This document shows positions 1-64,000 of a stretch of 64,000 bases of DNA, in pieces. A program made the position numbers and the translations under genes. The DNA comes from Photobacterium toruni. GTDB taxonomy: Bacteria; Pseudomonadota; Gammaproteobacteria; Enterobacterales; Vibrionaceae. The notes under the pieces were generated by a model. That model saw only the letters and a program-made list of their open reading frames with translations, had not been told where the DNA came from and made no database searches. The stretch is taken from positions 868,001 through 932,000 of the forward strand of contig NZ_AP024855.1 of NCBI RefSeq assembly GCF_024529955.1. Reading direction: 5' to 3'. Numbering within the stretch: the first letter of the stretch is position 1; each line of letters begins with the position of its first letter.

Positions 1-585
1 GCTCATGCAAGTGATGAAAGAGCATGATGATAATCGAAAGTTAGGCAATATCGTGCAATTGGATGATGCATATATTGGAGGTAAACAAAAAGGAAAGCGA
101 GGACGTGGTGCCAAAGGTAAAACACCTTTTGTATCAGCGATCTCTTTGAATGAAGAAGGTCATCCTATTTATATGCGGCTAAGTGTTGTTTCTTGTTTTA
201 AAAAACAAGAAATTATAGATTGGGCTAAAAAGCATTTACAAGAAAAAACGTTAGTCATATCAGATGGTTTACCCTGTTTTAATGGTCTGTTAGCAGCAGA
301 TATTATTCATGGTTCATTACCAAAAAATGGTAAAGAACTTCACCAATATGAAGCTGCATTTTATTGGGTCGATACCATGATTGGTAACGTTAAAAATTCG
401 ATAAAAGGGACATATCACGCAATTAGAGAAAAGCATATTCCTCGTTATCTTGGTGAATTCTGTTTTCGATTTAATTATCGGTTTCGAGTTGAAGATATAT
501 TCAATACGCTAATTAAATGTGGTGCAAAATCACCACCGATGCCAGAGAAATTATTAACGCTGGCTGAGTCTCGGTGGTAATCAGG
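1..585 (+). mobile_element. IS1595-family insertion sequence, right part only
   Basis: The window opens inside an insertion sequence. Bases 1-585 match 17147-17731 almost perfectly (one difference seen, giving Ile instead of Thr), so the right end is the terminal inverted repeat GTGGTAATCAGG at 574-585. Similarity to the full copy stops right after that repeat. The left part lies outside the window, so its target duplication cannot be checked; the candidate right flank is AAATAATA (586-593). Confidence 0.9.
2..580 (+). CDS. IS1595-family transposase, C-terminal part
   Basis: This is the C-terminal 192 or so residues of an ISXO2-like DDE-type transposase. The catalytic acidic residues sit in the segments around LDDAYIGG and ISDGLPCF. 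The protein is the same as the C-terminal part of the complete copy at 16782-17726 apart from one substitution. The zinc-ribbon N-terminus lies outside the window. The reading frame is open, so the gene may be intact upstream of base 1. The near identity implies recent transposition within this genome. Confidence 0.9.
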   Translation, partial: LMQVMKEHDDNRKLGNIVQLDDAYIGGKQKGKRGRGAKGKTPFVSAISLNEEGHPIYMRLSVVSCFKKQEIIDWAKKHLQEKTLVISDGLPCFNGLLAADIIHGSLPKNGKELHQYEAAFYWVDTMIGNVKNSIKGTYHAIREKHIPRYLGEFCFRFNYRFRVEDIFNTLIKCGAKSPPMPEKLLTLAESRW

Positions 586-775
586 AAATAATATAGATCG
601 TTAGAATGAGATCTCAATGATAAATGTTATTTTATGTGTAATCTTTAATGATTATGGTGCTATATTAGTCCTAAGTTGTTAAATAGTTTGATTTTTTATT
701 TATAAAACATCGTAGTGGATATTTTATAAGCAGTTATTAAGAAAACTAAATTTTTCAAAGTAAAGGATAATATTC

Positions 776-1330
776 ATGCACATATTTACCGATCGTAAAC
801 ATATTATTATTGATACTCGATCACCTGATGAATTCTTAGAACATCATATTGAAGATAGTGTGTTTGTTGGGTTTAATGGCGGAAATTTTAAGTATTGGTT
901 AGAGTTGTTATTGCCTGATAAAAATGCAGATATTGAGGTGATTACCACGGCGATTGATGCTGATAAGGTTATGACGATTATTAATGATCTGGGTTATATC
1001 CATGCTAAATTGATCAATATCGAGTCTGCTGGAGTCGCATTAAAACATATTTCGACTGATGAATTTAAAAAGATAAGCCAGCATACAGAGTCGTCTGTAC
1101 TTGATGTTCGAGAACCTGATGAGTACCAACAAGGATCTGTGAATAAATCTGAAAAGTTACCATTATCTGACATTCTTCAGGGTAAGTTACCGAGTGAAGA
1201 CAAAGAATATATTGTCCATTGTAGGAGTGGTTACCGTTCTGTTATTGCGATGTCTATATTGAAACTACTTGGGCGATGTAAATTGATTAATTTAGATGGT
1301 GGTTATCAGCAACTTATTGCTAAAAAATAA
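776..1330 (+). CDS. Tandem rhodanese-domain protein
   Basis: A 184-aa cytoplasmic protein with two rhodanese-like halves. The first half (about residues 1-80) has the IDTRSPDEF start motif but no active-site cysteine and is degenerate. The second (about 95-182) has LDVREPDEY and the loop HCRSGYRS with the candidate persulfide-carrying Cys near residue 149. Rhodaneses move sulfane sulfur between thiols; the true substrate is unknown. The start is backed by AAAGGA 12 bases upstream. The gene stands alone and ends at a hairpin shared with the convergent DUF3010 gene. The arrangement resembles the C-terminal rhodanese pair of some persulfide dioxygenase fusions, but no metallo-beta-lactamase part is present. 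Confidence 0.8.
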   Translation: MHIFTDRKHIIIDTRSPDEFLEHHIEDSVFVGFNGGNFKYWLELLLPDKNADIEVITTAIDADKVMTIINDLGYIHAKLINIESAGVALKHISTDEFKKISQHTESSVLDVREPDEYQQGSVNKSEKLPLSDILQGKLPSEDKEYIVHCRSGYRSVIAMSILKLLGRCKLINLDGGYQQLIAKK

Positions 1331-1346
1331 ACTGATTTTAAATAAG

Positions 1347-1377
1347 AAGGTAGAGCATATAGATTATGCTCTGCCTT
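1347..1377. terminator. Bidirectional hairpin terminator
   Basis: AAGGTAGAGCATA pairs with TATGCTCTGCCTT across a 5-base loop, with one G-U pair. It lies between convergent genes 776-1330 (+) and 1402-1824 (-), with short T runs on each side. Confidence 0.75.
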
Positions 1378-1401
1378 TATTATTAGTTACAACCGCTGTT
1401 A

Positions 1402-1824
1402 TTAGCGACCAAGAAATGCATAACCAGTAGTAAATGCTGCTTCTTGGAATTGACGTAAACCTGTCGCACGGAAATCAATTGCCATAGGGTTACGTTTTAA
1501 TTTCTCTTTGATATCTGCATTAGACATAAAGTTAACATCAAGATCATCAATTAACTGAATAGCAGATTCAAGTTTAAAGCCAACAGAGCTTCCTGCAAAT
1601 TTTCCGCGTGTTTCGCGGGTACGGATCACGACTTTTTCTACTTTGTAGTCATCAAGTAGTTTTTTAAATGCGAATTGGAAATCTCTCATTTTTTGGTTAT
1701 CAAGAGAATTATCCATAATGAACTTTTGCGTGCGGCACTCTGGAATACCAATCATTCCGCCTTCTAGAGTGAGTAGACAAATAATGGCTTCGTTACTGCG
1801 TAGTTCAACTGAACAAATTTTCAT
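1402..1824 (-). CDS. DUF3010 family protein
   Basis: A 140-aa soluble protein that matches my memory of the DUF3010 family, a small conserved family of gammaproteobacteria with no established function. The fold looks RNase H/RuvC-like: an N-terminal hydrophobic strand (MKICSVELRSNEAIICLL), a central strand VEKVVIRTRETRG and a C-terminal helix. That structural comment is inference from strand spacing. It is monocistronic and convergent with the rhodanese gene. Nothing abnormal is seen in length or composition. Confidence 0.75.
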   Translation of the reverse strand: MKICSVELRSNEAIICLLTLEGGMIGIPECRTQKFIMDNSLDNQKMRDFQFAFKKLLDDYKVEKVVIRTRETRGKFAGSSVGFKLESAIQLIDDLDVNFMSNADIKEKLKRNPMAIDFRATGLRQFQEAAFTTGYAFLGR

Positions 1825-2119
1825 GTTTATACCTGAATCATAATATTTTGGTCGTTATTGTAGGCTAAAAATGGATTAGCTGTTAGTGATGCTGTCATTT
1901 TTTATTCATATTACGCTTGAAATTAATATCTTTGTCGTTAACAGAAACATTCTTTATAAGAAGAAATTCGGCAGTGATTGATATTTCTTCAATTATTGCA
2001 ATTGGTTGCGTAATGTTAATAATTTTCCCCTAAAACAGGAATAGAAATAAAAAAGAGCTTCTGTTTTTACTTTAAGCTAATTGAGTAACTATGGTGGAGT
2101 ATTCAAGGGAGATAATTAT
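1825..2119. other. AT-rich intergenic region
   Basis: About 295 bases without a supported gene. It should hold the promoter of the leftward DUF3010 gene. The only clear signal is AGGGAG at its right end, ahead of the small ORF at 2120. Confidence 0.5.
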
Positions 2120-2293
2120 ATGAATAACGAATGGTTTAGTTGTAAAAATACCACCATGTTAACCTTTTTTAAGTAGCGGTTATTAGCAGCTAAGACGAAT
2201 GCTGAATATGATGCGATCATGGTAATGATTCGATTTTGTAACTGGGAGCAAATACACGACCAACAACATGAAAATAGTACAAGTGAATGTTGA
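2120..2293 (+). pseudogene. Small ORF with an in-frame amber codon
   Basis: An ATG with a good ribosome-binding site (AGGGAG, 7 bases upstream) opens a frame that meets TAG at 2174-2176 after 18 codons, then stays open for 38 more codons to TGA at 2291-2293. The downstream part (AEYDAIMVMIRFCNWEQ) looks like ordinary protein. Most likely this is a roughly 57-codon gene broken by a nonsense mutation. A real 18-aa peptide, or chance, cannot be excluded. I do not recognise a family. Confidence 0.4.
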
Positions 2294-2314
2294 GTCTGTG
2301 TGTGTTGTAGCAAC

Positions 2315-2343
2315 ATAGCCAACGACGCGATATCGTTGGCTAT
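2315..2343 (-). terminator. Hairpin downstream of the 116-aa gene
   Basis: ATAGCCAACGA pairs perfectly with TCGTTGGCTAT around a short loop. It sits 11 bases past the stop of the leftward gene at 2354-2704. The T tract is weak, so termination may be inefficient. Confidence 0.55.
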
Positions 2344-2353
2344 AGATGTATAA

Positions 2354-2704
2354 TTAACTACGTTTAACAGGCTTGTAAGTACAACCAGCAGCTAAATATG
2401 TTTCTTTATCTGTAATTTCAAATGTAGTGTAAAAGAACCAAGCAATAAAACGCATCATTTCATCGCCATCATTCATTACCCACTCAGCAAACTCTTCAGG
2501 TTCCCCTTGGTCATTATCTTGGCTAAATACGTGGTAAATACGTTTCTCACCATCAATTTCAGCTAAGCTGAAGTGACCAATTAATGCTGCGGCAGCTTCT
2601 GCTACTTCGGGCTCTTCATTCTTTGTTAGCGTCTCAAGGATTGCTGATACTGAATCCAGTTGTGCTAATTCTTTTACAAGTATTTCAAATTCATCTTGTT
2701 GCAT
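2354..2704 (-). CDS. Conserved acidic protein of unknown function
   Basis: A 116-aa acidic, soluble, mostly helical protein. Residues 1-50 resemble a HEAT-like helical pair (LDSVSAILETLTK, EVAEAAAALIGHF). The second half has an EEFAEWVMNDGDEMMRFIAWFF segment rich in aromatic residues. I do not recognise the family, though the composition and clean start suggest a real chromosomal gene. It is monocistronic, and no partner is suggested by its neighbours. Confidence 0.65.
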   Translation of the reverse strand: MQQDEFEILVKELAQLDSVSAILETLTKNEEPEVAEAAAALIGHFSLAEIDGEKRIYHVFSQDNDQGEPEEFAEWVMNDGDEMMRFIAWFFYTTFEITDKETYLAAGCTYKPVKRS

Positions 2705-2838
2705 GATGTTATCTCATAATTACACTATGATGAGTATCATAACCTTAATTGTAAATAGAACCAAAATGTTCAACTTGTGTAAGGTACATTCGCATATCAA
2801 ATAAACTTTGAATATTTATTTACTGGTTATAAGAAAAT

Positions 2839-2850
2839 AAGGGACAGCCA
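2839..2850 (+). repeat. GGACAGCC box, left flank of the Y1 transposase gene
   Basis: AAGGGACAGCCA, 62 bases before the transposase start. It is the inverted complement of the TGGCTGTCCTT motif found twice downstream (4113-4123 and 4143-4153). Such inverted boxes are typical of the REP-like ends recognised by RAYT-type transposases. Confidence 0.6.
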
Positions 2851-2912
2851 TAACATTGCGCATTAACCATGAGCGACTACACTTAAGCTTCAAGTTGCTT
2901 ATGGTGAAATGA

Positions 2913-3923
2913 ATGACAACCTCAAGACGGAAATTGATAGAGCCTCAAATAACGCCTTTTTATCATGTGATTAACCGCTGTGTTCGGCGGGCATATTTAT
3001 GTGGGAACGATCCATATAACGGTAAAAACTATCATCATCGTCGTGGTTGGATAGTCAATAAAATTAAACAATTGTCGATGGTATTTTGTATCGATGTTTG
3101 TGCTTATGCGGTGATGAATAACCATTACCATTTAGTACTAAAAATAGATACTGAACAACAACAAAAGCTAACCTCTGAAGAAGTGATATCACGTTGGTTG
3201 CAGTTATTTAATGGGCATCCTATAGCGGTTGATTTTTTAAAAGAGGGTCAAATTAGCCCGGATAAACAACAAGCACTGTCAGCCTTAGTCACTGAATGGC
3301 AACAACGATTAGGCAGTATTAGCTGGTTTATGCGCTGTTTAAATGAAGAGATCGCGCGAAAGGCTAATAAAGAAGATCAATGTAAAGGCGCATTTTGGGA
3401 AGGACGGTTTAAGTCGCAAGCTCTTTTGGATCGACAAGCATTACTATCGTGCATGATGTACGTTGATTTAAATCCTATTAGGGCGGGCGTGGCGCCATCA
3501 CTAGAGCAATCAGATTTCACCTCGATTCAGCAGCGCATTCGCGAATATTATCAACCTAAAATCTCTCGATCAAATAAAGCATCACCCAGCGCTAACCATT
3601 TTCAATTATTACCTTTTGTAGGCGCTGAGCACCAAGCTAAAAAAGCAGGAATAGACGTTGCTTTTGCCGATTACCTCGAACTTATTGACTGGACGGGTCG
3701 GTGTATTCGTAATGATAAAAAAGGCTTTATTGCATCTAACCAGCCAAAGATTTTACAACAATTGGGAATAACCGCAGATGCTTGGTTTGAGCATAGTGAA
3801 CAGTTTATGGAGCGTTATGCCAATGTAAGCGGAAAATGGTCTCGAATGTGTGCTTTCAAACAACATGCAGGTGGGCATTGGTGCAAAGGAAAATCAGCGA
3901 GTCACCAGTTACATCCTAAATAG
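2913..3923 (+). CDS. REP-associated tyrosine transposase (Y1/HUH family)
   Basis: A 336-aa single-strand DNA transposase of the Y1_Tnp superfamily. The HUH metal-binding motif is visible in NNHYHLVLKI (about residues 69-78). The family's conserved YVDLNPIRAGVA segment follows near residue 187. These enzymes nick and join single-stranded DNA at hairpins. Length fits Vibrionaceae RAYT proteins, which are longer than IS200 TnpA. The gene is flanked by inverted GGACAGCC boxes, so it may be a domesticated or mobile RAYT unit. The frame is intact. Confidence 0.85.
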   Translation: MTTSRRKLIEPQITPFYHVINRCVRRAYLCGNDPYNGKNYHHRRGWIVNKIKQLSMVFCIDVCAYAVMNNHYHLVLKIDTEQQQKLTSEEVISRWLQLFNGHPIAVDFLKEGQISPDKQQALSALVTEWQQRLGSISWFMRCLNEEIARKANKEDQCKGAFWEGRFKSQALLDRQALLSCMMYVDLNPIRAGVAPSLEQSDFTSIQQRIREYYQPKISRSNKASPSANHFQLLPFVGAEHQAKKAGIDVAFADYLELIDWTGRCIRNDKKGFIASNQPKILQQLGITADAWFEHSEQFMERYANVSGKWSRMCAFKQHAGGHWCKGKSASHQLHPK

Positions 3924-4102
3924 ACATAGCTTCATAACTAGATGAAAATAGCGTAATAACCGTTAGGATTGCGGGCATTGGCGATCGCGAAATATAGTAT
4001 TAGCACTTATTTACCAATAAATTAAAGACTAAGCGGTAATTTTTATAGTTAATGAGTCTATTTTAGCTGAATGGTTATTTTCTTAGGGGCTAAATTTAAG
4101 TG

Positions 4103-4158
4103 TTTAAATATTTGGCTGTCCTTTAGTTCTTATTTAAATATTTGGCTGTCCTTTAGTT
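4103..4158 (+). repeat. Tandem 26-bp repeat with TGGCTGTCC boxes
   Basis: A 26-base sequence occurs at 4103-4128 and again, identical, at 4133-4158 (30-base period). Each copy contains TTTGGCTGTCC, the inverse of the box upstream of the Y1 transposase. It is probably the right end of the RAYT unit, duplicated. Confidence 0.75.
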
Positions 4159-4245
4159 TTTAGTTTTTTGTTGGAAGTAGCCATTTAATTTAAATACCAA
4201 TAAAGATATACAGTTTTACTTGACCACTTCAAACGCTTATCGTCA

Positions 4246-4380
4246 CTAATTATATATTGGTCCAATTAGATCTAAATGTGTTAGATACAAACGCATGTCT
4301 AGTTCCAATTGGTGATAATTAGGCTCCATATAACAACATAGCTGATAGAAAGATTTATTATGTTCCTTTTCTTTTAAATG
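4246..4380 (-). pseudogene. 3' fragment (codons 125-168) of a YgjP-like metallopeptidase gene
   Basis: Read on the minus strand, these 135 bases encode HLKEKEHNKSFYQLCC and onward to GPIYN and a stop: 44 codons matching residues 125-168 of the intact copy at 4592-5098. Together with the 124-codon 5' fragment at 18745-19116 they rebuild exactly 168 codons. This is therefore the 3' half of a host gene cut by the island. The cut falls inside the zinc motif HExxH, between Ala and the second His, so neither fragment can be active. Confidence 0.93.
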
Positions 4381-4520
4381 ACAAAGTTACCTTTACACTT
4401 GAATTCTGGAAGTTTTCTGGAAGACTTTGTTTAATAAGGTTTATTGTTATTTTCCAGAAAAATGAGATTTTTCCGATATTTTGGCGGAAATAATGAAAAT
4501 TTAATAAGTTTTCCAGAATA
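4381..4520. repeat. Left end of the island with TTCTGGAA iterons
   Basis: TTCTGGAA occurs at 4404-4411 and 4415-4422, and its complement TTCCAGAA at 4452-4459 and 4511-4518. The outer part, TTACACTTGAATTCTGGAA (4393-4411), is an imperfect inverted copy of 18692-18713 near the right end. These are likely recombinase-binding arms. Confidence 0.7.
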
Positions 4521-4591
4521 ATAAAATGATCGTTTTTAAATGCATTTATCGATAGACTTGGATTATTTTAGGTATAGCGTAATTTTATTAT

Positions 4592-5098
4592 ATGACGACT
4601 TTAGTGTATTTATCCGGTTACTCGTCTCAACTACTTGAGCAAGTACAACAACTTATTGAGACTAAAAGGTTAGGAGAGTATCTAACAAATAAATATCCAG
4701 AAAAACATAATATTACAACAGAAAAAGCGCTGTACAGTTATGTTGTTGACTTGCAAAGGAAATATATCAAAAAAACATCTATTATTAGTAAGGTGGCTTA
4801 TGATAAGAACATTCATTCTGTTCATAATGCTTTAGGACTGCATACTTTTGTATCTCGTATACAAGGGAATAATTTGAAAGCTAAAAATGAGATTAGAATC
4901 GCACGAGTATTTAGATCTGCTCCTTTAGCTTTTTTAAGAATGATTACTATTCATGAGTTGGCGCATTTGAAAGAAAAGGATCATAACAAAGCATTTTATC
5001 AACTTTGCTGTCATATGGAGCCTAATTATCATCAGTTGGAGCTAGATATGCGTTTATATCTAACTCACTTGGATTTGGTTGGTCCAATATATAATTAA
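4592..5098 (+). CDS. Intact YgjP-like zinc metallopeptidase carried by the island
   Basis: A 168-aa protein of the YgjP-like metallopeptidase family (DUF45). The zinc-binding motif HELAHLKEKDH lies at about residues 121-131, followed by FYQLCCHMEPNYHQLE as expected for the family. It is closely similar to the split host gene (fragments at 4246-4380 and 18745-19116), and the similarity extends about 70 bases upstream of the start, so a promoter was probably duplicated too. It is oriented opposite to the host gene. I infer that it supplies the function lost when the island inserts. The substrate is unknown. Confidence 0.88.
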   Translation: MTTLVYLSGYSSQLLEQVQQLIETKRLGEYLTNKYPEKHNITTEKALYSYVVDLQRKYIKKTSIISKVAYDKNIHSVHNALGLHTFVSRIQGNNLKAKNEIRIARVFRSAPLAFLRMITIHELAHLKEKDHNKAFYQLCCHMEPNYHQLELDMRLYLTHLDLVGPIYN

Positions 5099-5189
5099 CT
5101 GTAGGAGCATAAAAATAGATTTTTCACATGTATTTGAACAAAAGTAAGTCATAATTATGTAGATAGCAAAAGTTTGAATAGAGAGTGTT

Positions 5190-5345
5190 CTAAATTGTTT
5201 TCAGTTCCTGTCTCATTTGCTTCTGTGAACGCATACAACATTGCCAGTTCAGATCTGTTTTTGTGTTCATATCCCATTTGAGTTCATAGAAAACACGACT
5301 TGAGACAATCCCCGCGATTTCATCGATGTTCTTAGTTTCTGCCAT
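5190..5345 (-). CDS. Small hypothetical protein, 51 aa
   Basis: A 51-codon ORF starting MAETKNIDEIAGIVSSRVFY and ending in a basic helix (MRSQKQMRQELK). Its base composition is richer in GC than the flanks, and an AGG motif lies about 10 bases before the ATG. I do not recognise it. It lies on the strand opposite to its neighbours in the island and could be a real small gene or the fragment of a longer lost one. Confidence 0.4.
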   Translation of the reverse strand: MAETKNIDEIAGIVSSRVFYELKWDMNTKTDLNWQCCMRSQKQMRQELKTI

Positions 5346-5695
5346 TGAATTTACCTATAAATCCTTGATTGTTATACGACCATTTTATCTTTAGCAGCCC
5401 ATAGTAACAATAATGAAATGCATGAAGTTGCATTTAAAAAAGCAGCTTTATCCAGATTTCCTTCAATAAAAGTATCTTTGCTTACTCATAATTGCCCCAA
5501 AGTTGTTTAGTGCTTTTACTCATTTATATAGTATTAACGTGATTTTGGATTAGTTTTAGTTATATCTTTCACCTTACTCTTTGCCTCCTCATTTTTATAG
5601 GTAAAAAAGTGTTACCAAGGTAATGACACCATATGAATACCCAATGTACTATTGCCTAACTTTTTAGTCATTAAGTCGGTAGCTAGGGATAAATA
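5346..5695. other. Island intergenic region with no clear gene
   Basis: 350 bases. A frame of about 31 codons starting at an ATG near 5420 (MHEVAFKKAALSRFP) is open, but I cannot support it as a gene; it may be gene debris. The rest presumably includes the promoter of the PIN-domain gene. Confidence 0.4.
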
Positions 5696-6823
5696 ATGAG
5701 TTCAGTTGAATATGGTGCAATTAGCATCGACACATCAATATTTGATGGTAATGGTTTACGTATTGAGTCGGGGTTGTTTAAAAAGTTAGAGCAATTTAAA
5801 CCTACCGATGTAGATGTTGTTCTTTCTGATATTGTTTATCAAGAAGTGGAGACGCATCTAAAGAAAAAAGTTAGTGACGCTAGATCTTCATTGGAGAAAT
5901 CACTAAAAAACACAAATGTGCATTTAAATGTGGATGAATCTGTTGTAAATGATGCAAAAGGCTTGTTATTGGCTAACTCCATCGATGAAGTAACAGCAAC
6001 TCGATTACAATCTTTCGTGGAAAGTACTGGATTACTAGTCATTGATTCAGAAGACCATCTTGACGTTAAATCATTAATCAGTGCTTACTTCCAAAATGAG
6101 CCTCCATTTGCACAAAGTGGCAACAAAAAAAATGAGTTTCCAGATGCAATCGCCCTTCTGACACTTGAAGCATGGGCTGAGGAAAATGATAAGAAAATAA
6201 TCGCGGTCACCAGTGATAATGATTGGTTAAAGTATGCTGAAAACTCGGAATGGATTGATTGCACCCAAGACTTTGCTGAAGCATTGTCGATATTCCAACC
6301 AAAAACGGCGCCTTACACTTTCTTCACTTCGCTTGCGAAAACGCTCGTTGAGGGAAGCGACAGTCCTTTTTACTCGCAAATTGAAGATAGTGCGACTAAC
6401 TATACTGATGGTTTAGACCTTGATGCAGATGCTTGTTCAGGTTTTTTCTGGGAACAAAATGACATGGTCGAAGTGTCGTTTAATTCAATGGAGTTTGTAT
6501 CAGACGGATCTTCTCCAAGCTTACAGCTAGTAGAAGTTGATTCTGAACAAGTTGTTGTACAAGCAATATTAAACATAGAGGCTGACGCCTCTTGTTCGTT
6601 TTCGTTATCGGTTCATGACTCCATTGATAAAGATTATGTATTTTTAGATGGATGCTCAGCTACCACTACATTTGATTACGAAACAGAGGTTCTAATCACT
6701 TTTTCTGGTGATTTTACAGATAGTGACGACTTTACCTCTGTTGAGATAACAGATGTTGAGTTCTTGTCGTCACCATCGAGTGTTAATTTTGGTGAGCTAG
6801 AGCCTGACTTTTGGGGTGAGTAA
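5696..6823 (+). CDS. PIN-domain (DUF4935-like) protein with a C-terminal beta-rich domain
   Basis: A 375-aa soluble protein. Residues 8-200 show the PIN-nuclease pattern: SIDTSIF with Asp12, QEVETH with Glu50/52, FPDAIALLTL with Asp150 and VTSDNDWLKY with Asp174. These four acidic positions are what PIN ribonucleases use to bind metal. This arrangement recalls the DUF4935 PIN-like group. Residues 230-375 are acidic and strand-rich and may recognise a target. There is no antitoxin-sized partner next to it, so it is not a standard VapC toxin. A single-gene defence role is plausible, but that is inference from the setting. Confidence 0.75.
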   Translation: MSSVEYGAISIDTSIFDGNGLRIESGLFKKLEQFKPTDVDVVLSDIVYQEVETHLKKKVSDARSSLEKSLKNTNVHLNVDESVVNDAKGLLLANSIDEVTATRLQSFVESTGLLVIDSEDHLDVKSLISAYFQNEPPFAQSGNKKNEFPDAIALLTLEAWAEENDKKIIAVTSDNDWLKYAENSEWIDCTQDFAEALSIFQPKTAPYTFFTSLAKTLVEGSDSPFYSQIEDSATNYTDGLDLDADACSGFFWEQNDMVEVSFNSMEFVSDGSSPSLQLVEVDSEQVVVQAILNIEADASCSFSLSVHDSIDKDYVFLDGCSATTTFDYETEVLITFSGDFTDSDDFTSVEITDVEFLSSPSSVNFGELEPDFWGE

Positions 6824-6830
6824 ATTGGTA

Positions 6831-6989
6831 TAACAAATAAGGATATGTAACAAATAAGGATATGTGTCGCGAAGCCGACACCTATCCGAAGTGTAAAACA
6901 TACTTTTCCTAATACTAATTAATTTAGATACATCAATCATTCTGAGAAGCTTTTGTCCAATATTGAGCTAGTAGCTGCTACTAGCTCAA
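6831..6989 (+). repeat. Structured intergenic repeat, island copy
   Basis: After the PIN gene come two tandem 17-base copies ending GGATATGT, then a hairpin (GGATATGTGTCG with CGACACCTATCC, 6858-6887). Next are ATACTTTTCCTAAT (6900-6913), a 31-base spacer, AGAAGCTTTTGTCCA (6945-6959), 5 bases, and a hairpin GAGCTAG-N9-CTAGCTC (6965-6987). The same boxes with identical spacing occur inverted at 53118-53207. It could be a dispersed repeat, a recombination site or a structured RNA 3' end. Confidence 0.75.
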
Positions 6990-7196
6990 TGTGATCACCA
7001 AGCGATTTAATCTTTTAGTAAACGTCACTTTTTAGACTTTTATGCGCAAACACCGCGCTGATTGAATATTCTGAAATCAGTAACAAAATTACAACATCAA
7101 GTTTGAGCTTGTTTTTTATGCTTTTTCTTATGAAAGTGCATGCTTTACTGTACAATTGTATTGCGCTTTGATCACGAAGTTCGTTAAAGATAGCAT
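6990..7196. other. Intergenic region upstream of the membrane protein gene
   Basis: About 200 bases after the structured repeat. It includes the presumed promoter of the 7197 gene; I see no ORF or strong palindrome. Confidence 0.4.
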
Positions 7197-7937
7197 ATGT
7201 TAAATACAGCCGTTTATTGGGATTTCGGTAATTTGGATAAATATAAAAAAAACAAAATCATGAGTTCTGCGTTAGATGGAAAGTTTTTAGCTCAACCATT
7301 CTTAGAACTTTCAGATAAAACTAACAAAGTAAGACGTAATTTAAATATAACGGCACTGATTGCATTTGCTCTAACCGTTTTAAATGTAAAATTAGATAGT
7401 ATTAATTTATCAGTTGTAAAGATTAATGGTGTTACGGATACAAAACTATTTTCTGTTTTGTTATGCGTATTGCTATACCACATTATTTACTTTACATGGT
7501 GTACTTATGATGAGTATTGGAAATGGCGTTTGCAGCTAATCAAAGAAGATACTGATGATTACACTAAACGGCATACATCTGATTATAGCCTTTCACCTAG
7601 TCAGTTAGCGGTTGATTCTAATTTATACTGTAATAAACATACTTTAAATAGTATTTATTCGAGTATGAAAGATGCAGTTGTATACGCAGCTAATGAAAAA
7701 AAGCTAGATCCTGATGAGTTAAAAGACCGCTTTGAATCTGCATGGTGTAGTAGTATGCAGCCAGTGATAGAGCAAGACTTAGCTCGAATGAAAAGATATG
7801 AAGATAGTTTCAAAAACTACCATTGGCAAGAAATCATTAAATTCAGTCTATTAGAGTTCGGATTGCCAATGGTGCTGGCATTTTATGGTGTATATGAATT
7901 AGTTGTAAAGCTAATAATATTATGGATTCCCAATTAA
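7197..7937 (+). CDS. Membrane protein of unknown function
   Basis: A 246-aa protein with three likely membrane helices: about residues 50-68 (ITALIAFALTVLNVKL), 82-105 (LFSVLLCVLLYHIIYFTW) and 210-240 near the C-terminus. The charged loop between helices 2 and 3, about 110 residues, would be cytosolic. The start is uncertain: ATG 7197 has a weak AAAGA upstream, and an internal ATG at 7260 (MSSALDGK) is possible. I do not recognise the family. It stands alone, with a terminator 40 bases past its stop. Membrane proteins of this type occur in abortive-infection systems, but nothing here proves that role. Confidence 0.6.
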   Translation: MLNTAVYWDFGNLDKYKKNKIMSSALDGKFLAQPFLELSDKTNKVRRNLNITALIAFALTVLNVKLDSINLSVVKINGVTDTKLFSVLLCVLLYHIIYFTWCTYDEYWKWRLQLIKEDTDDYTKRHTSDYSLSPSQLAVDSNLYCNKHTLNSIYSSMKDAVVYAANEKKLDPDELKDRFESAWCSSMQPVIEQDLARMKRYEDSFKNYHWQEIIKFSLLEFGLPMVLAFYGVYELVVKLIILWIPN

Positions 7938-7976
7938 CTGATTTTTTAGTACGCATAAATAGAATTACTGTTAAAT

Positions 7977-8005
7977 GACCGTCCACAGTGGCGGTCTTTT
8001 TGTAC
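7977..8005 (+). terminator. Rho-independent terminator
   Basis: A GACCG...CGGTC stem with an inner CCAC/GTGG pairing, followed by TTTTT, 40 bases after the stop of the membrane protein gene. Confidence 0.7.
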
Positions 8006-8076
8006 TCTAAAGGTACTTTGTGAAGAAGTTACCAATACTTTCCCTAATGCTTATCAGCCTAAATAGAATAGAAAGC

Positions 8077-8187
8077 CTAACAAGGTTTTGTCCATGTACA
8101 TTTAAGTGCTCCCTTTATGACAGCTGCGATGACTCTGATATCTAATTCATTCCAACTTAGGGGTTCTTCACTTAACTCACAAAACAC
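8077..8187 (-). CDS. Possible small protein, 36 aa
   Basis: A GTG codon preceded by AAGGGAG at good spacing opens 36 codons (start MFCELSEEPLSWNELD, end CTWTKPC). The residue mix looks protein-like and the ribosome-binding site is strong for this region. It could equally be the 3' remnant of a larger gene, since the frame is closed only a few codons upstream. No family recognised. Confidence 0.3.
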   Translation of the reverse strand: MFCELSEEPLSWNELDIRVIAAVIKGALKCTWTKPC

Positions 8188-8562
8188 AAAATCTCCCTTA
8201 AGAAAACTAATCTTTCACCATCACATATTCACCGTAGAATACTGATTATTTATGCTCGTTTGAGCAAGACTGATTCATTTTATGTGAGAGCAAAGTTGCG
8301 CTTTCACATATGCGCTTTGTGGTGTATTTTTACCGGAAAATATATACAGTGATAACGTGTTACTTGTTGTAAGCAGAGCGCGGTTAAGCCTAAGAAATAG
8401 CATGCTAAATTAACTGGTCTTTCTAGGTTTGATTGCATTGTAATTAATTGAAAAAAATGAGTATTATTATATCCATACTCTAAGTGTTAAGTAGAAAATT
8501 GGGTGTGATAATTCGTTTTTCATTGACGTAGTAAAATCTACTTTCTTCATTAGGTTAAATTC
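8188..8562. other. Island intergenic region
   Basis: 375 bases with no ORF I can support. It contains TTTATGTGAGAGCAAAG and a related inverted GCTTTCACATA around 8279-8311, which may form a weak hairpin, and the promoter region of the DUF4209 gene. Confidence 0.4.
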
Positions 8563-10365
8563 ATGGCTAACTATTCAGATGATATTCTGATTTCGGAAAA
8601 GATATACAGTAATTACACAATTGATTTGCCTAGATTAAGCGTCCCCAATGGTACGTTTAGCTTACAGCTTGGCCGGAAAGGGGACACTGAGAGAGAGAAA
8701 GAAAACGATGAGCTAGCAAAACTCTACTATGTGCTAGCAAAAATCATGTTGTTTAGGTTTTCACCAAGTAGCGTCAATGATCCTTACCGAGCTCATGAGC
8801 TAGATTCAATTGCGGAGAATCTTACTGATAATGACTTAGATATATTGGAAAAGCTTGCATCGCATTGTGAGTGCCTTGCTATCAAAGCTCGAATTGCTGA
8901 CATTAGATGGCTTCTCGTGAAGCCAAAAAACTATAAAGATGCGATAGCTGCTATCGAGAATTATTCGGAATACCCTGTAGAACCTGTGACTTGGAACGAG
9001 GGCACTAAAGACTTTTACGAGCGTGCATTATGTCTTGGTTTGCAGCTACGAAAAGGGGCAGAAAAGCAAGTCACAGCTTTGGAAAGAAAACTGTTATCCT
9101 CTTTAGAAGGCGACTTCATTAATTCTAGCCCATACTTTCATCTTCAAGTGGCTAACCTCCTATTCGAATATGCCTTAGCTAAAGGGAAGTCGACTTGGCT
9201 AGGGATACGTTTTTTAGAAAGAGGACAGTACTTTATTAGGGAAAAGAACTTCAACGCAGCACGCAGTTATTTGTTGTTTGCTGCAGACCGATTCGGTGCT
9301 GAGGGCGATGAAGAGCAATGGCTGCTTTGCAAATACCTTACAGCTAATTCGTGGGAGCTGGAGGCGGAAGCAATAGATCATTCTTTTGTTAGAAAGCATT
9401 TCTATGAAAATGCTTTTCATTCATATACAGCCATTCCAACGAGATATAGGGACAAATTCGAGATAGATAGCAAAATACTCGAATTGAGAAATTCACTGAG
9501 AGTTGTTGGTCAGAAAGCCGTTGCTGAATTGCCTGTTATAAAAATGCCTTCAGTAGATGTATCTGAATCTGTGAAAGCTTCAATAGAGTATATGTCAGGT
9601 TTGGTTGATACAGCTACTGCGATACAATCTCTAGCACTAATCTGTAAACCTGTAACTCTGATTTATGCTGAAGATTCATTGAAAAGCCAACTTGAAAATA
9701 CACTCTTCACTAGGCTATTTAGTACAGTAAGATTCACAAGTGATGGCCGCTCTGCTGGGCGTTCAAACCCCCTTGGAATCGAAAGTGATGTCGAGGAAAG
9801 TGATAAATTTACGGTACTTGTTGAGAAAGCTTGTCACTATGCAGAATTTGTCTCTCAGGCCTCAATTATTCATGGTCTAAACCAATTATTGGAAGAGCAT
9901 CGAATATCCTTTCATCAATTACTAGAAATGTGCAAGTTGAGCCCATTTGTTCCCACCGATAGAGCACGCTTATTTGCCCGTGGGCTCTATTTAGGTTTCG
10001 AGTATGACTTTGCTACTGCCATACATATGTTGGTACCTCAATGGGAGCATATCGTCAGAAACGTCTTAAACGAATGCAGTGTCGCAACTACCGTGATTAA
10101 AGATAGCCAAGAGACGGAGATTGGTCTCTCTAAACTTCTCGATAAAGAAGAAACAGCAGAGATATTCGACCAAGATTTATTGTTTGAGATGAAAGCCCTC
10201 CTCGTACATTGGCATGGTCCAAACCTAAGAAACAATATCGCACATGGGCTCATTTCTACCAATGAAGCCGGAAGTTATTTGGCCGTTTATTGGTGGTGGA
10301 GGTCACTAAGACTCATTGTGATGTCACTTGCCCCTATGTGTGAGGCGAATACAAATATTAAATAA
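8563..10365 (+). CDS. DUF4209-type protein with an Rx4H (HEPN-like) motif
   Basis: A 600-aa soluble, almost wholly helical protein. The C-terminus (about residues 480-575) carries HGPNLRNNIAHGL, the hallmark I associate with DUF4209. It contains R556-N-N-I-A-H561, the Rx4H spacing of HEPN ribonucleases. Residues 60-330 look like helical repeats and could act as a sensor region. HEPN proteins often act as RNases in anti-phage or abortive systems; that role is inferred here from the motif and the mobile-island setting. It is a single gene with long untranslated flanks and no evident partner. Confidence 0.7.
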   Translation: MANYSDDILISEKIYSNYTIDLPRLSVPNGTFSLQLGRKGDTEREKENDELAKLYYVLAKIMLFRFSPSSVNDPYRAHELDSIAENLTDNDLDILEKLASHCECLAIKARIADIRWLLVKPKNYKDAIAAIENYSEYPVEPVTWNEGTKDFYERALCLGLQLRKGAEKQVTALERKLLSSLEGDFINSSPYFHLQVANLLFEYALAKGKSTWLGIRFLERGQYFIREKNFNAARSYLLFAADRFGAEGDEEQWLLCKYLTANSWELEAEAIDHSFVRKHFYENAFHSYTAIPTRYRDKFEIDSKILELRNSLRVVGQKAVAELPVIKMPSVDVSESVKASIEYMSGLVDTATAIQSLALICKPVTLIYAEDSLKSQLENTLFTRLFSTVRFTSDGRSAGRSNPLGIESDVEESDKFTVLVEKACHYAEFVSQASIIHGLNQLLEEHRISFHQLLEMCKLSPFVPTDRARLFARGLYLGFEYDFATAIHMLVPQWEHIVRNVLNECSVATTVIKDSQETEIGLSKLLDKEETAEIFDQDLLFEMKALLVHWHGPNLRNNIAHGLISTNEAGSYLAVYWWWRSLRLIVMSLAPMCEANTNIK

Positions 10366-10456
10366 ATCATTGACATAAATGATGCTGAAGACATGTTTAG
10401 TCTAGCTGTCGTGGGTAAGTGAAATTGGCCCCTACAATGGTGCCTAGTTTGATAAC

Positions 10457-10672
10457 GTGCTAATTGTATTAGGTAGGGGATGGAATTTCACGTTGTTAAA
10501 CATAGGATATCCGTCTAATAAAAAAGATGCACTAGAACGTAATCTATTTTATGTTGCGTGTTCTAGACCGAAGATAAATTTGACAGTATTGATAACACAA
10601 CAATTGTCTGAAAATTCTTTAGCTTTGTTGCGATATTGGTTTGGTGATGAAACTGTGCAGTCTATTTATTAA
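10457..10672 (+). pseudogene. C-terminal remnant of a UvrD/Rep-like helicase
   Basis: 71 codons from a GTG. The segment ERNLFYVACSRPKINLTVLI is the motif VI region of superfamily 1 helicases (YVACSRPK), followed by the usual C-terminal tail ending in RYWFGDETVQ. No upstream helicase sequence remains: an in-frame TAG lies at 10445. It is therefore the tail of a gene whose first several hundred codons were deleted. A helicase of this kind would fit a lost defence system, but the family cannot be set from the tail alone. Confidence 0.7.
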
Positions 10673-10905
10673 AAAATGATGTGGATTTTTAAAGAAGAGT
10701 CAGTAAATTACTAGCTCTTCTTTACTTTATAATTATTTTAATTCTGAGGTAAAAGTGAGATATATTGTTTAAATGAAACTATATTTTTAAACTATAATTA
10801 ATTTCAAGGTTTTATTGGAAATTATAATTATATTCAGTGGTGCTTCACTTAATATTGTAATTATATAATTATGTTATATTTTTCTTTACAAAGTTGAGGA
10901 TGAGA

Positions 10906-12039
10906 ATGATTAATAAAAATTATGATGTAAAAGTTAAGACGATATTGATTGAAGATATTATCATAGCTCCAGAAACACAACATAGAGCTAATCATTCTCA
11001 AGCACATATTGCTAATTTAATAGAAAGTATTTCAGAGGGGGATAATTTAACCCCAATAACCATCATTGAAAGTAATGATATGAATACTGAGGAAGAAAAA
11101 TATTATTTGGTTGATGGTTACCATAGATTAGAAGCTCATATATTATCAGGTATTGATGAAATAAAAGCTAAAATCATTAATGTTGGCAATAAAGAATTAG
11201 CAATAGAATTATCATTATCTGCAAATGCAGAACATGCTCCGGCTTTACCAAGAAATGCTGATGATTTAAAAAAAGCTTGTACAAATTGCTGTGAGTTTTT
11301 ACATAGAAAAAACAAAAATAGCAGTAAAATTCCAGATGAATATATATCTATCAATACTCAGAATGTGGCAGATATTGTTCATTGTTCATATAATGTGGCT
11401 CAGAATCAAGTTGTTGATTTTAATAATAATAAAAGGTATATTAGAAATAGAAAAATATACGGTGATTTGAAAGGAGAGATAAAAATATCTGAAATAGCAG
11501 AAAAATATGGATTATCTGAACAAATGATACGTAAAATAAAAAAAGATAAAGAAGGGGAGGATAGATATGAAAAAAAGAGGCCTTCAGGTTGGTCTAGGTC
11601 AAGACGAGGATCATTACTTAACTCTAAAAACGTCACTAACACTCATGGTAAGATATCTAACTTAAAACATATTGATAGACATTCTTATGCTGATGATTTA
11701 GCAGAGAGAGATATTATAAATTATCTTATTAATTTACGAATGTTTGATGGGGCGAATTCTGATGTAAATAAAACTAATATGTATATTTATGGTGGACAAG
11801 TAGACATTATTGGTACACATGAATTAGTTGAAGTAAAAAAATTTGGTACTAGAGCTAATATTTTTCAGGCAATTGGTCAAATAATAACTTACAGCTTAAG
11901 ATATCCAAATAAACAAAAAGTAATTGCTTGTCTCTGGCATGATGATATCGGACAATTTTTAAAATATGATATACTAAAAAAATTGGATATAAAATTGCTG
12001 ATAATCAATTCTGACGGAACAAATAAGTATATGGTATAG
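10906..12039 (+). CDS. ParB-like / HTH / PD-(D/E)xK-like nuclease fusion
   Basis: A 377-aa protein with three parts. Residues 1-100 are a ParB/sulfiredoxin-like domain (VDGYHRLEAH at about 73-82). The middle (about 120-215) has helix-turn-helix segments (NVADIVHCSYNVAQ and KISEIAEKYGLSEQMI). The C-terminus has YGGQVDIIG, LVEVKK and QAIGQIITY, a PD-(D/E)xK-like nuclease pattern with Asp near 301 and Glu-x-Lys near 309. I place the start at ATG 10906, six bases after GAGG; a TTG at 10894 also opens the frame. Very AT-rich. It could be a DNA-targeting defence or maintenance protein; the role is unknown. Confidence 0.7.
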   Translation: MINKNYDVKVKTILIEDIIIAPETQHRANHSQAHIANLIESISEGDNLTPITIIESNDMNTEEEKYYLVDGYHRLEAHILSGIDEIKAKIINVGNKELAIELSLSANAEHAPALPRNADDLKKACTNCCEFLHRKNKNSSKIPDEYISINTQNVADIVHCSYNVAQNQVVDFNNNKRYIRNRKIYGDLKGEIKISEIAEKYGLSEQMIRKIKKDKEGEDRYEKKRPSGWSRSRRGSLLNSKNVTNTHGKISNLKHIDRHSYADDLAERDIINYLINLRMFDGANSDVNKTNMYIYGGQVDIIGTHELVEVKKFGTRANIFQAIGQIITYSLRYPNKQKVIACLWHDDIGQFLKYDILKKLDIKLLIINSDGTNKYMV

Positions 12040-12085
12040 TATTTTATATATTTTAGTGTTTGTTTTTTAAAACTAATATAAATAT

Positions 12086-12544
12086 TTAATTTATATTTTT
12101 TATTTTATTCCTTTTAAAATAGGCTAATTGGTTTCTTAGCTCAGTATTTATTTTTTCTAATTCATCTATTTTGGCATTAGCTTTTCTAAGTGCATCGTTG
12201 AAATGATGGTGATCAGTAGCCATTTTTGAAACAAGTGCTTTTAGCACATTTTTCTCTTGTTTATATTTCTCTTTGATTTTAGTTTCTTTTTTTATTCTAT
12301 CTCGTAATTTTGGTGATACGTCTTTGGTAGGATTTTTACTATGAGAAGGTAAGTTGATTTTTTCTTTTTTTATCTTAGCAATTATTTCAGGATAATAGTA
12401 TCCACTACCATTACCAAGGTTTGCTTCTTCTTCTACGGCGCGTACACTGAGCTTCCGCGTAGAGGGTATACGTTTAGTTTGCTGTTGTAGGATACGTTCT
12501 AAAGCAGCTTCAAGAGCGTATAGAGTATCTTCTTTTTTGCTCAT
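12086..12544 (-). CDS. Small coiled-coil protein of the recombination module (TnpC/GmtX-like position)
   Basis: 152 aa, very basic. The N-terminus (residues 5-50) looks like a winged or helix-turn-helix segment (KLSVRAVEEEANLGNGSGYYYP). Residues 85-145 form a coiled coil ending in lysines. It is the last gene of the leftward recombinase operon, and its start overlaps the previous stop by four bases (ATGA), indicating translational coupling. By position and size it matches TnpC of Tn554, a small accessory protein of transposition, or the third protein of gamma-mobile-trio islands. I cannot tell which without a search. Confidence 0.65.
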   Translation of the reverse strand: MSKKEDTLYALEAALERILQQQTKRIPSTRKLSVRAVEEEANLGNGSGYYYPEIIAKIKKEKINLPSHSKNPTKDVSPKLRDRIKKETKIKEKYKQEKNVLKALVSKMATDHHHFNDALRKANAKIDELEKINTELRNQLAYFKRNKIKNIN

Positions 12545-14577
12545 AATTCTTTAAACTCCACTGGATGTGTATAGACACTAAAATCTATTCCAAAATCAGT
12601 CATGACACTTTCTGCAGCCCTGATTTGAGTAATACAATGAGAATAAATTGAAGGTGAGACAGATATATTTGAAGCTAGATACTTAGTTAAGTCTAAATGC
12701 TTTTTTTGCCACCATTGAGCATTATCTTCATCAATAATGCTACTTCCGCTTGAACAATCAATACAAAAAGTCGGATTTATAATGCCATCCATATCACACT
12801 TATATCCATTTTTGCAGTAGCTATGCATTGTTCCATGTAAGGTGAGCTGCCCTTTTTTTACAATGTCATAAATAATATCCCATGAGCTATAAATATGAGG
12901 GATATCATTTCTCATTGCAACTATAGCTTTACCATGAACTCCTGATAATGGTTTATCATTATGTACCCAATCAAAAAATTTTTGAGTTGTATCTTGTATT
13001 TTTGTTTCATCTAATAGTATTTGTAGGTCTTTATCCATTTCAAGATCTTTTAATCTATTTGATATGCTTCCTTCGCAATACCACTCAGTCATTTGTAAGT
13101 ATAAATGCTTAAACTGTTGTTTTAAGGATATTGTACTACCAAGACGATGCTTTATAGTATAAAAAGCGAGTGAACGCCGGAATTGGTGAGAACTTAAAGG
13201 CCATGGTTTATTTATGAAAATATTTTGTTTTATTAAGTCTAAACTGTTGGGATTAGATTTTATACACTCATCATAATCGTCCTCTGTAACAATAATATTG
13301 TTCAATATAACGAATGTTTTTAATCTATGAGGCCAATTAGTAATTGTAGATGGATATTTTGAACGAACTACTTGATTTATCCATATATTTTTAATTTTAG
13401 TTGGTGAATTTTTATTACATGCTGATCTCCATTCTTTTGTTAAAATGGACATTAATTCAATAGCTTTTTTGCAGATGGCTGCAGTAACCCAAGTGGCTTT
13501 TTTTTCACCAAATTTAAATGTTTTAGACTGAAGTAAATGGAAGGTTTTTCCATCTATATTCTCTTCAAAATAACTATCAATACTTAATTCTTTTAATTCA
13601 GAATCTCTCATTCCAGTGAATGCTCCACAGCATATGTAACATGCTGTAATTAAATCATTATAGTATGAAATCCAACTCCTACCATCAAAGTTATAATGAG
13701 ATAATGGAGTGTTACTTAAATTTCTATTTATAATTTCTGTTATTGGTATTGATTTTATTTCTGATTTTTTTGCCGAATATCGGCGTTTAGTCGTAATATG
13801 ATTTAGATTCCCACTATCAATTAATCGGTCTAATTCTTTTGTTCGAAAAATATAGTCATTCTGAATGTCAATTTCAGTATTTAGTAAATAATATCTATAT
13901 GGGAAAGCCATCTCAATTTTTTCAATAGCAGCTGAATATATGTTATCAGCTATCCTTTCTGGTATTGTTAATGTTTGCTGCTGTGTTTTGTTACTTAATT
14001 TCACAGCTAATTCTTTTGATTTTATTTTTGATATATTAAAATCAATGTCAATCCATTTTTGCAGTAATAGTATATTGTTTATTGCTACAAATTTAAGTTC
14101 AATCGTATGTTGAGATAACTTTTTTTCTTTAATATATTCTTCGAAGTAATTCCAAAGTTTAGGATCTCCAAGTGCTTTAAGTGATGTCTTTTCATGTGTT
14201 AGTAAAAACTGATAGATTAATTTCAGATCTGAATAACGACTTATAATTGTTCTTGGTTTTGCAGGAGTAACCTGACGGCCTGATTTATGAAATATCCATC
14301 CATAGATTATCAGTTTTAATTCTATTGTTAATGTGAATGATGATTTGAACTGTTCAAAATTAAATTCATGTTCCCGTATATAATTTTCTGAAAAATAAGG
14401 TTTTAAGCTCCATTTTGTATCACCAAATTTAGATATTATATTATTTTCTTTATCTTTACAGATGGCAATATTATTCAATTTGTCCCATTCTTTATTTTTC
14501 ACTAATGATACAATATCATAATTAATAGCTAAATGTTCAATGGGATAATCTGATGGTATATTTAATTTATTAGTCAT
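12541..14577 (-). CDS. Large tyrosine recombinase-like protein (TnpB/GmtZ-like)
   Basis: 678 aa. Box I is seen as GAFTGMRDSELKEL (about 318-331, catalytic Arg in GMRDSE). Box II is HQFRRS (about 463-468), with HLYLQMTEWYCEG (about 490-502) offering His and the Tyr nucleophile. A cysteine cluster (CKNGYKC and later CIDC, about 590-615) suggests a zinc-binding C-terminal region, as in TnpB-type recombinases. It lies 14 bases after the previous gene and overlaps the next by four. The frame is intact, very AT-rich. It probably works jointly with the two upstream recombinases. Confidence 0.8.
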   Translation of the reverse strand: MTNKLNIPSDYPIEHLAINYDIVSLVKNKEWDKLNNIAICKDKENNIISKFGDTKWSLKPYFSENYIREHEFNFEQFKSSFTLTIELKLIIYGWIFHKSGRQVTPAKPRTIISRYSDLKLIYQFLLTHEKTSLKALGDPKLWNYFEEYIKEKKLSQHTIELKFVAINNILLLQKWIDIDFNISKIKSKELAVKLSNKTQQQTLTIPERIADNIYSAAIEKIEMAFPYRYYLLNTEIDIQNDYIFRTKELDRLIDSGNLNHITTKRRYSAKKSEIKSIPITEIINRNLSNTPLSHYNFDGRSWISYYNDLITACYICCGAFTGMRDSELKELSIDSYFEENIDGKTFHLLQSKTFKFGEKKATWVTAAICKKAIELMSILTKEWRSACNKNSPTKIKNIWINQVVRSKYPSTITNWPHRLKTFVILNNIIVTEDDYDECIKSNPNSLDLIKQNIFINKPWPLSSHQFRRSLAFYTIKHRLGSTISLKQQFKHLYLQMTEWYCEGSISNRLKDLEMDKDLQILLDETKIQDTTQKFFDWVHNDKPLSGVHGKAIVAMRNDIPHIYSSWDIIYDIVKKGQLTLHGTMHSYCKNGYKCDMDGIINPTFCIDCSSGSSIIDEDNAQWWQKKHLDLTKYLASNISVSPSIYSHCITQIRAAESVMTDFGIDFSVYTHPVEFKEL

Positions 14578-14591
14578 TTTAAAGTTCCTAT

Positions 14592-15680
14592 TTATGATAA
14601 TATCATAGAATCAATATCTTTCCAGAGTGGATGCCTTCCTTCATTTACAAGTTTATAATTGGATGATTTAATTAATTTCTTATCAAGTCTTGGTAATATT
14701 TCCTTATCAATAAAGTCTATTGTTTTTTTGAAATTATCTTCATAATGCTTGCTATCTATATGAAGATATAATGATTCTTCTAAGTTTTCTTTGAAGGATA
14801 ATAAACACCATATGTCATCAAGTGATTGTATGATTACTTGATGTTCACATCCAAAGCATGCTAATAAATCAGCACATGCTAGTGTTAGGTTATCTTTGTA
14901 TTTACTTGAACGTTTATTGAATATTTTTGATTTCTTTCCAAAAGGATCTGAGCAATACGTACCATTTGCTGAGACTTTTAAATTTGGAGACAATTTTTTA
15001 AGGTATTCTTCATACGTTAATGTTGAAATATGTAGTGTTTCTTTAATTTTATTTATTGGTTCTTTGGTTCGAGCTTGTTCATAACGGATTGAAATAGTTT
15101 CTTGTAACATTTTATTGTTATCATGATCATTACCAGTTGTGTAGTGTTTCTGTATAACATTTGGAGTATTACCTAAGATTATAGAAGAAGCTAATTCACC
15201 TTGATTTATTTGTGATAATTGACTTCCCGTCTGTCTAAATCTTGATATTTTAGGTAATAATTCATTTCCTCTATCATCCGTCATTGGATGATATCTACGT
15301 ATGAATCTTTTATTAAATGATGATAAGGTTGATGATGATATAGGTATTACATCATTACTTATACATAACTGAAATAATAATGCATCTTTCGAATTATCTA
15401 TCGCAGTAGAGACTTTAAGAAGAGTGTCAAAAAAATTCATACAGTATTTAGGTATATTGAGATTGTGTTGTCCAATTTCAACATGAATTATTTTAAATGA
15501 TCTTCGTTTAAATACTGGCATTGTATACCATTCATCTTTAATGCTAAATCCTGCTTTTTGGGGGCGTTTAAGGGTAAATAATTGGGTAGTGTTAGTACTA
15601 GTATAATAAGCCATTAAATAAGTAGCAGCTACCATCATTTTGCTTATTCCACTACAAATCTTGTTTTTTTTCCATTCCAT
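14592..15680 (-). CDS. Second recombinase, C-terminal frame
   Basis: A 362-codon frame forming the catalytic half of a protein that starts in the overlapping frame at 15644-16312. RFRQTG (box II-like) and ILGNTPNVIQKHYTTG (with the Tyr nucleophile position) resemble the end of a tyrosine-recombinase domain; other catalytic residues look degenerate. The two frames overlap by 37 bases at an A8 run (15664-15671). A -1 shift there joins them into about 573 aa, a normal size for the middle member of such modules. An independent start at ATG 15680 is less likely, because residues before about 6 only copy the slip site. Confidence 0.75.
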   Translation of the reverse strand: MEWKKNKICSGISKMMVAATYLMAYYTSTNTTQLFTLKRPQKAGFSIKDEWYTMPVFKRRSFKIIHVEIGQHNLNIPKYCMNFFDTLLKVSTAIDNSKDALLFQLCISNDVIPISSSTLSSFNKRFIRRYHPMTDDRGNELLPKISRFRQTGSQLSQINQGELASSIILGNTPNVIQKHYTTGNDHDNNKMLQETISIRYEQARTKEPINKIKETLHISTLTYEEYLKKLSPNLKVSANGTYCSDPFGKKSKIFNKRSSKYKDNLTLACADLLACFGCEHQVIIQSLDDIWCLLSFKENLEESLYLHIDSKHYEDNFKKTIDFIDKEILPRLDKKLIKSSNYKLVNEGRHPLWKDIDSMILS

Positions 15681-16312
15681 TCAAAAGTCATAGTATATGA
15701 TGAAACATAACTAGATTTATGCTTTTCAGGATTATCTAAAAATTGAGTGGCAGTTTGTTTAAATAATGCTCTTAATAATGGTAAAATTTTTTTTAGATCT
15801 GAACGAGAATAAGATTGGTTTGATTCTTGATCATTTCTAGATACTAATAATATATTATCAAAATAGTTTTCATTATAACCTAAAAGAGAAAATACTAATT
15901 TTAGGTCGTGTATAATATGACAATATGAACTTCGTTTTATTTCTTTTCTCTGTACTCGTTGATAAAGGTATTCACTATATTTTTTTATTGATGGTTCTGC
16001 AAATAAACATAGCTTTTTTTTATCACTCCATATAATATAAGAAAAGGTTTTACTTACCATGGAAATAATACTTTCAACAGCATAGGTGTTAATTATTGAG
16101 TTGATTTCACTTTTAAATTTATTAACTAATTCGTCACGACTTGCAAAGGTACATTCCCCTTTAATTATTTCATTTTTACGAGGAAGATTAAAATATCGAA
16201 CTCTATTGAAATCTATGTATCTTCGGTGAAAATCATCTTTTTCAAGTGTAATATAAAGTTCTGGATCCCATTTAAATCGGTAGATTGAATTATTCATTAA
16301 TAATATCCCCAT
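15644..16312 (-). CDS. Second recombinase, N-terminal frame
   Basis: 222 codons giving the N-terminal, DNA-binding-like half of the middle recombinase. The start is either ATG 16312 or ATG 16297. The latter lies a few bases upstream of the previous gene's stop and overlaps it by 8 bases, with GGGGAT before it. The frame ends 6 codons after an A_AAA_AAA slippery heptamer. Continuing in the -1 frame gives a full-length protein with the ORF at 14592-15680. Either frameshifting is programmed, as in many insertion sequences, or this is a recent one-base deletion or a read error. Confidence 0.75.
   Translation of the reverse strand: MGILLMNNSIYRFKWDPELYITLEKDDFHRRYIDFNRVRYFNLPRKNEIIKGECTFASRDELVNKFKSEINSIINTYAVESIISMVSKTFSYIIWSDKKKLCLFAEPSIKKYSEYLYQRVQRKEIKRSSYCHIIHDLKLVFSLLGYNENYFDNILLVSRNDQESNQSYSRSDLKKILPLLRALFKQTATQFLDNPEKHKSSYVSSYTMTFEWNGKKTRFVVE
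15664..15671 (-). other. A8 slippery site for -1 frameshifting
   Basis: On the coding strand the codons read GGA AAA AAA ACA, placing the heptamer A_AAA_AAA in the exact phase used for -1 ribosomal slippage. After a -1 shift, reading continues AAC AAG ATT into the 362-codon frame. An SD-like GAATGGAA lies just upstream. Confidence 0.6.
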
Positions 16313-16705
16313 TTATAGCATCATGCATTATTTCATCTAATAAAGATAATTGGTTTAAGAATATTTCCTTTCTTTTTAAGTAACGTAAATATTTCCAAGT
16401 CGTTTGTTCATGATTATGCCCCATCCATGACATTATACAATCGAGTGCTTCACTAGTATCTATGCCAGATTGAAGTAAATCATTAAGTCTGTATGTCCCA
16501 TAAGTACAGCGTAAATCATGAAATTTATGATGGAATGTTAAATCAATCATACGAACGTTTTTTCTAAAATCAGCCCATCTAGCACTAATTACTTTACTCT
16601 CAGTAGGATTGCCATAATTACTTATAAACAGAGGAGTAAAGATGATGCTTCGTTCTAAAGCTTTCACTTTATGATTTGGCAAGCTTTGTATTACATTTAA
16701 TTGTT
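16290..16705 (-). pseudogene. First tyrosine recombinase, C-terminal part (cut off by IS)
   Basis: This frame carries the catalytic end of a tyrosine recombinase: FHDLRCTYGTYRL (His-x-x-Arg) and MSWMGHNHEQTTWKYL (His and the Tyr nucleophile). It is separated from its first 304 codons by the IS1595 element. Removing the IS and one target copy joins the frame without any change (QL then NVIQSLPNHK) into a 439-aa protein. By itself this piece has no proper start or ribosome-binding site. Its stop overlaps the start of the next recombinase, so the original genes were translationally coupled. Confidence 0.92.
16698..16705. repeat. Target duplication, left copy
   Basis: TAATTGTT directly before the left inverted repeat of the IS. 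It is identical to 17732-17739, and 8 bp is the duplication length expected for the IS1595 family. Confidence 0.95.
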
Positions 16706-17731
16706 CCTGATTACCACTATTTAACAGCCACTGTTAAATTATCTCCTATACTTTAAGATATTGAAGTATAGGAGTGACGTTATGCCTAAGAATTCAATCC
16801 AATTTCAGAAAGGCTTTTCTATACCCGAATTTATGCAAATGTATGGGACAGAAATTCAATGTAGAGAGCGTTTATTTAATATTCGATGGAAAAATGGTTA
16901 CGTTTGCCCTACCTGTGCTTCTAAAAGTTATTGTGAACTTAAATCGCGGTCATTATATCAATGTAATAAGTGTCACCATCAGACATCATTGACGGCAGGT
17001 ACTTTATTTTCCCATTCAAAATTACCGTTAACTACTTGGTTTTTAGCTATTTATCTCATCACACAAGATAAAAACAGTATTTCAGCATTAGAGCTAAAGC
17101 GTAAATTAGGGGTTTCTTATAACGCAGCATGGCGAATAAAACATAAGCTCATGCAAGTGATGAAAGAGCATGATGATAATCGAAAGTTAGGCAATATCGT
17201 GCAATTGGATGATGCATATATTGGAGGTAAACAAAAAGGAAAGCGAGGACGTGGTGCCAAAGGTAAAACACCTTTTGTATCAGCGATCTCTTTGAATGAA
17301 GAAGGTCATCCTATTTATATGCGGCTAAGTGTTGTTTCTTGTTTTAAAAAACAAGAAATTACAGATTGGGCTAAAAAGCATTTACAAGAAAAAACGTTAG
17401 TCATATCAGATGGTTTACCCTGTTTTAATGGTCTGTTAGCAGCAGATATTATTCATGGTTCATTACCAAAAAATGGTAAAGAACTTCACCAATATGAAGC
17501 TGCATTTTATTGGGTCGATACCATGATTGGTAACGTTAAAAATTCGATAAAAGGGACATATCACGCAATTAGAGAAAAGCATATTCCTCGTTATCTTGGT
17601 GAATTCTGTTTTCGATTTAATTATCGGTTTCGAGTTGAAGATATATTCAATACGCTAATTAAATGTGGTGCAAAATCACCACCGATGCCAGAGAAATTAT
17701 TAACGCTGGCTGAGTCTCGGTGGTAATCAGG
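16706..17731 (+). mobile_element. Complete IS1595-family element, 1026 bp
   Basis: Bounded by inverted repeats CCTGATTACCAC (16706-16717) and GTGGTAATCAGG (17720-17731) and by 8-bp direct repeats TAATTGTT. It encodes one transposase. It has inserted into the first tyrosine recombinase gene of the island, between codons for Leu304 and Asn305. It is nearly identical to the partial copy at 1-585 and in the same orientation. Confidence 0.96.
16782..17726 (+). CDS. IS1595-family transposase
   Basis: 314 aa. The N-terminal zinc ribbon has CPTCASKSYC and CNKCHHQ (about residues 44-76), followed by a helix-turn-helix-like segment (SALELKRKLGVSYNAAWRIK). Then comes an ISXO2-like catalytic domain with Asp in LDDAYIGG, Asp in ISDGLPCF and downstream acidic/His/Asn residues. 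I chose ATG 16782 because AGGAG lies seven bases upstream. The frame is complete and the element has intact ends, so it should be active. Confidence 0.93.
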   Translation: MPKNSIQFQKGFSIPEFMQMYGTEIQCRERLFNIRWKNGYVCPTCASKSYCELKSRSLYQCNKCHHQTSLTAGTLFSHSKLPLTTWFLAIYLITQDKNSISALELKRKLGVSYNAAWRIKHKLMQVMKEHDDNRKLGNIVQLDDAYIGGKQKGKRGRGAKGKTPFVSAISLNEEGHPIYMRLSVVSCFKKQEITDWAKKHLQEKTLVISDGLPCFNGLLAADIIHGSLPKNGKELHQYEAAFYWVDTMIGNVKNSIKGTYHAIREKHIPRYLGEFCFRFNYRFRVEDIFNTLIKCGAKSPPMPEKLLTLAESRW

Positions 17732-17739
17732 TAATTGTT
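17732..17739. repeat. Target duplication, right copy
   Basis: TAATTGTT, identical to 16698-16705 on the other side of the IS. Confidence 0.95.
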
Positions 17740-18643
17740 TATGTTTGAGTTTTTTTAAACGTTTTAAATAGCGCTCACTTATAGAGTAATTTTTTAGTGC
17801 TATTAGTAATTGATATGAAATTTCAATTTTTCGAGTTTTTTTATATTTTGTTTGTACACCATTGTTTAAACCAATAGTTATGGAATAACGAGATTTATTT
17901 TCTGTAAGTGGTATAGCTTGATTTATCGCATCAGTTGTTAAAGTGGATATCTCATTTATTCGCAATCCACATTGAAGCCCTAATAAACATTGTAATCGAA
18001 ATTCTATAGATTCATTTAATAGTTTATTCGCTAGTAATTTTAGATCTTCTCGACTTAATGCATTCATTGAGTTTACATTGTTTGTCTGTGCTACTTTGGG
18101 AACACGAATTCTTAAATCGCTAGTTTGAACAGTAAATTTCTTTTTTAGATGAGCGAGTTTATCGCTCCTTTTTATGTCAATGAATTCAAGACAAAATGGA
18201 GCTGCATTTTCATTTTCTATCTTGAGATAGTTGCCATGAATTGCCCAGATATAAAACTGAACGACATGGCTTAAGTAATGGTTTGCTGTTGAATGGGCTA
18301 TTGCGGTATCTTCAATGAGCGTGATTAGATGGTGTCTAAATTGATATGTAGGTTTCAGTCTTTTTATAGGAGGAAAATTATTCCATTCGAGGTTCTGCTC
18401 TTCTAGAAAAGACCAGTATAAACGTAACGCTCTTGAATAGGAGCTGAGATCTACTAAATGTTTTACTGCTTTTAGGTCAAAGAACCAGCTATTAACGATA
18501 TCTATGAATTGACCATCTTTTCCATAAAGAGTAGGTAAACAACCTAAATTTTTTCCATTTTGTGTAAAAAAAGGATGAGATGATGAGTCAAACGTTAGAG
18601 AGCTATCTGTGAATACATTTTGAGATACTATCAATTTAGCCAT
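17732..18643 (-). pseudogene. First tyrosine recombinase, N-terminal part
   Basis: Codons 1-304 of a 439-aa tyrosine recombinase (TnpA/GmtY-like). Residues 50-150 form a SAM-like core-binding domain (YSRALRLYWSFLEEQ, STANHYLSHVVQFYIW). GLQCGLRINEISTL (about 223-236) holds the box I arginine. The IS1595 element at 16706-17731 separates it from the catalytic His-Arg-His-Tyr region. Translation now runs into the IS and would give an inactive 340-aa chimera. The gene starts about 100 bases inside the island's right end, as expected for an integrase next to its attachment site. Confidence 0.92.
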
Positions 18644-18691
18644 TCTGCATCCTATCTAAATGAACACCGTTTATATTACTGTGTATTATTT

Positions 18692-18744
18692 TTCCAGAAT
18701 TGCAATAGTGTAAGAGTATTTTTTCGACACTAGTCTGTAAGAGT
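18692..18744. repeat. Right end of the island: inverted repeat and TGTAAGAGTA pair
   Basis: TTCCAGAATTGCAATAGTGTAA (positions 18692-18713 hold it) is an imperfect inverted copy of the left-end sequence at 4393-4411. TGTAAGAGTA occurs at 18709-18718 and again at 18736-18745, the second copy reaching the junction with the split host gene. They are probably binding sites for the recombinases. Confidence 0.65.
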
Positions 18745-19116
18745 AGCTAACTCGTGAATAACAATCATTCTTAAAAATTCTAACGGAGCAGTTCTAAATA
18801 CTTGAGCTATTCTAATTTCATGCTTAGCTTTCAATTTACTCCCTTGTATACGAGATACAAAAGTATGTAACCCCAAAGCATTGTGGATGGTATGAATATT
18901 TTTATCATAACCAACTTTACTGATGGCTGGTGATTTTTTTATGTTTTTTCTTTGCAAATCAATAGTATAATTATAAAGAGCTTTCTCTGTTGTAATGTTA
19001 TGTTTTTCTGGGTATTTTTTCGTTAAATACTCACCTAATTTTTTAGTTTCAATAAGTTGTTGCACTTGTTCAAGTAGTTGAGGCGAATAACCAGATAAAT
19101 ACACTAAAGTTGTCAT
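18745..19116 (-). pseudogene. 5' fragment (codons 1-124) of the split YgjP-like metallopeptidase gene
   Basis: Codons 1-124 of the host gene, ending in HELA, after which island sequence adds four unrelated codons and a stop. Codons 125-168 are at 4246-4380 on the same strand. I start it at ATG 19116 (MTTLVYLSGY), matching the intact copy, and not at the upstream in-frame ATG 19149. The second zinc-binding His is lost, so the product cannot be an active peptidase. The sequence differs at many positions from the island's copy, so the two did not arise by recent duplication. Confidence 0.93.
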
Positions 19117-19369
19117 ACAAAAAACTACGTTACATTTTGGATGATACAAGTTTATCGATAAAAGAATTAAAAAACGATAAATTTATCCTTCAGGATAATG
19201 TTATTAATAGGTCGGTTGTTAATTGACTATGGTCGCTATTCTAATTTGATGTTTTGCTTTAATTTTGTTGTTTTAGATACTGCTGAGATAACCTTATTAT
19301 TTTATAGTATCAGTGGTAAGTTGAGTTGAATCGGGTAAATAATTAACTATATCAGTAAGGATAATAACT

Positions 19370-19816
19370 GTGGGCTTAAAAATACCACCGCCAGTGCTAA
19401 CGCTGTTGGCATTATTTATCATGTATGTGTGTACTTACTTAATCCCTTTGTGGCAATTTAAACCATCATGGATTGTCGCTATACCATTTATTACTATTGC
19501 GATAGTGGTTGGCTTTTTAGCTGTATTAGCTTTAGTGAAAGCCGATACAACGATTAGCCCTTTTGTTCCGCAACAAACAGCACGATTAGTTACTCGTGGT
19601 ATATATCAATATAGCCGTAATCCAATGTATGTCAGTTTACTGCTAGTGTTAATTGCTGCAATATTTCTCTATGGTGAATTATCGACAATTTTAGGGCTCA
19701 TCATCTTTGTGTTAGTGGTTAATCACTATCAAATAAAGCCAGAAGAAAAAGTATTGTTGCAGTTGTTTGGTGAAGATTATGTACAATATTGTCGCCAAGT
19801 AAGACGGTGGTTTTGA
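19370..19816 (+). CDS. Isoprenylcysteine carboxyl methyltransferase-like membrane protein
   Basis: A 148-aa protein with about four membrane helices (from residues 8, 34, 84 and 103). It carries the family signature RLVTRGIYQYSRNPMYVS followed by HYQIKPEEKVLLQLFGEDYVQYCRQVRRW at the end. Bacterial members of the ICMT/PEMT superfamily methylate unknown acceptors using S-adenosylmethionine. The start is GTG 19370 with AAGG nine bases upstream. Immediate neighbours give no pathway hint; mog follows 118 bases later on the same strand. Confidence 0.82.
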   Translation: MGLKIPPPVLTLLALFIMYVCTYLIPLWQFKPSWIVAIPFITIAIVVGFLAVLALVKADTTISPFVPQQTARLVTRGIYQYSRNPMYVSLLLVLIAAIFLYGELSTILGLIIFVLVVNHYQIKPEEKVLLQLFGEDYVQYCRQVRRWF

Positions 19817-19934
19817 GCGCTAGTTATCTTAGATTTTCATCGACCTGTCGATTTTCATATATTGAGTCGTTATTGATGGTGATGTAAATGTTACTATTCA
19901 GGGGAAGATTGATTTTAAGAGAATGAGGCAACAC

Positions 19935-20468
19935 ATGAGTAAAGCAAAAATTGGTATCGTAACCGTTAGTGATCGCGCAAGTGCTGGTATTTATGATGAT
20001 ATTTCAGGCCAAGCAATTATTGATACATTAAATGATTATCTTACCTCTGAGTGGGAGCCTATTTATAAAGTCATTCCTGATGAACAGGATGTGATTGAAG
20101 CAACATTAATTGAGATGACAGACGTACAGCAATGTAGTCTCGTTGTTACAACGGGCGGAACAGGTCCAGCAAAGCGTGATGTAACACCAGAAGCAACAGA
20201 AGCTGTTTGTGATCGTATGATGCCTGGTTTTGGTGAGCTAATGCGCGCTGAATCATTAAAGTTTGTACCAACAGCCATTTTATCACGTCAAACGGCAGGC
20301 TTGCGTGGTGATAGTTTAATCGTAAATTTACCAGGTAAACCAAAATCTATTCGTGAATGTTTAGATGCTGTTTTCCCTGCTATTCCATATTGTATTGATT
20401 TAATGAATGGACCATTTCTAACATGTAATGAAGCCGTTATTAAACCTTTCCGACCTAAAAATAAATAA
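19935..20468 (+). CDS. mog: Molybdopterin adenylyltransferase
   Basis: 177 aa. It activates molybdopterin by adenylation before molybdate insertion during molybdenum cofactor synthesis. The start of the MoaB/Mog fold is clear (KIGIVTVSDRASAGIYDD), followed by the nucleotide-binding TTGGTGPAKRDVTPEAT and the GDSLIVNLPGKP loop. The length fits Mog rather than the shorter MoaB. I chose ATG 19935 (MSKAKIG), with an in-frame ATG 12 bases earlier as the alternative. A strong UUCG terminator follows. Confidence 0.9.
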   Translation: MSKAKIGIVTVSDRASAGIYDDISGQAIIDTLNDYLTSEWEPIYKVIPDEQDVIEATLIEMTDVQQCSLVVTTGGTGPAKRDVTPEATEAVCDRMMPGFGELMRAESLKFVPTAILSRQTAGLRGDSLIVNLPGKPKSIRECLDAVFPAIPYCIDLMNGPFLTCNEAVIKPFRPKNK

Positions 20469-20494
20469 ATATATTTTTATATATGACACTACTT

Positions 20495-20521
20495 AGCGAT
20501 ACTTCGGTATCGCTTTTTTTA
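20495..20521 (+). terminator. Terminator of mog
   Basis: AGCGATAC-TTCG-GTATCGCT followed by TTTTTTT: a perfect eight-base stem with a UUCG-type tetraloop. Confidence 0.92.
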
Positions 20522-20678
20522 TTGTTGATAAATTGAATAGAGGTCACAAAAAGAGTAAATAATAGCCAGTGTAATATTAATAACATTTAGTTTGTGAATT
20601 GTTTTTATGGATTAATTGTAATATTCTCATGAAAATTTAATTATTAGCTGCATGAAATTGTAATACATAGGTTTGAAT

Positions 20679-20969
20679 ATGGACGTTAAACAAAGTTGGG
20701 GTTTTATTTCGGTTTCTTTAGGTGTAATTTCTCTTCTATGGAGTGTTATGTCACTGAGTGGCATGATAGGTCAAGAGCATATCTTTACTGAAATGGGCGC
20801 GTTTCTTAATCTCGCTGGCTCTGATTTGTATCACAATACATATGCAGAAAATATATTAGCTGTTGATAAAGATAAAAATATTATTGTTTTACTCGCTGGA
20901 ATATGTATGGCTGTTATTGGCTCATTATTACTGAAGCGTTATCCTCGAAAATCACCTCGAATATTGTAG
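20679..20969 (+). CDS. Small two-helix membrane protein
   Basis: 96 aa from ATG 20679 (an upstream TTG at 20673 also fits). Hydrophobic helices lie at about residues 9-30 (GFISVSLGVISLLWSVMSL) and 68-85 (IIVLLAGICMAVIGSLLL), with a polar loop between and a basic tail (KRYPRKSPR), suggesting both ends are cytoplasmic. Family not recognised. It is followed by two hairpins. No operon partner. Confidence 0.55.
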   Translation: MDVKQSWGFISVSLGVISLLWSVMSLSGMIGQEHIFTEMGAFLNLAGSDLYHNTYAENILAVDKDKNIIVLLAGICMAVIGSLLLKRYPRKSPRIL

Positions 20970-20999
20970 TTATCATTTTATACTAAATTAGACTATTTT

Positions 21000-21037
21000 A
21001 TTATGGTTAGTATAGAAACGACATTGCTAACCATAAT
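21000..21037 (+). terminator. Long-stem hairpin after the small membrane protein
   Basis: ATTATGGTTAG pairs perfectly with CTAACCATAAT across a 16-base loop. T-tract is absent; it may protect the 3' end or act with the hairpin at 21056. Confidence 0.5.
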
Positions 21038-21055
21038 ACTAATAATGACAGGAAC

Positions 21056-21084
21056 AATAACGGAATAGATAACCGTTATTTTTT
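21056..21084 (+). terminator. Rho-independent terminator
   Basis: AATAACGG/CCGTTATT stem followed by TTTTT, on the plus strand after the small membrane protein gene. Confidence 0.7.
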
Positions 21085-21123
21085 ATTAAAAAACGTAAAT
21101 ACTTTTATTTGTTAGCGTTAAAA

Positions 21124-21152
21124 GCCTCTCTATTATATTTAATAGGCAGAGG
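21124..21152 (-). terminator. Terminator of the creA-like gene
   Basis: On the minus strand GCCTCTgcCTATTA pairs with TAATAGAGAGGC and is followed by TTTTAA, 16 bases past the stop of the creA-like gene. Confidence 0.7.
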
Positions 21153-21167
21153 CTACATTATTAATTC

Positions 21168-21659
21168 TTATTTGTTGTCTACATTTTCATTTTCTGTTGG
21201 TGAAACATAAGCCTTTGTGCCCCATAATGGTACGGTTGATAAGCTATGTTTATAACTGCCAGTGGTCGTTTTTGTGGAGTATGATAAATACATCAATGTT
21301 TCTGATTGGGGATCATAAATACGGCGTATTTTCATTGTCTTAAAGAAAATACTTTTAGATTTTTTAAAGACAACTTCACCTGATTTTGATTTATCTATTT
21401 TAGCTATCATCTCTGGAGTTATTTCACCCGTTTGACGACATGAAATTGATGAGTCTGAAGGATCCGCTAAACTTAAATCAGCTTCAATACTCGCGATATG
21501 GCAAGTAACGCCAGGTACAATAGGATCAATTAATGTATTGAGCTTAATATCTTTAGTTGTAAACATACCTAAAGACACATCACCAACTTCATTATCAGAA
21601 CAACCATTTAGAGTAAATGCAATAGCAAGCGCCCCTGCAACCGTTAATATCTTTTTCAT
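21168..21659 (-). CDS. CreA family lipoprotein
   Basis: 163 aa. A signal peptide with a lipobox (LNGC, Cys at about residue 20) points to a lipoprotein. The mature part has the CreA pattern VGDVSLGMFTTKDIKLNTLIDPIVPGVTCHIA and a later SISCRQTG, keeping the paired cysteines of the family. CreA proteins are conserved periplasmic proteins of unknown function. The C-terminal tail is longer than in E. coli. It is monocistronic. Confidence 0.82.
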   Translation of the reverse strand: MKKILTVAGALAIAFTLNGCSDNEVGDVSLGMFTTKDIKLNTLIDPIVPGVTCHIASIEADLSLADPSDSSISCRQTGEITPEMIAKIDKSKSGEVVFKKSKSIFFKTMKIRRIYDPQSETLMYLSYSTKTTTGSYKHSLSTVPLWGTKAYVSPTENENVDNK

Positions 21660-22048
21660 ATAATCCTTCCCCCTGCTTAAAGAATAAAGTGACTAAAAAT
21701 TTTAAATTATAGTTTGTTATTATTGTGGTTAGTTATACTCGAAATTGAAATTATTTTCATTATACAGTTTCAAAATTGCAATGTGTCCTCATAAAATACA
21801 ACAAGCTAATTGTAAATAAAATAAATATGATAAATTTTAACATAACGATATTTTGTTTTTAACTTTTTGATAAATAATGGTTATTTTATTTTTTTCGCTG
21901 AAGTGTAACATTGATTTTTTAGACGAATGATAAGTTTTATTAAAAATAGGCTTTTCAATTATGAAAATAACACATAGGATGAATGTAACAGCAATGTTAT
22001 TATAATAATTATCAACGGATGATTATTACTGATTATGAGGAGGATATG
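21660..22048. other. AT-rich divergent intergenic region
   Basis: About 390 bases between the leftward creA-like gene and the rightward 112-aa gene. It holds both promoters; apart from A/T tracts I see no strong palindrome or ORF. Confidence 0.5.
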
Positions 22049-22384
22049 ATGTCAAATATTCTTGCTTTTCCAGTAAAAGAACAGCCTCGAGATCGTACAC
22101 CGTTAGAATTAATTGTTGAACAAGAATTGTTGGATTTAGGCGCTGATAGTTACATGATAGATGTTGTTATTGAGCGAATGGAAAAATTTTTAGAATTAGC
22201 TTCATTTGAGTTTGATTTGAAAATGAAAGTTTCTAAAAATTGTTTAGATGAAATGCACCAGAATGTATTTCCCGTTATTTCTGATATGCAGGAATCAATG
22301 CGAAACACCATGAATGATATGTTAACTGAGCGTGTACTGCATGAAATTCGTTTATATAATTTAGAAAGGCATGCAGTTAAATAA
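22049..22384 (+). CDS. Conserved helical protein of unknown function
   Basis: 111-aa acidic protein, probably all helical (LIVEQELLDLGADSYMIDVVIERMEKFLEL and later amphipathic helices). The start is set by AGGAGG (22037-22043) five bases before ATG 22049; an in-frame ATG three bases earlier and one at 22019 are possible. Family not recognised; it looks like a Vibrionaceae-type small cytosolic protein. It ends with a terminator and has no partner. Confidence 0.6.
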   Translation: MSNILAFPVKEQPRDRTPLELIVEQELLDLGADSYMIDVVIERMEKFLELASFEFDLKMKVSKNCLDEMHQNVFPVISDMQESMRNTMNDMLTERVLHEIRLYNLERHAVK

Positions 22385-22436
22385 TTTATGTTTCTACTTT
22401 ATGTTCTTATAGTTAACACTGTAAATTATAAATAAT

Positions 22437-22470
22437 GCCGCTGATCAATATATTTTGACAGCGGCTTTTT
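22437..22470 (+). terminator. Rho-independent terminator
   Basis: GCCGCTG and CAGCGGC pair across a 15-base loop and are followed by TTTTT. It overlaps the 3' end of the convergent DUF2157 gene by only a few bases. Confidence 0.85.
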
Positions 22471-22471
22471 A

Positions 22472-23512
22472 TTAACTTTTATTCCCTAATTGCCAAATTT
22501 TTTCTGCACGACTGCCTATTCCCCAAAAACTGAACGCCAAAATTGCAAAAAAGAGGGCTTTATATAAGGTGTCCCAGAAATATTCAAAATAACGACTATA
22601 GAGGCACAACAATAAAAAAATAATGCCAAAAGCTCGAATTAAAGAATTATTATATTTAATACCATAAAAAATCGCACCTAGTGTGATCAAGAGCATCGCA
22701 ACACTCCAGCCCCATAGGTCAATCTGTTGTATGTTTGACCAAGCCCGTAAACTGTCGTAATTACCAAAAATAGTTAGCATCCATAATGCAGTAAAGAAAT
22801 AGCTTAGTCCTATAAATAAGGTAGCTTCTTTCGCAAAATAGAATCGATTGTGAGGCTTAAAGAGAGCACTTAATCCTATAATCATCATTCCTACAAAAAT
22901 AAATCGTAATGGAATATTCATTCCCCAAAAAAGGTAATGGTTGTGTGTGAGATAAGAGGTTTCAGTTAGAACCCATAAACCAATACTTAATAAAGAAAAT
23001 AGCCATACTAAAACAGAGCGCAGTTGAAGCCCAATAATCACATAAACAACCGTTGGAATAAGAATAAAAATACTATCACGCCAATGTGATGCTAAAGCTG
23101 TATGACTTAGAAAACCACTTGCTACTGCTGTTATGAGCACTCCAAAAAAGAACATCGCTTCATTACTCACTGTCTTTTCTGGATAGCGTTGACGGCGTTT
23201 GACACCAAAGTAAAATAAAAGCCCAGCCAAGACAGCACTTAACACTGTTAATACGCTTGCTGGTGTGTTGATGAGACGTGAAATTAATGCGATGAGATAG
23301 TCATCTGCGACTAATAAGATAACAGAAAGAATAAAGCAGGCGATAGCAACCCAAAAGGAATAAACCGCAAGGAGTTTCCAATCAAAATTAATGACATGAT
23401 AGCTTTGACGCAGTTGCTGTGCTTGCTGGGGCGCTATTAATTGTTGCTGCTGCCACTGCGTGATTGTATTGTTAAGGAGTTGCGCTTGACGCTTATTGAC
23501 TTTTATATCCAT
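22472..23512 (-). CDS. DUF2157 family membrane protein
   Basis: 346 aa. A polar N-terminal segment rich in Gln (NTITQWQQQQLIAPQQAQQLRQSY, residues 15-38) matches the start of DUF2157 proteins. It is followed by about nine to ten membrane helices from residue 48 to 335. Function of the family is unknown. The gene is monocistronic and reads away from the DUF1289 gene. Confidence 0.8.
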   Translation of the reverse strand: MDIKVNKRQAQLLNNTITQWQQQQLIAPQQAQQLRQSYHVINFDWKLLAVYSFWVAIACFILSVILLVADDYLIALISRLINTPASVLTVLSAVLAGLLFYFGVKRRQRYPEKTVSNEAMFFFGVLITAVASGFLSHTALASHWRDSIFILIPTVVYVIIGLQLRSVLVWLFSLLSIGLWVLTETSYLTHNHYLFWGMNIPLRFIFVGMMIIGLSALFKPHNRFYFAKEATLFIGLSYFFTALWMLTIFGNYDSLRAWSNIQQIDLWGWSVAMLLITLGAIFYGIKYNNSLIRAFGIIFLLLCLYSRYFEYFWDTLYKALFFAILAFSFWGIGSRAEKIWQLGNKS

Positions 23513-23662
23513 ATTTATTCCAGTGAGTATTTATCGCGAATGAGCATTAGATGCTCTTATCGTTAAGTGGTAGCCGTTGCAGTGGTCAAGTGACTTACGC
23601 TGGTATGCAATCGTGAAGTAAAACGGGCCATGGATTTATGGTGCAGCGATATTTGTGAAAAA

Positions 23663-23968
23663 TTATAAGGTGGGCCTTAATGATAAGCATTGTCGACAAA
23701 GGCAATTATTGAGTGAATCTGTTACTGTTTGGCGGGGCTCAATATCAAAACACCAGCACGTCGATTTTCCTGCTTGAATATCACATTGTGCAGGTTGTAA
23801 GCATTGTGGACATTGGTGGGTCGATTTAATTGCTTTAATCTCGGCCATTATTGCCAATTGTTGTTGTTCTGGATAGGCTATCCAGTGGCTGATTTCGGTC
23901 ATTGTTCGTAAGCAGCCACTGCAAATGCCAGCATTATTTTTACATTTAGCAACACAGGGTGATTTCAC
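23663..23968 (-). CDS. DUF1289 / cysteine-rich CWC protein
   Basis: 101 aa with 14 cysteines. The N-terminal part (SPCVAKCKNNAGICSGCLRTMTEISHW, residues 3-29) is a DUF1289 domain. The C-terminal part (CPQCLQPAQCDI, CWCFDI, CLCRQCL) is a CWC-type cysteine-rich domain. Both probably bind zinc or an iron-sulfur cluster. Fusions of the two occur in Vibrionaceae. The function is unknown. Confidence 0.82.
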   Translation of the reverse strand: MKSPCVAKCKNNAGICSGCLRTMTEISHWIAYPEQQQLAIMAEIKAIKSTHQCPQCLQPAQCDIQAGKSTCWCFDIEPRQTVTDSLNNCLCRQCLSLRPTL

Positions 23969-24070
23969 GGTTAATACCTATTAATACGTAGTGCAAGTTA
24001 CCTGTATGCTAACGATTAATAAGTATAAATACTACTCTCCCAGATATTATAAACGGTCATTAAGGGGCCT

Positions 24071-24610
24071 TTAACAGGCAACTTGTTTGAATAATTCATA
24101 AATCGCAATATTATCTTGTGCAATGTGATGACTTGGAATTGTTAATGTTGATACATTCTTCATACCGATTTTTAGCATGACATTTTCAGGTCCTGAAACT
24201 GCTTTTAGATGCCGACCATATAGGTGGTCTAAATTAAGCTTATTAAAGCCAAACTCTTTAATGCGTTCAACGGCTTCAGTACAATAACCTTGCCCCCAGA
24301 AAGGAACGCCAATCCAATAGCCGAGTTGTGCGCTGTGTTGATTAATATTTTCTAAGCCAGCACAACCTATAAGTTGATGGTTACTTTTTAGTGTAATGGC
24401 AAAAATAGCAGACTGATGGCTATGCCAACCCGCTAAGTGTTTACCTATCCATTTTCCGGCTAATCCATCAGAATAAGGATGTGGAACACTGATAGTACCG
24501 TTAGCAATATCAACATTGCCAGCTAGTCGTTGTATTTTTGTTGCATCCGATAATTCTAAAGGCCGAAGAATTAAGCGTTCAGTTGTTAACAGTGGTTGAT
24601 TTTTGTTCAT
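24071..24610 (-). CDS. GNAT family N-acetyltransferase (RimJ/RimL-like)
   Basis: 179 aa with the typical start TERLILRPLELSDATKI, the acetyl-CoA segment LGYWIGVPFWGQGYCTEAVERI and the late ENVMLKIGMK helix seen in RimJ/RimL-like enzymes. It transfers an acetyl group from acetyl-CoA to an amine; the substrate is unknown, likely a protein N-terminus or a small molecule. Length and frame are normal. Confidence 0.85.
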   Translation of the reverse strand: MNKNQPLLTTERLILRPLELSDATKIQRLAGNVDIANGTISVPHPYSDGLAGKWIGKHLAGWHSHQSAIFAITLKSNHQLIGCAGLENINQHSAQLGYWIGVPFWGQGYCTEAVERIKEFGFNKLNLDHLYGRHLKAVSGPENVMLKIGMKNVSTLTIPSHHIAQDNIAIYELFKQVAC

Positions 24611-25303
24611 AATATAGACTCATAAATATGGCTAGATATGACTATTAATCAATAAATAATAATTAATTTATAGTGCCATGATCAATTATTGAGTAAGTAA
24701 CTGGGCTAAAAAGTAAAATTTGTGGAGTGACACGAAATTATTATTATGTGAACCTTATCAATAACCTATCAACGATAGATATTAAGCTGTATTGAATTGG
24801 CAATTTAAGGCTATTACTGTGTAGTTTGTTAGTCGGCAATGATATGTTGTAGGGGTATTTAAAATATTAGGAATATATTTTATCTTATTTAGTAATAGGT
24901 TAGCTTTTTTTTCGTCTTTTAATTAACGAAATAACGATAGATCTCACAAAAAAAAGATAATGGGTGTTGTCAAAAAGGAAAAAAATAATTATATTTACTA
25001 GGTTGATACAGATTGTTGGGTGACAGTTATTTTAAAAATCAGAAAGTCTTAGATTATTTTCTTTCCTAAATTATCCTGCCATAAAGTCTTATCACAGTAA
25101 TATTTATTGATAATGGAACTTATAATTAAGAGTTGTTGTCATAGATAAATACACATAAAAGATAGTGTTTATAATAATTTAATTATCATGTCATTTTAAT
25201 GTCATATAGTATTGATTAGATAGAACACGAATAGTCGAGTAAGAACGGTATTAATATACAGTGATATCAACCTTGCTCATTGGGAAAAAATGAGAGGTTT
25301 ATA
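24611..25303. other. Long AT-rich region without a gene
   Basis: About 690 bases. I found no ORF with a plausible start. A/T runs are dense (for example around 24900-24990). The right edge carries GAGAGG ahead of the 22-codon ORF. It may contain an unrecognised small RNA, but no terminator-like hairpin stands out. Confidence 0.4.
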
Positions 25304-25372
25304 ATGAAAACACGTAGTCGTAGACAGTGGTTTTACCATAAGAATCAAACAACTAAAGCCGTAAACGCTTAA
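25304..25372 (+). CDS. Possible 22-aa basic peptide
   Basis: ATG with GAGAGG nine bases upstream opens 22 codons (MKTRSRRQWFYHKNQ...) ending in TAA. The same frame continues for 44 codons after the TAA, through ATG 25409, to TAA at 25505-25507. The whole could be a 67-codon gene broken by a nonsense change, or a peptide followed by a second short ORF. Not recognised. Confidence 0.35.
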   Translation: MKTRSRRQWFYHKNQTTKAVNA

Positions 25373-25482
25373 GTTGGAGATAAACGTTTCTTTGTAAAAA
25401 ATAAAGAAATGAATGCACTTAATTATCCTCTAATTGAGTGTTTGTTGAAGATTGTTTATAACAAAGATCAATCGCAAAGTAG

Positions 25483-25518
25483 CCAGAAATATATATTTAC
25501 GTTATAAAATTTCTGGCT
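25483..25518 (+). terminator. Hairpin after the small ORF
   Basis: AGCCAGAAAT pairs perfectly with ATTTCTGGCT over a 16-base loop. It overlaps the end of the possible downstream ORF and has only a weak T-rich tail. Confidence 0.5.
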
Positions 25519-25637
25519 AACTTATACTATTTTATTCCGCGAACTTATTAAAAATATTATTTAAACGCTACACATAAAAGGCAATCGTTTGCTTTGGTGT
25601 TGTATCGTATCTTATTAAGTTTATTGCTATATTTTTA

Positions 25638-26180
25638 CTATCGATATAAAAAACCGCCGAGAGTGATATCATCTGGAATTGTTGTTAGTGGCATATTCCC
25701 AATATAAATATTACCGTCAACGACTAATTTATTCGGTAAAGTAAGGATGTTACTATTTTGGAGTAACAAATTGCCTTTTACATAAAGATTATCAGGTAGT
25801 TTTTTAAGTTGAGTATGAGCAACACTAAGATCGCCGAGGACCCGTAGACCGAAATTAAGTTCTTTTATCTTAGAATAAGCAAGGTTGATATACCCGTCGA
25901 CTTTTAACGCTAGCGGTAGGTATTCAATATTGCTATAGGCTAAATTAAGATTCCCCTTCACGGTAAGACTTAAAGGTAACATGCTAATACGGCTATTTTC
26001 GAGATTAAGATGACCGTTAACGATTAGGGGATCGGGTAGACGAATATTACCGCTGTATTTTAATGAAATATTACCATAGCTATCTTGATAATTAAGTAAA
26101 TGGATTGGAGTGAGTGCTAACACTGGCTGTGCTATAACGAGTAATAATATAAAGCATAAGCATTGTTTAAAAATACGCAT
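25638..26180 (-). CDS. Exported protein with leucine-rich-like repeats
   Basis: 180 aa from ATG 26180, where a signal peptide begins (MRIFKQCLCFILLLVIAQPVLA); the longer frame to 26300 would bury it. The mature part is made of about six repeats of 20-21 residues with the pattern LxVxGxLxLxxSxIxxLPxxL, the shape of a short leucine-rich or related solenoid. Predicted secreted or periplasmic. Repeat solenoids often bind proteins; the partner is unknown. It is divergent from the GreA/B-like gene. Confidence 0.6.
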   Translation of the reverse strand: MRIFKQCLCFILLLVIAQPVLALTPIHLLNYQDSYGNISLKYSGNIRLPDPLIVNGHLNLENSRISMLPLSLTVKGNLNLAYSNIEYLPLALKVDGYINLAYSKIKELNFGLRVLGDLSVAHTQLKKLPDNLYVKGNLLLQNSNILTLPNKLVVDGNIYIGNMPLTTIPDDITLGGFLYR

Positions 26181-26345
26181 ATTGATAGATATAGTTATTT
26201 TAATGATGATAAGTACTTGTATCGGGTAGTATCGATATTTCTTGAGCCCTAGATGCGTATTTATGAAACGAGTGAGTACTGTTTTTGTTTGTCTCTTCAT
26301 TCAATGTATAATCAGCGCCCATTTGGCTAAGTTGGTTAATCGGTG

Positions 26346-26828
26346 ATGAATAAAGATGTGTTACTTGAACGTATTCAAGAACAGTTAGAGCAAACGTTAC
26401 AAATAGCAACGGAAGCGGCAATGCGTGCCTATAATACTGCAACAGATGATGAAAATGTTGCTGAAAATAAATATGACACCTTTGCATTAGAAGCATCTTA
26501 TCTTGCCCATGGTCAAGCACAGCGAGTTGCTGAATGTAAGGCTGATATTAGTGCTTATCAGCATTTATTGGTAAAAATGCCGACGCAACAAAAAACAGTC
26601 GTTGTTGGGCATTTAATCTCTTTAGAAGATCAATTTGGTGATCCTAAATCAGTTTTTTTAGGTCCTGCTGCTGGAGGGTTAAAATTTATCATTGACGGTG
26701 AAGCGGTGATCACTGTTACGCCAAGCTCTCCATTTGGTGAAGCATTACTTGGCTGTGAAATTGATGAGGAAGTCAATGTTCATATAGGCGGTAATATCAT
26801 TGGGTTCGATGTCATCAATATTGAATAA
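26346..26828 (+). CDS. GreA/GreB-like C-terminal domain protein
   Basis: 160 aa. The N-terminal 75 residues are helical and could form the coiled coil of a Gre-like factor, including the stretch AMRAYNTATDDENVAENKYDT. The C-terminal part has VVGHLISLED and the GEALLGCEIDEEV segment, as in the FKBP-like Gre domain (SPxGxALLGxxxGD). Such proteins bind the RNA polymerase secondary channel; whether this one does is inference. Start taken at ATG 26346. It is convergent with the LysR gene, 12 bases apart. Confidence 0.7.
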   Translation: MNKDVLLERIQEQLEQTLQIATEAAMRAYNTATDDENVAENKYDTFALEASYLAHGQAQRVAECKADISAYQHLLVKMPTQQKTVVVGHLISLEDQFGDPKSVFLGPAAGGLKFIIDGEAVITVTPSSPFGEALLGCEIDEEVNVHIGGNIIGFDVINIE

Positions 26829-26840
26829 TGCTATTTGAGT

Positions 26841-27746
26841 TTATTGAAACTGATCTCGATGGTGTTGATAATAATGATATAAATGCTCTATGAATAATTT
26901 TACTTTAGTCGGTTGTTGCTTGGTATAAGGATATACCGCATAAATTCCTAATGATTTAGCAACGGACATTGTTAGAACTTCAACCAATGTACCTTGAGCG
27001 AGATCTTGAGCCACTAATACTTTTGGTACATAGATTAAGCCTTGACCATGTAAGGCTGCACCGCGCAGTGCCGTTGCATTATTTGTTGTAAAATTACCGT
27101 GAACGTCAATTGTACGGATACCTAATTTATCATTGACTAACCATGCATTTGCTCCTGTTTCTTGAAAGCTATAACAGAGGCAGTTATGGTCGCTTAATTG
27201 TTCAGTATCAAGCGGTATTCCCTGTTTATTAAGATAGGCTGGTGAACCACATATAACCCAGCGAGCTTTAACCAATTGACGAGCAATAAAGCTTGAATCA
27301 GGCATCGCTCCTGTACGAATTGCTAAATCAAACCCTTCTTGTACCAAATCAATAAAACGATTATCTAAATCCATTTCAATATGAATATCGGGATATTTCT
27401 CACTAAAAGCGGCAATGGCCTCTGGCAAAATAAGTTCACCAGAAATAGTGGGAACGGTTAGGCGAATCGTGCCGGTTAAACTCTCACCTAATCCACTCAT
27501 CGCATTATTTGCACTTTGGACAGCGTTATAAACAGCTTTTGCATGATAATAAAAGACTTCACCAGCTTCGGTTAGAGTCAATTTACGCGTGGTACGGTAT
27601 ATAAGTTGTACGCCTAATGCTGTTTCTAATCCGGTTATGCGTTTACTGACAACAGATTTAGTTAAGCCTACATGATCTGCAGCTTTAGAAAATGAACCGG
27701 TTTCAATGAGATGGTAGAACAATAATAAATTTTTAGTGGTTTGCAT
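26841..27746 (-). CDS. LysR family regulator next to D-lactate dehydrogenase
   Basis: 301 aa. N-terminal winged helix-turn-helix (residues 3-60: SFSKAADHVGLTKSVVSKRITGLE) and a periplasmic-binding-type effector domain from about residue 90. It lies divergent from the dehydrogenase gene with 129 bases between, the usual setting for a LysR regulator of that gene. Lactate or a related hydroxy acid may be the effector; that is inference from the neighbour. Confidence 0.85.
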   Translation of the reverse strand: MQTTKNLLLFYHLIETGSFSKAADHVGLTKSVVSKRITGLETALGVQLIYRTTRKLTLTEAGEVFYYHAKAVYNAVQSANNAMSGLGESLTGTIRLTVPTISGELILPEAIAAFSEKYPDIHIEMDLDNRFIDLVQEGFDLAIRTGAMPDSSFIARQLVKARWVICGSPAYLNKQGIPLDTEQLSDHNCLCYSFQETGANAWLVNDKLGIRTIDVHGNFTTNNATALRGAALHGQGLIYVPKVLVAQDLAQGTLVEVLTMSVAKSLGIYAVYPYTKQQPTKVKLFIEHLYHYYQHHRDQFQ

Positions 27747-27875
27747 TAGTATAGTTTTTGCAACAGAGATGTGAATTAATCAATATATATTAACTATACC
27801 TATCGCAGTAATATTATTCATCCCTTATTAAAATTATAAATATACATTTTATACTTATGATGACTACATGGAGTA

Positions 27876-30710
27876 ATGATGCAACCTGCTTATTTGAACT
27901 TAATAGAACAATTACGCCAACAAATTGATGAAAAAAGAATTATTACTGATCCAACATTAACGTTGGCATACGGTACTGATGCCAGTTTTTACCGTTTGTT
28001 ACCGCAATTAGTTCTACAACTTGACACACTTGATGAAGTTATTTTTGCGATAAAAACGTGTTATGCATGTCAGATTCCGATGACTTTTCGTGCCGCAGGT
28101 ACAAGCCTTTCTGGTCAAGCACAATCAGATTCCGTTCTAATCACGTTAACTCGACGTTGGCGCGACTATAAAGTACTTAATGATGGTGCTCAAATTTGGT
28201 TACAACCAGGGATCATAGGTGCTGAGGCGAATAGTATTTTAGCACCATTTGGTCGTAAAATTGGCCCCGATCCTGGCTCTATCAATAGCTGTAAAATTGG
28301 GGGTATTGTTGCTAATAATGCGTCAGGCATGTGCTGTGGTACTTCTCAAAATAGCTACCGTACTATTGCGGGAATGACCGTGGTATTAGCTGATGGTACT
28401 TTACTTAATACGTTAGATAGAGATAGTGTTGCCACGTTTAAGAATAGCCATGCTGAGATGCTCTCAGAATTGATGTTATTAGTGAATAAGTGTCAGGTTG
28501 ATGATGTATTAGCCGATAAGATCCGTCATAAATACCGGTTAAAAAATACCACAGGTTATAGTTTAAATGCGCTGGTGGATTTTGATGATCCAATTGATGT
28601 ATTACAACATTTATTCATTGGCTCTGAAGGAACATTGGGCTTTATTGCAGATGTCACTTATAACACGGTGATTAATCATGCTTTTAAAGCTTCTGGATTG
28701 TTTGTTTTTGCTGATATTGAACAGACGTGCCTTGCTGTTAGCCAATTAAGTAAAACACGAGTTGCAGCCGTTGAGTTAATGGATAGCCGTTCATTAGCAT
28801 CTGTTGCTGAAAAGCCAGGAATGCCAAGTTTTATCGCTCAACTGGGCCTTGATGGTAACACTGAAGCGGCAGCATTATTAATTGAAATTCATGCTGAAGA
28901 TGAGCCAGAATTACAGCATCAAGCGGAAGAATTGCAACAGATAATCAATGCATTTTTACCAATTGAGCAAGTCGATTTTAGCCGTGATGCGAAAGTATGT
29001 GAGCAGTTATGGGGCATTCGTAAAGAGTTGTTTCCAGCCGTTGGTGCAGTACGAGAAAGTGGCACTACCGTTATTATTGAAGATGTTGCATTTCCTATAG
29101 AGCAATTAGCGCCTGCGGTACGAGATTTACAAACACTATTTACTCAATTTAATTATACTGAAGCCATTATTTTTGGGCATGCCTTAGCGGGAAATTTACA
29201 TTTTGTCTTTACTCAAGCATTTGATACTCAACCTGAAATCGAGCGTTACAGTGCATTTATGGATGCGGTGGCTCAACTTGTAGCTGTTGATTACCAAGGA
29301 TCATTAAAAGCAGAGCATGGTACTGGTCGTAATATGGCACCGTTTATTGAACTTGAATGGGGTCATGACGGTTATCAGCTAATGCTTGCAATTAAAGCCA
29401 TTTTTGATACTCGCGGGGTATTAAATCCTGGCGTTATTATTAATGCCGATGAAAAAGCTCATATTAAAAATTTAAAAGCAATGCCTGTTGCCGATGAGCT
29501 TATTGATAAATGTGTTGAATGTGGTTTTTGTGAGCCTGTGTGTCCATCTCGTAATTTATCGTTAACACCACGTCAGCGTAATACGGTGTTTCGTGAGATA
29601 TCACGCTTGCGCCGTAGTAATGAAGATCCTGCGGGCTTAGCGGCAATGGAAAAAACCTATCGTTATTATGGGTTAGATACTTGTGCTGCAACGGGTCTAT
29701 GCGCTGAACGTTGTCCTGTTGGAATTAATATGGGTGATTTAGTGCGTAAGTTACGTCAAAATCATACTGAAAAAGCGAAGAAAATTGCTTCATGGACAGG
29801 AGAACATTTTGCAACGGTTACAGCTTCTGCAAAAGCAGGGTTAACTGTAGCAAGTAAGATGCATCAAGTTTTGGGCACGAATCGAATGCGTAAGTTAACT
29901 CAAACAGCTTACCAACTTTCAGGACATAAGGTACCGCAATGGACACCACATATGCCTTTACCTGCCGCTAAAATAATCACACCTGTTATTAGTGGAATAA
30001 CCAAAGAGCGGGTGGTGTATTTCCCAAGTTGCTCTGCTCGAAATATGGGGGTTGAGGCACAGGCAAAAGATAAACGTCCATTGGCTGAGGTGACAATTTC
30101 TTTATTAGAAAAAGCAGGATATGAAGTGATATTACCTGCGGGTTTAAATAATTTATGTTGCGGTATGCCTTATACGAGTAAAGGCTTTCCGGAAACAGCT
30201 CAAGTAAAAGCAAAACAATTAGAACAAGAATTATGGCTATCTTCTTGCCAAGGACACTATCCAATATTGATGGATACCAGCCCATGTTCAAGTACCAGTA
30301 AGCAGCATTTACGCCAAGATCTTACTATTTATGAACCGTTTAAATTTGTGGCTGATTTTGTATTGCCAAGGTTGATGATTACACCGCAGCAAGCGCCGGT
30401 AATGTTGCATATTACCTGTACATCTCGTCGCCAAGGGTTAGCGGCCATTATTGAACAGGTAACAAGAGCATGTGCGACCCAGGTCATTATTCCTGACGAT
30501 ATTACTTGTTGCGGTTTTGCAGGTGATAAAGGTTTTACGAAACCAGAACTTAATGCGAGCGCGTTGGCACCATTAAAAGCACAAGTGCCAGTGGGTTGTA
30601 GTGAAGGATATTCAAACAGTCGAACCTGTGAGATAGGTTTATCCGAACATAGCGGGATTGAGTATCGTTCGATATTGTATCTAGTCGATAAAGTGAGTCA
30701 TCGTTACTAA
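27876..30710 (+). CDS. FAD/Fe-S D-lactate dehydrogenase (Dld-II type)
   Basis: 944 aa. Residues 20-500 are a PCMH-type FAD-binding oxidoreductase (FRAAGTSLSGQ, GPDPGSINSCKIGGIVANNASGM). From residue 546 come two 4Fe-4S motifs (CVECGFCEPVCP, and CAATGLCAERCP). Two CCG cysteine motifs follow near 761 and 877. This architecture is that of Dld-II of Shewanella and related respiratory D-lactate dehydrogenases that feed electrons to quinone. The shorter length than YdiJ argues against that homolog. Two ATGs in a row with GGAG upstream mark the start. A terminator follows. Confidence 0.85.
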   Translation: MMQPAYLNLIEQLRQQIDEKRIITDPTLTLAYGTDASFYRLLPQLVLQLDTLDEVIFAIKTCYACQIPMTFRAAGTSLSGQAQSDSVLITLTRRWRDYKVLNDGAQIWLQPGIIGAEANSILAPFGRKIGPDPGSINSCKIGGIVANNASGMCCGTSQNSYRTIAGMTVVLADGTLLNTLDRDSVATFKNSHAEMLSELMLLVNKCQVDDVLADKIRHKYRLKNTTGYSLNALVDFDDPIDVLQHLFIGSEGTLGFIADVTYNTVINHAFKASGLFVFADIEQTCLAVSQLSKTRVAAVELMDSRSLASVAEKPGMPSFIAQLGLDGNTEAAALLIEIHAEDEPELQHQAEELQQIINAFLPIEQVDFSRDAKVCEQLWGIRKELFPAVGAVRESGTTVIIEDVAFPIEQLAPAVRDLQTLFTQFNYTEAIIFGHALAGNLHFVFTQAFDTQPEIERYSAFMDAVAQLVAVDYQGSLKAEHGTGRNMAPFIELEWGHDGYQLMLAIKAIFDTRGVLNPGVIINADEKAHIKNLKAMPVADELIDKCVECGFCEPVCPSRNLSLTPRQRNTVFREISRLRRSNEDPAGLAAMEKTYRYYGLDTCAATGLCAERCPVGINMGDLVRKLRQNHTEKAKKIASWTGEHFATVTASAKAGLTVASKMHQVLGTNRMRKLTQTAYQLSGHKVPQWTPHMPLPAAKIITPVISGITKERVVYFPSCSARNMGVEAQAKDKRPLAEVTISLLEKAGYEVILPAGLNNLCCGMPYTSKGFPETAQVKAKQLEQELWLSSCQGHYPILMDTSPCSSTSKQHLRQDLTIYEPFKFVADFVLPRLMITPQQAPVMLHITCTSRRQGLAAIIEQVTRACATQVIIPDDITCCGFAGDKGFTKPELNASALAPLKAQVPVGCSEGYSNSRTCEIGLSEHSGIEYRSILYLVDKVSHRY

Positions 30711-30760
30711 TTATTAATAGACTTATTTTTATTCGTGACGTTATATTTTGTATCTTTATA

Positions 30761-30788
30761 AAACCTCAATAATAATTGAGGTTTTTTT
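30761..30788 (+). terminator. Terminator of the dehydrogenase gene
   Basis: AAACCTCAAT-AAT-AATTGAGGTTTTTTT: ten-base stem with seven T residues. Confidence 0.92.
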
Positions 30789-31238
30789 GTTTATATAGTC
30801 AAACAATCTTGTTTAAGAATAAATATTGTTTATAGCCATTTATCATAAGAAGAATGCTTGAAATCCGATCAAACATAAAAATGAATATTAAGATTTTATA
30901 TTTAAAGTTAAACAATAAAAAACTTAAACATTACTTGATAATGGTCGTTTAGTAAGGTTTTAATGGCTAAATTAATGCTTTTACTCTAATTCATCTCACT
31001 AATAGTTAAAACAATCGATTATTAGAGCTGCATCACAGATTTGTGCACTTGAAAGCCTTGGTTAGCAGGCTTATTATTTGAATATACTCATTAGTGTAGT
31101 TATTTTTATAACAATATATTGGCATTAATATTAATGTGTCGTTGTACTCGTGGTGAGTAAACTAAACATTTTTAGCTAAAATAATATTTATCATCTAGAC
31201 TCAAATTTGGCTATCTATTAGCTAAATAGGATTAATTC
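30789..31238. other. Intergenic region upstream of the efflux operon
   Basis: 450 bases without an ORF of note. It should contain the promoter of the emrA/emrB-like pair. No regulator gene is adjacent, and I see no clear long palindrome. Confidence 0.5.
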
Positions 31239-32285
31239 ATGACAACGACAGATACAGCTCAAATAGAACAATCAACGCCAATAAAAAAATCAAATAGATT
31301 TCGCAATTTACTCCTTTTAATTGTTGTTGCTGCGGGTTTAGGCACTGCAGGATATTTTTATATTCAACATCAAAAAGCATATCCAAGTACTGATGATGCT
31401 TATATTCATGCCAACATCCTTTATGTAGCACCACAAATTAGTGGCAAGGTACTTAATGTAAATGTTAAAAATTATCAACATGTAACTGAAGGTGATTTAT
31501 TAATTAAGATTGATCCTGCGCCTTATGAAATTCAGTTAGAACAAGCAAAAGCGGCTTATGAAGTAGCAACCCAACAAAACAAAGCCACTGATGATGCAAT
31601 TTTAGCGGCCAGTGCAAATGTACGTGCGGCTGATGCAAATTTGGTTGATGTGCAAAAAACATATCACCGTGTAATGGATTTAGTGAATCGTAAATTATTA
31701 CCAGCACAACAAGGTGATGATGTAAAAGCGAAGCTAGCAGGAGCACAAACAACACTTGAAGCTGCTCGTGCAAAAATGTCGCAATTAATTAATCAGCAAG
31801 GTGCGAAAGGCAATGAAGCACCACAGGTAAAACAAGCCGCTGCGGCATTAAGCCAAGCAACATTGAATTTATCTTATACCAATATTTACGCACCATATGA
31901 TGGTGAGTTAGGAAAAATCAGTGTTCGTCCAGGTAGTGTTGTATCTCCAGGGTTGGCGATGATGCCATTAATTGAAGATAACACGGCATGGTTACAAGCA
32001 AATTATAAAGAAAAAGATATTGGTTTACTAAAAAAAGGAATGACTGCGACAGTCGTTTTAGATATGTATCCTAATGTAACTTATCAGGCGCAGGTTGAAG
32101 CGCTTTCTCCAGCAAGTGGTTCGTCTTTCTCATTATTGCCTCCTGAAAATGCCACTGGTAACTGGGTTAAAGTACCACAACGTTTCCCTGTGCGAGTAAA
32201 GTTTACTGATCTGAAAAATAAGCCATTACTTCGTGTTGGTGCCAGTGCTGACGTTACTATTGATACACAATCAGAGACTAACTAA
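31239..32285 (+). CDS. HlyD/EmrA-type membrane fusion protein
   Basis: 348 aa. One N-terminal membrane helix (about 24-42), then a biotinyl-lipoyl-like segment (YIHANILYVAPQISGKVLNVNV), a helical hairpin (about 95-190) and a beta-barrel with NIYAPYDGELGKISVRPGSVV. It links an inner-membrane pump to an outer-membrane channel for drug export. The stop TAA shares its last base with the ATG of the pump gene, so the two are coupled. Confidence 0.9.
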   Translation: MTTTDTAQIEQSTPIKKSNRFRNLLLLIVVAAGLGTAGYFYIQHQKAYPSTDDAYIHANILYVAPQISGKVLNVNVKNYQHVTEGDLLIKIDPAPYEIQLEQAKAAYEVATQQNKATDDAILAASANVRAADANLVDVQKTYHRVMDLVNRKLLPAQQGDDVKAKLAGAQTTLEAARAKMSQLINQQGAKGNEAPQVKQAAAALSQATLNLSYTNIYAPYDGELGKISVRPGSVVSPGLAMMPLIEDNTAWLQANYKEKDIGLLKKGMTATVVLDMYPNVTYQAQVEALSPASGSSFSLLPPENATGNWVKVPQRFPVRVKFTDLKNKPLLRVGASADVTIDTQSETN

Positions 32286-33796
32286 TGAGTGGGCTAGTTA
32301 CACCAGCTAACCGTTTATGGATCACCTTTGCCGTTATGTTATCAGCGATCATGGTATTGCTAGATATGACGATTGCCAACGTTGCACTACCGCATATGAT
32401 GGGGGCATTAGGGGTTACATCTGAGCAGGTGACGTGGGTACTTACTTCCTACTCAATGGCTGAAGCGATTTGTATTCCTCTTGCCAGTTATTTTGCACTT
32501 AAGTTTGGTGTACGTAGATTATTGATCGTATCTGTTATCGGTTTTATTGTGACTTCAGCTTTGTGTGGTCAAGCTGATAGCCTTACTGAAATGGTTACTT
32601 TTCGTATTATGCAAGGTGCTTTTGGTGCGTCAGTTATTCCATTAGCACAATCTACGATGGTTCAAATTTACCCTGCAGATCAGCGCGGTAAAGCAATGGC
32701 GTTATTTAGCGTAGGTATTTTGTTAGGGCCAATTTTAGGTCCGACTGTCGGTGGTATTATCACTGAAAATATGGACTGGCGCTGGATTTTTTACGTTAAC
32801 GTACCTGTAGGTGCATTGTGTCTAACATTGGTTTATCTCTTCGTTAAAATTGATGGAAAAGGCGAAACAAAGTTAGATTGGCCGTTAGTGATTGGTATGG
32901 CCATTGGTATTGGTCTCTTGCAGATGGTACTTGATAGAGGTAATGAAGAGGGATGGTTTGAATCTAACTTTATTCTTTTTTCATTGATTATCAGTGCAGT
33001 TGCTTGGATATTCTTTATTGTGCGTTCGTGGCGTACAAAGGGAGATATCGCACCGATGTGGTTGTTAAAAGACCGCAATCTTGCAGTGTCATGTTTGATC
33101 ATGGCTGGTTTTTCTATGGGACTGTTTGGTATAACTCAACTTCAACCAATGATGTTGGAACAATTACTAAACTACCCAGTTGAAACTACTGGTTTTGTCA
33201 TGGCTCCGCGAGGATTAGCCTCCGCTATTGTATTGCTCGTTATGGCGCAATACATGGATAGATTAGATCCTCGAATGTTGGTCGCGGTAGGGCTAGGCTT
33301 TAATATTTTTGGTACCTACTTAATGATGCAGTACTCAATGAATATTAATTTCTATTGGGTTCTTGTACCGTCAATCATTCAAGGAATGGGAATGGGATTA
33401 GTATTTGCACCGTTGAGTCAAATGGCTTATCGCACCTTAGAGGCAAAATACGCTGTTGGTGGTGCGGTGATGTACAATCTCTGCCGAACTATTGGTAGTT
33501 CATTTGGTATTTCAATTGTAAATACGTATTTTAGCCGTACGCAACAACGTGAGTGGCATGCGTTAGGTGCTGATATTACTGCAACTAATCCAATATTGCA
33601 GCAGCAGGCGATGCAGCATCATACGACAGTTACTGATCCTAACTTTATCGCTCAAATAAGTGCATTATTACATCAGCAATCAACGCTATTAGCGTTTGTA
33701 TATACGTTTGGTTTTTTGATGTTTTCTTATGTGGCATTATTGCCATTATTAGCATTGTATCGATTTAAGAAAAAGGCCGTTAGTACACAAGCATAA
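32285..33796 (+). CDS. DHA2 family MFS efflux pump (EmrB-like)
   Basis: 503 aa, 14 membrane helices expected for DHA2 transporters. Motifs seen: LLDMTIANVALPHMMGALG at the start (the D in helix 1), RIMQGAFGASVIPL, and antiporter motif C-like GILLGPILGPTVGGII (about 139-154). It exports toxic compounds by proton antiport together with the upstream adaptor. The second gene of a two-gene operon. Confidence 0.9.
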   Translation: MSGLVTPANRLWITFAVMLSAIMVLLDMTIANVALPHMMGALGVTSEQVTWVLTSYSMAEAICIPLASYFALKFGVRRLLIVSVIGFIVTSALCGQADSLTEMVTFRIMQGAFGASVIPLAQSTMVQIYPADQRGKAMALFSVGILLGPILGPTVGGIITENMDWRWIFYVNVPVGALCLTLVYLFVKIDGKGETKLDWPLVIGMAIGIGLLQMVLDRGNEEGWFESNFILFSLIISAVAWIFFIVRSWRTKGDIAPMWLLKDRNLAVSCLIMAGFSMGLFGITQLQPMMLEQLLNYPVETTGFVMAPRGLASAIVLLVMAQYMDRLDPRMLVAVGLGFNIFGTYLMMQYSMNINFYWVLVPSIIQGMGMGLVFAPLSQMAYRTLEAKYAVGGAVMYNLCRTIGSSFGISIVNTYFSRTQQREWHALGADITATNPILQQQAMQHHTTVTDPNFIAQISALLHQQSTLLAFVYTFGFLMFSYVALLPLLALYRFKKKAVSTQA

Positions 33797-34153
33797 GCTG
33801 TTTTTTATTGATGAGAATCTAATGGTATTCATACGTCGCTAATTTTATTCGTAGTATTATTTTATATAAAATAGCGGCGTGTGGTTATTGATATGTATGC
33901 GTTTTTTTTAGACACTTATAGAGTGCAATCTATAAAAAACTTTACAACCACATCGTTTAATGACAATATGCTCTTACTCTGTAGCCAGAGTTATTGATTG
34001 AGAATTAAGTTAAAGAAAAACCCCTAGAAGCATCTTCGTTATTGTTGTGTAAACTAGTGTTTCCCTTCGCTTTTCATCGTCATATTGAATAATTCGAGCT
34101 GCAGTGCATCGCATTTTGCGATAATTTTAAAGAATTTATATAAGGGACACATC
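33797..34153. other. Intergenic region with cold-shock gene leader
   Basis: 357 bases. The right part is likely the long 5' untranslated leader usual for cspA-type genes, ending in AAGGGA seven bases before the ATG. An in-frame ATG at 34085 would add a poor N-terminal extension and is rejected. Confidence 0.6.
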
Positions 34154-34366
34154 ATGTCTAACAAATCAACTGGTCTAGTAAAGTGGTTTAACGAAGAGAA
34201 AGGTTTTGGTTTCATTACTCAAGACAACGGCGGCGCTGACGTATTCGTTCACTTCCGTGCAATCGCTTCTGAAGGCTTCAAAACTCTTGCTGAAGGCCAG
34301 AAAGTGTCTTTTGAAGTAGAACAAGGCCAAAAAGGTCTTCAAGCTGCAAACGTTGTAGCTCTATAA
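34154..34366 (+). CDS. CspA family cold-shock protein
   Basis: 70 aa. One cold-shock domain with RNP1 (KGFGFI) and RNP2 (VFVHF), the residues that stack on single-stranded nucleic acid. Standard length for an RNA chaperone of this family. Codon use is biased to favoured codons, suggesting high expression. A stem-loop terminator follows closely. The start is fixed by the AAGGGA site and by the family N-terminus ([12 protein letters not shown]). Confidence 0.95.
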
Positions 34367-34393
34367 TTTTATAGTTAATCTATAAAGTTTGAT

Positions 34394-34427
34394 AAAAGCG
34401 TAAATAACATTGTTATTTGCGCTTTTG
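34394..34427 (+). terminator. Terminator of the cold-shock gene
   Basis: AAAAGCGTAAATAAC pairs with GTTATTTGCGCTTTT across a short loop (one bulged base). The stem ends in a T run. Confidence 0.85.
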
Positions 34428-34556
34428 TAGTATCTGGCATTTGTAAATAACACTTTCTGCTTTAGTTCTCTGCGTTAATCGATTTTTTCATACCGTTACA
34501 AGTCATATCCTTTTCATTATATTTATCCCATTCATACCTAAAGATCTTATATTTTG

Positions 34557-34598
34557 TCTCTTACTCTCTTACTCTCTTACTCTCTTACTCTCTTACTC
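34557..34598 (+). repeat. 8-bp tandem repeat (TTACTCTC, about five copies)
   Basis: TTACTCTC is repeated about five times without change. Such an 8-base array can change copy number by slipped-strand mispairing. It lies in a region without a supported gene; an 8-bp unit would shift the frame of any coding sequence crossing it. Confidence 0.9.
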
Positions 34599-34895
34599 AG
34601 GATCTTATACTGGAAATGACAAAAGAGAACGTCATTGAAATTGAGATTGAGAGAAATACAACTGACAAATTGAACATCAATAAGAGTAAATCGTACTAAT
34701 AATATCAGCGTTAAAGATTTTGGGGCGTAAATGATAGATGATAAGCGATAGATTGTTTTTTGAAACTTGTATTTTATCTTGTACGTGGTCTTTAAATTTA
34801 AGTAGATAACTAGCATTGATTGATGGCTAGTAATTGTATTTGTTTATATTTCATAGAGAATTAGCGCTAAATACAAGCTCATATTTATAGTATAA
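34599..34895. other. Intergenic region after the tandem repeat
   Basis: About 300 bases. A 27-codon frame from ATG 34617 (MTKENVIEIEIER) is open on the plus strand, but its ribosome-binding site is poor. A 79-codon minus-strand frame has unlikely composition. I support neither as a gene. Confidence 0.4.
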
Positions 34896-34920
34896 AAAAA
34901 CCACTCAGAGAATGGTTTTT
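34896..34920 (-). terminator. Terminator of the YbhB-like gene
   Basis: AAAAACCA and TGGTTTTT pair around nine bases; on the minus strand it ends in a run of T, 22 bases past the stop. Confidence 0.75.
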
Positions 34921-34941
34921 ATCGATATCAATTAGTTATTG

Positions 34942-35496
34942 TTATCGTGCGTTAGTAGGAGCAACAAGACGTGCTTTACCAATAACGTGCGCAAGAATGT
35001 TATAACCCGCTAATGCAGGAGATGCATTTTCAGGTAGTTTAATGTTCGCAGTATTTAACGCATATACAGTAATTTGGTAATTATGTGGTTTTGCCTTTGG
35101 TGGAGGACATGCGCCGCCAAAACCTTTAAAGCCAAAGTCATTAGTAACCATGCTTGCACCTTTAGGTAATGCTTTACCACCAACGGTACCAGCGCCTTCT
35201 GCTAATGAATGTACATCTGCAGGAATGTTAATTACACTCCAGTGCCACCAACCGCTTCCTGTTGGTGCATCTGGATCGTACATAGTTACAGCGAAACTTT
35301 TAGTTCCTGCAGGAACATCTGTCCAACTTAATTGAGGAGACTCATTTTTACCAGTACAGCCCCATTGGTTAAAAAGTTGAGAATTACTTAAGGTGTGATC
35401 ATTTGTAACATTTTGACTTGTTAATGTCATAGCTGCTTGTGACATAAAAGATGGCAGAGTAAAAAGCAGCGCCACAGCAAGTGTCTTAATTTTCAT
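34942..35496 (-). CDS. YbhB/YbcL family (PEBP-like) exported protein
   Basis: 184 aa with a signal peptide (MKIKTLAVALLFTLPSFMSQAA). The mature part shows the phosphatidylethanolamine-binding protein fold of YbhB: SPQLSWTDVPAGTKSFAVTMYDPDAPTGSGWWHWSVINIPADV and GFGGACPPPKAKPHNYQITVYAL. Bacterial members have no firm role, although they are called Raf kinase inhibitor-like. Predicted periplasmic. It is divergent from a LysR gene 169 bases away, which may regulate it. Confidence 0.88.
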   Translation of the reverse strand: MKIKTLAVALLFTLPSFMSQAAMTLTSQNVTNDHTLSNSQLFNQWGCTGKNESPQLSWTDVPAGTKSFAVTMYDPDAPTGSGWWHWSVINIPADVHSLAEGAGTVGGKALPKGASMVTNDFGFKGFGGACPPPKAKPHNYQITVYALNTANIKLPENASPALAGYNILAHVIGKARLVAPTNAR

Positions 35497-35665
35497 AATG
35501 GTACCTATTAGTTGAAACTGACGTCATTCTAATGTTCTATTGTTATCTAACAATCATTAAACGTTCAGACGAAATATCTTATACGTATAATGTGTTATTA
35601 GTTACAATAGCTCAAATCAATAGAACTGCACCAATAGTTGAGAAAAAATCACTCAAGGATAAAAT

Positions 35666-36577
35666 GTGAGACCGTTTCCTCCCTTAAAAGGTATTATTTA
35701 TTTTGAAGCTTCTGCAAGATTGCAAAGCTTTAAATTAGCGGCTGAAGAGCTATTTGTAACGCCAGGTGCTGTAAGTCATCAAATTCAGACACTTGAAGCA
35801 TTTATTGGTCAAAAATTATTTATTCGACAACATCGAGGTATTAAATTAACGAATGCGGGAATACGTTATTTCAACCGTATTGCACTGATATTGAAAGATC
35901 TAGATCAGGCAACAACGGATATTGGTTTTGTTACAAAAACCCAGAAAATGACAGTATCGATACCACCGACATTATTAAATAAGTGGTTATTACCGCGTAT
36001 TAATTATGAGTATTTAAGTGAAAATGATATTTCAGTCGTCTTTGTTGATACGATTGAAATGTTGGATTTAAATAAAGAAAATATAGATATATCAATTCGT
36101 TATTGTATTGAGAAGCCGAATGAAAAATATTGTAGGTTATTATTTGAGGAACAAATGATAGCCGTATGTGCCCCCGATTATATTGATAAGCCTTTAATTG
36201 ATCTTTCTCAAGAATTATTAGCGACAAGTACTTTGATTGAGACTACAAATAGATTGATTCAATGGGATTTAATTTTAGCAAATAACAATATAAAACCCTA
36301 TCCTAATCAAAGTAAGGTCTATTTTCAAAATTCAATGCATGCGATTGAAGCGGCAATACAAGGTATTGGAATTGCGTTTATAAATCGTTTTTTTGTTGAA
36401 TCATACTTAGAACAAGGTCTGCTTGTCGAGGCCATTGATATGAATGTGATACCAGATAAAATTCCAGGTTATTATTTGGTGAGTAATTATGAGAAAATGC
36501 AGAATCCAGCAACTCAACTTCTTTACCAAGAAATTGAGTCATATATTAGTGATAGTATTATAGCTGCAGCTTGTTGA
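35666..36577 (+). CDS. LysR family regulator (GcvA-like)
   Basis: 303 aa starting at GTG 35666 with AAGGA eight bases upstream. The N-terminus PFPPLKGIIYFEASARLQSFKLAAEELFVTPGAVSHQIQTLE is the GcvA-type helix-turn-helix. An effector-binding domain spans about 92-295. The target is unknown; the divergent ybhB-like gene is the obvious candidate. Confidence 0.85.
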   Translation: MRPFPPLKGIIYFEASARLQSFKLAAEELFVTPGAVSHQIQTLEAFIGQKLFIRQHRGIKLTNAGIRYFNRIALILKDLDQATTDIGFVTKTQKMTVSIPPTLLNKWLLPRINYEYLSENDISVVFVDTIEMLDLNKENIDISIRYCIEKPNEKYCRLLFEEQMIAVCAPDYIDKPLIDLSQELLATSTLIETTNRLIQWDLILANNNIKPYPNQSKVYFQNSMHAIEAAIQGIGIAFINRFFVESYLEQGLLVEAIDMNVIPDKIPGYYLVSNYEKMQNPATQLLYQEIESYISDSIIAAAC

Positions 36578-36588
36578 TGTAACTTAAC

Positions 36589-36741
36589 TTATTCAGTATA
36601 CATAGCGACGTCTGTAATGGCGTCATTATTCTCAATATCTTCAAGTAATGATCTTAATATTGAGATTGCTTGGGGTAGTGAATATTCATTATTACAAATT
36701 AATGACTGAATTTGTTGCTGATAATCTGATAACTGTCTCAT
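36589..36741 (-). CDS. Small acidic protein coupled to the exported protein gene
   Basis: 50 aa (MRQLSDYQQQIQSLICNNEY..., ending DAITDVAMYTE), helical and acidic. Its ATG shares one base with the TAA of the upstream gene (TAATG on the minus strand), a typical arrangement for translational coupling. The residue pattern is clearly coding. Not recognised. It forms a two-gene operon with the 126-aa exported protein. Confidence 0.65.
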   Translation of the reverse strand: MRQLSDYQQQIQSLICNNEYSLPQAISILRSLLEDIENNDAITDVAMYTE

Positions 36742-37121
36742 TATTTATCCTTGTAAACGTCTGTTGTTAATGTGACATCCTTTTTTTCACCAAGTAGAGT
36801 ATCACGTGCTGTTGACCATGCATTGGCATAGCACATTGCTAATTTTGCATGATCACTACTAACGATAACCCCTTTATCAATGGCTGTTTTTTCACTACTA
36901 CAGTGCTCATTGATTTTTTTATCATAAATAGCGCCTTGATTCGTGAAGTTATAGACTTGCTCTTTGGCACTTTTTGTTGCTTGTTGTAAACAATCGATAA
37001 GACCTTGTTCATCATAATTTTGATTCGTAACGCATGATTGAACAACAATAGAATTGGTTGCATTAGCAGCTGTAGAAAATAGAGCACCAATAGTAAGAGT
37101 GACGAGAATTGTTTTTTTCAT
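36741..37121 (-). CDS. Exported protein of unknown function
   Basis: 126 aa from ATG 37121, the start of a clear signal peptide (MKKTILVTLTIGALFSTAANA). The upstream in-frame ATG at 37133 would only add four residues. The mature part is about 105 residues with four cysteines (CVTNQNYDEQGLIDCLQQ, HCSSEKTAID, MCYANAW), probably forming two disulfides. The cysteine spacing recalls periplasmic lysozyme-inhibitor-like proteins, but I cannot confirm this. Coupled with the downstream 50-aa gene. Confidence 0.65.
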   Translation of the reverse strand: MKKTILVTLTIGALFSTAANATNSIVVQSCVTNQNYDEQGLIDCLQQATKSAKEQVYNFTNQGAIYDKKINEHCSSEKTAIDKGVIVSSDHAKLAMCYANAWSTARDTLLGEKKDVTLTTDVYKDK

Positions 37122-37349
37122 AAAAGAATGCATAGGAGACTACTTTTTTATTTTCCGTGTTTAGGTTAATAAATAGTATACCTTAGCCCTATATAGTATA
37201 CATAGAAAATAACTATTAAGATGGTTCCTTACAGGTTGTTGATTATTATTGGGCAAGGGTTGTTTTTTTTGAAATAAATTGTTGCGAAAGTGATAATAAC
37301 GGCATTATTATGCAACTTGTAGTTAACATTTTGTAGTCAGGGATGATGT

Positions 37350-38204
37350 ATGAAAGAAGTTGCGTTTGAAAATGATGTTGTCCGTCTTTATTTAAATGAT
37401 ATATCGTTTAAGCCTCTATTAACAAAAACGGACGAGATTTTATATAGTCGTAAGTCATTATTAGGTGATGCTGAGGCGAAGCGTATTCTTATTGAATCAA
37501 ATTTACGTCTTGTCGTTAGTTTGGCTAAAAAATATCGAGCTTCTGCTTTATTATTGAGTGATTTAATTGACGAAGGTAATATCGGTTTAATTACCGCGGT
37601 TGAAAAATTCGATCCAGAAAAAGGTTTTCGATTTTCTACTTATGCATCGTGGTGGATTAAACAGACAATTGAGCGCGCTATTCATAATCAAAGTCGAACT
37701 ATTCGCTTGCCTGTCCACGTATCAAAAGAAGTAAATACTATTTTACGAGCCCATCGTGATTTAATGACTAAAAATAACAATGAGCCATCACAAGAAGAAA
37801 TTGCCGATTATTTAAAGCGTGATGTGAGTGAAATTTCTTTCTTAATGACAAATAACCAGCATGTTTTATCATTTGAACAAACATTGAATGAAGACGATAA
37901 TAATTCGTTGTCGTACTTTGTTGCTGATGAAGACTCTAATCTAGATAAAGAATTAGAGAATAATGATATGAAAATGATCACGAAAAAAATGTTATTTACA
38001 TTGACTGAACGTGATCGTGAAATTATTTGTCGCCGTTTTGGGTTATTGGGCTATGAACCTCAGACATTACAAGAGGTTGCAGATGCTGTTGGGTTAACCA
38101 GAGAGCGAATTCGTCAATTACAAATAAAAAATCTGACTCGATTAAAACGATCTTTAGTGAATGATCATTATGATGTAGAAACGCTATTTTCAGTATCAGC
38201 GTAA
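37350..38204 (+). CDS. Group 2 sigma-70 factor (RpoS/RpoQ-like)
   Basis: 284 aa. It has region 1.2 ([10 protein letters not shown]), region 2 ([39 protein letters not shown] and the promoter-melting [17 protein letters not shown], about 96-112), region 3 and region 4.2 ([20 protein letters not shown]). It is shorter than RpoS (about 330 aa). Together with the sequence this suggests an accessory RpoS paralog, such as RpoQ described in Aliivibrio. Its regulon is unknown. It is single, with no anti-sigma gene next to it. Confidence 0.85.
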
Positions 38205-38352
38205 AGGTAAAGTGTGTTTATTATTAAATAATATAGATGATCATAAATACAGAGTTATGCTCCATATCTGTAGATTGCGCTTTATATTGATAGGCATATT
38301 ATAAATTTGTGGGTGATAAATTGTTATCACTCATAAGTTTAGGAGTATTGTT

Positions 38353-38865
38353 ATGCCAATTACCGATGAAGCTTGTGAACATTCAGAATTACTTAATGCA
38401 TTAATATCTCGCCAATCATTATTATCTACTAACCGAATGCAATATATTGTTTATGCCGCAGCTTTGGCTACTCAGGATAAGAGTGTGTTACAAACGATTC
38501 AGCATCTTGTTGGTGATATAACTATAAATCAACGTAAAGATATTCATCATGCAGTGGTAAGAATGGCTGCGACGAATGCTTATTATATGGCAATTCATAA
38601 TATTGATTTAAGTTCTAAAATGACGAATGCGATGCAATTGGCACCATTAAAAGAATTAGATGTTGAAGATGTAACGGGTTATTACTATGCGTGTATTGCA
38701 GCATGCTTAGTTAACCAAGGGTACACTTGTTTAAATAATCATATTACATTACTACGCTCTTGTGATGAATCTGATGATTCTATTAATATGGCACTTAGGT
38801 TAACAGCATCAGTGTTAACGATGTGTCAGTCAAGTTTTAATACTGTCTATTTTTTAGATAACTAA
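38353..38865 (+). CDS. Helical protein of unknown function
   Basis: 170 aa, mostly helical and cytosolic. The segments RMQYIVYAAALATQDK and VVRMAATNAYYMAI recall the helical AhpD-like/carboxymuconolactone decarboxylase fold, and AhpD-like proteins use a CxxC. Here only scattered Cys residues (ACLVNQGYTC) are seen, so I do not assign the family. It is 148 bases downstream of the sigma factor gene on the same strand and followed by a terminator. Confidence 0.55.
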   Translation: MPITDEACEHSELLNALISRQSLLSTNRMQYIVYAAALATQDKSVLQTIQHLVGDITINQRKDIHHAVVRMAATNAYYMAIHNIDLSSKMTNAMQLAPLKELDVEDVTGYYYACIAACLVNQGYTCLNNHITLLRSCDESDDSINMALRLTASVLTMCQSSFNTVYFLDN

Positions 38866-38900
38866 TTGATTTTAAATTAAATGATAAAAATAGATATAAA

Positions 38901-38927
38901 AGACCGCTAATAGATTAGCGGTTTTTT
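38901..38927 (+). terminator. Rho-independent terminator
   Basis: ACCGCTAAT-AG-ATTAGCGGT followed by TTTTT, 36 bases after the helical protein gene. Confidence 0.9.
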
Positions 38928-39317
38928 GGCATTAGTAGAAGATAGGGATTTGAGCATTAGATAGCTTATAAACGTATGCCTATTTTCAATATTGATATTT
39001 CTTCTCTTAGCCATTTCTCTATAAAATAAATACTTAATTAAACGATAATAATGTGAATCTATTTATTAATGCCAATATGCTAATAGCATAGTGGGTAGTA
39101 TGTTTAGATAAAATATAGCTATATTATAAAATGAAATTTAATATGTATATTTTATAAGGTAATAAAAAAACTATTATTAATCTTAAATGAGCACTATCGC
39201 TTGATGTAATAATAGAAAACAATATAATATTATTGACTAAAATTTTAGTGTTATTCCACCTTTTATATGGATAAACGTTAAATATTAATATTAAAATCAC
39301 CATTAATCGTTAATGGT
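38928..39317. other. AT-rich intergenic region
   Basis: About 390 bases with no supported ORF or strong palindrome. It presumably includes the promoter of the 189-aa membrane protein. Confidence 0.45.
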
Positions 39318-39887
39318 ATGTTGAGAGATGTTGCTGTGATTGATCTATTAAAAGATATATTAGGATGGACATCTGTGGTGTTTTATATATTAATTACTAT
39401 ATTTAACACGATGAAAGTTACCCGTTATGCTGCTTTTGCTTCTGCGACAAATGATACAATATGGTCAATTTTGATGGGGTGGTGGCCGAAAGTTATTCTT
39501 AACTTATCGGTTACTGCGATTAATTTATATCGATATTTTAAAGATTTTACTCAAACAGCTAAAATAGTTATTCAATTGTTAGCTGCAGTAATGGTTATCG
39601 GCATATCATATATAATTTATATTGCGGTTAATGCGTTTATTGCAGAACCAACGTTAGCTGTTGGTTTACAGTTTGTTGATTTAGGTGTGATTGTCATTGC
39701 ATTATATATGACGGAATTAAAAAAATACCGCATATTAATGTTGTTATCAGGGTTTGTTGGAATGGTTGGTTATTTTGGTAACCCACAGATGATGGTTATT
39801 AAAGCATTAGTGATTATTATTATGAGTTATAAGCTGTTTACAACGCGTAATGATACCTTAGAGCAGCAAGCCGCTGAAAATAAGTAA
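39318..39887 (+). CDS. Membrane protein, about six helices
   Basis: 189 aa with helices near residues 12-30, 45-68, 78-100, 110-130, 133-150 and 152-175, and a short polar tail. The pattern of small helices with a repeated aromatic/Asn motif (FNTMKVTRYAAFASATNDTIWS) recalls YgjV or PnuC-like transporters. I do not assign a family. The start is uncertain: ATG 39318 has no strong ribosome-binding site. It is convergent with the H-NS gene, with a shared terminator. Confidence 0.55.
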   Translation: MLRDVAVIDLLKDILGWTSVVFYILITIFNTMKVTRYAAFASATNDTIWSILMGWWPKVILNLSVTAINLYRYFKDFTQTAKIVIQLLAAVMVIGISYIIYIAVNAFIAEPTLAVGLQFVDLGVIVIALYMTELKKYRILMLLSGFVGMVGYFGNPQMMVIKALVIIIMSYKLFTTRNDTLEQQAAENK

Positions 39888-39933
39888 AATGTTCAAAATA
39901 AGGTAATTATTTTTACATATTGAGAGATATAAA

Positions 39934-39963
39934 AAACGCTCATTGTGAATTCAACGAGCGTTT
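39934..39963. terminator. Bidirectional terminator
   Basis: AAACGCTC and GAGCGTTT pair around 14 bases, with A/T tracts on both sides, between the convergent membrane protein and H-NS genes. Confidence 0.75.
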
Positions 39964-40000
39964 ATTCATCATTAACTTAATTAAAGATGCTATATATCAG

Positions 40001-40393
40001 TTAGATTTCAAAGCTTGCAAGCGTATCGCCATTATCTAGTAGTTGTTGCAGTGCTTTAGGTGTACGACCTTGGCCTGTCCACGTTTTTTCATCACCATTT
40101 TCATCAACAAACTTGTATTTAGCTGGACGAGTTGCACGCTTTTTCTTTGTTTTTGGAGTATCACCCATTAATGCAATTAATTCTTCTGGTGTAATACCTT
40201 CAGCTGCAAGCATATCGCGGTATTTCTGCAGTTTTGCTTCTTGTTCTTTATTTTCAGCTTTAGCTGCTTCTTCTTCTACGCGACGTTCTTCAACGACTTG
40301 GGTGAACTTCTGTAGACCTTCTTGTAGATCTTCAATAGACATTTCACGCGCTTGAGCTCTTAAAGAGCGTAGATTTAAAAGAGTTTCAATCAT
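40001..40393 (-). CDS. hns: H-NS family nucleoid protein
   Basis: 130 aa. The N-terminal 80 residues form the oligomerising helices (LNLRSLRAQAREMSIEDLQEGLQKFTQVVEERRVEE). A lysine-rich linker (KTKKKRATRPAKYKF) follows, then the DNA-binding loop TWTGQGRTPKALQ at about residues 107-119 (the QGR AT-hook-like motif). It binds AT-rich DNA and silences acquired genes. The long AT-rich upstream region fits autoregulation. Confidence 0.92.
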   Translation of the reverse strand: MIETLLNLRSLRAQAREMSIEDLQEGLQKFTQVVEERRVEEEAAKAENKEQEAKLQKYRDMLAAEGITPEELIALMGDTPKTKKKRATRPAKYKFVDENGDEKTWTGQGRTPKALQQLLDNGDTLASFEI

Positions 40394-41018
40394 GTTATTA
40401 ATTCTAAATAAAAGGAATTTTGCCTATTGTACTTAACTTTTATAATAAGACACTAAAAATAATTACTATAGTTGTAACTAAATCCCATTTTTTCTTTTTA
40501 ATTGTCATTTTAGTTCTTTTTTATTAAAGGTAGAAATTAAAATAGATGTATTAGGGGCATTAATTAGTAATAAAAATAATTAGAAAAATGTAAAAAATTC
40601 AATATGTAATTTTCAACGATAGTATTTGTATTGTGGTCGTCCATCACTTTGATGGTGTCTGTCAATGGTAACAAAATAATTTATTCATTACGTTTTATTT
40701 AAAAGGAAGATCTAACGGCTCATATTATTAATGTTGCAGGTATTGTTGCATAAGATAACGGCTAGATATCATATTATTTTATTTCTAGTTTATCTTGGTG
40801 AGTGATCATTAAGGTTATATGTTTCAATTTGTAACAGAAGGGCTGCTATTTCGCTTGTTAATTCATCGATACGTCACTATTCGTGTAAATAATTGATTAT
40901 TTTAAGTTTGATAAAAAAAATTCATCGTTACCATTGTTGTTGTCATTTGTGTGTTTAGTGTTAAAAGAACATCATATATGTAACTTTCATGGATGATATA
41001 TAGCAGTAAGGATATCGT
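40394..41018. other. Long divergent AT-rich intergenic region
   Basis: 625 bases between the leftward hns and the rightward BCCT transporter gene. I see no ORF. TGGTCGTCCATCA followed by TTTGATGGTG (around 40635-40657) is an imperfect inverted repeat. The region presumably holds both promoters and H-NS sites. Confidence 0.5.
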
Positions 41019-42932
41019 TTGAATACATTACGTAAAAATTTTGAGTTAATTGATAAGCCGACATTTTTTGGGGCATTAGCAATGTTGATCTCAGTGGTTG
41101 TGCCACTTCTTTTATTTCCTAAAGAAGGTGCAGAATGGATTGCTGTTGCTAAGACCTTTATGACCGACCAGCTAGGATTTTTATACTTAGCACTTGGCAT
41201 GGCGGCTTTCTTTTTTATGATCTACATTGTCTTTTCTGATATTGGCCAAATTAAATTGGGTGATGCAGATGAGGCGCCTGAATTTAAAACCGCATCATGG
41301 GCAGCAATGCTTTTCTGTGGTGGTATCGGTGCGAGTATTTTGTATTGGGGCGCGATTGAGTGGGCTTATTACTACCAAAGTCCACCTTTCCAATTACAAC
41401 CTGGCAGTGAAGAAGCTGTTCGTTGGGCTGCAACCTATGGTGTTTTCCACTGGGGACCGATTGCATGGTGTATATATTTAGTGCCAGCAGTGCCAATTGC
41501 TTATTTCTTTTATGTCCGTAAACAGCCTGTATTAAAAGTATCTGCTGCGTTAATGCCTGTTATTGGTGAAGCTCGCAGTCATGGTTGGGTGGGTAAAGTT
41601 ATTGATGTACTGTTTATTTTTGGTTTATTAGGCGGTGGTGCGACAACGTTAGGTTTAGCGGCACCATTGATAACTGAAGGTGCACATTACTTATTTGGAA
41701 CACCTAAAAATACAGAAACTCAAATTATTGTTCTTCTTCTATGTACTTGTATTTTTGGTTATTCTGCTTATGCGGGTATGGAAAAAGGCATTAAGGTACT
41801 AAGTAATATTAACTTTTGGGGTGCGTTAGGTTTATTGGCATTTATTCTAGCCGCTGGACCAACTATCTTTATGTTAGAAACTGGCTTAGATTCATTAGGC
41901 CGTATGCTATCTAACTTCTTTATTATGGCAACATGGGCCGAACCTTTTGGTGGCTACGGTACTTTTGAAGATACCCACTTTCCACAAGATTGGACTATTT
42001 TCTATTGGGCATGGTGGTTAGTGTTTGCGCCAAGCATGGGCTTATTTATCGCACGTATTTCACGTGGTCGTACAATTAAGCAAATGGTGACAGGCTCTAT
42101 CTTCTTTGGCTCTATGGGTTGCTTCTTATTCTTTATGGTATTGGGCAATTATGGATTATCACTACAACTATCAGGTACGCTTGATGTTGTTGGTATTTTG
42201 AATGCAGATGGTGCAACAAAAGCGATTTTCTCTATTCTTGAGCAACTGCCGTTTAATACTATCGTTATTGCAGTATTCACATTATTGTGTTTGATTTTTA
42301 CCGCCACAACGTTTGATTCTATTTCATATATCCTTGCTTCTGTTGTTCAAAATGATGTAACAGAAGAGCCAATGCGATGGAACCGTTTGTTCTGGGCATT
42401 TGCAATGTCATTTATGCCTTCTGTATTAATGTTTATGGGTGGGTTAGAAACCCTACAGACAGCCGCTATTGTCGGTGGTCTGCCTCTGTTATTTATCACT
42501 GTAATGTTAATGGTTTCAGCGGTAAAAGCAGCGTCACTTGATTTAAGCCATCAAGATGGTTACGAAGATCCTGTGATTAATATTGAAGACTTACCAGATG
42601 TTGATCCATGGTCAAAAGAAGGGATGGCATTAGCGAAGTTTGAGCAATTAAAAGATCTTGCCATTGACGCTGCAGATACTGAGCGTGACGCATTGAATAA
42701 AATTTGGAATATTAAGAAAAAGATTCGTGCCGAAGCATTAGCAAGTGGTGGTGATTCTGGTGATGTTCCTCAAGAGTTGGCAGATGAATTACACCGTTTA
42801 ACAGCCGAAGCGATGGCAGCAAAAGAAGCCAAGCTTGAAGCATCAGAATTAGCGCAAGAAGCGCGAATAAACTTTAACGATATTATTAAGCAGAAAGAAG
42901 AAATGCTAGAGCTTGAAGAGCAAAAAGCATAA
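41019..42932 (+). CDS. BCCT family betaine/carnitine/choline transporter
   Basis: 637 aa, about 12 membrane helices up to residue 505. The family signature is the Trp-rich segment YWAWWLVFAPSMGLFIARISRGRTIKQ (about 330-356). BCCT carriers take up quaternary ammonium compounds such as glycine betaine, by sodium or proton symport, and are used in osmoprotection. The C-terminal tail of about 130 residues is charged and likely coiled-coil. The start is TTG 41019 with AAGGA nine bases upstream, and the encoded N-terminus fits the family. Confidence 0.9.
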   Translation: MNTLRKNFELIDKPTFFGALAMLISVVVPLLLFPKEGAEWIAVAKTFMTDQLGFLYLALGMAAFFFMIYIVFSDIGQIKLGDADEAPEFKTASWAAMLFCGGIGASILYWGAIEWAYYYQSPPFQLQPGSEEAVRWAATYGVFHWGPIAWCIYLVPAVPIAYFFYVRKQPVLKVSAALMPVIGEARSHGWVGKVIDVLFIFGLLGGGATTLGLAAPLITEGAHYLFGTPKNTETQIIVLLLCTCIFGYSAYAGMEKGIKVLSNINFWGALGLLAFILAAGPTIFMLETGLDSLGRMLSNFFIMATWAEPFGGYGTFEDTHFPQDWTIFYWAWWLVFAPSMGLFIARISRGRTIKQMVTGSIFFGSMGCFLFFMVLGNYGLSLQLSGTLDVVGILNADGATKAIFSILEQLPFNTIVIAVFTLLCLIFTATTFDSISYILASVVQNDVTEEPMRWNRLFWAFAMSFMPSVLMFMGGLETLQTAAIVGGLPLLFITVMLMVSAVKAASLDLSHQDGYEDPVINIEDLPDVDPWSKEGMALAKFEQLKDLAIDAADTERDALNKIWNIKKKIRAEALASGGDSGDVPQELADELHRLTAEAMAAKEAKLEASELAQEARINFNDIIKQKEEMLELEEQKA

Positions 42933-42972
42933 ATATTATGAATAATATGAATAATATGAAAAAATAATACTC

Positions 42973-42998
42973 AGGCGATCTTCGGATCGCCTTTTTTA
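42973..42998 (+). terminator. Terminator of the BCCT gene
   Basis: AGGCGATC-TTCG-GATCGCCT then TTTTTT. Confidence 0.95.
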
Positions 42999-43133
42999 TA
43001 CAAGGATAAACAGCGTAATATGCACCAGAAATAATATTTTCTCTGTAAAAATGTTTTCATTAAATACCTATTATGCATTATTGATAATAAGCATATTATT
43101 GGCGGTTTTCTCGACAACAATAAATTTCATTTT

Positions 43134-43412
43134 ATGACAAAAGTATCTCTCTCACGAACACCTAAATTGTCTAACCTATCTAAAGCTCTGTTAATCATTA
43201 ATCTTATTTTTTTGATTTCTGATTTTAGTTTTTTTATTTTTTATGGCAGTGTGATCGCTTTAATTTTTAGTTGGTTTATGGTGGCGAATATTATTTCTAT
43301 TCGATATAAGATTAATATTCTTTATAGCGGCCATATTATTTCAGGTTATCTTCGTTGTGCTTTTATTCCATTTTCTGTAATGCGAGATGCAAAACAGTAT
43401 TATCAAAAATAA
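43134..43412 (+). CDS. Small membrane protein
   Basis: 92 aa. Two hydrophobic stretches: about residues 18-36 (ALLIINLIFLISDFSFFIFY) and 38-55 (SVIALIFSWFMVANIISI). The ends are basic. Not recognised. Its only support is a clean ATG-to-stop frame and membrane-type composition. No ribosome-binding site is obvious, and there is no partner. Confidence 0.45.
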   Translation: MTKVSLSRTPKLSNLSKALLIINLIFLISDFSFFIFYGSVIALIFSWFMVANIISIRYKINILYSGHIISGYLRCAFIPFSVMRDAKQYYQK

Positions 43413-43663
43413 TCGTTACGTAATTAGTGTTATATAATTTTGGAATCATCAAAGAGTCGTTAGGCGAGCCATTTTTATGATGATTTTCTTATTTTGATTA
43501 TAGCTACAGTGAATAATTTTATCAAAAAATAACATTAAAATGTGACATTGAGTCAAATAAATACCTTTCAAGCGTAATTGTTCTAAAAAATAGTACGACG
43601 AGAGTGGCGGCATATTACGTTCATATGTATATTTCTTATAGTTACTATAAATAAGGTTTAGAT

Positions 43664-46600
43664 ATGAATGTTAAACGTATTGCTATTGCAGTAAGTGCAT
43701 TATTGTGCGGTTATTCGACAATAAGTTTTGCTGATCCAAGTCCACAAACAGAAACGATGCAACAACTTGAGCAAATGAAAGCCAAAGTATTGCAGCGTAT
43801 TATTGAAACTCAAAAATTGATCGAAGATCCTACGAATATTGAAATACGGGATGGACACCGTTTTCTTAAATATAATGGCTATTTATATGCACTAACAACC
43901 AACAATTTACCTTCTTTTATGCCTTTTGTTGATGGTTTTGATTATGCAGATCGTTCAGCTGAGGCTATGTTTGATTTTATTCAAATGCCATGGAAATTAG
44001 TTAACCAAATGGATGGTGTTTATATTTATAATGACCAATTTGGTTACAATTATTTAGATTATTTGAATAAAAATAAACAATGTAATGTTCAATATCTTAT
44101 TGGCGATAAAGATTTAGTCAGTGCTACCGCTCAAGACTGTCTACCTTATAATGCTGCATTAATTGATGCTTACGGTTTTATTGATGACCAACCCGTTACG
44201 AATCATCTCAGCGGTGATTTTGCCGCACAAGTACGGTTTATTCAAAACCAAACAGCAGAACCTTTTGGTAATGATGAGAAAGAACAACAACGGATCGTTT
44301 CGCAGCGTGAAGCATTACTCGTTGTTACTCCGATGGCTAACGATAACCCGCAAAGTATTGAGCTGAAAATCTTCAAAGATGGGGTGTTACTTGAAACACG
44401 CCAAATGACGAGCCCTCTGCACATTTTAGAATCAGATCGTAGCAAGCATGATGATCGTAAAGATGTGGTGTATTCCAAACGCTCATTTACGACAGTGCTG
44501 CCATGGAACTGGGTTGAGAAAGGATTAAGTTTACAATTTTCAACTTATGCCGGTTTAAGTGGTGAGTTAAGTGCTGATCGTATTGATTTCGCTATACCAG
44601 CACATCTTGATTTACCCATGATTCGAATTGGTATGTTAACTGAGCCGCCAGCGGCAAAACCATTAGAATTACAAACGGCACATTATGGCTCAGAGCTTTT
44701 TCAACGTTTTCCATTAGCATCAATGACGATCAGTAGTTACTTACCGATTAAGTTAGATAAAGTTGTGATGTCTAATGGTGATATAAAAACGCAATACAGC
44801 GAGTATGCATCTCCAGGCGCTCACAGTGGTGATATGCGTGAAGATATAACGAAGTCGTTAATTCAGCTGGGTATTGCAAATGCAAATTATGGCGTTGCTA
44901 GTTCAGGAGCGAGTCAATGGCAAGCGAATAATTATCCCGCGATTGTTATTGGTCACTCTATTGGTCGTTATAAAAATGATAAAGGCAATATTGGCAATTA
45001 TACCCATGGATTATCTGGTGGTAATGGTATGGTACTTCTTGCTGGTACAACGGGTAATGAAGTCACTCATGAGATTGGTCACGCATTAAGTATGGGGCAT
45101 TATCCGGGTGGTTACGCACATGCGACTCATGGAGCGACCACCGGCTGGGGTTATGATGCATACCGTGGCAATATGGCAGATAACCTTAATTGGCAGGCTA
45201 AAGTTGATGGTGAATATGCCTATGGCAATATTATGGTTTCACCATACAAAACAAATTATGGTTATGGAACCGATCCTATGGGTGGAGGTGGGTTTGACTC
45301 ATCAACGTCAAGTTATCCATTATTCACGGGGTATTCATCAAAACGTATTCAAAATTATCTTGAAACTAAAGATTATCTCGATGCGGCATCGGCCAGTGGA
45401 TATAGCCATTGGAATGCTATCGAACAACAATTTGAGCCGGTATCAACTACCACTAAGTTAAAACCAATCGCCCAAGGGGTTGAGGTAATGACCGTGGTGG
45501 GTTTCTATGATCCACAACAGACCAATACCAGTTATATTTATCCTGCTTTATATGGCAGTTCAGGCAATGTTTATGACTTACCACAACCTGTGGCTGGTCA
45601 ATGCTGGGCTACAGTAACTTACGGGGATAATTCGCAACAGCTTATTGGGCTTGAGGGGAGTCGTAAAAATAGCGGTTTAAGTAACAAACTGCATTTTAAC
45701 TTAGCGCGTGATCGTGCACCACAAACGGTAACTGTTGATTGTCCTCAAACCAGTTTAGAAGCCGTCGTTCGACGTGAGTTATTAACTCAGTTTGCTCAAG
45801 ATCGTTTTTATACTTGGGGTGAGAATAACCGTTGGGGTAAGGTTGGTGATGTCTTTGAATATCATCGAAATGGTCGTGTTGAATTATTTAAATTGCAGAC
45901 TCAACACTATTGGTATTTCCCCGGTTCTGGTCAATCAAATAGTGGATGGGCGTTTGTTGGCTATCTTGATCAATTGATTGCCGCTAAACAACCTGATGTC
46001 AACTATGATGATTTAGGTCAAGTAAGACTCGATTCTCGTACTTTTATCACCAATACTGAACATCCTGCTGCAGCGATTACCATCGGTAAGGGACAAGGCT
46101 ATGATATAGCGATTGAATCCCAAAAATCATTAGCTGAACAAAGTGATTTAGCACAATATGATTTTGAAACCATCGCTTTATTTGATCAGTGGGTTGCTGA
46201 ACGTTATGGCAATGGTGAATTAAATCACGCCATAGTTGATAAACATCAGCGTATTGGTGCTGTTTATGTACATCAAAACAGTGAATTAAATACGCGTGAT
46301 TATTTCTTAATGAAAACATTAACCGCGGGAGCATTTCCAACCGATCACCACAGTAATAATGATTGGAAATATTTAGGCTCAGCTGAATCTTATGTTAATT
46401 TTGATTTCAATCCACTGCGATTAAACCGCGATATGGTATCAAATGTTGAACGCATTAAAGATTACTTTAAGCAGCCAGCATTATTTACCTGGGATCAGCG
46501 TTTGATAACCTCATGGAATTCATCAAACAGCGCAGTATTTATTAACCCGACGGCTGAGGGAATTAATGAATACTTTATTCAGCGGATCCCCGCCAAAGGT

Positions 46601-46924
46601 GATGCATTCCCAACCAATAAAGCTTCAAATCGTGATTGGATTTATTTAGGTGATGATAATTCGCTTAATCAATTGGTTGTGGAAATGGGCACTAACCAAG
46701 CAGTATTTGAGCAATTAGTTTTAGATTGGTATAAACAAGACAGTTTCGGTAATTGGGGCGACAATGGTAAAAAGGGCAATGTTGGTGATATTTACACCTA
46801 TCATTTCCATGATGGTAAAACCCATTATTACCGCCTAAAGACCACCAGTTATGGTTATTTCCCTTGGCCTTCTGAATCACCAGATCCAAGTAATAGTCAT
46901 TGGCAATACATTAATCATTACTAA
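43664..46924 (+). CDS. Secreted M66 (StcE/TagA-like) metalloprotease
   Basis: 1086 aa. Signal peptide at 1-24 (ISFADP at its end). The zinc site HEIGHALSMGH (His about 469, 473 and 479) is the HExxHxxGxxH-type motif of M66 peptidases, which in StcE cleaves mucin-type glycoproteins. The N-terminal part (about 30-350) is the beta-rich scaffold of the family. From about residue 700 there are four degenerate repeats of 65-90 residues, each ending in FP-x-SN-x-W-x-Y(L/I), two with WGENN/WGDNG starts; they may bind host glycans. Likely a colonisation or virulence factor of an animal-associated marine bacterium. Confidence 0.88.
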   Translation: MNVKRIAIAVSALLCGYSTISFADPSPQTETMQQLEQMKAKVLQRIIETQKLIEDPTNIEIRDGHRFLKYNGYLYALTTNNLPSFMPFVDGFDYADRSAEAMFDFIQMPWKLVNQMDGVYIYNDQFGYNYLDYLNKNKQCNVQYLIGDKDLVSATAQDCLPYNAALIDAYGFIDDQPVTNHLSGDFAAQVRFIQNQTAEPFGNDEKEQQRIVSQREALLVVTPMANDNPQSIELKIFKDGVLLETRQMTSPLHILESDRSKHDDRKDVVYSKRSFTTVLPWNWVEKGLSLQFSTYAGLSGELSADRIDFAIPAHLDLPMIRIGMLTEPPAAKPLELQTAHYGSELFQRFPLASMTISSYLPIKLDKVVMSNGDIKTQYSEYASPGAHSGDMREDITKSLIQLGIANANYGVASSGASQWQANNYPAIVIGHSIGRYKNDKGNIGNYTHGLSGGNGMVLLAGTTGNEVTHEIGHALSMGHYPGGYAHATHGATTGWGYDAYRGNMADNLNWQAKVDGEYAYGNIMVSPYKTNYGYGTDPMGGGGFDSSTSSYPLFTGYSSKRIQNYLETKDYLDAASASGYSHWNAIEQQFEPVSTTTKLKPIAQGVEVMTVVGFYDPQQTNTSYIYPALYGSSGNVYDLPQPVAGQCWATVTYGDNSQQLIGLEGSRKNSGLSNKLHFNLARDRAPQTVTVDCPQTSLEAVVRRELLTQFAQDRFYTWGENNRWGKVGDVFEYHRNGRVELFKLQTQHYWYFPGSGQSNSGWAFVGYLDQLIAAKQPDVNYDDLGQVRLDSRTFITNTEHPAAAITIGKGQGYDIAIESQKSLAEQSDLAQYDFETIALFDQWVAERYGNGELNHAIVDKHQRIGAVYVHQNSELNTRDYFLMKTLTAGAFPTDHHSNNDWKYLGSAESYVNFDFNPLRLNRDMVSNVERIKDYFKQPALFTWDQRLITSWNSSNSAVFINPTAEGINEYFIQRIPAKGDAFPTNKASNRDWIYLGDDNSLNQLVVEMGTNQAVFEQLVLDWYKQDSFGNWGDNGKKGNVGDIYTYHFHDGKTHYYRLKTTSYGYFPWPSESPDPSNSHWQYINHY

Positions 46925-46953
46925 CCGCTATAGCGGCTAACTAGGATCATGAT

Positions 46954-47001
46954 AAAACCGTATTTAGCAGCGTATTTAACGTTGTTATTTACGGTTTTTT
47001 T
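46954..47001 (+). terminator. Terminator of the protease gene
   Basis: AAAACCGTA and TTACGGTTTT pair around a long loop, followed by T residues. Confidence 0.8.
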
Positions 47002-47076
47002 ATTGATGGTGCAACAAGGTGCCAGCAAATGTTAAACTGGCGCTTATTTCATTTAGTGATCACAAAAGGTAGTGTA

Positions 47077-47328
47077 ATGAATCCAATTATTGCGTTGTTG
47101 AAAGAGAATAATATTAATGATGAGCAGATCAACAATATTTTCCAAATGTTAACTCAAAATCCTCTAGCAGCAATGACAACCATTAGCCAACTAGGTTTGC
47201 CGCAAGATAAACTACAAATGCTAATGGCACAAGTGATGCAAAACCCTGCATTAATTAAAGAAGCAGTTGAAGAGCTAGGTTTAGATTTTTCAAAAGTAGA
47301 AGCTGCTAAACAGCAACTACAAAAATAA
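47077..47328 (+). CDS. DUF2999 family protein
   Basis: 83 aa from ATG 47077 (MNPIIALLKENNINDEQINNI). The in-frame ATG 48 bases earlier would add an unlikely hydrophobic extension. An all-helical small cytosolic protein of the DUF2999 family, known mostly from Vibrionaceae and relatives, with unknown function. It is single and followed by a terminator. Confidence 0.78.
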   Translation: MNPIIALLKENNINDEQINNIFQMLTQNPLAAMTTISQLGLPQDKLQMLMAQVMQNPALIKEAVEELGLDFSKVEAAKQQLQK

Positions 47329-47350
47329 GTTTACTTATAGCTGTATTTCT

Positions 47351-47396
47351 AAGGCCGTATAAACCTCGTATATTCGTGGTATTAGCGGCCTTTTTA
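47351..47396 (+). terminator. Rho-independent terminator
   Basis: AAGGCCG and CGGCCTT pair across a loop with an inner stem (ACCTCG/CGTGGT), followed by TTTTT. Confidence 0.8.
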
Positions 47397-47482
47397 TTAT
47401 TTATACGTAATGTCTTTTGATTTATGGAAAAGATATTCGTCATTATAGCCGCGATATCAATACCATTATAAGGAGAGTCATT

Positions 47483-48469
47483 ATGCTCCCACATTCAATT
47501 GTTCAACAGTTACGTTGTGGTCGTGTTACTGGGCAAGGGTATTTTTTTCGAACCGGTATTGAAAAAAAACCAATAGAAAAAGTTAACGTAACGGCATTGG
47601 GATTTGCAGGTGATGAGCAAGCTGAACGTTTCCATGGTGGTGTTGAGCGGGCAGTGTTGCAGTTTGATAGCGAGCATTATATTCAGTTACGCGATCAGTT
47701 TCCCCAATCAGCCTCACTATTTATTCATGGTGGATATGGGGAAAACCTAGTCGTTGCTGGCATGAATGAGCATAATATTTGTATTGGCGATAAAGTGGCT
47801 ATTGGGTCGGTGATATTACAAGTTACACAACCAAGGCAGCCGTGTTTTAAACTCAACCACCGCTTTAAAGAGCCAACGATTGCACGATACTCACAAAATA
47901 ACAGCAAAACGGGTTGGTTTTATCGTGTATTACAAGCGGGGGATATAAACTTAAATGATGAATTAAAAATCATTGAGCGACCTTATCCGCAATGGACAAT
48001 TGCCAAAGTACAACATTATCTTTATACCGCAACCAATGATATTGCCGCAATAACAGCTCTGACAAAATTGCCTGAATTAGGAACCGAGGTGAAGCAGGTT
48101 TTTCAGCGTCGGTTAGTGACAAATGTTATCGAAGATTGGAATCCACGACTTGAAGGGTTAATTAAGTTAGAGATGCGAGTTGTAAAAATTGTCGCTCACT
48201 CGGCGACGGTTAAGCGTTTTTATTTAAGTCGTACCGATCTTGGTGCTTTACCGCCATTTAATACTGGCGCTTATGTCACGATTAAATTACCGAATGGCTT
48301 AAAATTAGCCTATTCTTTGTATGATGTTGTCGTTGATGATGTTTATCAAATTGCCGTACCGCAAGGATGTGATAGCCAAGAAGGATCACAATACTTATAT
48401 GAGCAAGTGTGCGTTGGTGATGTGTTATCAGTCTATGAACCTGTGAATAAAAAGTCCAATAATGCCTGA
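47483..48469 (+). CDS. MOSC domain protein (YiiM-like) with a short reductase tail
   Basis: 328 aa from ATG 47483, preceded by AAGGAG at nine bases. Residues 1-165 form the MOSC domain (FHGGVERAVLQF, GYGENL, and the cofactor-binding Cys in QPRQPCFKL at about 120). Then comes a three-helix segment (IAKVQHYLYT), as in YiiM, which detoxifies N-hydroxylated bases via molybdenum cofactor. From 235 the start of a ferredoxin-reductase-like barrel is seen (LEMRVVKIVAHSATVKRFYL), but the NAD-binding and 2Fe-2S parts of the usual fusion are absent. Confidence 0.8.
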   Translation: MLPHSIVQQLRCGRVTGQGYFFRTGIEKKPIEKVNVTALGFAGDEQAERFHGGVERAVLQFDSEHYIQLRDQFPQSASLFIHGGYGENLVVAGMNEHNICIGDKVAIGSVILQVTQPRQPCFKLNHRFKEPTIARYSQNNSKTGWFYRVLQAGDINLNDELKIIERPYPQWTIAKVQHYLYTATNDIAAITALTKLPELGTEVKQVFQRRLVTNVIEDWNPRLEGLIKLEMRVVKIVAHSATVKRFYLSRTDLGALPPFNTGAYVTIKLPNGLKLAYSLYDVVVDDVYQIAVPQGCDSQEGSQYLYEQVCVGDVLSVYEPVNKKSNNA

Positions 48470-48537
48470 GATAGCTAGCCGTTAATGCTATATGTTAAGA
48501 GCCAAACAGAGTAATAATTTATAGATATAAAGAGAGT

Positions 48538-48563
48538 AAAAAGCCTTCAGCCGAAGGCTTTTA
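48538..48563. terminator. Bidirectional terminator
   Basis: AAAGCCTTC-AGCC-GAAGGCTTT, with A and T tracts on both sides, serving the MOSC gene and the convergent oxidoreductase gene. Confidence 0.88.
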
Positions 48564-48581
48564 AACGGCGTACATTGACAT

Positions 48582-50158
48582 CTATTTTTTAGAATATTGA
48601 TAAGTATGATAACCACCAATAAGATTACGCGCTTTAAAGCCATTATTGACTAATTGACGATAAGCAACATTACCCCGTAAACCAACCTGACAATAAACCA
48701 CGATTTCTTTATCTTTGGGTAATTCGTGCATGCGGTGTCGCAATTCATCGACAGGAATGTTTATTGCGTTATCAATATAACCTTGGGTCTTTAACTCACC
48801 AGGATTACGCACATCAAGTAAGAGTTGAGTGTCAGTTAAATTGTCTATCTCATCAAAATGGATCGGCGTCGCATCGCCATTGATGATATTGTTCGCAACA
48901 AAAGCTGCCTGATTAATGACATCTTTAGCACTACCAAAAGGTGGAGCATAGGTTAATTCAATATGTTGAAGCTGTTCAACAGTCATTCCTGCGCGTTGGG
49001 CAACGGCCATAATATCAATACGCTTATCAATACCATCTTTACCGACAGCTTGCGCCCCTAAAATTTTTCCTGTTATTGGATCAAATAACATTTTAAAAGA
49101 GACTGTTTCAGCCCCCGGATAATAACTGGCGTGACTGGCGGTATGAACATAAACTTTTTCAAAACGAATACCGTCACGTTTTAATTGTTTTTCATTCTTT
49201 CCTGTTGTGGCAATGGCTAAATCAAAGACTTTACAGATTGATGTACCTTGTGTTCCTTGGTAACTATCATGACGACCTAGCATGTTATTTGCTGCGATTC
49301 GACCTTGACGATTGGCAGGTCCTGCAAGAGGAATAACCGTTTGTTGTTGGGTAACAAAATCAGTTTCTTCAATTGCATCACCAACAGCAAAAATAGCGGG
49401 ATCACTGGTTTGCATTTGTGCATTTGTTTTAATGCCACCGATGAGCCCAATGTCTAACCCCGCATCTTTTGCTAATTGGGTTTCGGGGCTTACTCCAATG
49501 GCCATGATCAGCATATCGGTTTGTAATGAATCCCCATTACTTAATGATAAGGTTAAGTCACCATTAATTTTTGTCTCTGCACTAAATTGAACGGCAGTGA
49601 GCGCGGTATTAAGGCGTAAATCAATCCCTTTTTCACGAATTTCAGCATGTGCAAACCCAGCCATTTCACGATCAACAGGCATCATTACTTGATCTGAACG
49701 CTCTAATAATGTTGTTTTTATACCGCGCTGGTGGAATGCCTCCATCATCTCTAAGCCAATAAATCCACCACCAACAACCGTTGCATGGTTGATTTTATTG
49801 TTCTCAATTGTTTGGATAATACGATCCATATCCATAATATTTCGTAATGAATAAGTTAATGGATTATTGATACCAGCAATGGGAGGTATGATAGGGTTAG
49901 CGCCAGGGCTTAATAATAAAAAGTCATAACTTTCAGTGTATTGAGTATCATCAAGAAGCGTATGTACTGTTACCGTTTTATTTTTTCGATCAATACTTAT
50001 CACTTCACTCATGGTGCGAACATCAACATTAAAGCGCGCTAGAAAACTTTCAGGTGTTTGTAATAACAGTTTATTTCTGCAGTTTCACTTAAACGACGTG
50101 CTCTAGCAGCAGCTGAAGCACCTCCTGCAACACCACCGATGATGACAATTTTAGGCAT
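48582..50158 (-). pseudogene. CoA-disulfide reductase-like/rhodanese flavoprotein with an internal deletion
   Basis: ATG 50158 begins a flavoprotein N-terminus (KIVIIGGVAGGASAAARARRL), but the frame shifts after about codon 30 and stops. From about base 50074 another frame continues (LLLQTPESFLARF) for the whole remaining protein: NAD-binding GGGFIGLEMME, the dimer domain, and a C-terminal rhodanese with active Cys in VYCQVGLRG. About 30 codons are missing between the two pieces, exactly the region that carries the redox Cys (SFANCGLPY in relatives). A product from internal ATG 50012 (476 aa) would lack the FAD-binding start; only the rhodanese could still work. Confidence 0.85.
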
Positions 50159-50203
50159 AGTATTCGACTCCAATATTAAAACTGAATGTACTATACGGCA
50201 ATA

Positions 50204-50252
50204 TATTAGATAATGCTAATAAAGGTTATTCTAAATTAGTCTTATCTAATTT
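50204..50252. promoter_or_regulatory. Two TTAG-N6-CTAA palindromes, candidate ArsR operators
   Basis: TATTAG-ATAATG-CTAATA (50204-50221) and AAATTAG-TCTTAT-CTAATTT (50233-50252) are perfect inverted repeats with the same core and spacing, centred 30 bp apart (about three helix turns). They lie in the 147-bp divergent region between the oxidoreductase pseudogene and the ArsR gene, where an autoregulating ArsR/BigR-type repressor would bind. Confidence 0.72.
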
Positions 50253-50305
50253 TATGGGGTATAGTTAAGTGAATTTTTTAATGTGATTATCAAGAAGCTA
50301 TAAAA

Positions 50306-50605
50306 ATGCAATTAGATGAAATGAAACAACGAGCAACAGAAGTCGCAGAATTATTAAAAACAATGACGCACCCTGAAAGATTAATTGTGCTGTGCCAGTT
50401 AATGGAAGGGGAAATGAGTGCGAATCAATTGCAGCTTAATTCAACCCTAAGTCAATCAGCATTTTCACAACATTTAGCGATTTTACGAAAGAATAAAATC
50501 GTAAAGATACGCAAAGAAGCACAATCAGTTTTTTATTCATTGGCTGATCAGCGTATTAAAGCGCTTATAACCAGTTTCCATGATATTTTTTGTGATGAAG
50601 AGTAG
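50306..50605 (+). CDS. ArsR family regulator (BigR/SqrR-like)
   Basis: 99 aa winged-helix repressor: LKTMTHPERLIVLCQLMEGEM, then SQSAFSQHLAILRKNKIVKIRKEAQSVFYSL (recognition helix and wing). Two cysteines, near residue 36 (VLCQL) and 97 (IFCDE), are placed as in BigR/SqrR-type sensors, which form a disulfide or polysulfide bridge when sulfane sulfur is present. It is followed 11 bases later by two YeeE genes. It probably represses this operon and the divergent flavoprotein gene. Confidence 0.85.
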   Translation: MQLDEMKQRATEVAELLKTMTHPERLIVLCQLMEGEMSANQLQLNSTLSQSAFSQHLAILRKNKIVKIRKEAQSVFYSLADQRIKALITSFHDIFCDEE

Positions 50606-50616
50606 GCGAGGTGAGT

Positions 50617-51039
50617 ATGACTTTTCAAATGCCATGGGCGTCATTATTTGGCGGTATGTTGCTTGGATTATCTGCGGTTATATTGATGCTGTTTATTGGT
50701 AAAACAGCAGGAATCAGCGGCATTATCAATGGCGTAATTAAGCGAGAAAAACAAGATTTAGGGTGGAAAACGGCATTTTTGATCGGAATGATCTTAAGTG
50801 TGTTTATTGTATCCCCGTTGGGCGCAACATTACCGACTATTAATGAACATAATATTGGAACTGTTTTAATTGCGGGTTTATTGGTTGGTTTTGGTACTCG
50901 TTTAGGTAATGGGTGTACCAGTGGCCACGGCATTGTTGGTATGGGGCGTTTTTCTAAACGTTCAATTTATGCGACGTGTATTTTTATGGGGTCAGCCATT
51001 ATTGTTGTATTTATTCGTCATTTATTAGGTGATTTATAA
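50617..51039 (+). CDS. Half-size YeeE/YedE sulfur permease, first subunit
   Basis: 140 aa, about four membrane helices. The conserved Cys-bearing loop LGNGCTSGHGIVGMGRFS (about 100-117) is the signature of YeeE/YedE (TsuA) sulfur-compound transporters; this half corresponds to the first repeat. I start at ATG 50617 because GAGGTGAG lies just upstream, although GTG 50611 is also possible. Its stop overlaps the next ATG by one base. Confidence 0.88.
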   Translation: MTFQMPWASLFGGMLLGLSAVILMLFIGKTAGISGIINGVIKREKQDLGWKTAFLIGMILSVFIVSPLGATLPTINEHNIGTVLIAGLLVGFGTRLGNGCTSGHGIVGMGRFSKRSIYATCIFMGSAIIVVFIRHLLGDL

Positions 51040-51476
51040 TGAGTCGATTAAAAATAAATCGTATTGTCGTGGGGGCTATTGCTGGGGTTCTGTTTGGTTC
51101 AGGAATGGTTATATCAGAAATGGTTAATCCTCATAAAGTTATCGCTTTTTTAGATATTTTTGGTCATTGGGATCCCAGCCTTGCTTTTGTAATGATAGGG
51201 GCTTTATTAGTCTTTACGCCTTGTTATCATCTGATTATAAAGAAGCGTAAAACAGCTATTAATGGTGATGTAATCGCGCCTAAAAATTGTAATAAGATTG
51301 ATGCTAAATTAACTGCTGGAGCCATTATTTTTGGTATGGGTTGGGGCTTGGCAGGTTTTTGCCCGGGTCCTGCTATTACAAATATTGGTGGTGGTAATTA
51401 TGCAGTATTTGCTTTTGTTGCTGCTATGATTTTAGGTATGGTTATTGCCAATAGATATTTAGCATCAAAATCTTAG
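51039..51476 (+). CDS. Half-size YeeE/YedE sulfur permease, second subunit
   Basis: 145 aa, about four membrane helices, with GMVISEMVNPHKVIAFLDIFGHWDPSLAFVM and the Cys loop WGLAGFCPGPAI (about 106-117). It forms the second half of the transporter with the preceding gene (PmpA/PmpB-type pair). In Vibrionaceae and Rhizobiales such pairs go with BigR-type regulators and sulfide or persulfide handling. Coupled to the upstream gene. Confidence 0.88.
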   Translation: MSRLKINRIVVGAIAGVLFGSGMVISEMVNPHKVIAFLDIFGHWDPSLAFVMIGALLVFTPCYHLIIKKRKTAINGDVIAPKNCNKIDAKLTAGAIIFGMGWGLAGFCPGPAITNIGGGNYAVFAFVAAMILGMVIANRYLASKS

Positions 51477-51540
51477 AACATACAAGGGCAATGCTAAGTT
51501 GAAAACGGTTTAGCAGCTGGATTTAAAAGAAGGGAAGCAG

Positions 51541-52095
51541 ATGAAAAAGTGGATAATATGGGTTATTGCGATCACCGTTGGGGCGGGGGCTTTTTATGCT
51601 GTAGCCCGTACAGACAAAGTTGTAGCATTAAAAGAGTTGATAACCCAACCTCAGCAATGGCAACTTAAAGTACCTGATACAACCACGAGTATTACGTTAA
51701 ATTCAATCAAAAAATTACAGCAACAACCTTATCTTATGGGAGAATATAAGACATCAGATGGTGTTGATAATACAACTATTTATCTTGATATTAATCAAGC
51801 AGTCCAACAAGGTAAATATATAGCAACATCTTTTGTAACGACTAATTCAGGCAGTGGCGCATTTTATTATTTATCAGTATTTGAGCAAGAGAATAAACAC
51901 TTAGATAATTTAGCCAATGTGTTTATTGGTGATCGAATTAATATCGAAAAAATTGCCATTGTTAGCAATAATCCGCTAATGATTAAAATTGATTATAAAA
52001 CCCATGGTGAAAATACGCCTTACGCTTTACCTGCGAATGTCGCGAAATCACAGATATACCAATTAAAGAATAATCAATTAGTTCTGCAACAATAA
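51541..52095 (+). CDS. Membrane-anchored periplasmic protein of unknown function
   Basis: 184 aa. An N-terminal membrane helix or uncleaved signal (KKWIIWVIAITVGAGAFYAV, residues 2-21) is followed by a soluble, strand-rich domain (GEYKTSDGVDNTTIYLDINQ, ATSFVTTNSGSGAFYYLSVFE). AGGGAAG at nine bases before the ATG supports the start. Not recognised. It is 64 bases after the YeeE pair on the same strand and could belong to the sulfur operon. Confidence 0.55.
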   Translation: MKKWIIWVIAITVGAGAFYAVARTDKVVALKELITQPQQWQLKVPDTTTSITLNSIKKLQQQPYLMGEYKTSDGVDNTTIYLDINQAVQQGKYIATSFVTTNSGSGAFYYLSVFEQENKHLDNLANVFIGDRINIEKIAIVSNNPLMIKIDYKTHGENTPYALPANVAKSQIYQLKNNQLVLQQ

Positions 52096-52211
52096 ATAAG
52101 TTAATAATCATTTGGGTTATCAATGAATTTGGTATCAATAAGATCTAAATTTCTTGCCATAATAGGTGCTATCTAATAACATGCATTAAAAATACAACAT
52201 TGGAGTTTGTT

Positions 52212-52370
52212 ATGTTAGATCTTACTAATCCTACCGTTCTTAAGTCTTTTATATTTCTCAATATTGAAGCTGCCAGTTTGATTTTAATGATATCGCTACC
52301 AATTTTATTAACATTTTTTTTGATTGTGAAAAATCTTCGTGCTTTCTTCAATAAACCGAAAAATACTTAA
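52212..52370 (+). CDS. Small single-helix membrane protein, 52 aa
   Basis: 52 aa (MLDLTNPTVLKSFIF...). A polar start, one membrane helix at about 21-40 (ASLILMISLPILLTFFLIV), and a basic tail (KNLRAFFNKPKNT). The charge pattern suggests the C-terminus is in the cytoplasm. A GGAG motif is seen about 12 bases upstream. Family not recognised. Confidence 0.5.
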   Translation: MLDLTNPTVLKSFIFLNIEAASLILMISLPILLTFFLIVKNLRAFFNKPKNT

Positions 52371-52501
52371 AAAGTATTGATTGTTTTTTACTCTTTAGGT
52401 TTGTTTATGCTGTTGTTAGCATCTAAGTTAAATCATTCCAATACAGGGACGTTGAGCGAGTCTGGTGATTAACTCACCTTGACCAATTTGATAAGGTACT
52501 T

Positions 52502-53035
52502 ATGGCAAATATCGTATTTATTGCAACCAGTCTAGATGGTTTCATCGCAGATAAGCAAGGCAAACTTGAGTGGCTACATTCAGTACCAAATCCAGACAAT
52601 ATCGATACTGGTTTCTTTGCGTTGATGGAGCGAATTGACGGTTTGGTGATGGGGCGCAATACTCTAGATGTCGTTCTGAGTTTTGATTGCAATTGGCCTT
52701 ATACAAAACCTGTATTCGTGTTAAGCAACACCATGACGAAAGTGCCATCAGGCTATGAAGACAAAGTATTCTTAGTCAACGGTGAATTAAAAGACATTAT
52801 CGCGGATCTGAATGCTAAGGGATTTAATGATTTATATATCGATGGTGGCGTGACGATTCAAAACTTCCTCAAACAAGATCTGATCGATGAAATGGTGATC
52901 ACTCGTTTTCCTATCCTCCTTGGCGGCGGCGCACCTTTATTTGGTGAACTAAAACAGCCGTTGAACTTCAAAGTAATCAAGAGTGAAGTAGTGCTAGAAA
53001 CCTTGGTGCAAACTTCTTACGTGCGAGAGAAATAA
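52502..53035 (+). CDS. Dihydrofolate reductase family protein (RibD C-terminal type)
   Basis: 177 aa. It starts MANIVFIATSLDGFIADKQGKLEWL and has the VMGRNTLDVVL and LYIDGGVTIQNFL (NADP-binding) segments and the C-terminal ILLGGGAPLFGEL motif of the RibD-C/YyaP-like branch. These proteins reduce unknown pteridine- or pyrimidine-like substrates with NADPH. Composition is richer in GC than the chromosomal genes to the left. It marks the start of an accessory patch. Confidence 0.85.
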   Translation: MANIVFIATSLDGFIADKQGKLEWLHSVPNPDNIDTGFFALMERIDGLVMGRNTLDVVLSFDCNWPYTKPVFVLSNTMTKVPSGYEDKVFLVNGELKDIIADLNAKGFNDLYIDGGVTIQNFLKQDLIDEMVITRFPILLGGGAPLFGELKQPLNFKVIKSEVVLETLVQTSYVREK

Positions 53036-53053
53036 TCTTAATTTCTGCATCTA

Positions 53054-53086
53054 AAAACGTCCTTATCACAAAATGAAGGACGTTTT
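53054..53086 (+). terminator. Terminator of the DHFR-like gene
   Basis: AAAACGTCCTT and AAGGACGTTTT, a perfect eleven-base stem around 11 bases. Confidence 0.88.
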
Positions 53087-53104
53087 ATCGTTTATTTGAG
53101 CACT

Positions 53105-53236
53105 TCACTGGCAAAATTTGAGCTAGCCATGAAAGCTAGCTCGGTGCTGGACAGAAGCTTCTTAGATTTCAAACTCTAACCAAGTAGATATAGATTAGGA
53201 AAAGTATAGCTAAGTGGCCAAATTAACTATGCCACT
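53105..53236 (-). repeat. Structured intergenic repeat, second copy
   Basis: Read on the minus strand, right after the stop of the 63-aa gene: hairpin AAGTGGC/GCCACTT, then ATACTTTTCCTAAT (53207-53194), a 31-base spacer, AGAAGCTTCTGTCCA (53162-53148), 5 bases, and hairpin GAGCTAG-N9-CTAGCTC. Every spacing equals that of the copy at 6858-6989, though the spacers differ in sequence. Confidence 0.75.
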
Positions 53237-53428
53237 TCAACTAACAATCCCCTGTAGATGCACAATCGCATCTTCAGCTTTTTGAGGCGTCCCACTACTT
53301 ACTGTTTTAGATTTGAAATATAAGAAACCCTCAAGCAATTCCTTTGCTCGCTTTTTCGAAATTTGTGGATCATATGCTTCTTCTAAACATTTCCGATATT
53401 GATCCGTTTTCTCAATTTTATAGCCCAT
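53237..53428 (-). CDS. Small cytosolic protein, 63 aa
   Basis: 63 aa (MGYKIEKTDQYRKCLEE..., helical, basic). I set the start at ATG 53428 because GGAGGG lies five bases upstream. The frame also runs upstream through a possible TTG at 53506 into a hydrophobic stretch with no ribosome-binding site, which may be the residue of a longer membrane protein. Not recognised. It is followed by the structured repeat. Confidence 0.55.
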   Translation of the reverse strand: MGYKIEKTDQYRKCLEEAYDPQISKKRAKELLEGFLYFKSKTVSSGTPQKAEDAIVHLQGIVS

Positions 53429-53578
53429 CGACCCTCCAAAAATTAGATGAATTGCTTCGAAAACATAACGCCCAATATAAGCGGCTGCTAACACCACTAA
53501 GCTCAAGCCCAGCCACCGTAACTGCTGCCAACCTGAACCAAAAGTACCACAGGTTAGCTATCCGACTTCAATTGATTG

Positions 53579-54610
53579 TTATAAATCAGTATTCCTCGAA
53601 AGCCTGAGAAATTCACGACCAATATTATCTGAGTACTTTGCCGCTATTTGCATCATTACAATTGTATCCATTGAAGGCTTATAGGTCAGTAATGTACTCG
53701 TTACCCCAAGTAAACTAATGGCTGTAGCATGAGCTGGATCTGTCATACCTGAATTACTTTGCCCAACTACTAATATATCTTCGCTACAATCAGCAAGGGC
53801 TAGGCGGTTTCTTAATCCTTTCGAACCTGCATGAATATTTTGGCTTGCCCATTTATAATAAGGACGCATATGTTCAAGCCCTACATCTTTCTCAATGGCA
53901 CCGAAGCCTACGCGACTATGTTCCGGAAACAAATATGCAGCCCACCCATAATGCCCAGCGTAGTTTCTACCATATTTTTTTATAAGATCATCATAAACCT
54001 TTTTTAAATCATTCATCTCTAGATCTGTTGGTCCCTTTGCTTGTAGTCGCTCCTCGTATTTACGATGCTCTTTCATAGCGTCATAAACGTCCACAACATC
54101 ATGAAAATAAAAGCGTTCGGCACACTCTTGACCGTGATTAAAAATGAATAGGGCAGTGGCATTCACTTCATGTAGTGCTCTCCATCTAGAGTGTGCAGCA
54201 TCAGGGAACCCATTCTTTAATAAGCATAAAATTTCGTTTGCTATGTGGCAGGCTCTAGCGTGATGACGAACTAAGAGGTCAAATATCAAGTCCCCATGCT
54301 CTGCTGCTTCTGGGCGATATTTTGAATTTAGAGTTTCTCCCGCTTCAGTGCAGATTACAATATGCGTTTCAAGTAAATCAAAAGCCGACTGCCATTTTTC
54401 AACATTCATATCCGCAAACGAGCTAAAATCTGACCTGCGATTTGAAAGCATTTCAGGCATTGAGGAATGCAATGATTTACCGATCATATCTACAAATTCT
54501 GGAGTTAAGTCAGCAACCAGTTTTTTGATATCTAGCTCTCTCGCTTTAGCTGGGTTATCAGTAACCAAATCTTCGAGGATTTTATTGAATTGTTCTTGAA
54601 TAGTTCTCAT
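53579..54610 (-). CDS. DUF5677 domain protein
   Basis: 343 aa, helical. The central segment (about 110-190: RHHARACHIANEILCLLKNGFPDAAHSRWRALHEVNATALFIF) matches my memory of DUF5677, a family of unknown function often seen in variable genome regions and defence islands. No ribonuclease motif is clear enough to name. A later segment (YKWASQNIHAGSKGLRNRL) is Rx4H-free but has a conserved-looking NIHAGSKG. It is monocistronic. A role in phage or stress response is inference from context only. Confidence 0.7.
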   Translation of the reverse strand: MRTIQEQFNKILEDLVTDNPAKARELDIKKLVADLTPEFVDMIGKSLHSSMPEMLSNRRSDFSSFADMNVEKWQSAFDLLETHIVICTEAGETLNSKYRPEAAEHGDLIFDLLVRHHARACHIANEILCLLKNGFPDAAHSRWRALHEVNATALFIFNHGQECAERFYFHDVVDVYDAMKEHRKYEERLQAKGPTDLEMNDLKKVYDDLIKKYGRNYAGHYGWAAYLFPEHSRVGFGAIEKDVGLEHMRPYYKWASQNIHAGSKGLRNRLALADCSEDILVVGQSNSGMTDPAHATAISLLGVTSTLLTYKPSMDTIVMMQIAAKYSDNIGREFLRLSRNTDL

Positions 54611-55051
54611 AAATATTTCTGATTTATAACAGCTTATTAGTAAACATTCTTACTATCACGCAAAAGAATGCCCCCCTAAATTTTACAATCATAATTAATT
54701 TAATTTATAAATATCATGAGATTGATTGCATTATTTTGTTTCAAAGTGTTTATTTGAAATATAGAAAGTAAAAAATGTATTTAATCAGTCTTATTAGAAA
54801 CGGAACTCCAACGATAAAATTAAAATCATCATGCTTCGTTACATCTGGTTAGATACACAGCAAATAAAACTAATCCAAATTTACGTTAATACGATATGAA
54901 TGAGTATTTGCTCTGAATGATAATGGGGCAGAAACGTATTCCAAGTTGATTGCGTAAATGTTCGAAAATAGCACCTAATTGCCGCTTTGAGCCTCTAAAT
55001 CTCGACTACATTCGTGATAGAATCTTCGCATCAGAATAACCGAGAAACTCT
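54611..55051. other. Divergent intergenic region, no gene seen
   Basis: 441 bases between DUF5677 (-) and the 112-aa gene (+). Frames are short and broken. No strong hairpin or repeat found. Confidence 0.45.
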
Positions 55052-55390
55052 ATGTATATCCATCATGTTAATGGTATCGACTGGCTGGTGATCACAGCTT
55101 TTGAAGAACTGAAAACGTTATTTATCGAAGAAGCTGGTGCGATCCCCCTTTGCTTCTCTACTGCCAGCGAATTGAGCCTGATTGATCAAGCCAAGCGCAC
55201 TTATGGATATTTGCCGACACTTAGCGGCGTAATTACTGATACTGGGATATTTCAAAGCCAGAATAATGAACAAGATTTGTACCCACAGCTTGCTTGCTTA
55301 GTAGAGGGGCGTGGTCGAGTATTTATCTATCACGGTGGCTTTGTAGCTTTTGTGGGTGATGAGCAAACCTTCATTACTCAAATAGACTGA
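55052..55390 (+). CDS. Orphan protein, 112 aa
   Basis: 112 aa, soluble, mixed strands and helices (YIHHVNGIDWLVITAFEELKTLF, GRVFIYHGGFVAFVGDEQTF). The near-symmetric hydrophobic pattern suggests a small compact fold. Not recognised. It lies between the DUF5677 gene and guaC and has GC content like the accessory patch. Confidence 0.55.
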   Translation: MYIHHVNGIDWLVITAFEELKTLFIEEAGAIPLCFSTASELSLIDQAKRTYGYLPTLSGVITDTGIFQSQNNEQDLYPQLACLVEGRGRVFIYHGGFVAFVGDEQTFITQID

Positions 55391-55512
55391 AACTTATTCA
55401 GTTAGTTGAAATTAGCAAGTTGGTATTTTGGGCAAGGAATGGAGCAAAATAGTAACAAAATAAACGACAGCCAATTCTAGTGTGAGCTAGACTAAAAGCA
55501 GAAAACAAAAAA

Positions 55513-55540
55513 CCAGAGTAAGATCAGTGTCTTTCTCTGG
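55513..55540 (-). terminator. Terminator of guaC
   Basis: On the minus strand CCAGAG...CTCTGG followed by TTTTTTG, 55 bases after the guaC stop. Confidence 0.7.
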
Positions 55541-55595
55541 CTTTAGATAGCTTTTAAAGCTTAATGCGCAACAGGATAACTAATAACAGGTAAGT

Positions 55596-56639
55596 TTATT
55601 CTTTACCGTATACGTTGTTTTCTTGCTCTTGAACGCGAATGAAAGTTGTACGCTTAGTTAATTCTTTCAGTTGCGCTGCACCAACATAAGTACACGTTGA
55701 GCGTACACCGCCCATGATGTCTTGAATGGTCAAGTTTACTGAACCACGGTAAGGAAGTAGTACGGTTTTACCTTCAGCAGCGCGGTATGTTGCAACGCCA
55801 CCAGAGTGCTTGTCCATTGCGCTTTGGCTCGACATGCCATAGAACTTCATGAACTGCTTGCCGTCTTGTTCAATGATTTCACCGTTGCTTTCACTGTGAC
55901 CTGCAAGCATACCGCCAAGCATCACGAAATCAGCACCACCACCAAAGGCTTTTGATACATCACCCGCACATGAACAACCACCGTCACCAATGATACGACC
56001 ACCTAGGCCATGAGCAGCATCGGCACATTCAATGATAGCTGAAAGTTGTGGGTAACCAACGCCAGTTTTAACACGAGTAGTACATACTGAACCTGGGCCG
56101 ATACCGACTTTAACAATATCTGCGCCGGCAAGAATAAGCTCTTCAACCATATCACCCGTAACAACGTTACCAGCACTGATTACTTTGTCAGGGAATTGGG
56201 CGCGAACACGTTCAACGTACTCGACAAGGTGCTCTGAGTAGCCATTAGCAATATCAATACAGATAAAGATGATGTCATCAGTTAGCGCCATAATATCTTT
56301 GGTTTTTTGGAAATCAGCATCAGATGTGCCTGTTGAGACCATGACATTATTTAACACTGAAGCATCGTTAGCATGAATAAATTCAGCCCATTGCTCAACG
56401 GTGTAATGTTTGTGAATAGCCGTCATTACTTTATGTTGTGCTAAAGCGATAGCCATATCAAAGCTACCAACTGAATCCATATTAGCGGCAATAATAGGTA
56501 CACCAGACCATTGACGACCACTATGTTTAAATGTAAAATCGCGGGTTAAGTCAACTTGAGAGCGACTTTTCAATGTTGAGCGTTTTGGACGAAATAATAC
56601 ATCTTTAAAGCCTAATTTTAGATCTTGTTCGATACGCAT
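55596..56639 (-). CDS. guaC: GMP reductase
   Basis: 347 aa, the standard length. It converts GMP to IMP with NADPH, recycling guanine nucleotides. The signature is [13 protein letters not shown] (about 180-192), with the catalytic Cys at the loop, plus [25 protein letters not shown]. The IMPDH-type CBS domains are absent, as expected for GuaC. It is transcribed alone, from a promoter about 120 bases upstream, with a hairpin at the very start of the transcript (see 56730-56789). Confidence 0.95.
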
Positions 56640-56729
56640 GATATTTATCCCTTAAATATTATCGAATGCCACTCGGGTTAACTCGTTACTGGCAGGTAAC
56701 TTTTTACCTTTTGAGCAGGCACAAAAAAA

Positions 56730-56757
56730 CCGGAGCGTTGGCAGACGCTCCGGTTTT
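56730..56757 (-). terminator. GC-rich hairpin with T tract at the 5' end of the guaC leader
   Basis: CCGGAGCG pairs perfectly with CGCTCCGG across eight bases. On the minus strand it is followed by TTTTTTT, as an intrinsic terminator. No gene ends here: guaC and the 57030 gene both point away. It is therefore an attenuator or a protective 5' hairpin in the guaC leader. Confidence 0.8.
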
Positions 56758-56761
56758 CAGC

Positions 56762-56789
56762 ATTATAGGCAGAGATTTGTTAAATACAA
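56762..56789 (-). promoter_or_regulatory. guaC: Putative sigma-70 promoter of guaC
   Basis: On the minus strand TTGTAT (56789-56784), 16 bases, then TATAAT (56767-56762). Transcription would start near 56755, so the hairpin at 56730-56753 would begin almost at the first base of the RNA. Confidence 0.6.
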
Positions 56790-57029
56790 CCCCTAAAATG
56801 TAAACAAATATATCTCAATGCAAACGAATTGAATTTAACTGTCCGTTTTTTATAAATAATCCCTTCTTTTTTATTATCTTTTAATTTATATTTTTTGCGA
56901 ATCTCTGCATAATTCATGTAGTTAATAAGTTTGAAATAAATTAAATTGCGGCTAGTATCTCTTTTTTTACAGGCTATGATTTAATTTTAGGATAACTTAA
57001 AGCATTAAATAGGCTGTGGAAGGTTTGAG

Positions 57030-57404
57030 TTGTTTAAGAGACGAAAGAAAAAAAATCAATTTCCCGTTGATTTTTATGGTGAAGAAGGAAGTTGGCGTTT
57101 TGTGATTCGTGCTATGCGCCAAGATGAGATTATTGATGCGATGTATTGGTGCGCACATATTTCATGTCATCGTAAAGATTTTGATTTACTGCATATTGCG
57201 AGTGATAAATTTGATTGTCGTTATAATTACTCAACAGCCGATTTATCAGATTTACAATTTGGTTTTAGTGGAACACCACTGAAAGTGACGATGATGGGGC
57301 CGATTGTATTAATGTCGACGATTAATGAACATTTTGTTAACACTGAGACCGAACAACAATTAGAACAATCTGTTACCGATAAATTAGTTCATGTCATGGC
57401 TTAA
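57030..57404 (+). CDS. Hypothetical cytosolic protein
   Basis: 124 aa from a TTG start (MFKRRKKKNQFPVDFYGEEGSWRF), with AAGG about 10 bases upstream. A basic start is followed by a compact mixed fold (FVIRAMRQDEIIDAMYWCAHISCH, LQFGFSGTPLKVTMMGPIVLM). Not recognised. The frame ends cleanly and is followed by a terminator. No partner gene. Confidence 0.55.
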   Translation: MFKRRKKKNQFPVDFYGEEGSWRFVIRAMRQDEIIDAMYWCAHISCHRKDFDLLHIASDKFDCRYNYSTADLSDLQFGFSGTPLKVTMMGPIVLMSTINEHFVNTETEQQLEQSVTDKLVHVMA

Positions 57405-57428
57405 TCTAATTGATATAACAATAAAAAA

Positions 57429-57463
57429 AACGCTAAATAAGAAAAGTTATTTAGCGTTTTTTT
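57429..57463 (+). terminator. Rho-independent terminator
   Basis: AACGCTAAATAA-GAAAAG-TTATTTAGCGTT, a twelve-base perfect stem, then TTTTT. A-tract on the other side allows use by the convergent AraC gene too. Confidence 0.92.
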
Positions 57464-57490
57464 ATGGCTGTTTAAAAGAGAATATGCCCG

Positions 57491-58504
57491 TTAATTAAGG
57501 CTACGTTCCAATAGTTGGTGCTGGTATTGTGCTGGTGTTAGACCACGATTACGTTTAAATGCTTTACTGAAACTTTGAACATTATTGTAGCTAAGTAAGG
57601 TCGCTATTGTTTCGATACTCATGCCTGATAGCATGTATTTTATCGCCACATTACATAAAATATAATTTGTCATACTGGTGAATGTCCAACCGTTATCATG
57701 CAATCGACGTTGTAATTGTTGGCGTGATAACCCCACTTTTTTAGCTACAAAATCCAGAGTAGGAAAGCCGTAATAACGTGAATAGTTAATGATCTCAAAC
57801 ATGACTTTCGCAAGATCTAAAGGCTGAGGCATATTCAGTAAATCATCTAATTGTAAGTTAGAAACAAGAATCGGTTTCGCTATTGGCAAAGGACGCTGAT
57901 TTCCATGCTCTAACATTGATAGGTTTAACCAAACTTTTGTTGCGGGTGATTGCCATGTGATGGGACACCCAAAAAACTGTTGAATCGCCGAATCTACTAT
58001 CTCAGTACCGGATAATTCTATTTTTAAAGGTACATAATCATCCCCCATATAATTACGAGTAACTTGAGTAAATAAAATTGCCATTTTTAAGCTGTCAAAA
58101 CTCGCTGCTCGACCATGCGCATAACTATTATGGTATACCCATTTGATGATATTTCCTGATTGTTGACCGTGATAAGACGCCCCGCCTTGTAGGCATGATA
58201 CGCCATAGTTGATTCGTCGAAATGCTAACGCGAGATCGGGACAAGTTACGTACCAATTACCAATAGGACCAATATTTTCAAAGGTAATATCGGCTGCAAT
58301 TTTAATCATATAAGCCGAATCTTGGGTTAATTCTTCAATACGCTCTAACCACTGTAAATAATCATTAAAAGGGATCAAAGACATCGGTTCTTTTAATAAC
58401 TGCGAGGGAATGCCTAATTCAGCAAAGCTGATTCCATAGCGTTTTTGTAAGCCAATTTCTAATGGTTTAAGAAAGGCGGTACGAATAAAGGCGACATTAA
58501 TCAT
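57491..58504 (-). CDS. AraC family regulator
   Basis: 337 aa. The N-terminal 190 residues resemble the OruR/arabinose-binding-like domain (PF12625 type), and the C-terminal 100 residues are an AraC helix-turn-helix pair (FVAKKVGLSRQQLQRRLHDNGWTF, and IETIATLLSYNNVQSFSKAFKRNRGLTPAQYQ). It is divergent from the yiaW/yiaV-like operon with 207 bases between, so it probably controls that operon. Confidence 0.87.
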   Translation of the reverse strand: MINVAFIRTAFLKPLEIGLQKRYGISFAELGIPSQLLKEPMSLIPFNDYLQWLERIEELTQDSAYMIKIAADITFENIGPIGNWYVTCPDLALAFRRINYGVSCLQGGASYHGQQSGNIIKWVYHNSYAHGRAASFDSLKMAILFTQVTRNYMGDDYVPLKIELSGTEIVDSAIQQFFGCPITWQSPATKVWLNLSMLEHGNQRPLPIAKPILVSNLQLDDLLNMPQPLDLAKVMFEIINYSRYYGFPTLDFVAKKVGLSRQQLQRRLHDNGWTFTSMTNYILCNVAIKYMLSGMSIETIATLLSYNNVQSFSKAFKRNRGLTPAQYQHQLLERSLN

Positions 58505-58655
58505 AATTTTCTTCTTATTTACGCCTATTGGTTGTGTGGCGAAGAGGGGGATTGTTATTAGTTATAGTCTGATTATATTAAATATGCGCTATTTTTAATT
58601 TAAATGGACTTTTTTTATACTGCAAATGTGATCACTCTCCATAATGGCAGTTATT

Positions 58656-58682
58656 CATCACTACATGAGTGATGCTTTTTAA
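58656..58682 (+). promoter_or_regulatory. Terminator-like hairpin in the yiaW leader
   Basis: CATCACT-ACATG-AGTGATG followed by CTTTTT, 30 bases before the first gene of the operon. It could work as an attenuator, or mark the AraC binding region. Confidence 0.45.
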
Positions 58683-58711
58683 TTATTTTAGTTTTGAACC
58701 GGAGAGTATGA

Positions 58712-59050
58712 ATGAGTTTACTGAGTATGCCTTTTGTCGGCACCAATGTAGACACTGCATTAAGTGTGTTTGCGGGGGTGGTATTGATTGCAACTATTGC
58801 TGCTGTTGGAATTGGTTTTTGGAAAATACATGAATTGCCAATCCATAAAGCATCAACAAAAGAACATCATCAAATAGGCTTAATAACGGCACTCACATGG
58901 ATTGGCTTTGTGTGGCATTGGGTGTGGGTATTGGCGGTTATTATTGCATTTGTGGATGGAGAAAAAGCGTTATGCCGCATTCGAGATATTTGGCATGGTG
59001 ATCGTTTACCTGTAGCGCCTGCTATGACTACAGAAACAGAGGAGAAGTAG
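58712..59050 (+). CDS. DUF3302 family membrane protein (YiaW-like)
   Basis: 112 aa with two membrane helices (about 20-38, VFAGVVLIATIAAVGIGFW, and 53-80, HQIGLITALTWIGFVWHWVWVLAVIIAF) and a charged tail. It corresponds to YiaW of E. coli, always next to the HlyD-type YiaV. Its job is unknown. ATG with CGGAGAG nine bases upstream. The downstream gene begins one base after the stop. Confidence 0.83.
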   Translation: MSLLSMPFVGTNVDTALSVFAGVVLIATIAAVGIGFWKIHELPIHKASTKEHHQIGLITALTWIGFVWHWVWVLAVIIAFVDGEKALCRIRDIWHGDRLPVAPAMTTETEEK

Positions 59051-59051
59051 T

Positions 59052-60275
59052 ATGTTAGAAGGTTTAGCTGTTTGGGCTCTGTTTATTTATTTGTTGCGTT
59101 TAGTCGGCATGCCATGGAATAAATTCACTCAAGCTTTTGCATATATTGGTGGTGGTAGTTGGTTAGTCTTTGTATGGTTTGGTTTAATTACTTATGCGCC
59201 AATGGATTTATCTGGCGGTTCATTAGTGCAATCGCCACATGTGCAACTACGACCACCTTCAACGTCGATAAATGGGCGTGTAAAGGGTATTTATGTTGCG
59301 CCTAATAGTAAAGTGACCCAAGGCCAATTAGTCTATGAACTTGAGCCTGAGCCATATGTTATTGCTCTTAATAAAACACAAGCAAGTCTTGAGGCGGCAG
59401 AAGTTGCTCGAGATATGGCTAAGCAAGATATTGCAATGGCACAAACGGCAAAGACTGCTGCCGTGAAAGATATCGATATTATAACTAAACAATTATCAGT
59501 AGCAACGGCTGACTATCGTTTAAAAAATACAATGCTGGCGCGATATGTAAAGCAAAATAAGGTAGTAAAACATACCATAACGGCAAGTATGTTAGATGAG
59601 CAACGTACTGCTGTTGATGTTGCTAAGTCACAACAAATCATGTTGGATTCACAAATAGAAAAAGCCCATATTGCGGTTAAAAAAGCCCAATTAGAAATAG
59701 AAAAAGCTCAGTTAACCTTTAACAGTCGTGATGTTGATGTTATTACGGCGAAAGAAAATGTCGCTAAAGCGCAGTGGGATTTAGACAATACTAAAGTTTA
59801 TGCACCTGCTGATGGTTTTGTTACTAATTTCATTATGCGTGAAGGGCTGTATGTGGGTTCGATTCCACGTATTCAAATGTATACCGATGAAAAATATGTA
59901 TTAATGCGAGTTAATCATCAAGCTATTCGTAATGTAAAACCAGGACAGATGGCTGAATTTGCTTCTGCTGTTTACCCAGGTAAAGTCTTTGCTGCGGAAG
60001 TGGAAGGGATTGTTGAGGCAACAGGTGAATCGCAAGGTAATTTGATTGGACGTGAAACCAATGTTCGCCAAACAACAGGTGCAAATATAGCAAATAAACA
60101 CCACTTTGTACGTTTGAAACTTTACGAAACAGAAGGTTATGATATTCCAGTTGGTTCAGTCGGCTTAGCTTGGATCAGTGCTGAAAAACCTATTAGCTTC
60201 CTTGGCTTTCTCGATGTTATTCGTGGGATTATTATTCGAATGAAGGCGCAAGTTTTCTATATTTGGTCAATGTAA
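59052..60275 (+). CDS. HlyD family membrane fusion protein (YiaV-like)
   Basis: 407 aa. Two N-terminal helices (about 3-18 and 28-50), then a lipoyl-like segment (PPSTSINGRVKGIYVAPNSKVTQGQLVYELEPEPYV), a long coiled-coil hairpin (about 110-230) and a barrel with VYAPADGFVTNFIMREGLYVG. It corresponds to YiaV of E. coli and works without its own pump gene nearby. Forms a two-gene operon with the DUF3302 gene. Confidence 0.87.
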   Translation: MLEGLAVWALFIYLLRLVGMPWNKFTQAFAYIGGGSWLVFVWFGLITYAPMDLSGGSLVQSPHVQLRPPSTSINGRVKGIYVAPNSKVTQGQLVYELEPEPYVIALNKTQASLEAAEVARDMAKQDIAMAQTAKTAAVKDIDIITKQLSVATADYRLKNTMLARYVKQNKVVKHTITASMLDEQRTAVDVAKSQQIMLDSQIEKAHIAVKKAQLEIEKAQLTFNSRDVDVITAKENVAKAQWDLDNTKVYAPADGFVTNFIMREGLYVGSIPRIQMYTDEKYVLMRVNHQAIRNVKPGQMAEFASAVYPGKVFAAEVEGIVEATGESQGNLIGRETNVRQTTGANIANKHHFVRLKLYETEGYDIPVGSVGLAWISAEKPISFLGFLDVIRGIIIRMKAQVFYIWSM

Positions 60276-60322
60276 GTATTTGTAAATTATAATTATAATA
60301 GTAGTAGTTGTATTCCGGTTCG

Positions 60323-60357
60323 CCTGTCACTGTTTATGCAGTGGCAGGTTTTTTTTA
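60323..60357 (+). terminator. Terminator of the yiaW-yiaV pair
   Basis: CCTGTCACTG and CAGTGGCAGG pair with one G-U, followed by eight T residues. Confidence 0.93.
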
Positions 60358-60392
60358 TAAATATACAAGGCTTCTAGTTATAAACAATCGTG

Positions 60393-60716
60393 TTAAAACT
60401 CACTGCTGTTGTAATGCTGATAATGATTGATAATATCTGCAATGAGTTCTGGCTCTGAAAAATCGTCGACAAAATAGCGCGTTTGATCTGTTTTGATAAA
60501 GACTTCAAGATGGGTTGCATCGCCATCAACGCTAGGAATAAAGTGAATAGCATATTCATAGGGTAAGCGTTTGTCATTGGTGATCACTAATCTAAATCTT
60601 CGATCCATACAAAAAATATCAGTAAAATATCCCGCAGCAGAAAGTTGTTTGCTTGCTTTAGTTACCGCTGATTTAGCGATGGTATAGCCCGTATTATGCG
60701 CAGTGATAGTTGTCAT
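60393..60716 (-). CDS. Hypothetical protein, 107 aa
   Basis: 107 aa, mixed alpha/beta, soluble. The segment GYFTDIFCMDRRFRLVITNDKRLPYEYAIHF suggests paired strands, and the acidic end (FSEPELIADIINHYQHYN) a helix. Not recognised. It is convergent with the yiaV gene. Its ATG is preceded by AGAGGG about eleven bases upstream on the coding strand. Confidence 0.55.
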   Translation of the reverse strand: MTTITAHNTGYTIAKSAVTKASKQLSAAGYFTDIFCMDRRFRLVITNDKRLPYEYAIHFIPSVDGDATHLEVFIKTDQTRYFVDDFSEPELIADIINHYQHYNSSEF

Positions 60717-61012
60717 GACGACGCCCTCTTTATTGATGTTAATAGGGGTAATGTTGGTCTATATCACTCGATTTTATCGGGCGAATACACATACTTACCA
60801 ACTAAATAATTCAATCATCGTCATTAGATCTTTTTATCAATATTTAGGTTTCGATATTAGCTGATTTTTTTCGAATAACGACTGGATTATATATAAAAAT
60901 GTAATAATCATGGCCTTTGTGGAATTTATTATTACATTTTAGTCTGAAATCAGTATTTTTGTAGCTAAGATTTGTACAATAAGACTGTATTTTGAATTGA
61001 GAGAAACTTGTT

Positions 61013-61330
61013 ATGGTACAAAGAACACTTCGAATTATTCCTTTTGTTGCATTATTAGCAGCATCAACATCGGTGCAGGCTGATAGTGTAATCAAGCATC
61101 TAGATAATCAATTATCTCATATTGAAAATACGGTGAATGATTCTCAGCAGGCTATTAGACGCACGCAAACGAAGTACGATAATACGCAAAGAACCATGAC
61201 AGAACTTAAAAATGGTACGTATGCTGAGAAAAGTGTTGAACGCGCAGTGAAAAAGAAGAAACGAAAAGTGGTTAATGGTGTAATTCATCGCTCAAATAAC
61301 GCGATTCGTAAAGCAACTAATATCTACTAA
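61013..61330 (+). CDS. Small exported basic protein
   Basis: 105 aa. A signal peptide (RIIPFVALLAASTSVQA, residues 7-23) leads to a mature protein of about 80 residues, helical and strongly basic at the end (VERAVKKKKRKVVNGVIHRSNNAIRK). Predicted periplasmic. Not recognised. GAGAG about 14 bases before the ATG. A terminator follows, so it is a single gene. Confidence 0.6.
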   Translation: MVQRTLRIIPFVALLAASTSVQADSVIKHLDNQLSHIENTVNDSQQAIRRTQTKYDNTQRTMTELKNGTYAEKSVERAVKKKKRKVVNGVIHRSNNAIRKATNIY

Positions 61331-61350
61331 TTAACACAGCATAATGGATA

Positions 61351-61388
61351 AAAAAATGCGGCTATCATGTGTGTGATAGCCGCATTTT
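61351..61388. terminator. Bidirectional terminator
   Basis: TGCGGCTATCA-TGTGTG-TGATAGCCGCA, an eleven-base stem between A and T tracts, between the small exported protein gene and sstT. Confidence 0.93.
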
Positions 61389-61421
61389 TAATGTTGTGTT
61401 TTTATATTGTTAGCAACGTAC

Positions 61422-62663
61422 TTATGATTTTTGTAGGCGTACTTTTGCTTGTTTACGCTCTGCGGCTAAACATGCAGCTGCGGTAAAGACCACATCTGTT
61501 GAACTGTTTAATGCTGTTTCTGCTGAGTCTTGAATTACCCCAATAATAAAGCCGACAGCGACAACTTGCATTGCAATTTCATTTGGAATACCAAATAAAC
61601 TTGCAGCTAATGGTATTAATAATAGTGAGCCACCTGCAACACCAGATGCGCCACATGCCGATACTGCAGCAACCACACTAAGTAATACTGCTGTTGCAAG
61701 ATCAACTTCAATACCCAGAGTATGCACTGCGGCCAATGTTAAGATGGTAATCGTAATAGCAGCACCACCCATATTGATGGTTGCGCCTAAAGGAATAGAA
61801 ACGGAATAAGTATCTTCATGCAGTTTAAGATCTTCACACAATCTCATATTAACTGGAATGTTTGCTGCTGAACTACGGGTAAAGAAGGCGGTAATACCAC
61901 TTTCGCGTAAACAACGAAATACCAATGGGTAAGGATTCGCTTTAATTTTGGCAAATACGATAATTGGGTTAACAACTAACGCAATAATAGCCATTGAACC
62001 AAGTAATACCCCTAATAAGTGTGCATAACCTAATAATGCATTAAAGCCTGTTTGAGCAAAAGTTTGAGCAACAAGGCCAAAAATACCAATAGGAGCAAGA
62101 CGAATAATAAAGCGTACAATTAATGTTACGCCATCAGACATGTCTTGGAATACTTGTTTTGTTGCATCACTTGCTTGGTGTAGCGAGAAGCCTAATGCAA
62201 TTGCCCATGCAAGAATACCAATAAAGTTACCTGTCATTAATGCATTGATTGGGTTATCGACAATTTTGAAAAATAGGGAATTAATAACTTCCGCAATACC
62301 TTCAGGTGGAGCAATAGAGGTCGTGTTAGTAACAAGCGTTAAAGTGGTAGGAAAAAGAAAGCTCATTGCTACTGCGGTAAATGCTGCTAATAATGTTCCT
62401 AATAAATAAAGGAAAATTATTGGCTTCATATTTGTGTGAGTACCTTTTTTTTGATTGGCAATTGATGATGCCACCAAAATAAACACTAAGATAGGTGCGA
62501 CAGCCTTTAATGCGGCAACAAATAGCCCGCCCAAAGAGCTCATACTCAGTGCTGATGATGGGGAGATAACGGCTAAAGCAACACCGGCAATAATACCCAC
62601 CAATATTTGTATTACTAAACTGCCATTAGCGACTCTGGCAAGAAAGGGTTGTGATTGGCTCAT
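61422..62663 (-). CDS. sstT: Sodium/serine-threonine symporter
   Basis: 413 aa of the DAACS family. It imports serine and threonine with sodium. Motifs: [19 protein letters not shown] (about 286-304) with the NMGG cation/substrate site, and [18 protein letters not shown] (about 340-357). About eight helices plus two re-entrant hairpins are expected. The length and sequence fit SstT rather than GltP. Monocistronic. Confidence 0.92.
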
Positions 62664-62977
62664 AGTTCATCCTGCATTTTTATTGTTGTGTTTGTTTGTG
62701 TTTGCGTTTTATATTTTGTAACAGAAACATTTTTTAACAGGATCTGTTTAAAATAGCCAGTCTTCTTTTAATAAGCATACTTATTGCTGTTTTTTAACAA
62801 TCTCTATTACGATAATTTTACAATTAAGCAGCAATATGCGTATTTTTATTGGTGTGCGTCACGTAAATAAAAAATATTAATTAAGATAAGATGGTTAATC
62901 ATTGCGAATTTATTGGGTGTTTTGTTTGCCGAAATGGAGGGTAATGTTGCTTTGTTTTACATTTAGTTACAGAAAGG
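62664..62977. other. Intergenic region upstream of sstT
   Basis: About 310 bases with the sstT promoter; GTTGTGTTTGTTTGTGTTTG repeats around 62683-62704 are simple sequence. No gene seen. Confidence 0.45.
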
Positions 62978-63033
62978 AAAACGCCTAAAATTGGTTTGTT
63001 CCTATCAATATAGCAACCAATCTTAAGCGTTTT
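62978..63033 (-). terminator. Large hairpin past the batD-like gene
   Basis: AAAACGC and GCGTTTT enclose a second matched segment, ATTGGTTTG with CAACCAAT, in one extended stem. On the minus strand it ends GCGTTTTCC, consistent with termination downstream of the batD-like gene. A smaller AAGGCTA/TAGCCTT hairpin (63037-63056) lies before it. Confidence 0.6.
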
Positions 63034-63073
63034 GATAAGGCTATTGAAGTAGCCTTCTATTTTTTAGTATCCG

Positions 63074-64000
63074 TTATTGAGGGTCTAGACTCGATAATGT
63101 CATAGATGGCTGTTTTGTTATTGTAAGTTGTTTAGCTTGGGTTAATAACGTCAATAATATTTGGTTGTTCCATACTCTCTCTAAAGGAGAATAATGAACC
63201 GCCATCATTGATTGAACTTCATTATCGAGTTGTTGTAATAACTGTGGTTGGGTTGTGAGTATTGAATATTGTTGTGCTCGCCATTGTTGATAGTAAGTTT
63301 GTACTTTTATCGGATCATTGGCTTTAATGGAATTTTCAAGATCTGATATAACAGTTGTTTTTTCTGCAGTAACTATTGACGGCATAACCGCTGTTTGTTG
63401 GCGTTTTTTAACTAGTAATACCAAGGTAATTAACCATAAGCTGGCAAAAAATAGCGTAGCCCATGGCCAGATAGTTGTTGTTATAGACGCTTTTTCTGAA
63501 TTAATTGATACTGCTGGTGGTATTGCAGCTGGCGGTGACAATTGATTATTTGCTGTCGGATCGGCAATTACGTTTAAGGTTAAACCTGTAATTTCACTTT
63601 GTTGTTGTTTCGCCACGGTGGTATTCCACCAATTAATGGTGAGAGGCGGTAGTGACACTTTACCTGCTTGGCGAGGAATAATGACTTGTTTTAACGTCAT
63701 AACGCTGTAACCATTTTCAGTACGGTATTCAGGTTTTTCATTGTAAAGTCGTATTGTATCAGGGTAAGTTAAATTGATATTGGGCATATTACTTTGAGCG
63801 ACATCTTTAATTCGTAATGTAATGGTACGAGTGATGGGCTCACCAACCTTAACGGTAACGATGTTTTGGTTCGAAACTTGTGGTTGCCATGTTTGTTGTA
63901 ATTGTAAATTGGGGGTTGGTAACCATAACCCTTTGTAATCAGTAGGTTTAGCTTTGATGTCTACGGTGATACTTTTCGCGCTTTCATTTACGGGAATATT
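63074..64000 (-). CDS. batD: BatD-like protein, C-terminal part (runs off the window)
   Basis: 308 codons of open frame, continuing past base 64000; the ATG at 63787 is internal. The N-terminal visible part is a beta-rich repeat region (VGEPITRTITLRIKDV, VMTLKQVIIPRQAGKVSLPPLTINWWNT), typical of BatD/aerotolerance proteins. A membrane helix follows (TIWPWATLFFASLWLITLVLLV) and then a helical cytosolic tail of about 120 residues. BatD acts with BatA/B/C in a membrane complex linked to MoxR ATPases; those genes should lie beyond the right edge. Role is inferred from the family. Confidence 0.82.
   Translation of the reverse strand, partial: NIPVNESAKSITVDIKAKPTDYKGLWLPTPNLQLQQTWQPQVSNQNIVTVKVGEPITRTITLRIKDVAQSNMPNINLTYPDTIRLYNEKPEYRTENGYSVMTLKQVIIPRQAGKVSLPPLTINWWNTTVAKQQQSEITGLTLNVIADPTANNQLSPPAAIPPAVSINSEKASITTTIWPWATLFFASLWLITLVLLVKKRQQTAVMPSIVTAEKTTVISDLENSIKANDPIKVQTYYQQWRAQQYSILTTQPQLLQQLDNEVQSMMAVHYSPLERVWNNQILLTLLTQAKQLTITKQPSMTLSSLDPQ

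Follow-up and report, generated by a model that had tools for sequence, protein, structure and literature searches.

In Photobacterium toruni, a YgjP-like gene is split inside its zinc motif by a 14.4-kb element that itself carries an intact YgjP-like gene, and this arrangement raises the question of where the spare copy came from and what it does for the element that brings it. All coordinates are positions in the window, the 64,000-nt stretch that was analysed (GCF_024529955.1, NZ_AP024855.1, 868,001-932,000). Alignment and genome searches located codons 1-124 of the split gene, ending in HELA, at 18745..19116, and codons 125-168 with the stop codon (44 codons, starting HLKEK) at 4246..4380, both on the minus strand. 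The original prediction that these fragments add up to one 168-codon gene, divided between HELA and H, was borne out, and comparison with Photobacterium carnosum refined the cut to a point two bases (GC) into the Ala-124 codon. The empty site that the prediction called for was also found: in two genomes of the same genus, G022 and G041, all 168 codons run without interruption, the methyltransferase and moaB genes lie upstream as they do in the window, and the DNA downstream of the intact gene matches the window at 92% and 89%, respectively, over 442 bp.

The element ends in a left terminal motif C (TACTCTTACA; attL, 18736..18745, minus strand), where P. carnosum breaks identically, and a right terminal motif C' (TGTAAAGGTA; 4388..4397, minus strand), placed by comparison with P. 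carnosum. Counted by eye, C and C' pair at 8/10 outer bases in the window and at 9/10 in P. carnosum, with little pairing beyond 10 bases; in published strand-biased circularizing integrative elements (SEs) the terminal inverted repeats C/C' are imperfect and 13-19 bp long. Exactly 6 extra bases, ACTTTG (4382..4387, minus strand), lie between C' and the resumed gene and are identical in P. carnosum, and the reconstructed attB reads HELA^H. This footprint is unlike ygjP, so a ygjP gene is unlikely to have been the donor site. Next to the left end, all on the minus strand, are intA, encoding a tyrosine recombinase and interrupted by an IS1595-family IS at ~16704-17731 (16290..18643); a tfp homologue, which is two ORFs in different frames here and a single open frame in P. 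carnosum (14592..16312); intB (678 aa; 12541..14577); and a srap homologue (152 aa; 12086..12544). IntB residues R324, H464, R467 and Y500, candidate catalytic residues by our own assignment, are invariant in 10 aligned sequences. The intA-tfp-intB-srap block stands in the same order and strand, at one end, in the window and at 10 other loci, where its pieces are 25-95% identical to those of the window (IntB, 35-90%), and homologues were found on Vibrio plasmids. Cargo on the plus strand comprises genes for a PIN-domain protein (5696..6823), a DUF7380/DUF4209 protein of candidate defence family PDC-S39 (8563..10365) and a ParB-like protein that is 96% identical in the P. carnosum element (10894..12039), together with a 71-aa ORF that matches the C terminus of the Gabija helicase GajB, likely a remnant (10457..10672). 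Assignment of the element to the SEs is based on the gene block, the 6-bp footprint and the IntB RHRY residues. The present element is probably immobile.

The spare copy (4592..5098, plus strand) is an intact ORF of 168 aa that retains the HELAH zinc motif and matches Pfam PF01863, YgjP-like, at 37.6 bits (cut-off 26). As predicted, it is diverged, lies in the opposite orientation to the split gene and has similar DNA upstream: the two are 81% identical in DNA over the 5' part, a stretch that takes in ~90 bp before the start codon (4502..4591, plus strand; inverted-repeat pair I3), and 84% identical over the 3' part. Inverted pairs listed independently gave 406 nt at 80%, 134 nt at 84% and 78 nt at 74%. 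A whole-genome search with the spare matched four places only, namely itself, the two fragments and one distant match at 31% identity, and its pairing with the split gene is therefore not a matter of chance. At the cut site, the window spare shows synonymous base differences only. A promoter scan of 4381-5700 returned 7 hits against a shuffle mean of 7.3, which is no excess.

The origin of the spare was addressed by comparison with P. carnosum, in which the same element is inserted at the same ygjP codon; there, a contig break next to repeat DNA falls within intA, and the two halves of the insertion lie on two contigs that are presumably linked. The spares of the two elements share 95% identity, but the window spare reaches only 57% and 75% against the two pieces of the gene that is split in P. 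carnosum, a gene of the ordinary Photobacterium type. These data indicate that the spare travels with the element. Formation of the spare from the host gene, by local duplication or gene conversion at insertion, could account for the 81-84% identity of spare and split gene in the window, upstream DNA included; however, it is contradicted by the P. carnosum element, in which the near-identical spare sits beside so dissimilar a split gene, and by a dS of 1.15 between the window spare and the window split gene against 0.37 between the two spares. This explanation was rejected as hardly credible. Between the two spares dN is 0.024, and six other pieces of the element compared between window and P. 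carnosum gave dS values of 0.07-0.29. Judged from these substitution rates, purifying selection acts on the spare, even though the window's intA and tfp are no longer intact. The suggestion in the original prediction that a spare may remove the fitness cost of insertion fits these data.

The split gene itself proved to have a different history from the one first assumed. Between the window and P. carnosum, moaB is 97.8% and the methyltransferase 86% identical, whereas the split gene is only ~64% identical. In a tree of 51 rows, the split gene of the window clusters with the three Photobacterium spares in a single clade (98/95), and the split genes of P. carnosum and G046 group with ordinary Photobacterium natives. 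The assumption that the split gene is the host's native gene thus fails: by the tree it is a xenolog belonging to the clade of mobile spares, and remnants of the ordinary, vertically inherited gene flank it on both sides at the gene's syntenic position. One remnant (19232..19269, minus strand) covers codons ~93-105 and matches the native gene of G022 at 89% over 38 bp, and the other (2748..2801, minus strand) covers codons 151-168 with 18/18 residues as in the natives of G022, G041 and G043; a multi-copy IS-like element (2828..4128, plus strand) lies between the latter and the split gene. A split gene of the spare clade between native remnants indicates that the locus had been replaced at least once before. 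The earlier replacement copy would itself have arrived on an SE. Allelic exchange with another Photobacterium, without an earlier SE, is an unlikely though reasonable alternative: no earlier SE recombinase gene was found in the flanks (window 1-4300 and 19117-20000), and the tree places a related gene of G013, on weak support (85/74), immediately outside the spare clade. However, foreign DNA bounded on each side by original fragments is the mark of insertion into the gene rather than exchange, and in the tree the foreign gene falls within the clade of element-borne copies.

Whether the match between cargo and target is coincidental was examined across other elements. SEs carry varied cargo, and in the window's IntB group a split gene plus copy was seen at 0/36 surveyed loci, although both ends are visible at only some of them; the trait is thus not the rule of the group, and both points would agree with a spare that is ordinary cargo, by chance homologous to the disrupted gene. 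On the other hand, ygjP is also split, with a copy carried, by two further recombinase lineages, in G046 (where the cut lies 13 codons further on) and G226, whose recombinases are 21-33% identical to those of the window and whose elements, SEs or GInts, contain no match to the window srap. The same design recurs in other targets, with three elements in topB, cut at the motif DPDR^EG, two in a bcp-like gene and one in a glycosylase-like gene. With ~10 cargo genes and a host complement of about four thousand genes, moreover, a chance match is estimated at well below 1% per element, and chance cargo is accordingly very improbable. The topB spares differ by one residue at the cut site.

Several survey matches were set aside. 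Those in G061 are short ORFs from a family with many repeats across the locus, and, judging by its neighbours and appearance, a second match in G046 is an IS transposase. In G258 the 3' fragment of ygjP stands alone, and the two stretches searched gave no match to the G226 or G046 core proteins; as an unclear case it was excluded from the counts. Two Novosphingobium loci (L142 and L147) hold a split ardC, cut at HEV^xH, and a second ardC; these were not counted because ardC genes often occur in tandem.

The original prediction also raised the prospect that loss of the island would be harmful, and a spare valuable chiefly as an addiction device would agree with the absence of any other intact close homologue from the genome and with the spare having stayed intact while the recombinases decayed. 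Against this, ygjP is dispensable in the genus: no match was found in 9/51 same-genus genomes and a distant match only in one further genome, so the gene is not essential there and the need for rescue would be modest. Published SEs, furthermore, are not lost by excision and leave no empty site (PMC10214605). Addiction is accordingly improbable, albeit less so than chance cargo.

Taken together, the data make it very probable that an SE split the zinc-motif DNA of ygjP while carrying a diverged copy predicted to rescue the gene, and that the locus was replaced at least twice, in series. In the mechanism proposed, the SE recombinases would recognise the DNA encoding the ygjP zinc motif, and the SE circle, moving by copy-out, would enter at GC^T CAT (HELA^H), add the 6-bp footprint and split the gene. 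The diverged copy, with its own upstream region beside the right end of the element, would be expressed and take over the function; as the element brings this copy, the cell would keep YgjP activity and insertion would cost little. Altered bases at the cut could, as a working hypothesis, render the spare immune. The element's copy would then be the sole intact ygjP, kept by selection while the recombinase genes decay, as they have here. An earlier replacement copy would have sat among the remains of the original gene until the present element split it and brought the next. More tentatively, SE-type elements may be natural cleave-and-rescue inserters, in which diverged recombinase lineages have repeatedly evolved to hit the DNA for conserved catalytic motifs in conserved genes (YgjP HELA^H, TopB DPDR^EG), carry a diverged copy, often altered at the cut, and convert a population's gene to the mobile version; with two swaps at this locus, some 'core' genes would then be serially replaced. 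Should the copies restore function, elements of this kind could freely enter conserved genes and replace host alleles, which would disturb the gene trees of supposedly vertical genes and partly explain the persistence of SEs.

The original prediction presented insertion with a replacement as a notable strategy; as a new idea, however, it had been anticipated, since the available text of earlier papers describes it for SE-6283 in bcp, which carries a bcp copy for which its authors proposed compensation (Nonaka 2018, PMC5991714; 2022, PMC9345347), and for RME in recA (Rapa 2014, PMC4405046). By its sequence, the window element is of this same type: the gene that it interrupts is also present on it as an intact copy, which moves together with the element. 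What is new here is ygjP as a target and the clear record of serial replacement, a fossil record preserved at one locus; the strategy in print for bcp and recA is now widened to ygjP, topB and a glycosylase-like gene. Literature searches found no listed paper combining ygjP with an integrative element, no insertion of this kind in the titles and abstract openings of a subset of the listed papers on topB islands, and only the RME paper for replacement-copy wording. GInts, as far as the available text describes them (PMC5385486), likewise have a four-gene recombination module, site specificity and a circular form, but insert between genes or at gene ends, probably without full inactivation of the target, whereas the window gene is split; two GInts lie at the ends of a duplicated ribonucleotide reductase gene, and that text states no carried copy of a split target. 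RME of Vibrio cholerae S24 is, in the sections available (PMC4405046), also a site-specific island whose insertion divides a conserved gene and supplies a divergent copy of it, in its case functional. It differs in targeting recA, in the empty site reported after excision and in the recombinases named, a phage integrase and XerS; the effects of its copy were tested experimentally, whereas the window copy is known from its sequence. Closest in the accounts available are SE-6283 (Tn6283) and SE-6283-like SEs, which share the tyrosine recombinases, the four core genes, the 6-bp footprint and entry into one conserved gene of which a diverged copy is carried. Their target is bcp rather than ygjP, and the bcp copy adjoins the SE-6283 core genes, to judge from its locus tag, whereas the window copy lies at the far end in the opposite orientation; unlike in SE-6283, the gene split in the window was already a replacement.

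The split ygjP gene and its intact copy were found at the positions given in the original prediction: the two fragments (18745-19116 and 4246-4380), read on the minus strand, together hold 168 codons, the same number as the copy on the plus strand (4592-5098), and the similar upstream DNA that had been reported extends the likeness between copy and split gene to approximately 90 bp 5' of the start. When the whole genome was searched with the copy, no close ygjP homologue was found elsewhere; the single distant match was 31% identical.

Four minus-strand genes lie in the right part of the island: intA, which an IS1595-family insertion interrupts; a homologue of tfp that is spread over two frames; the 678-aa intB; and a 152-aa srap homologue. 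This set is the operon of strand-biased circularizing integrative elements (SEs), as described in passages of PMC10214605 and PMC9345347, and the identical order of the four core genes was found at 10 further loci, in Photobacterium carnosum, other genomes of its family and Motilimonas. In P. carnosum, the reading frame of tfp is uninterrupted, as is that of intA between a contig break and the end of the gene. The IS1595-family copies at 5-580, cut off by the window edge, and at 16761-17726, within intA, are near-identical (99.7% over 589 bp). In another genome's element (G025; L112 11965-12700), the full srap is accompanied by an additional srap-like piece, which is truncated (62 aa, 73%). 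The cargo includes a PDC-S39 candidate defence protein (8563-10365) and a 71-aa ORF (10457-10672) that resembles the terminal part of a GajB-like helicase, which together appear to be defence-type cargo with decay; elsewhere in the window, 43664-46924 encodes a protein of 1086 aa that has Peptidase_M66 and TagA domains.

The ends of the element were delimited by comparison with P. carnosum TMW 2.2021. The terminal motifs are C (TACTCTTACA; 18745-18736) and C' (TGTAAAGGTA; 4397-4388), and the 6-bp footprint ACTTTG (4387-4382) is identical in both species; with the footprint included, the element is 14,364 bp long. Both reconstructed empty sites correspond to HELA^H: GAGTTAGC^TCATTT in the window and, in P. 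carnosum, GAACTGGC^ACATTT. Because the halves of the P. carnosum gene lie on two contigs, with the break within intA beside repeat DNA, we infer their linkage. In the SE model the footprint derives from the left flank of the donor site, and since ACTTTG is unlike the ygjP site, both insertions probably came from a donor other than a ygjP gene, for example a plasmid; homologous blocks are present on conjugative plasmids.

The spares of the two species are 95% identical, and the P. carnosum split gene belongs to the ordinary Photobacterium type, with 57% (5' part) and 75% (3' part) identity to the window spare. Between the species, the spare has a dN of 0.024 and a dS of 0.371, and is thus under purifying selection. 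The dS of six other element pieces is 0.07-0.29, and that of the host genes is 0.42 (moaB) and 0.50 (methyltransferase). The dS between the two split genes is approximately 2.3; set against the values for the spare and the other element pieces, this shows that the insertions hit two different ygjP alleles.

In a ygjP tree of 51 rows (48 different; the spare of G226, a compared genome, was included twice), the window split gene clusters with three spares, from the window, P. carnosum and a further genome, G046 (98/95), and within this clade it is nearest to the first two (99/92), whereas the P. carnosum and G046 split genes are placed among ordinary natives. Remnants of an ordinary native ygjP were found on both sides of the window split gene. 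The flank at 19278-20700 (86% to P. carnosum, 80% to G022, which has an ordinary native gene) stops approximately 46 bp short of the native start codon, and past 19278 there follow a piece of native codons ~93-105 (19232-19269; 89% over 38 bp to G022) and, after it, the DNA upstream of the mobile-type gene. The last 18 native residues are encoded at 2748-2801 (18/18 identical to G022, G041 and P. carnosum) and directly adjoin downstream DNA that is conserved (92% to P. carnosum). This piece is separated from the split gene by an IS-like element present in multiple copies (2828-4128) and by the terminal part of a further repeat (4169-4232). Remnants so placed indicate that the original ygjP was split or replaced at an earlier time, and that its mobile-type successor remained intact until split by the present SE. 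We infer that an earlier SE delivered the successor; the searched flanks showed no recombinase gene of such an earlier element.

A ygjP match was found in 103 of 148 relatives and, at the level of the order, in 211 of 394 genomes, two overlapping sets that include the window's own genome and have different limits. The proposed search for other islands with a spare ygjP copy was positive in P. carnosum, G046 and G226, each with a split ygjP and an intact copy, although in this ygjP-led search fragments below the size limits would escape. The cut is at HELA^H in G226 and 13 codons downstream in G046. Their recombinases show 21-33% identity to those of the window and 28-34% between the two elements. 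The window srap had no match in either element; the G046 spare falls within the Photobacterium mobile clade and that of G226 within a different clade.

Among 296 genomes of the family, 49 had a recombinase match. Fifty-two loci were examined (51 from matched genomes and one from G144, of the same order), with P. carnosum, the window and sites on short contigs (in G387, G546, G583, G601 and G655) excluded. Four loci were flagged by the script, of which that in G061 was discarded as an artefact. The remaining three of 52 are all topB genes cut at the TOPRIM motif (DPDR^EG), with a topB copy straight 3' of a srap-like gene; by IntB group, they represent 3/16 loci of a distant group and 0/36 of the window's own. 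In two of them (L210 10674-12590; L212 9895-11811), the start of the copy overlaps the stop of the preceding srap-like gene, and V replaces E of the host's DPDREG motif at the cut site. For a second search, the alignment (A2) included IntB of G226, G046 and two topB elements, which biases the search to copy-carrying lineages; it matched 24 of 295 genomes. Three of 11 loci examined from among these matches were positive, none of them in A2: a bcp-like peroxiredoxin gene in G236 and G338, and a methyladenine-glycosylase-like gene in G172. Both surveys combined gave at least 6 of 63 loci in three gene families, a lower bound because in many loci at least one end is not visible. When the script was applied to a further 40 loci, many of them in genomes already covered, it flagged only two, both in Novosphingobium (L142 ~5870-15700; L147 ~5920-15810). 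In each, an ardC-like zincin gene is interrupted at its HExxH motif, and its halves enclose a recombinase cluster and a second, intact ardC.

The idea of an integrative element that disrupts a gene while providing a copy of it has already been published for bcp, the target of SE-6283 (passages of PMC5991714 and PMC9345347), and for recA (passages of PMC4405046), and the island is a further case of this principle. A search of the open-access literature returned no report of such an element for ygjP, nor one for topB among 6 of 34 listed papers. What is new here is the target gene ygjP, the demonstration that it is the copy, rather than the host gene, that is common to both species, the recurrence of the pattern in other genes, and the apparent two-step replacement at a single locus.
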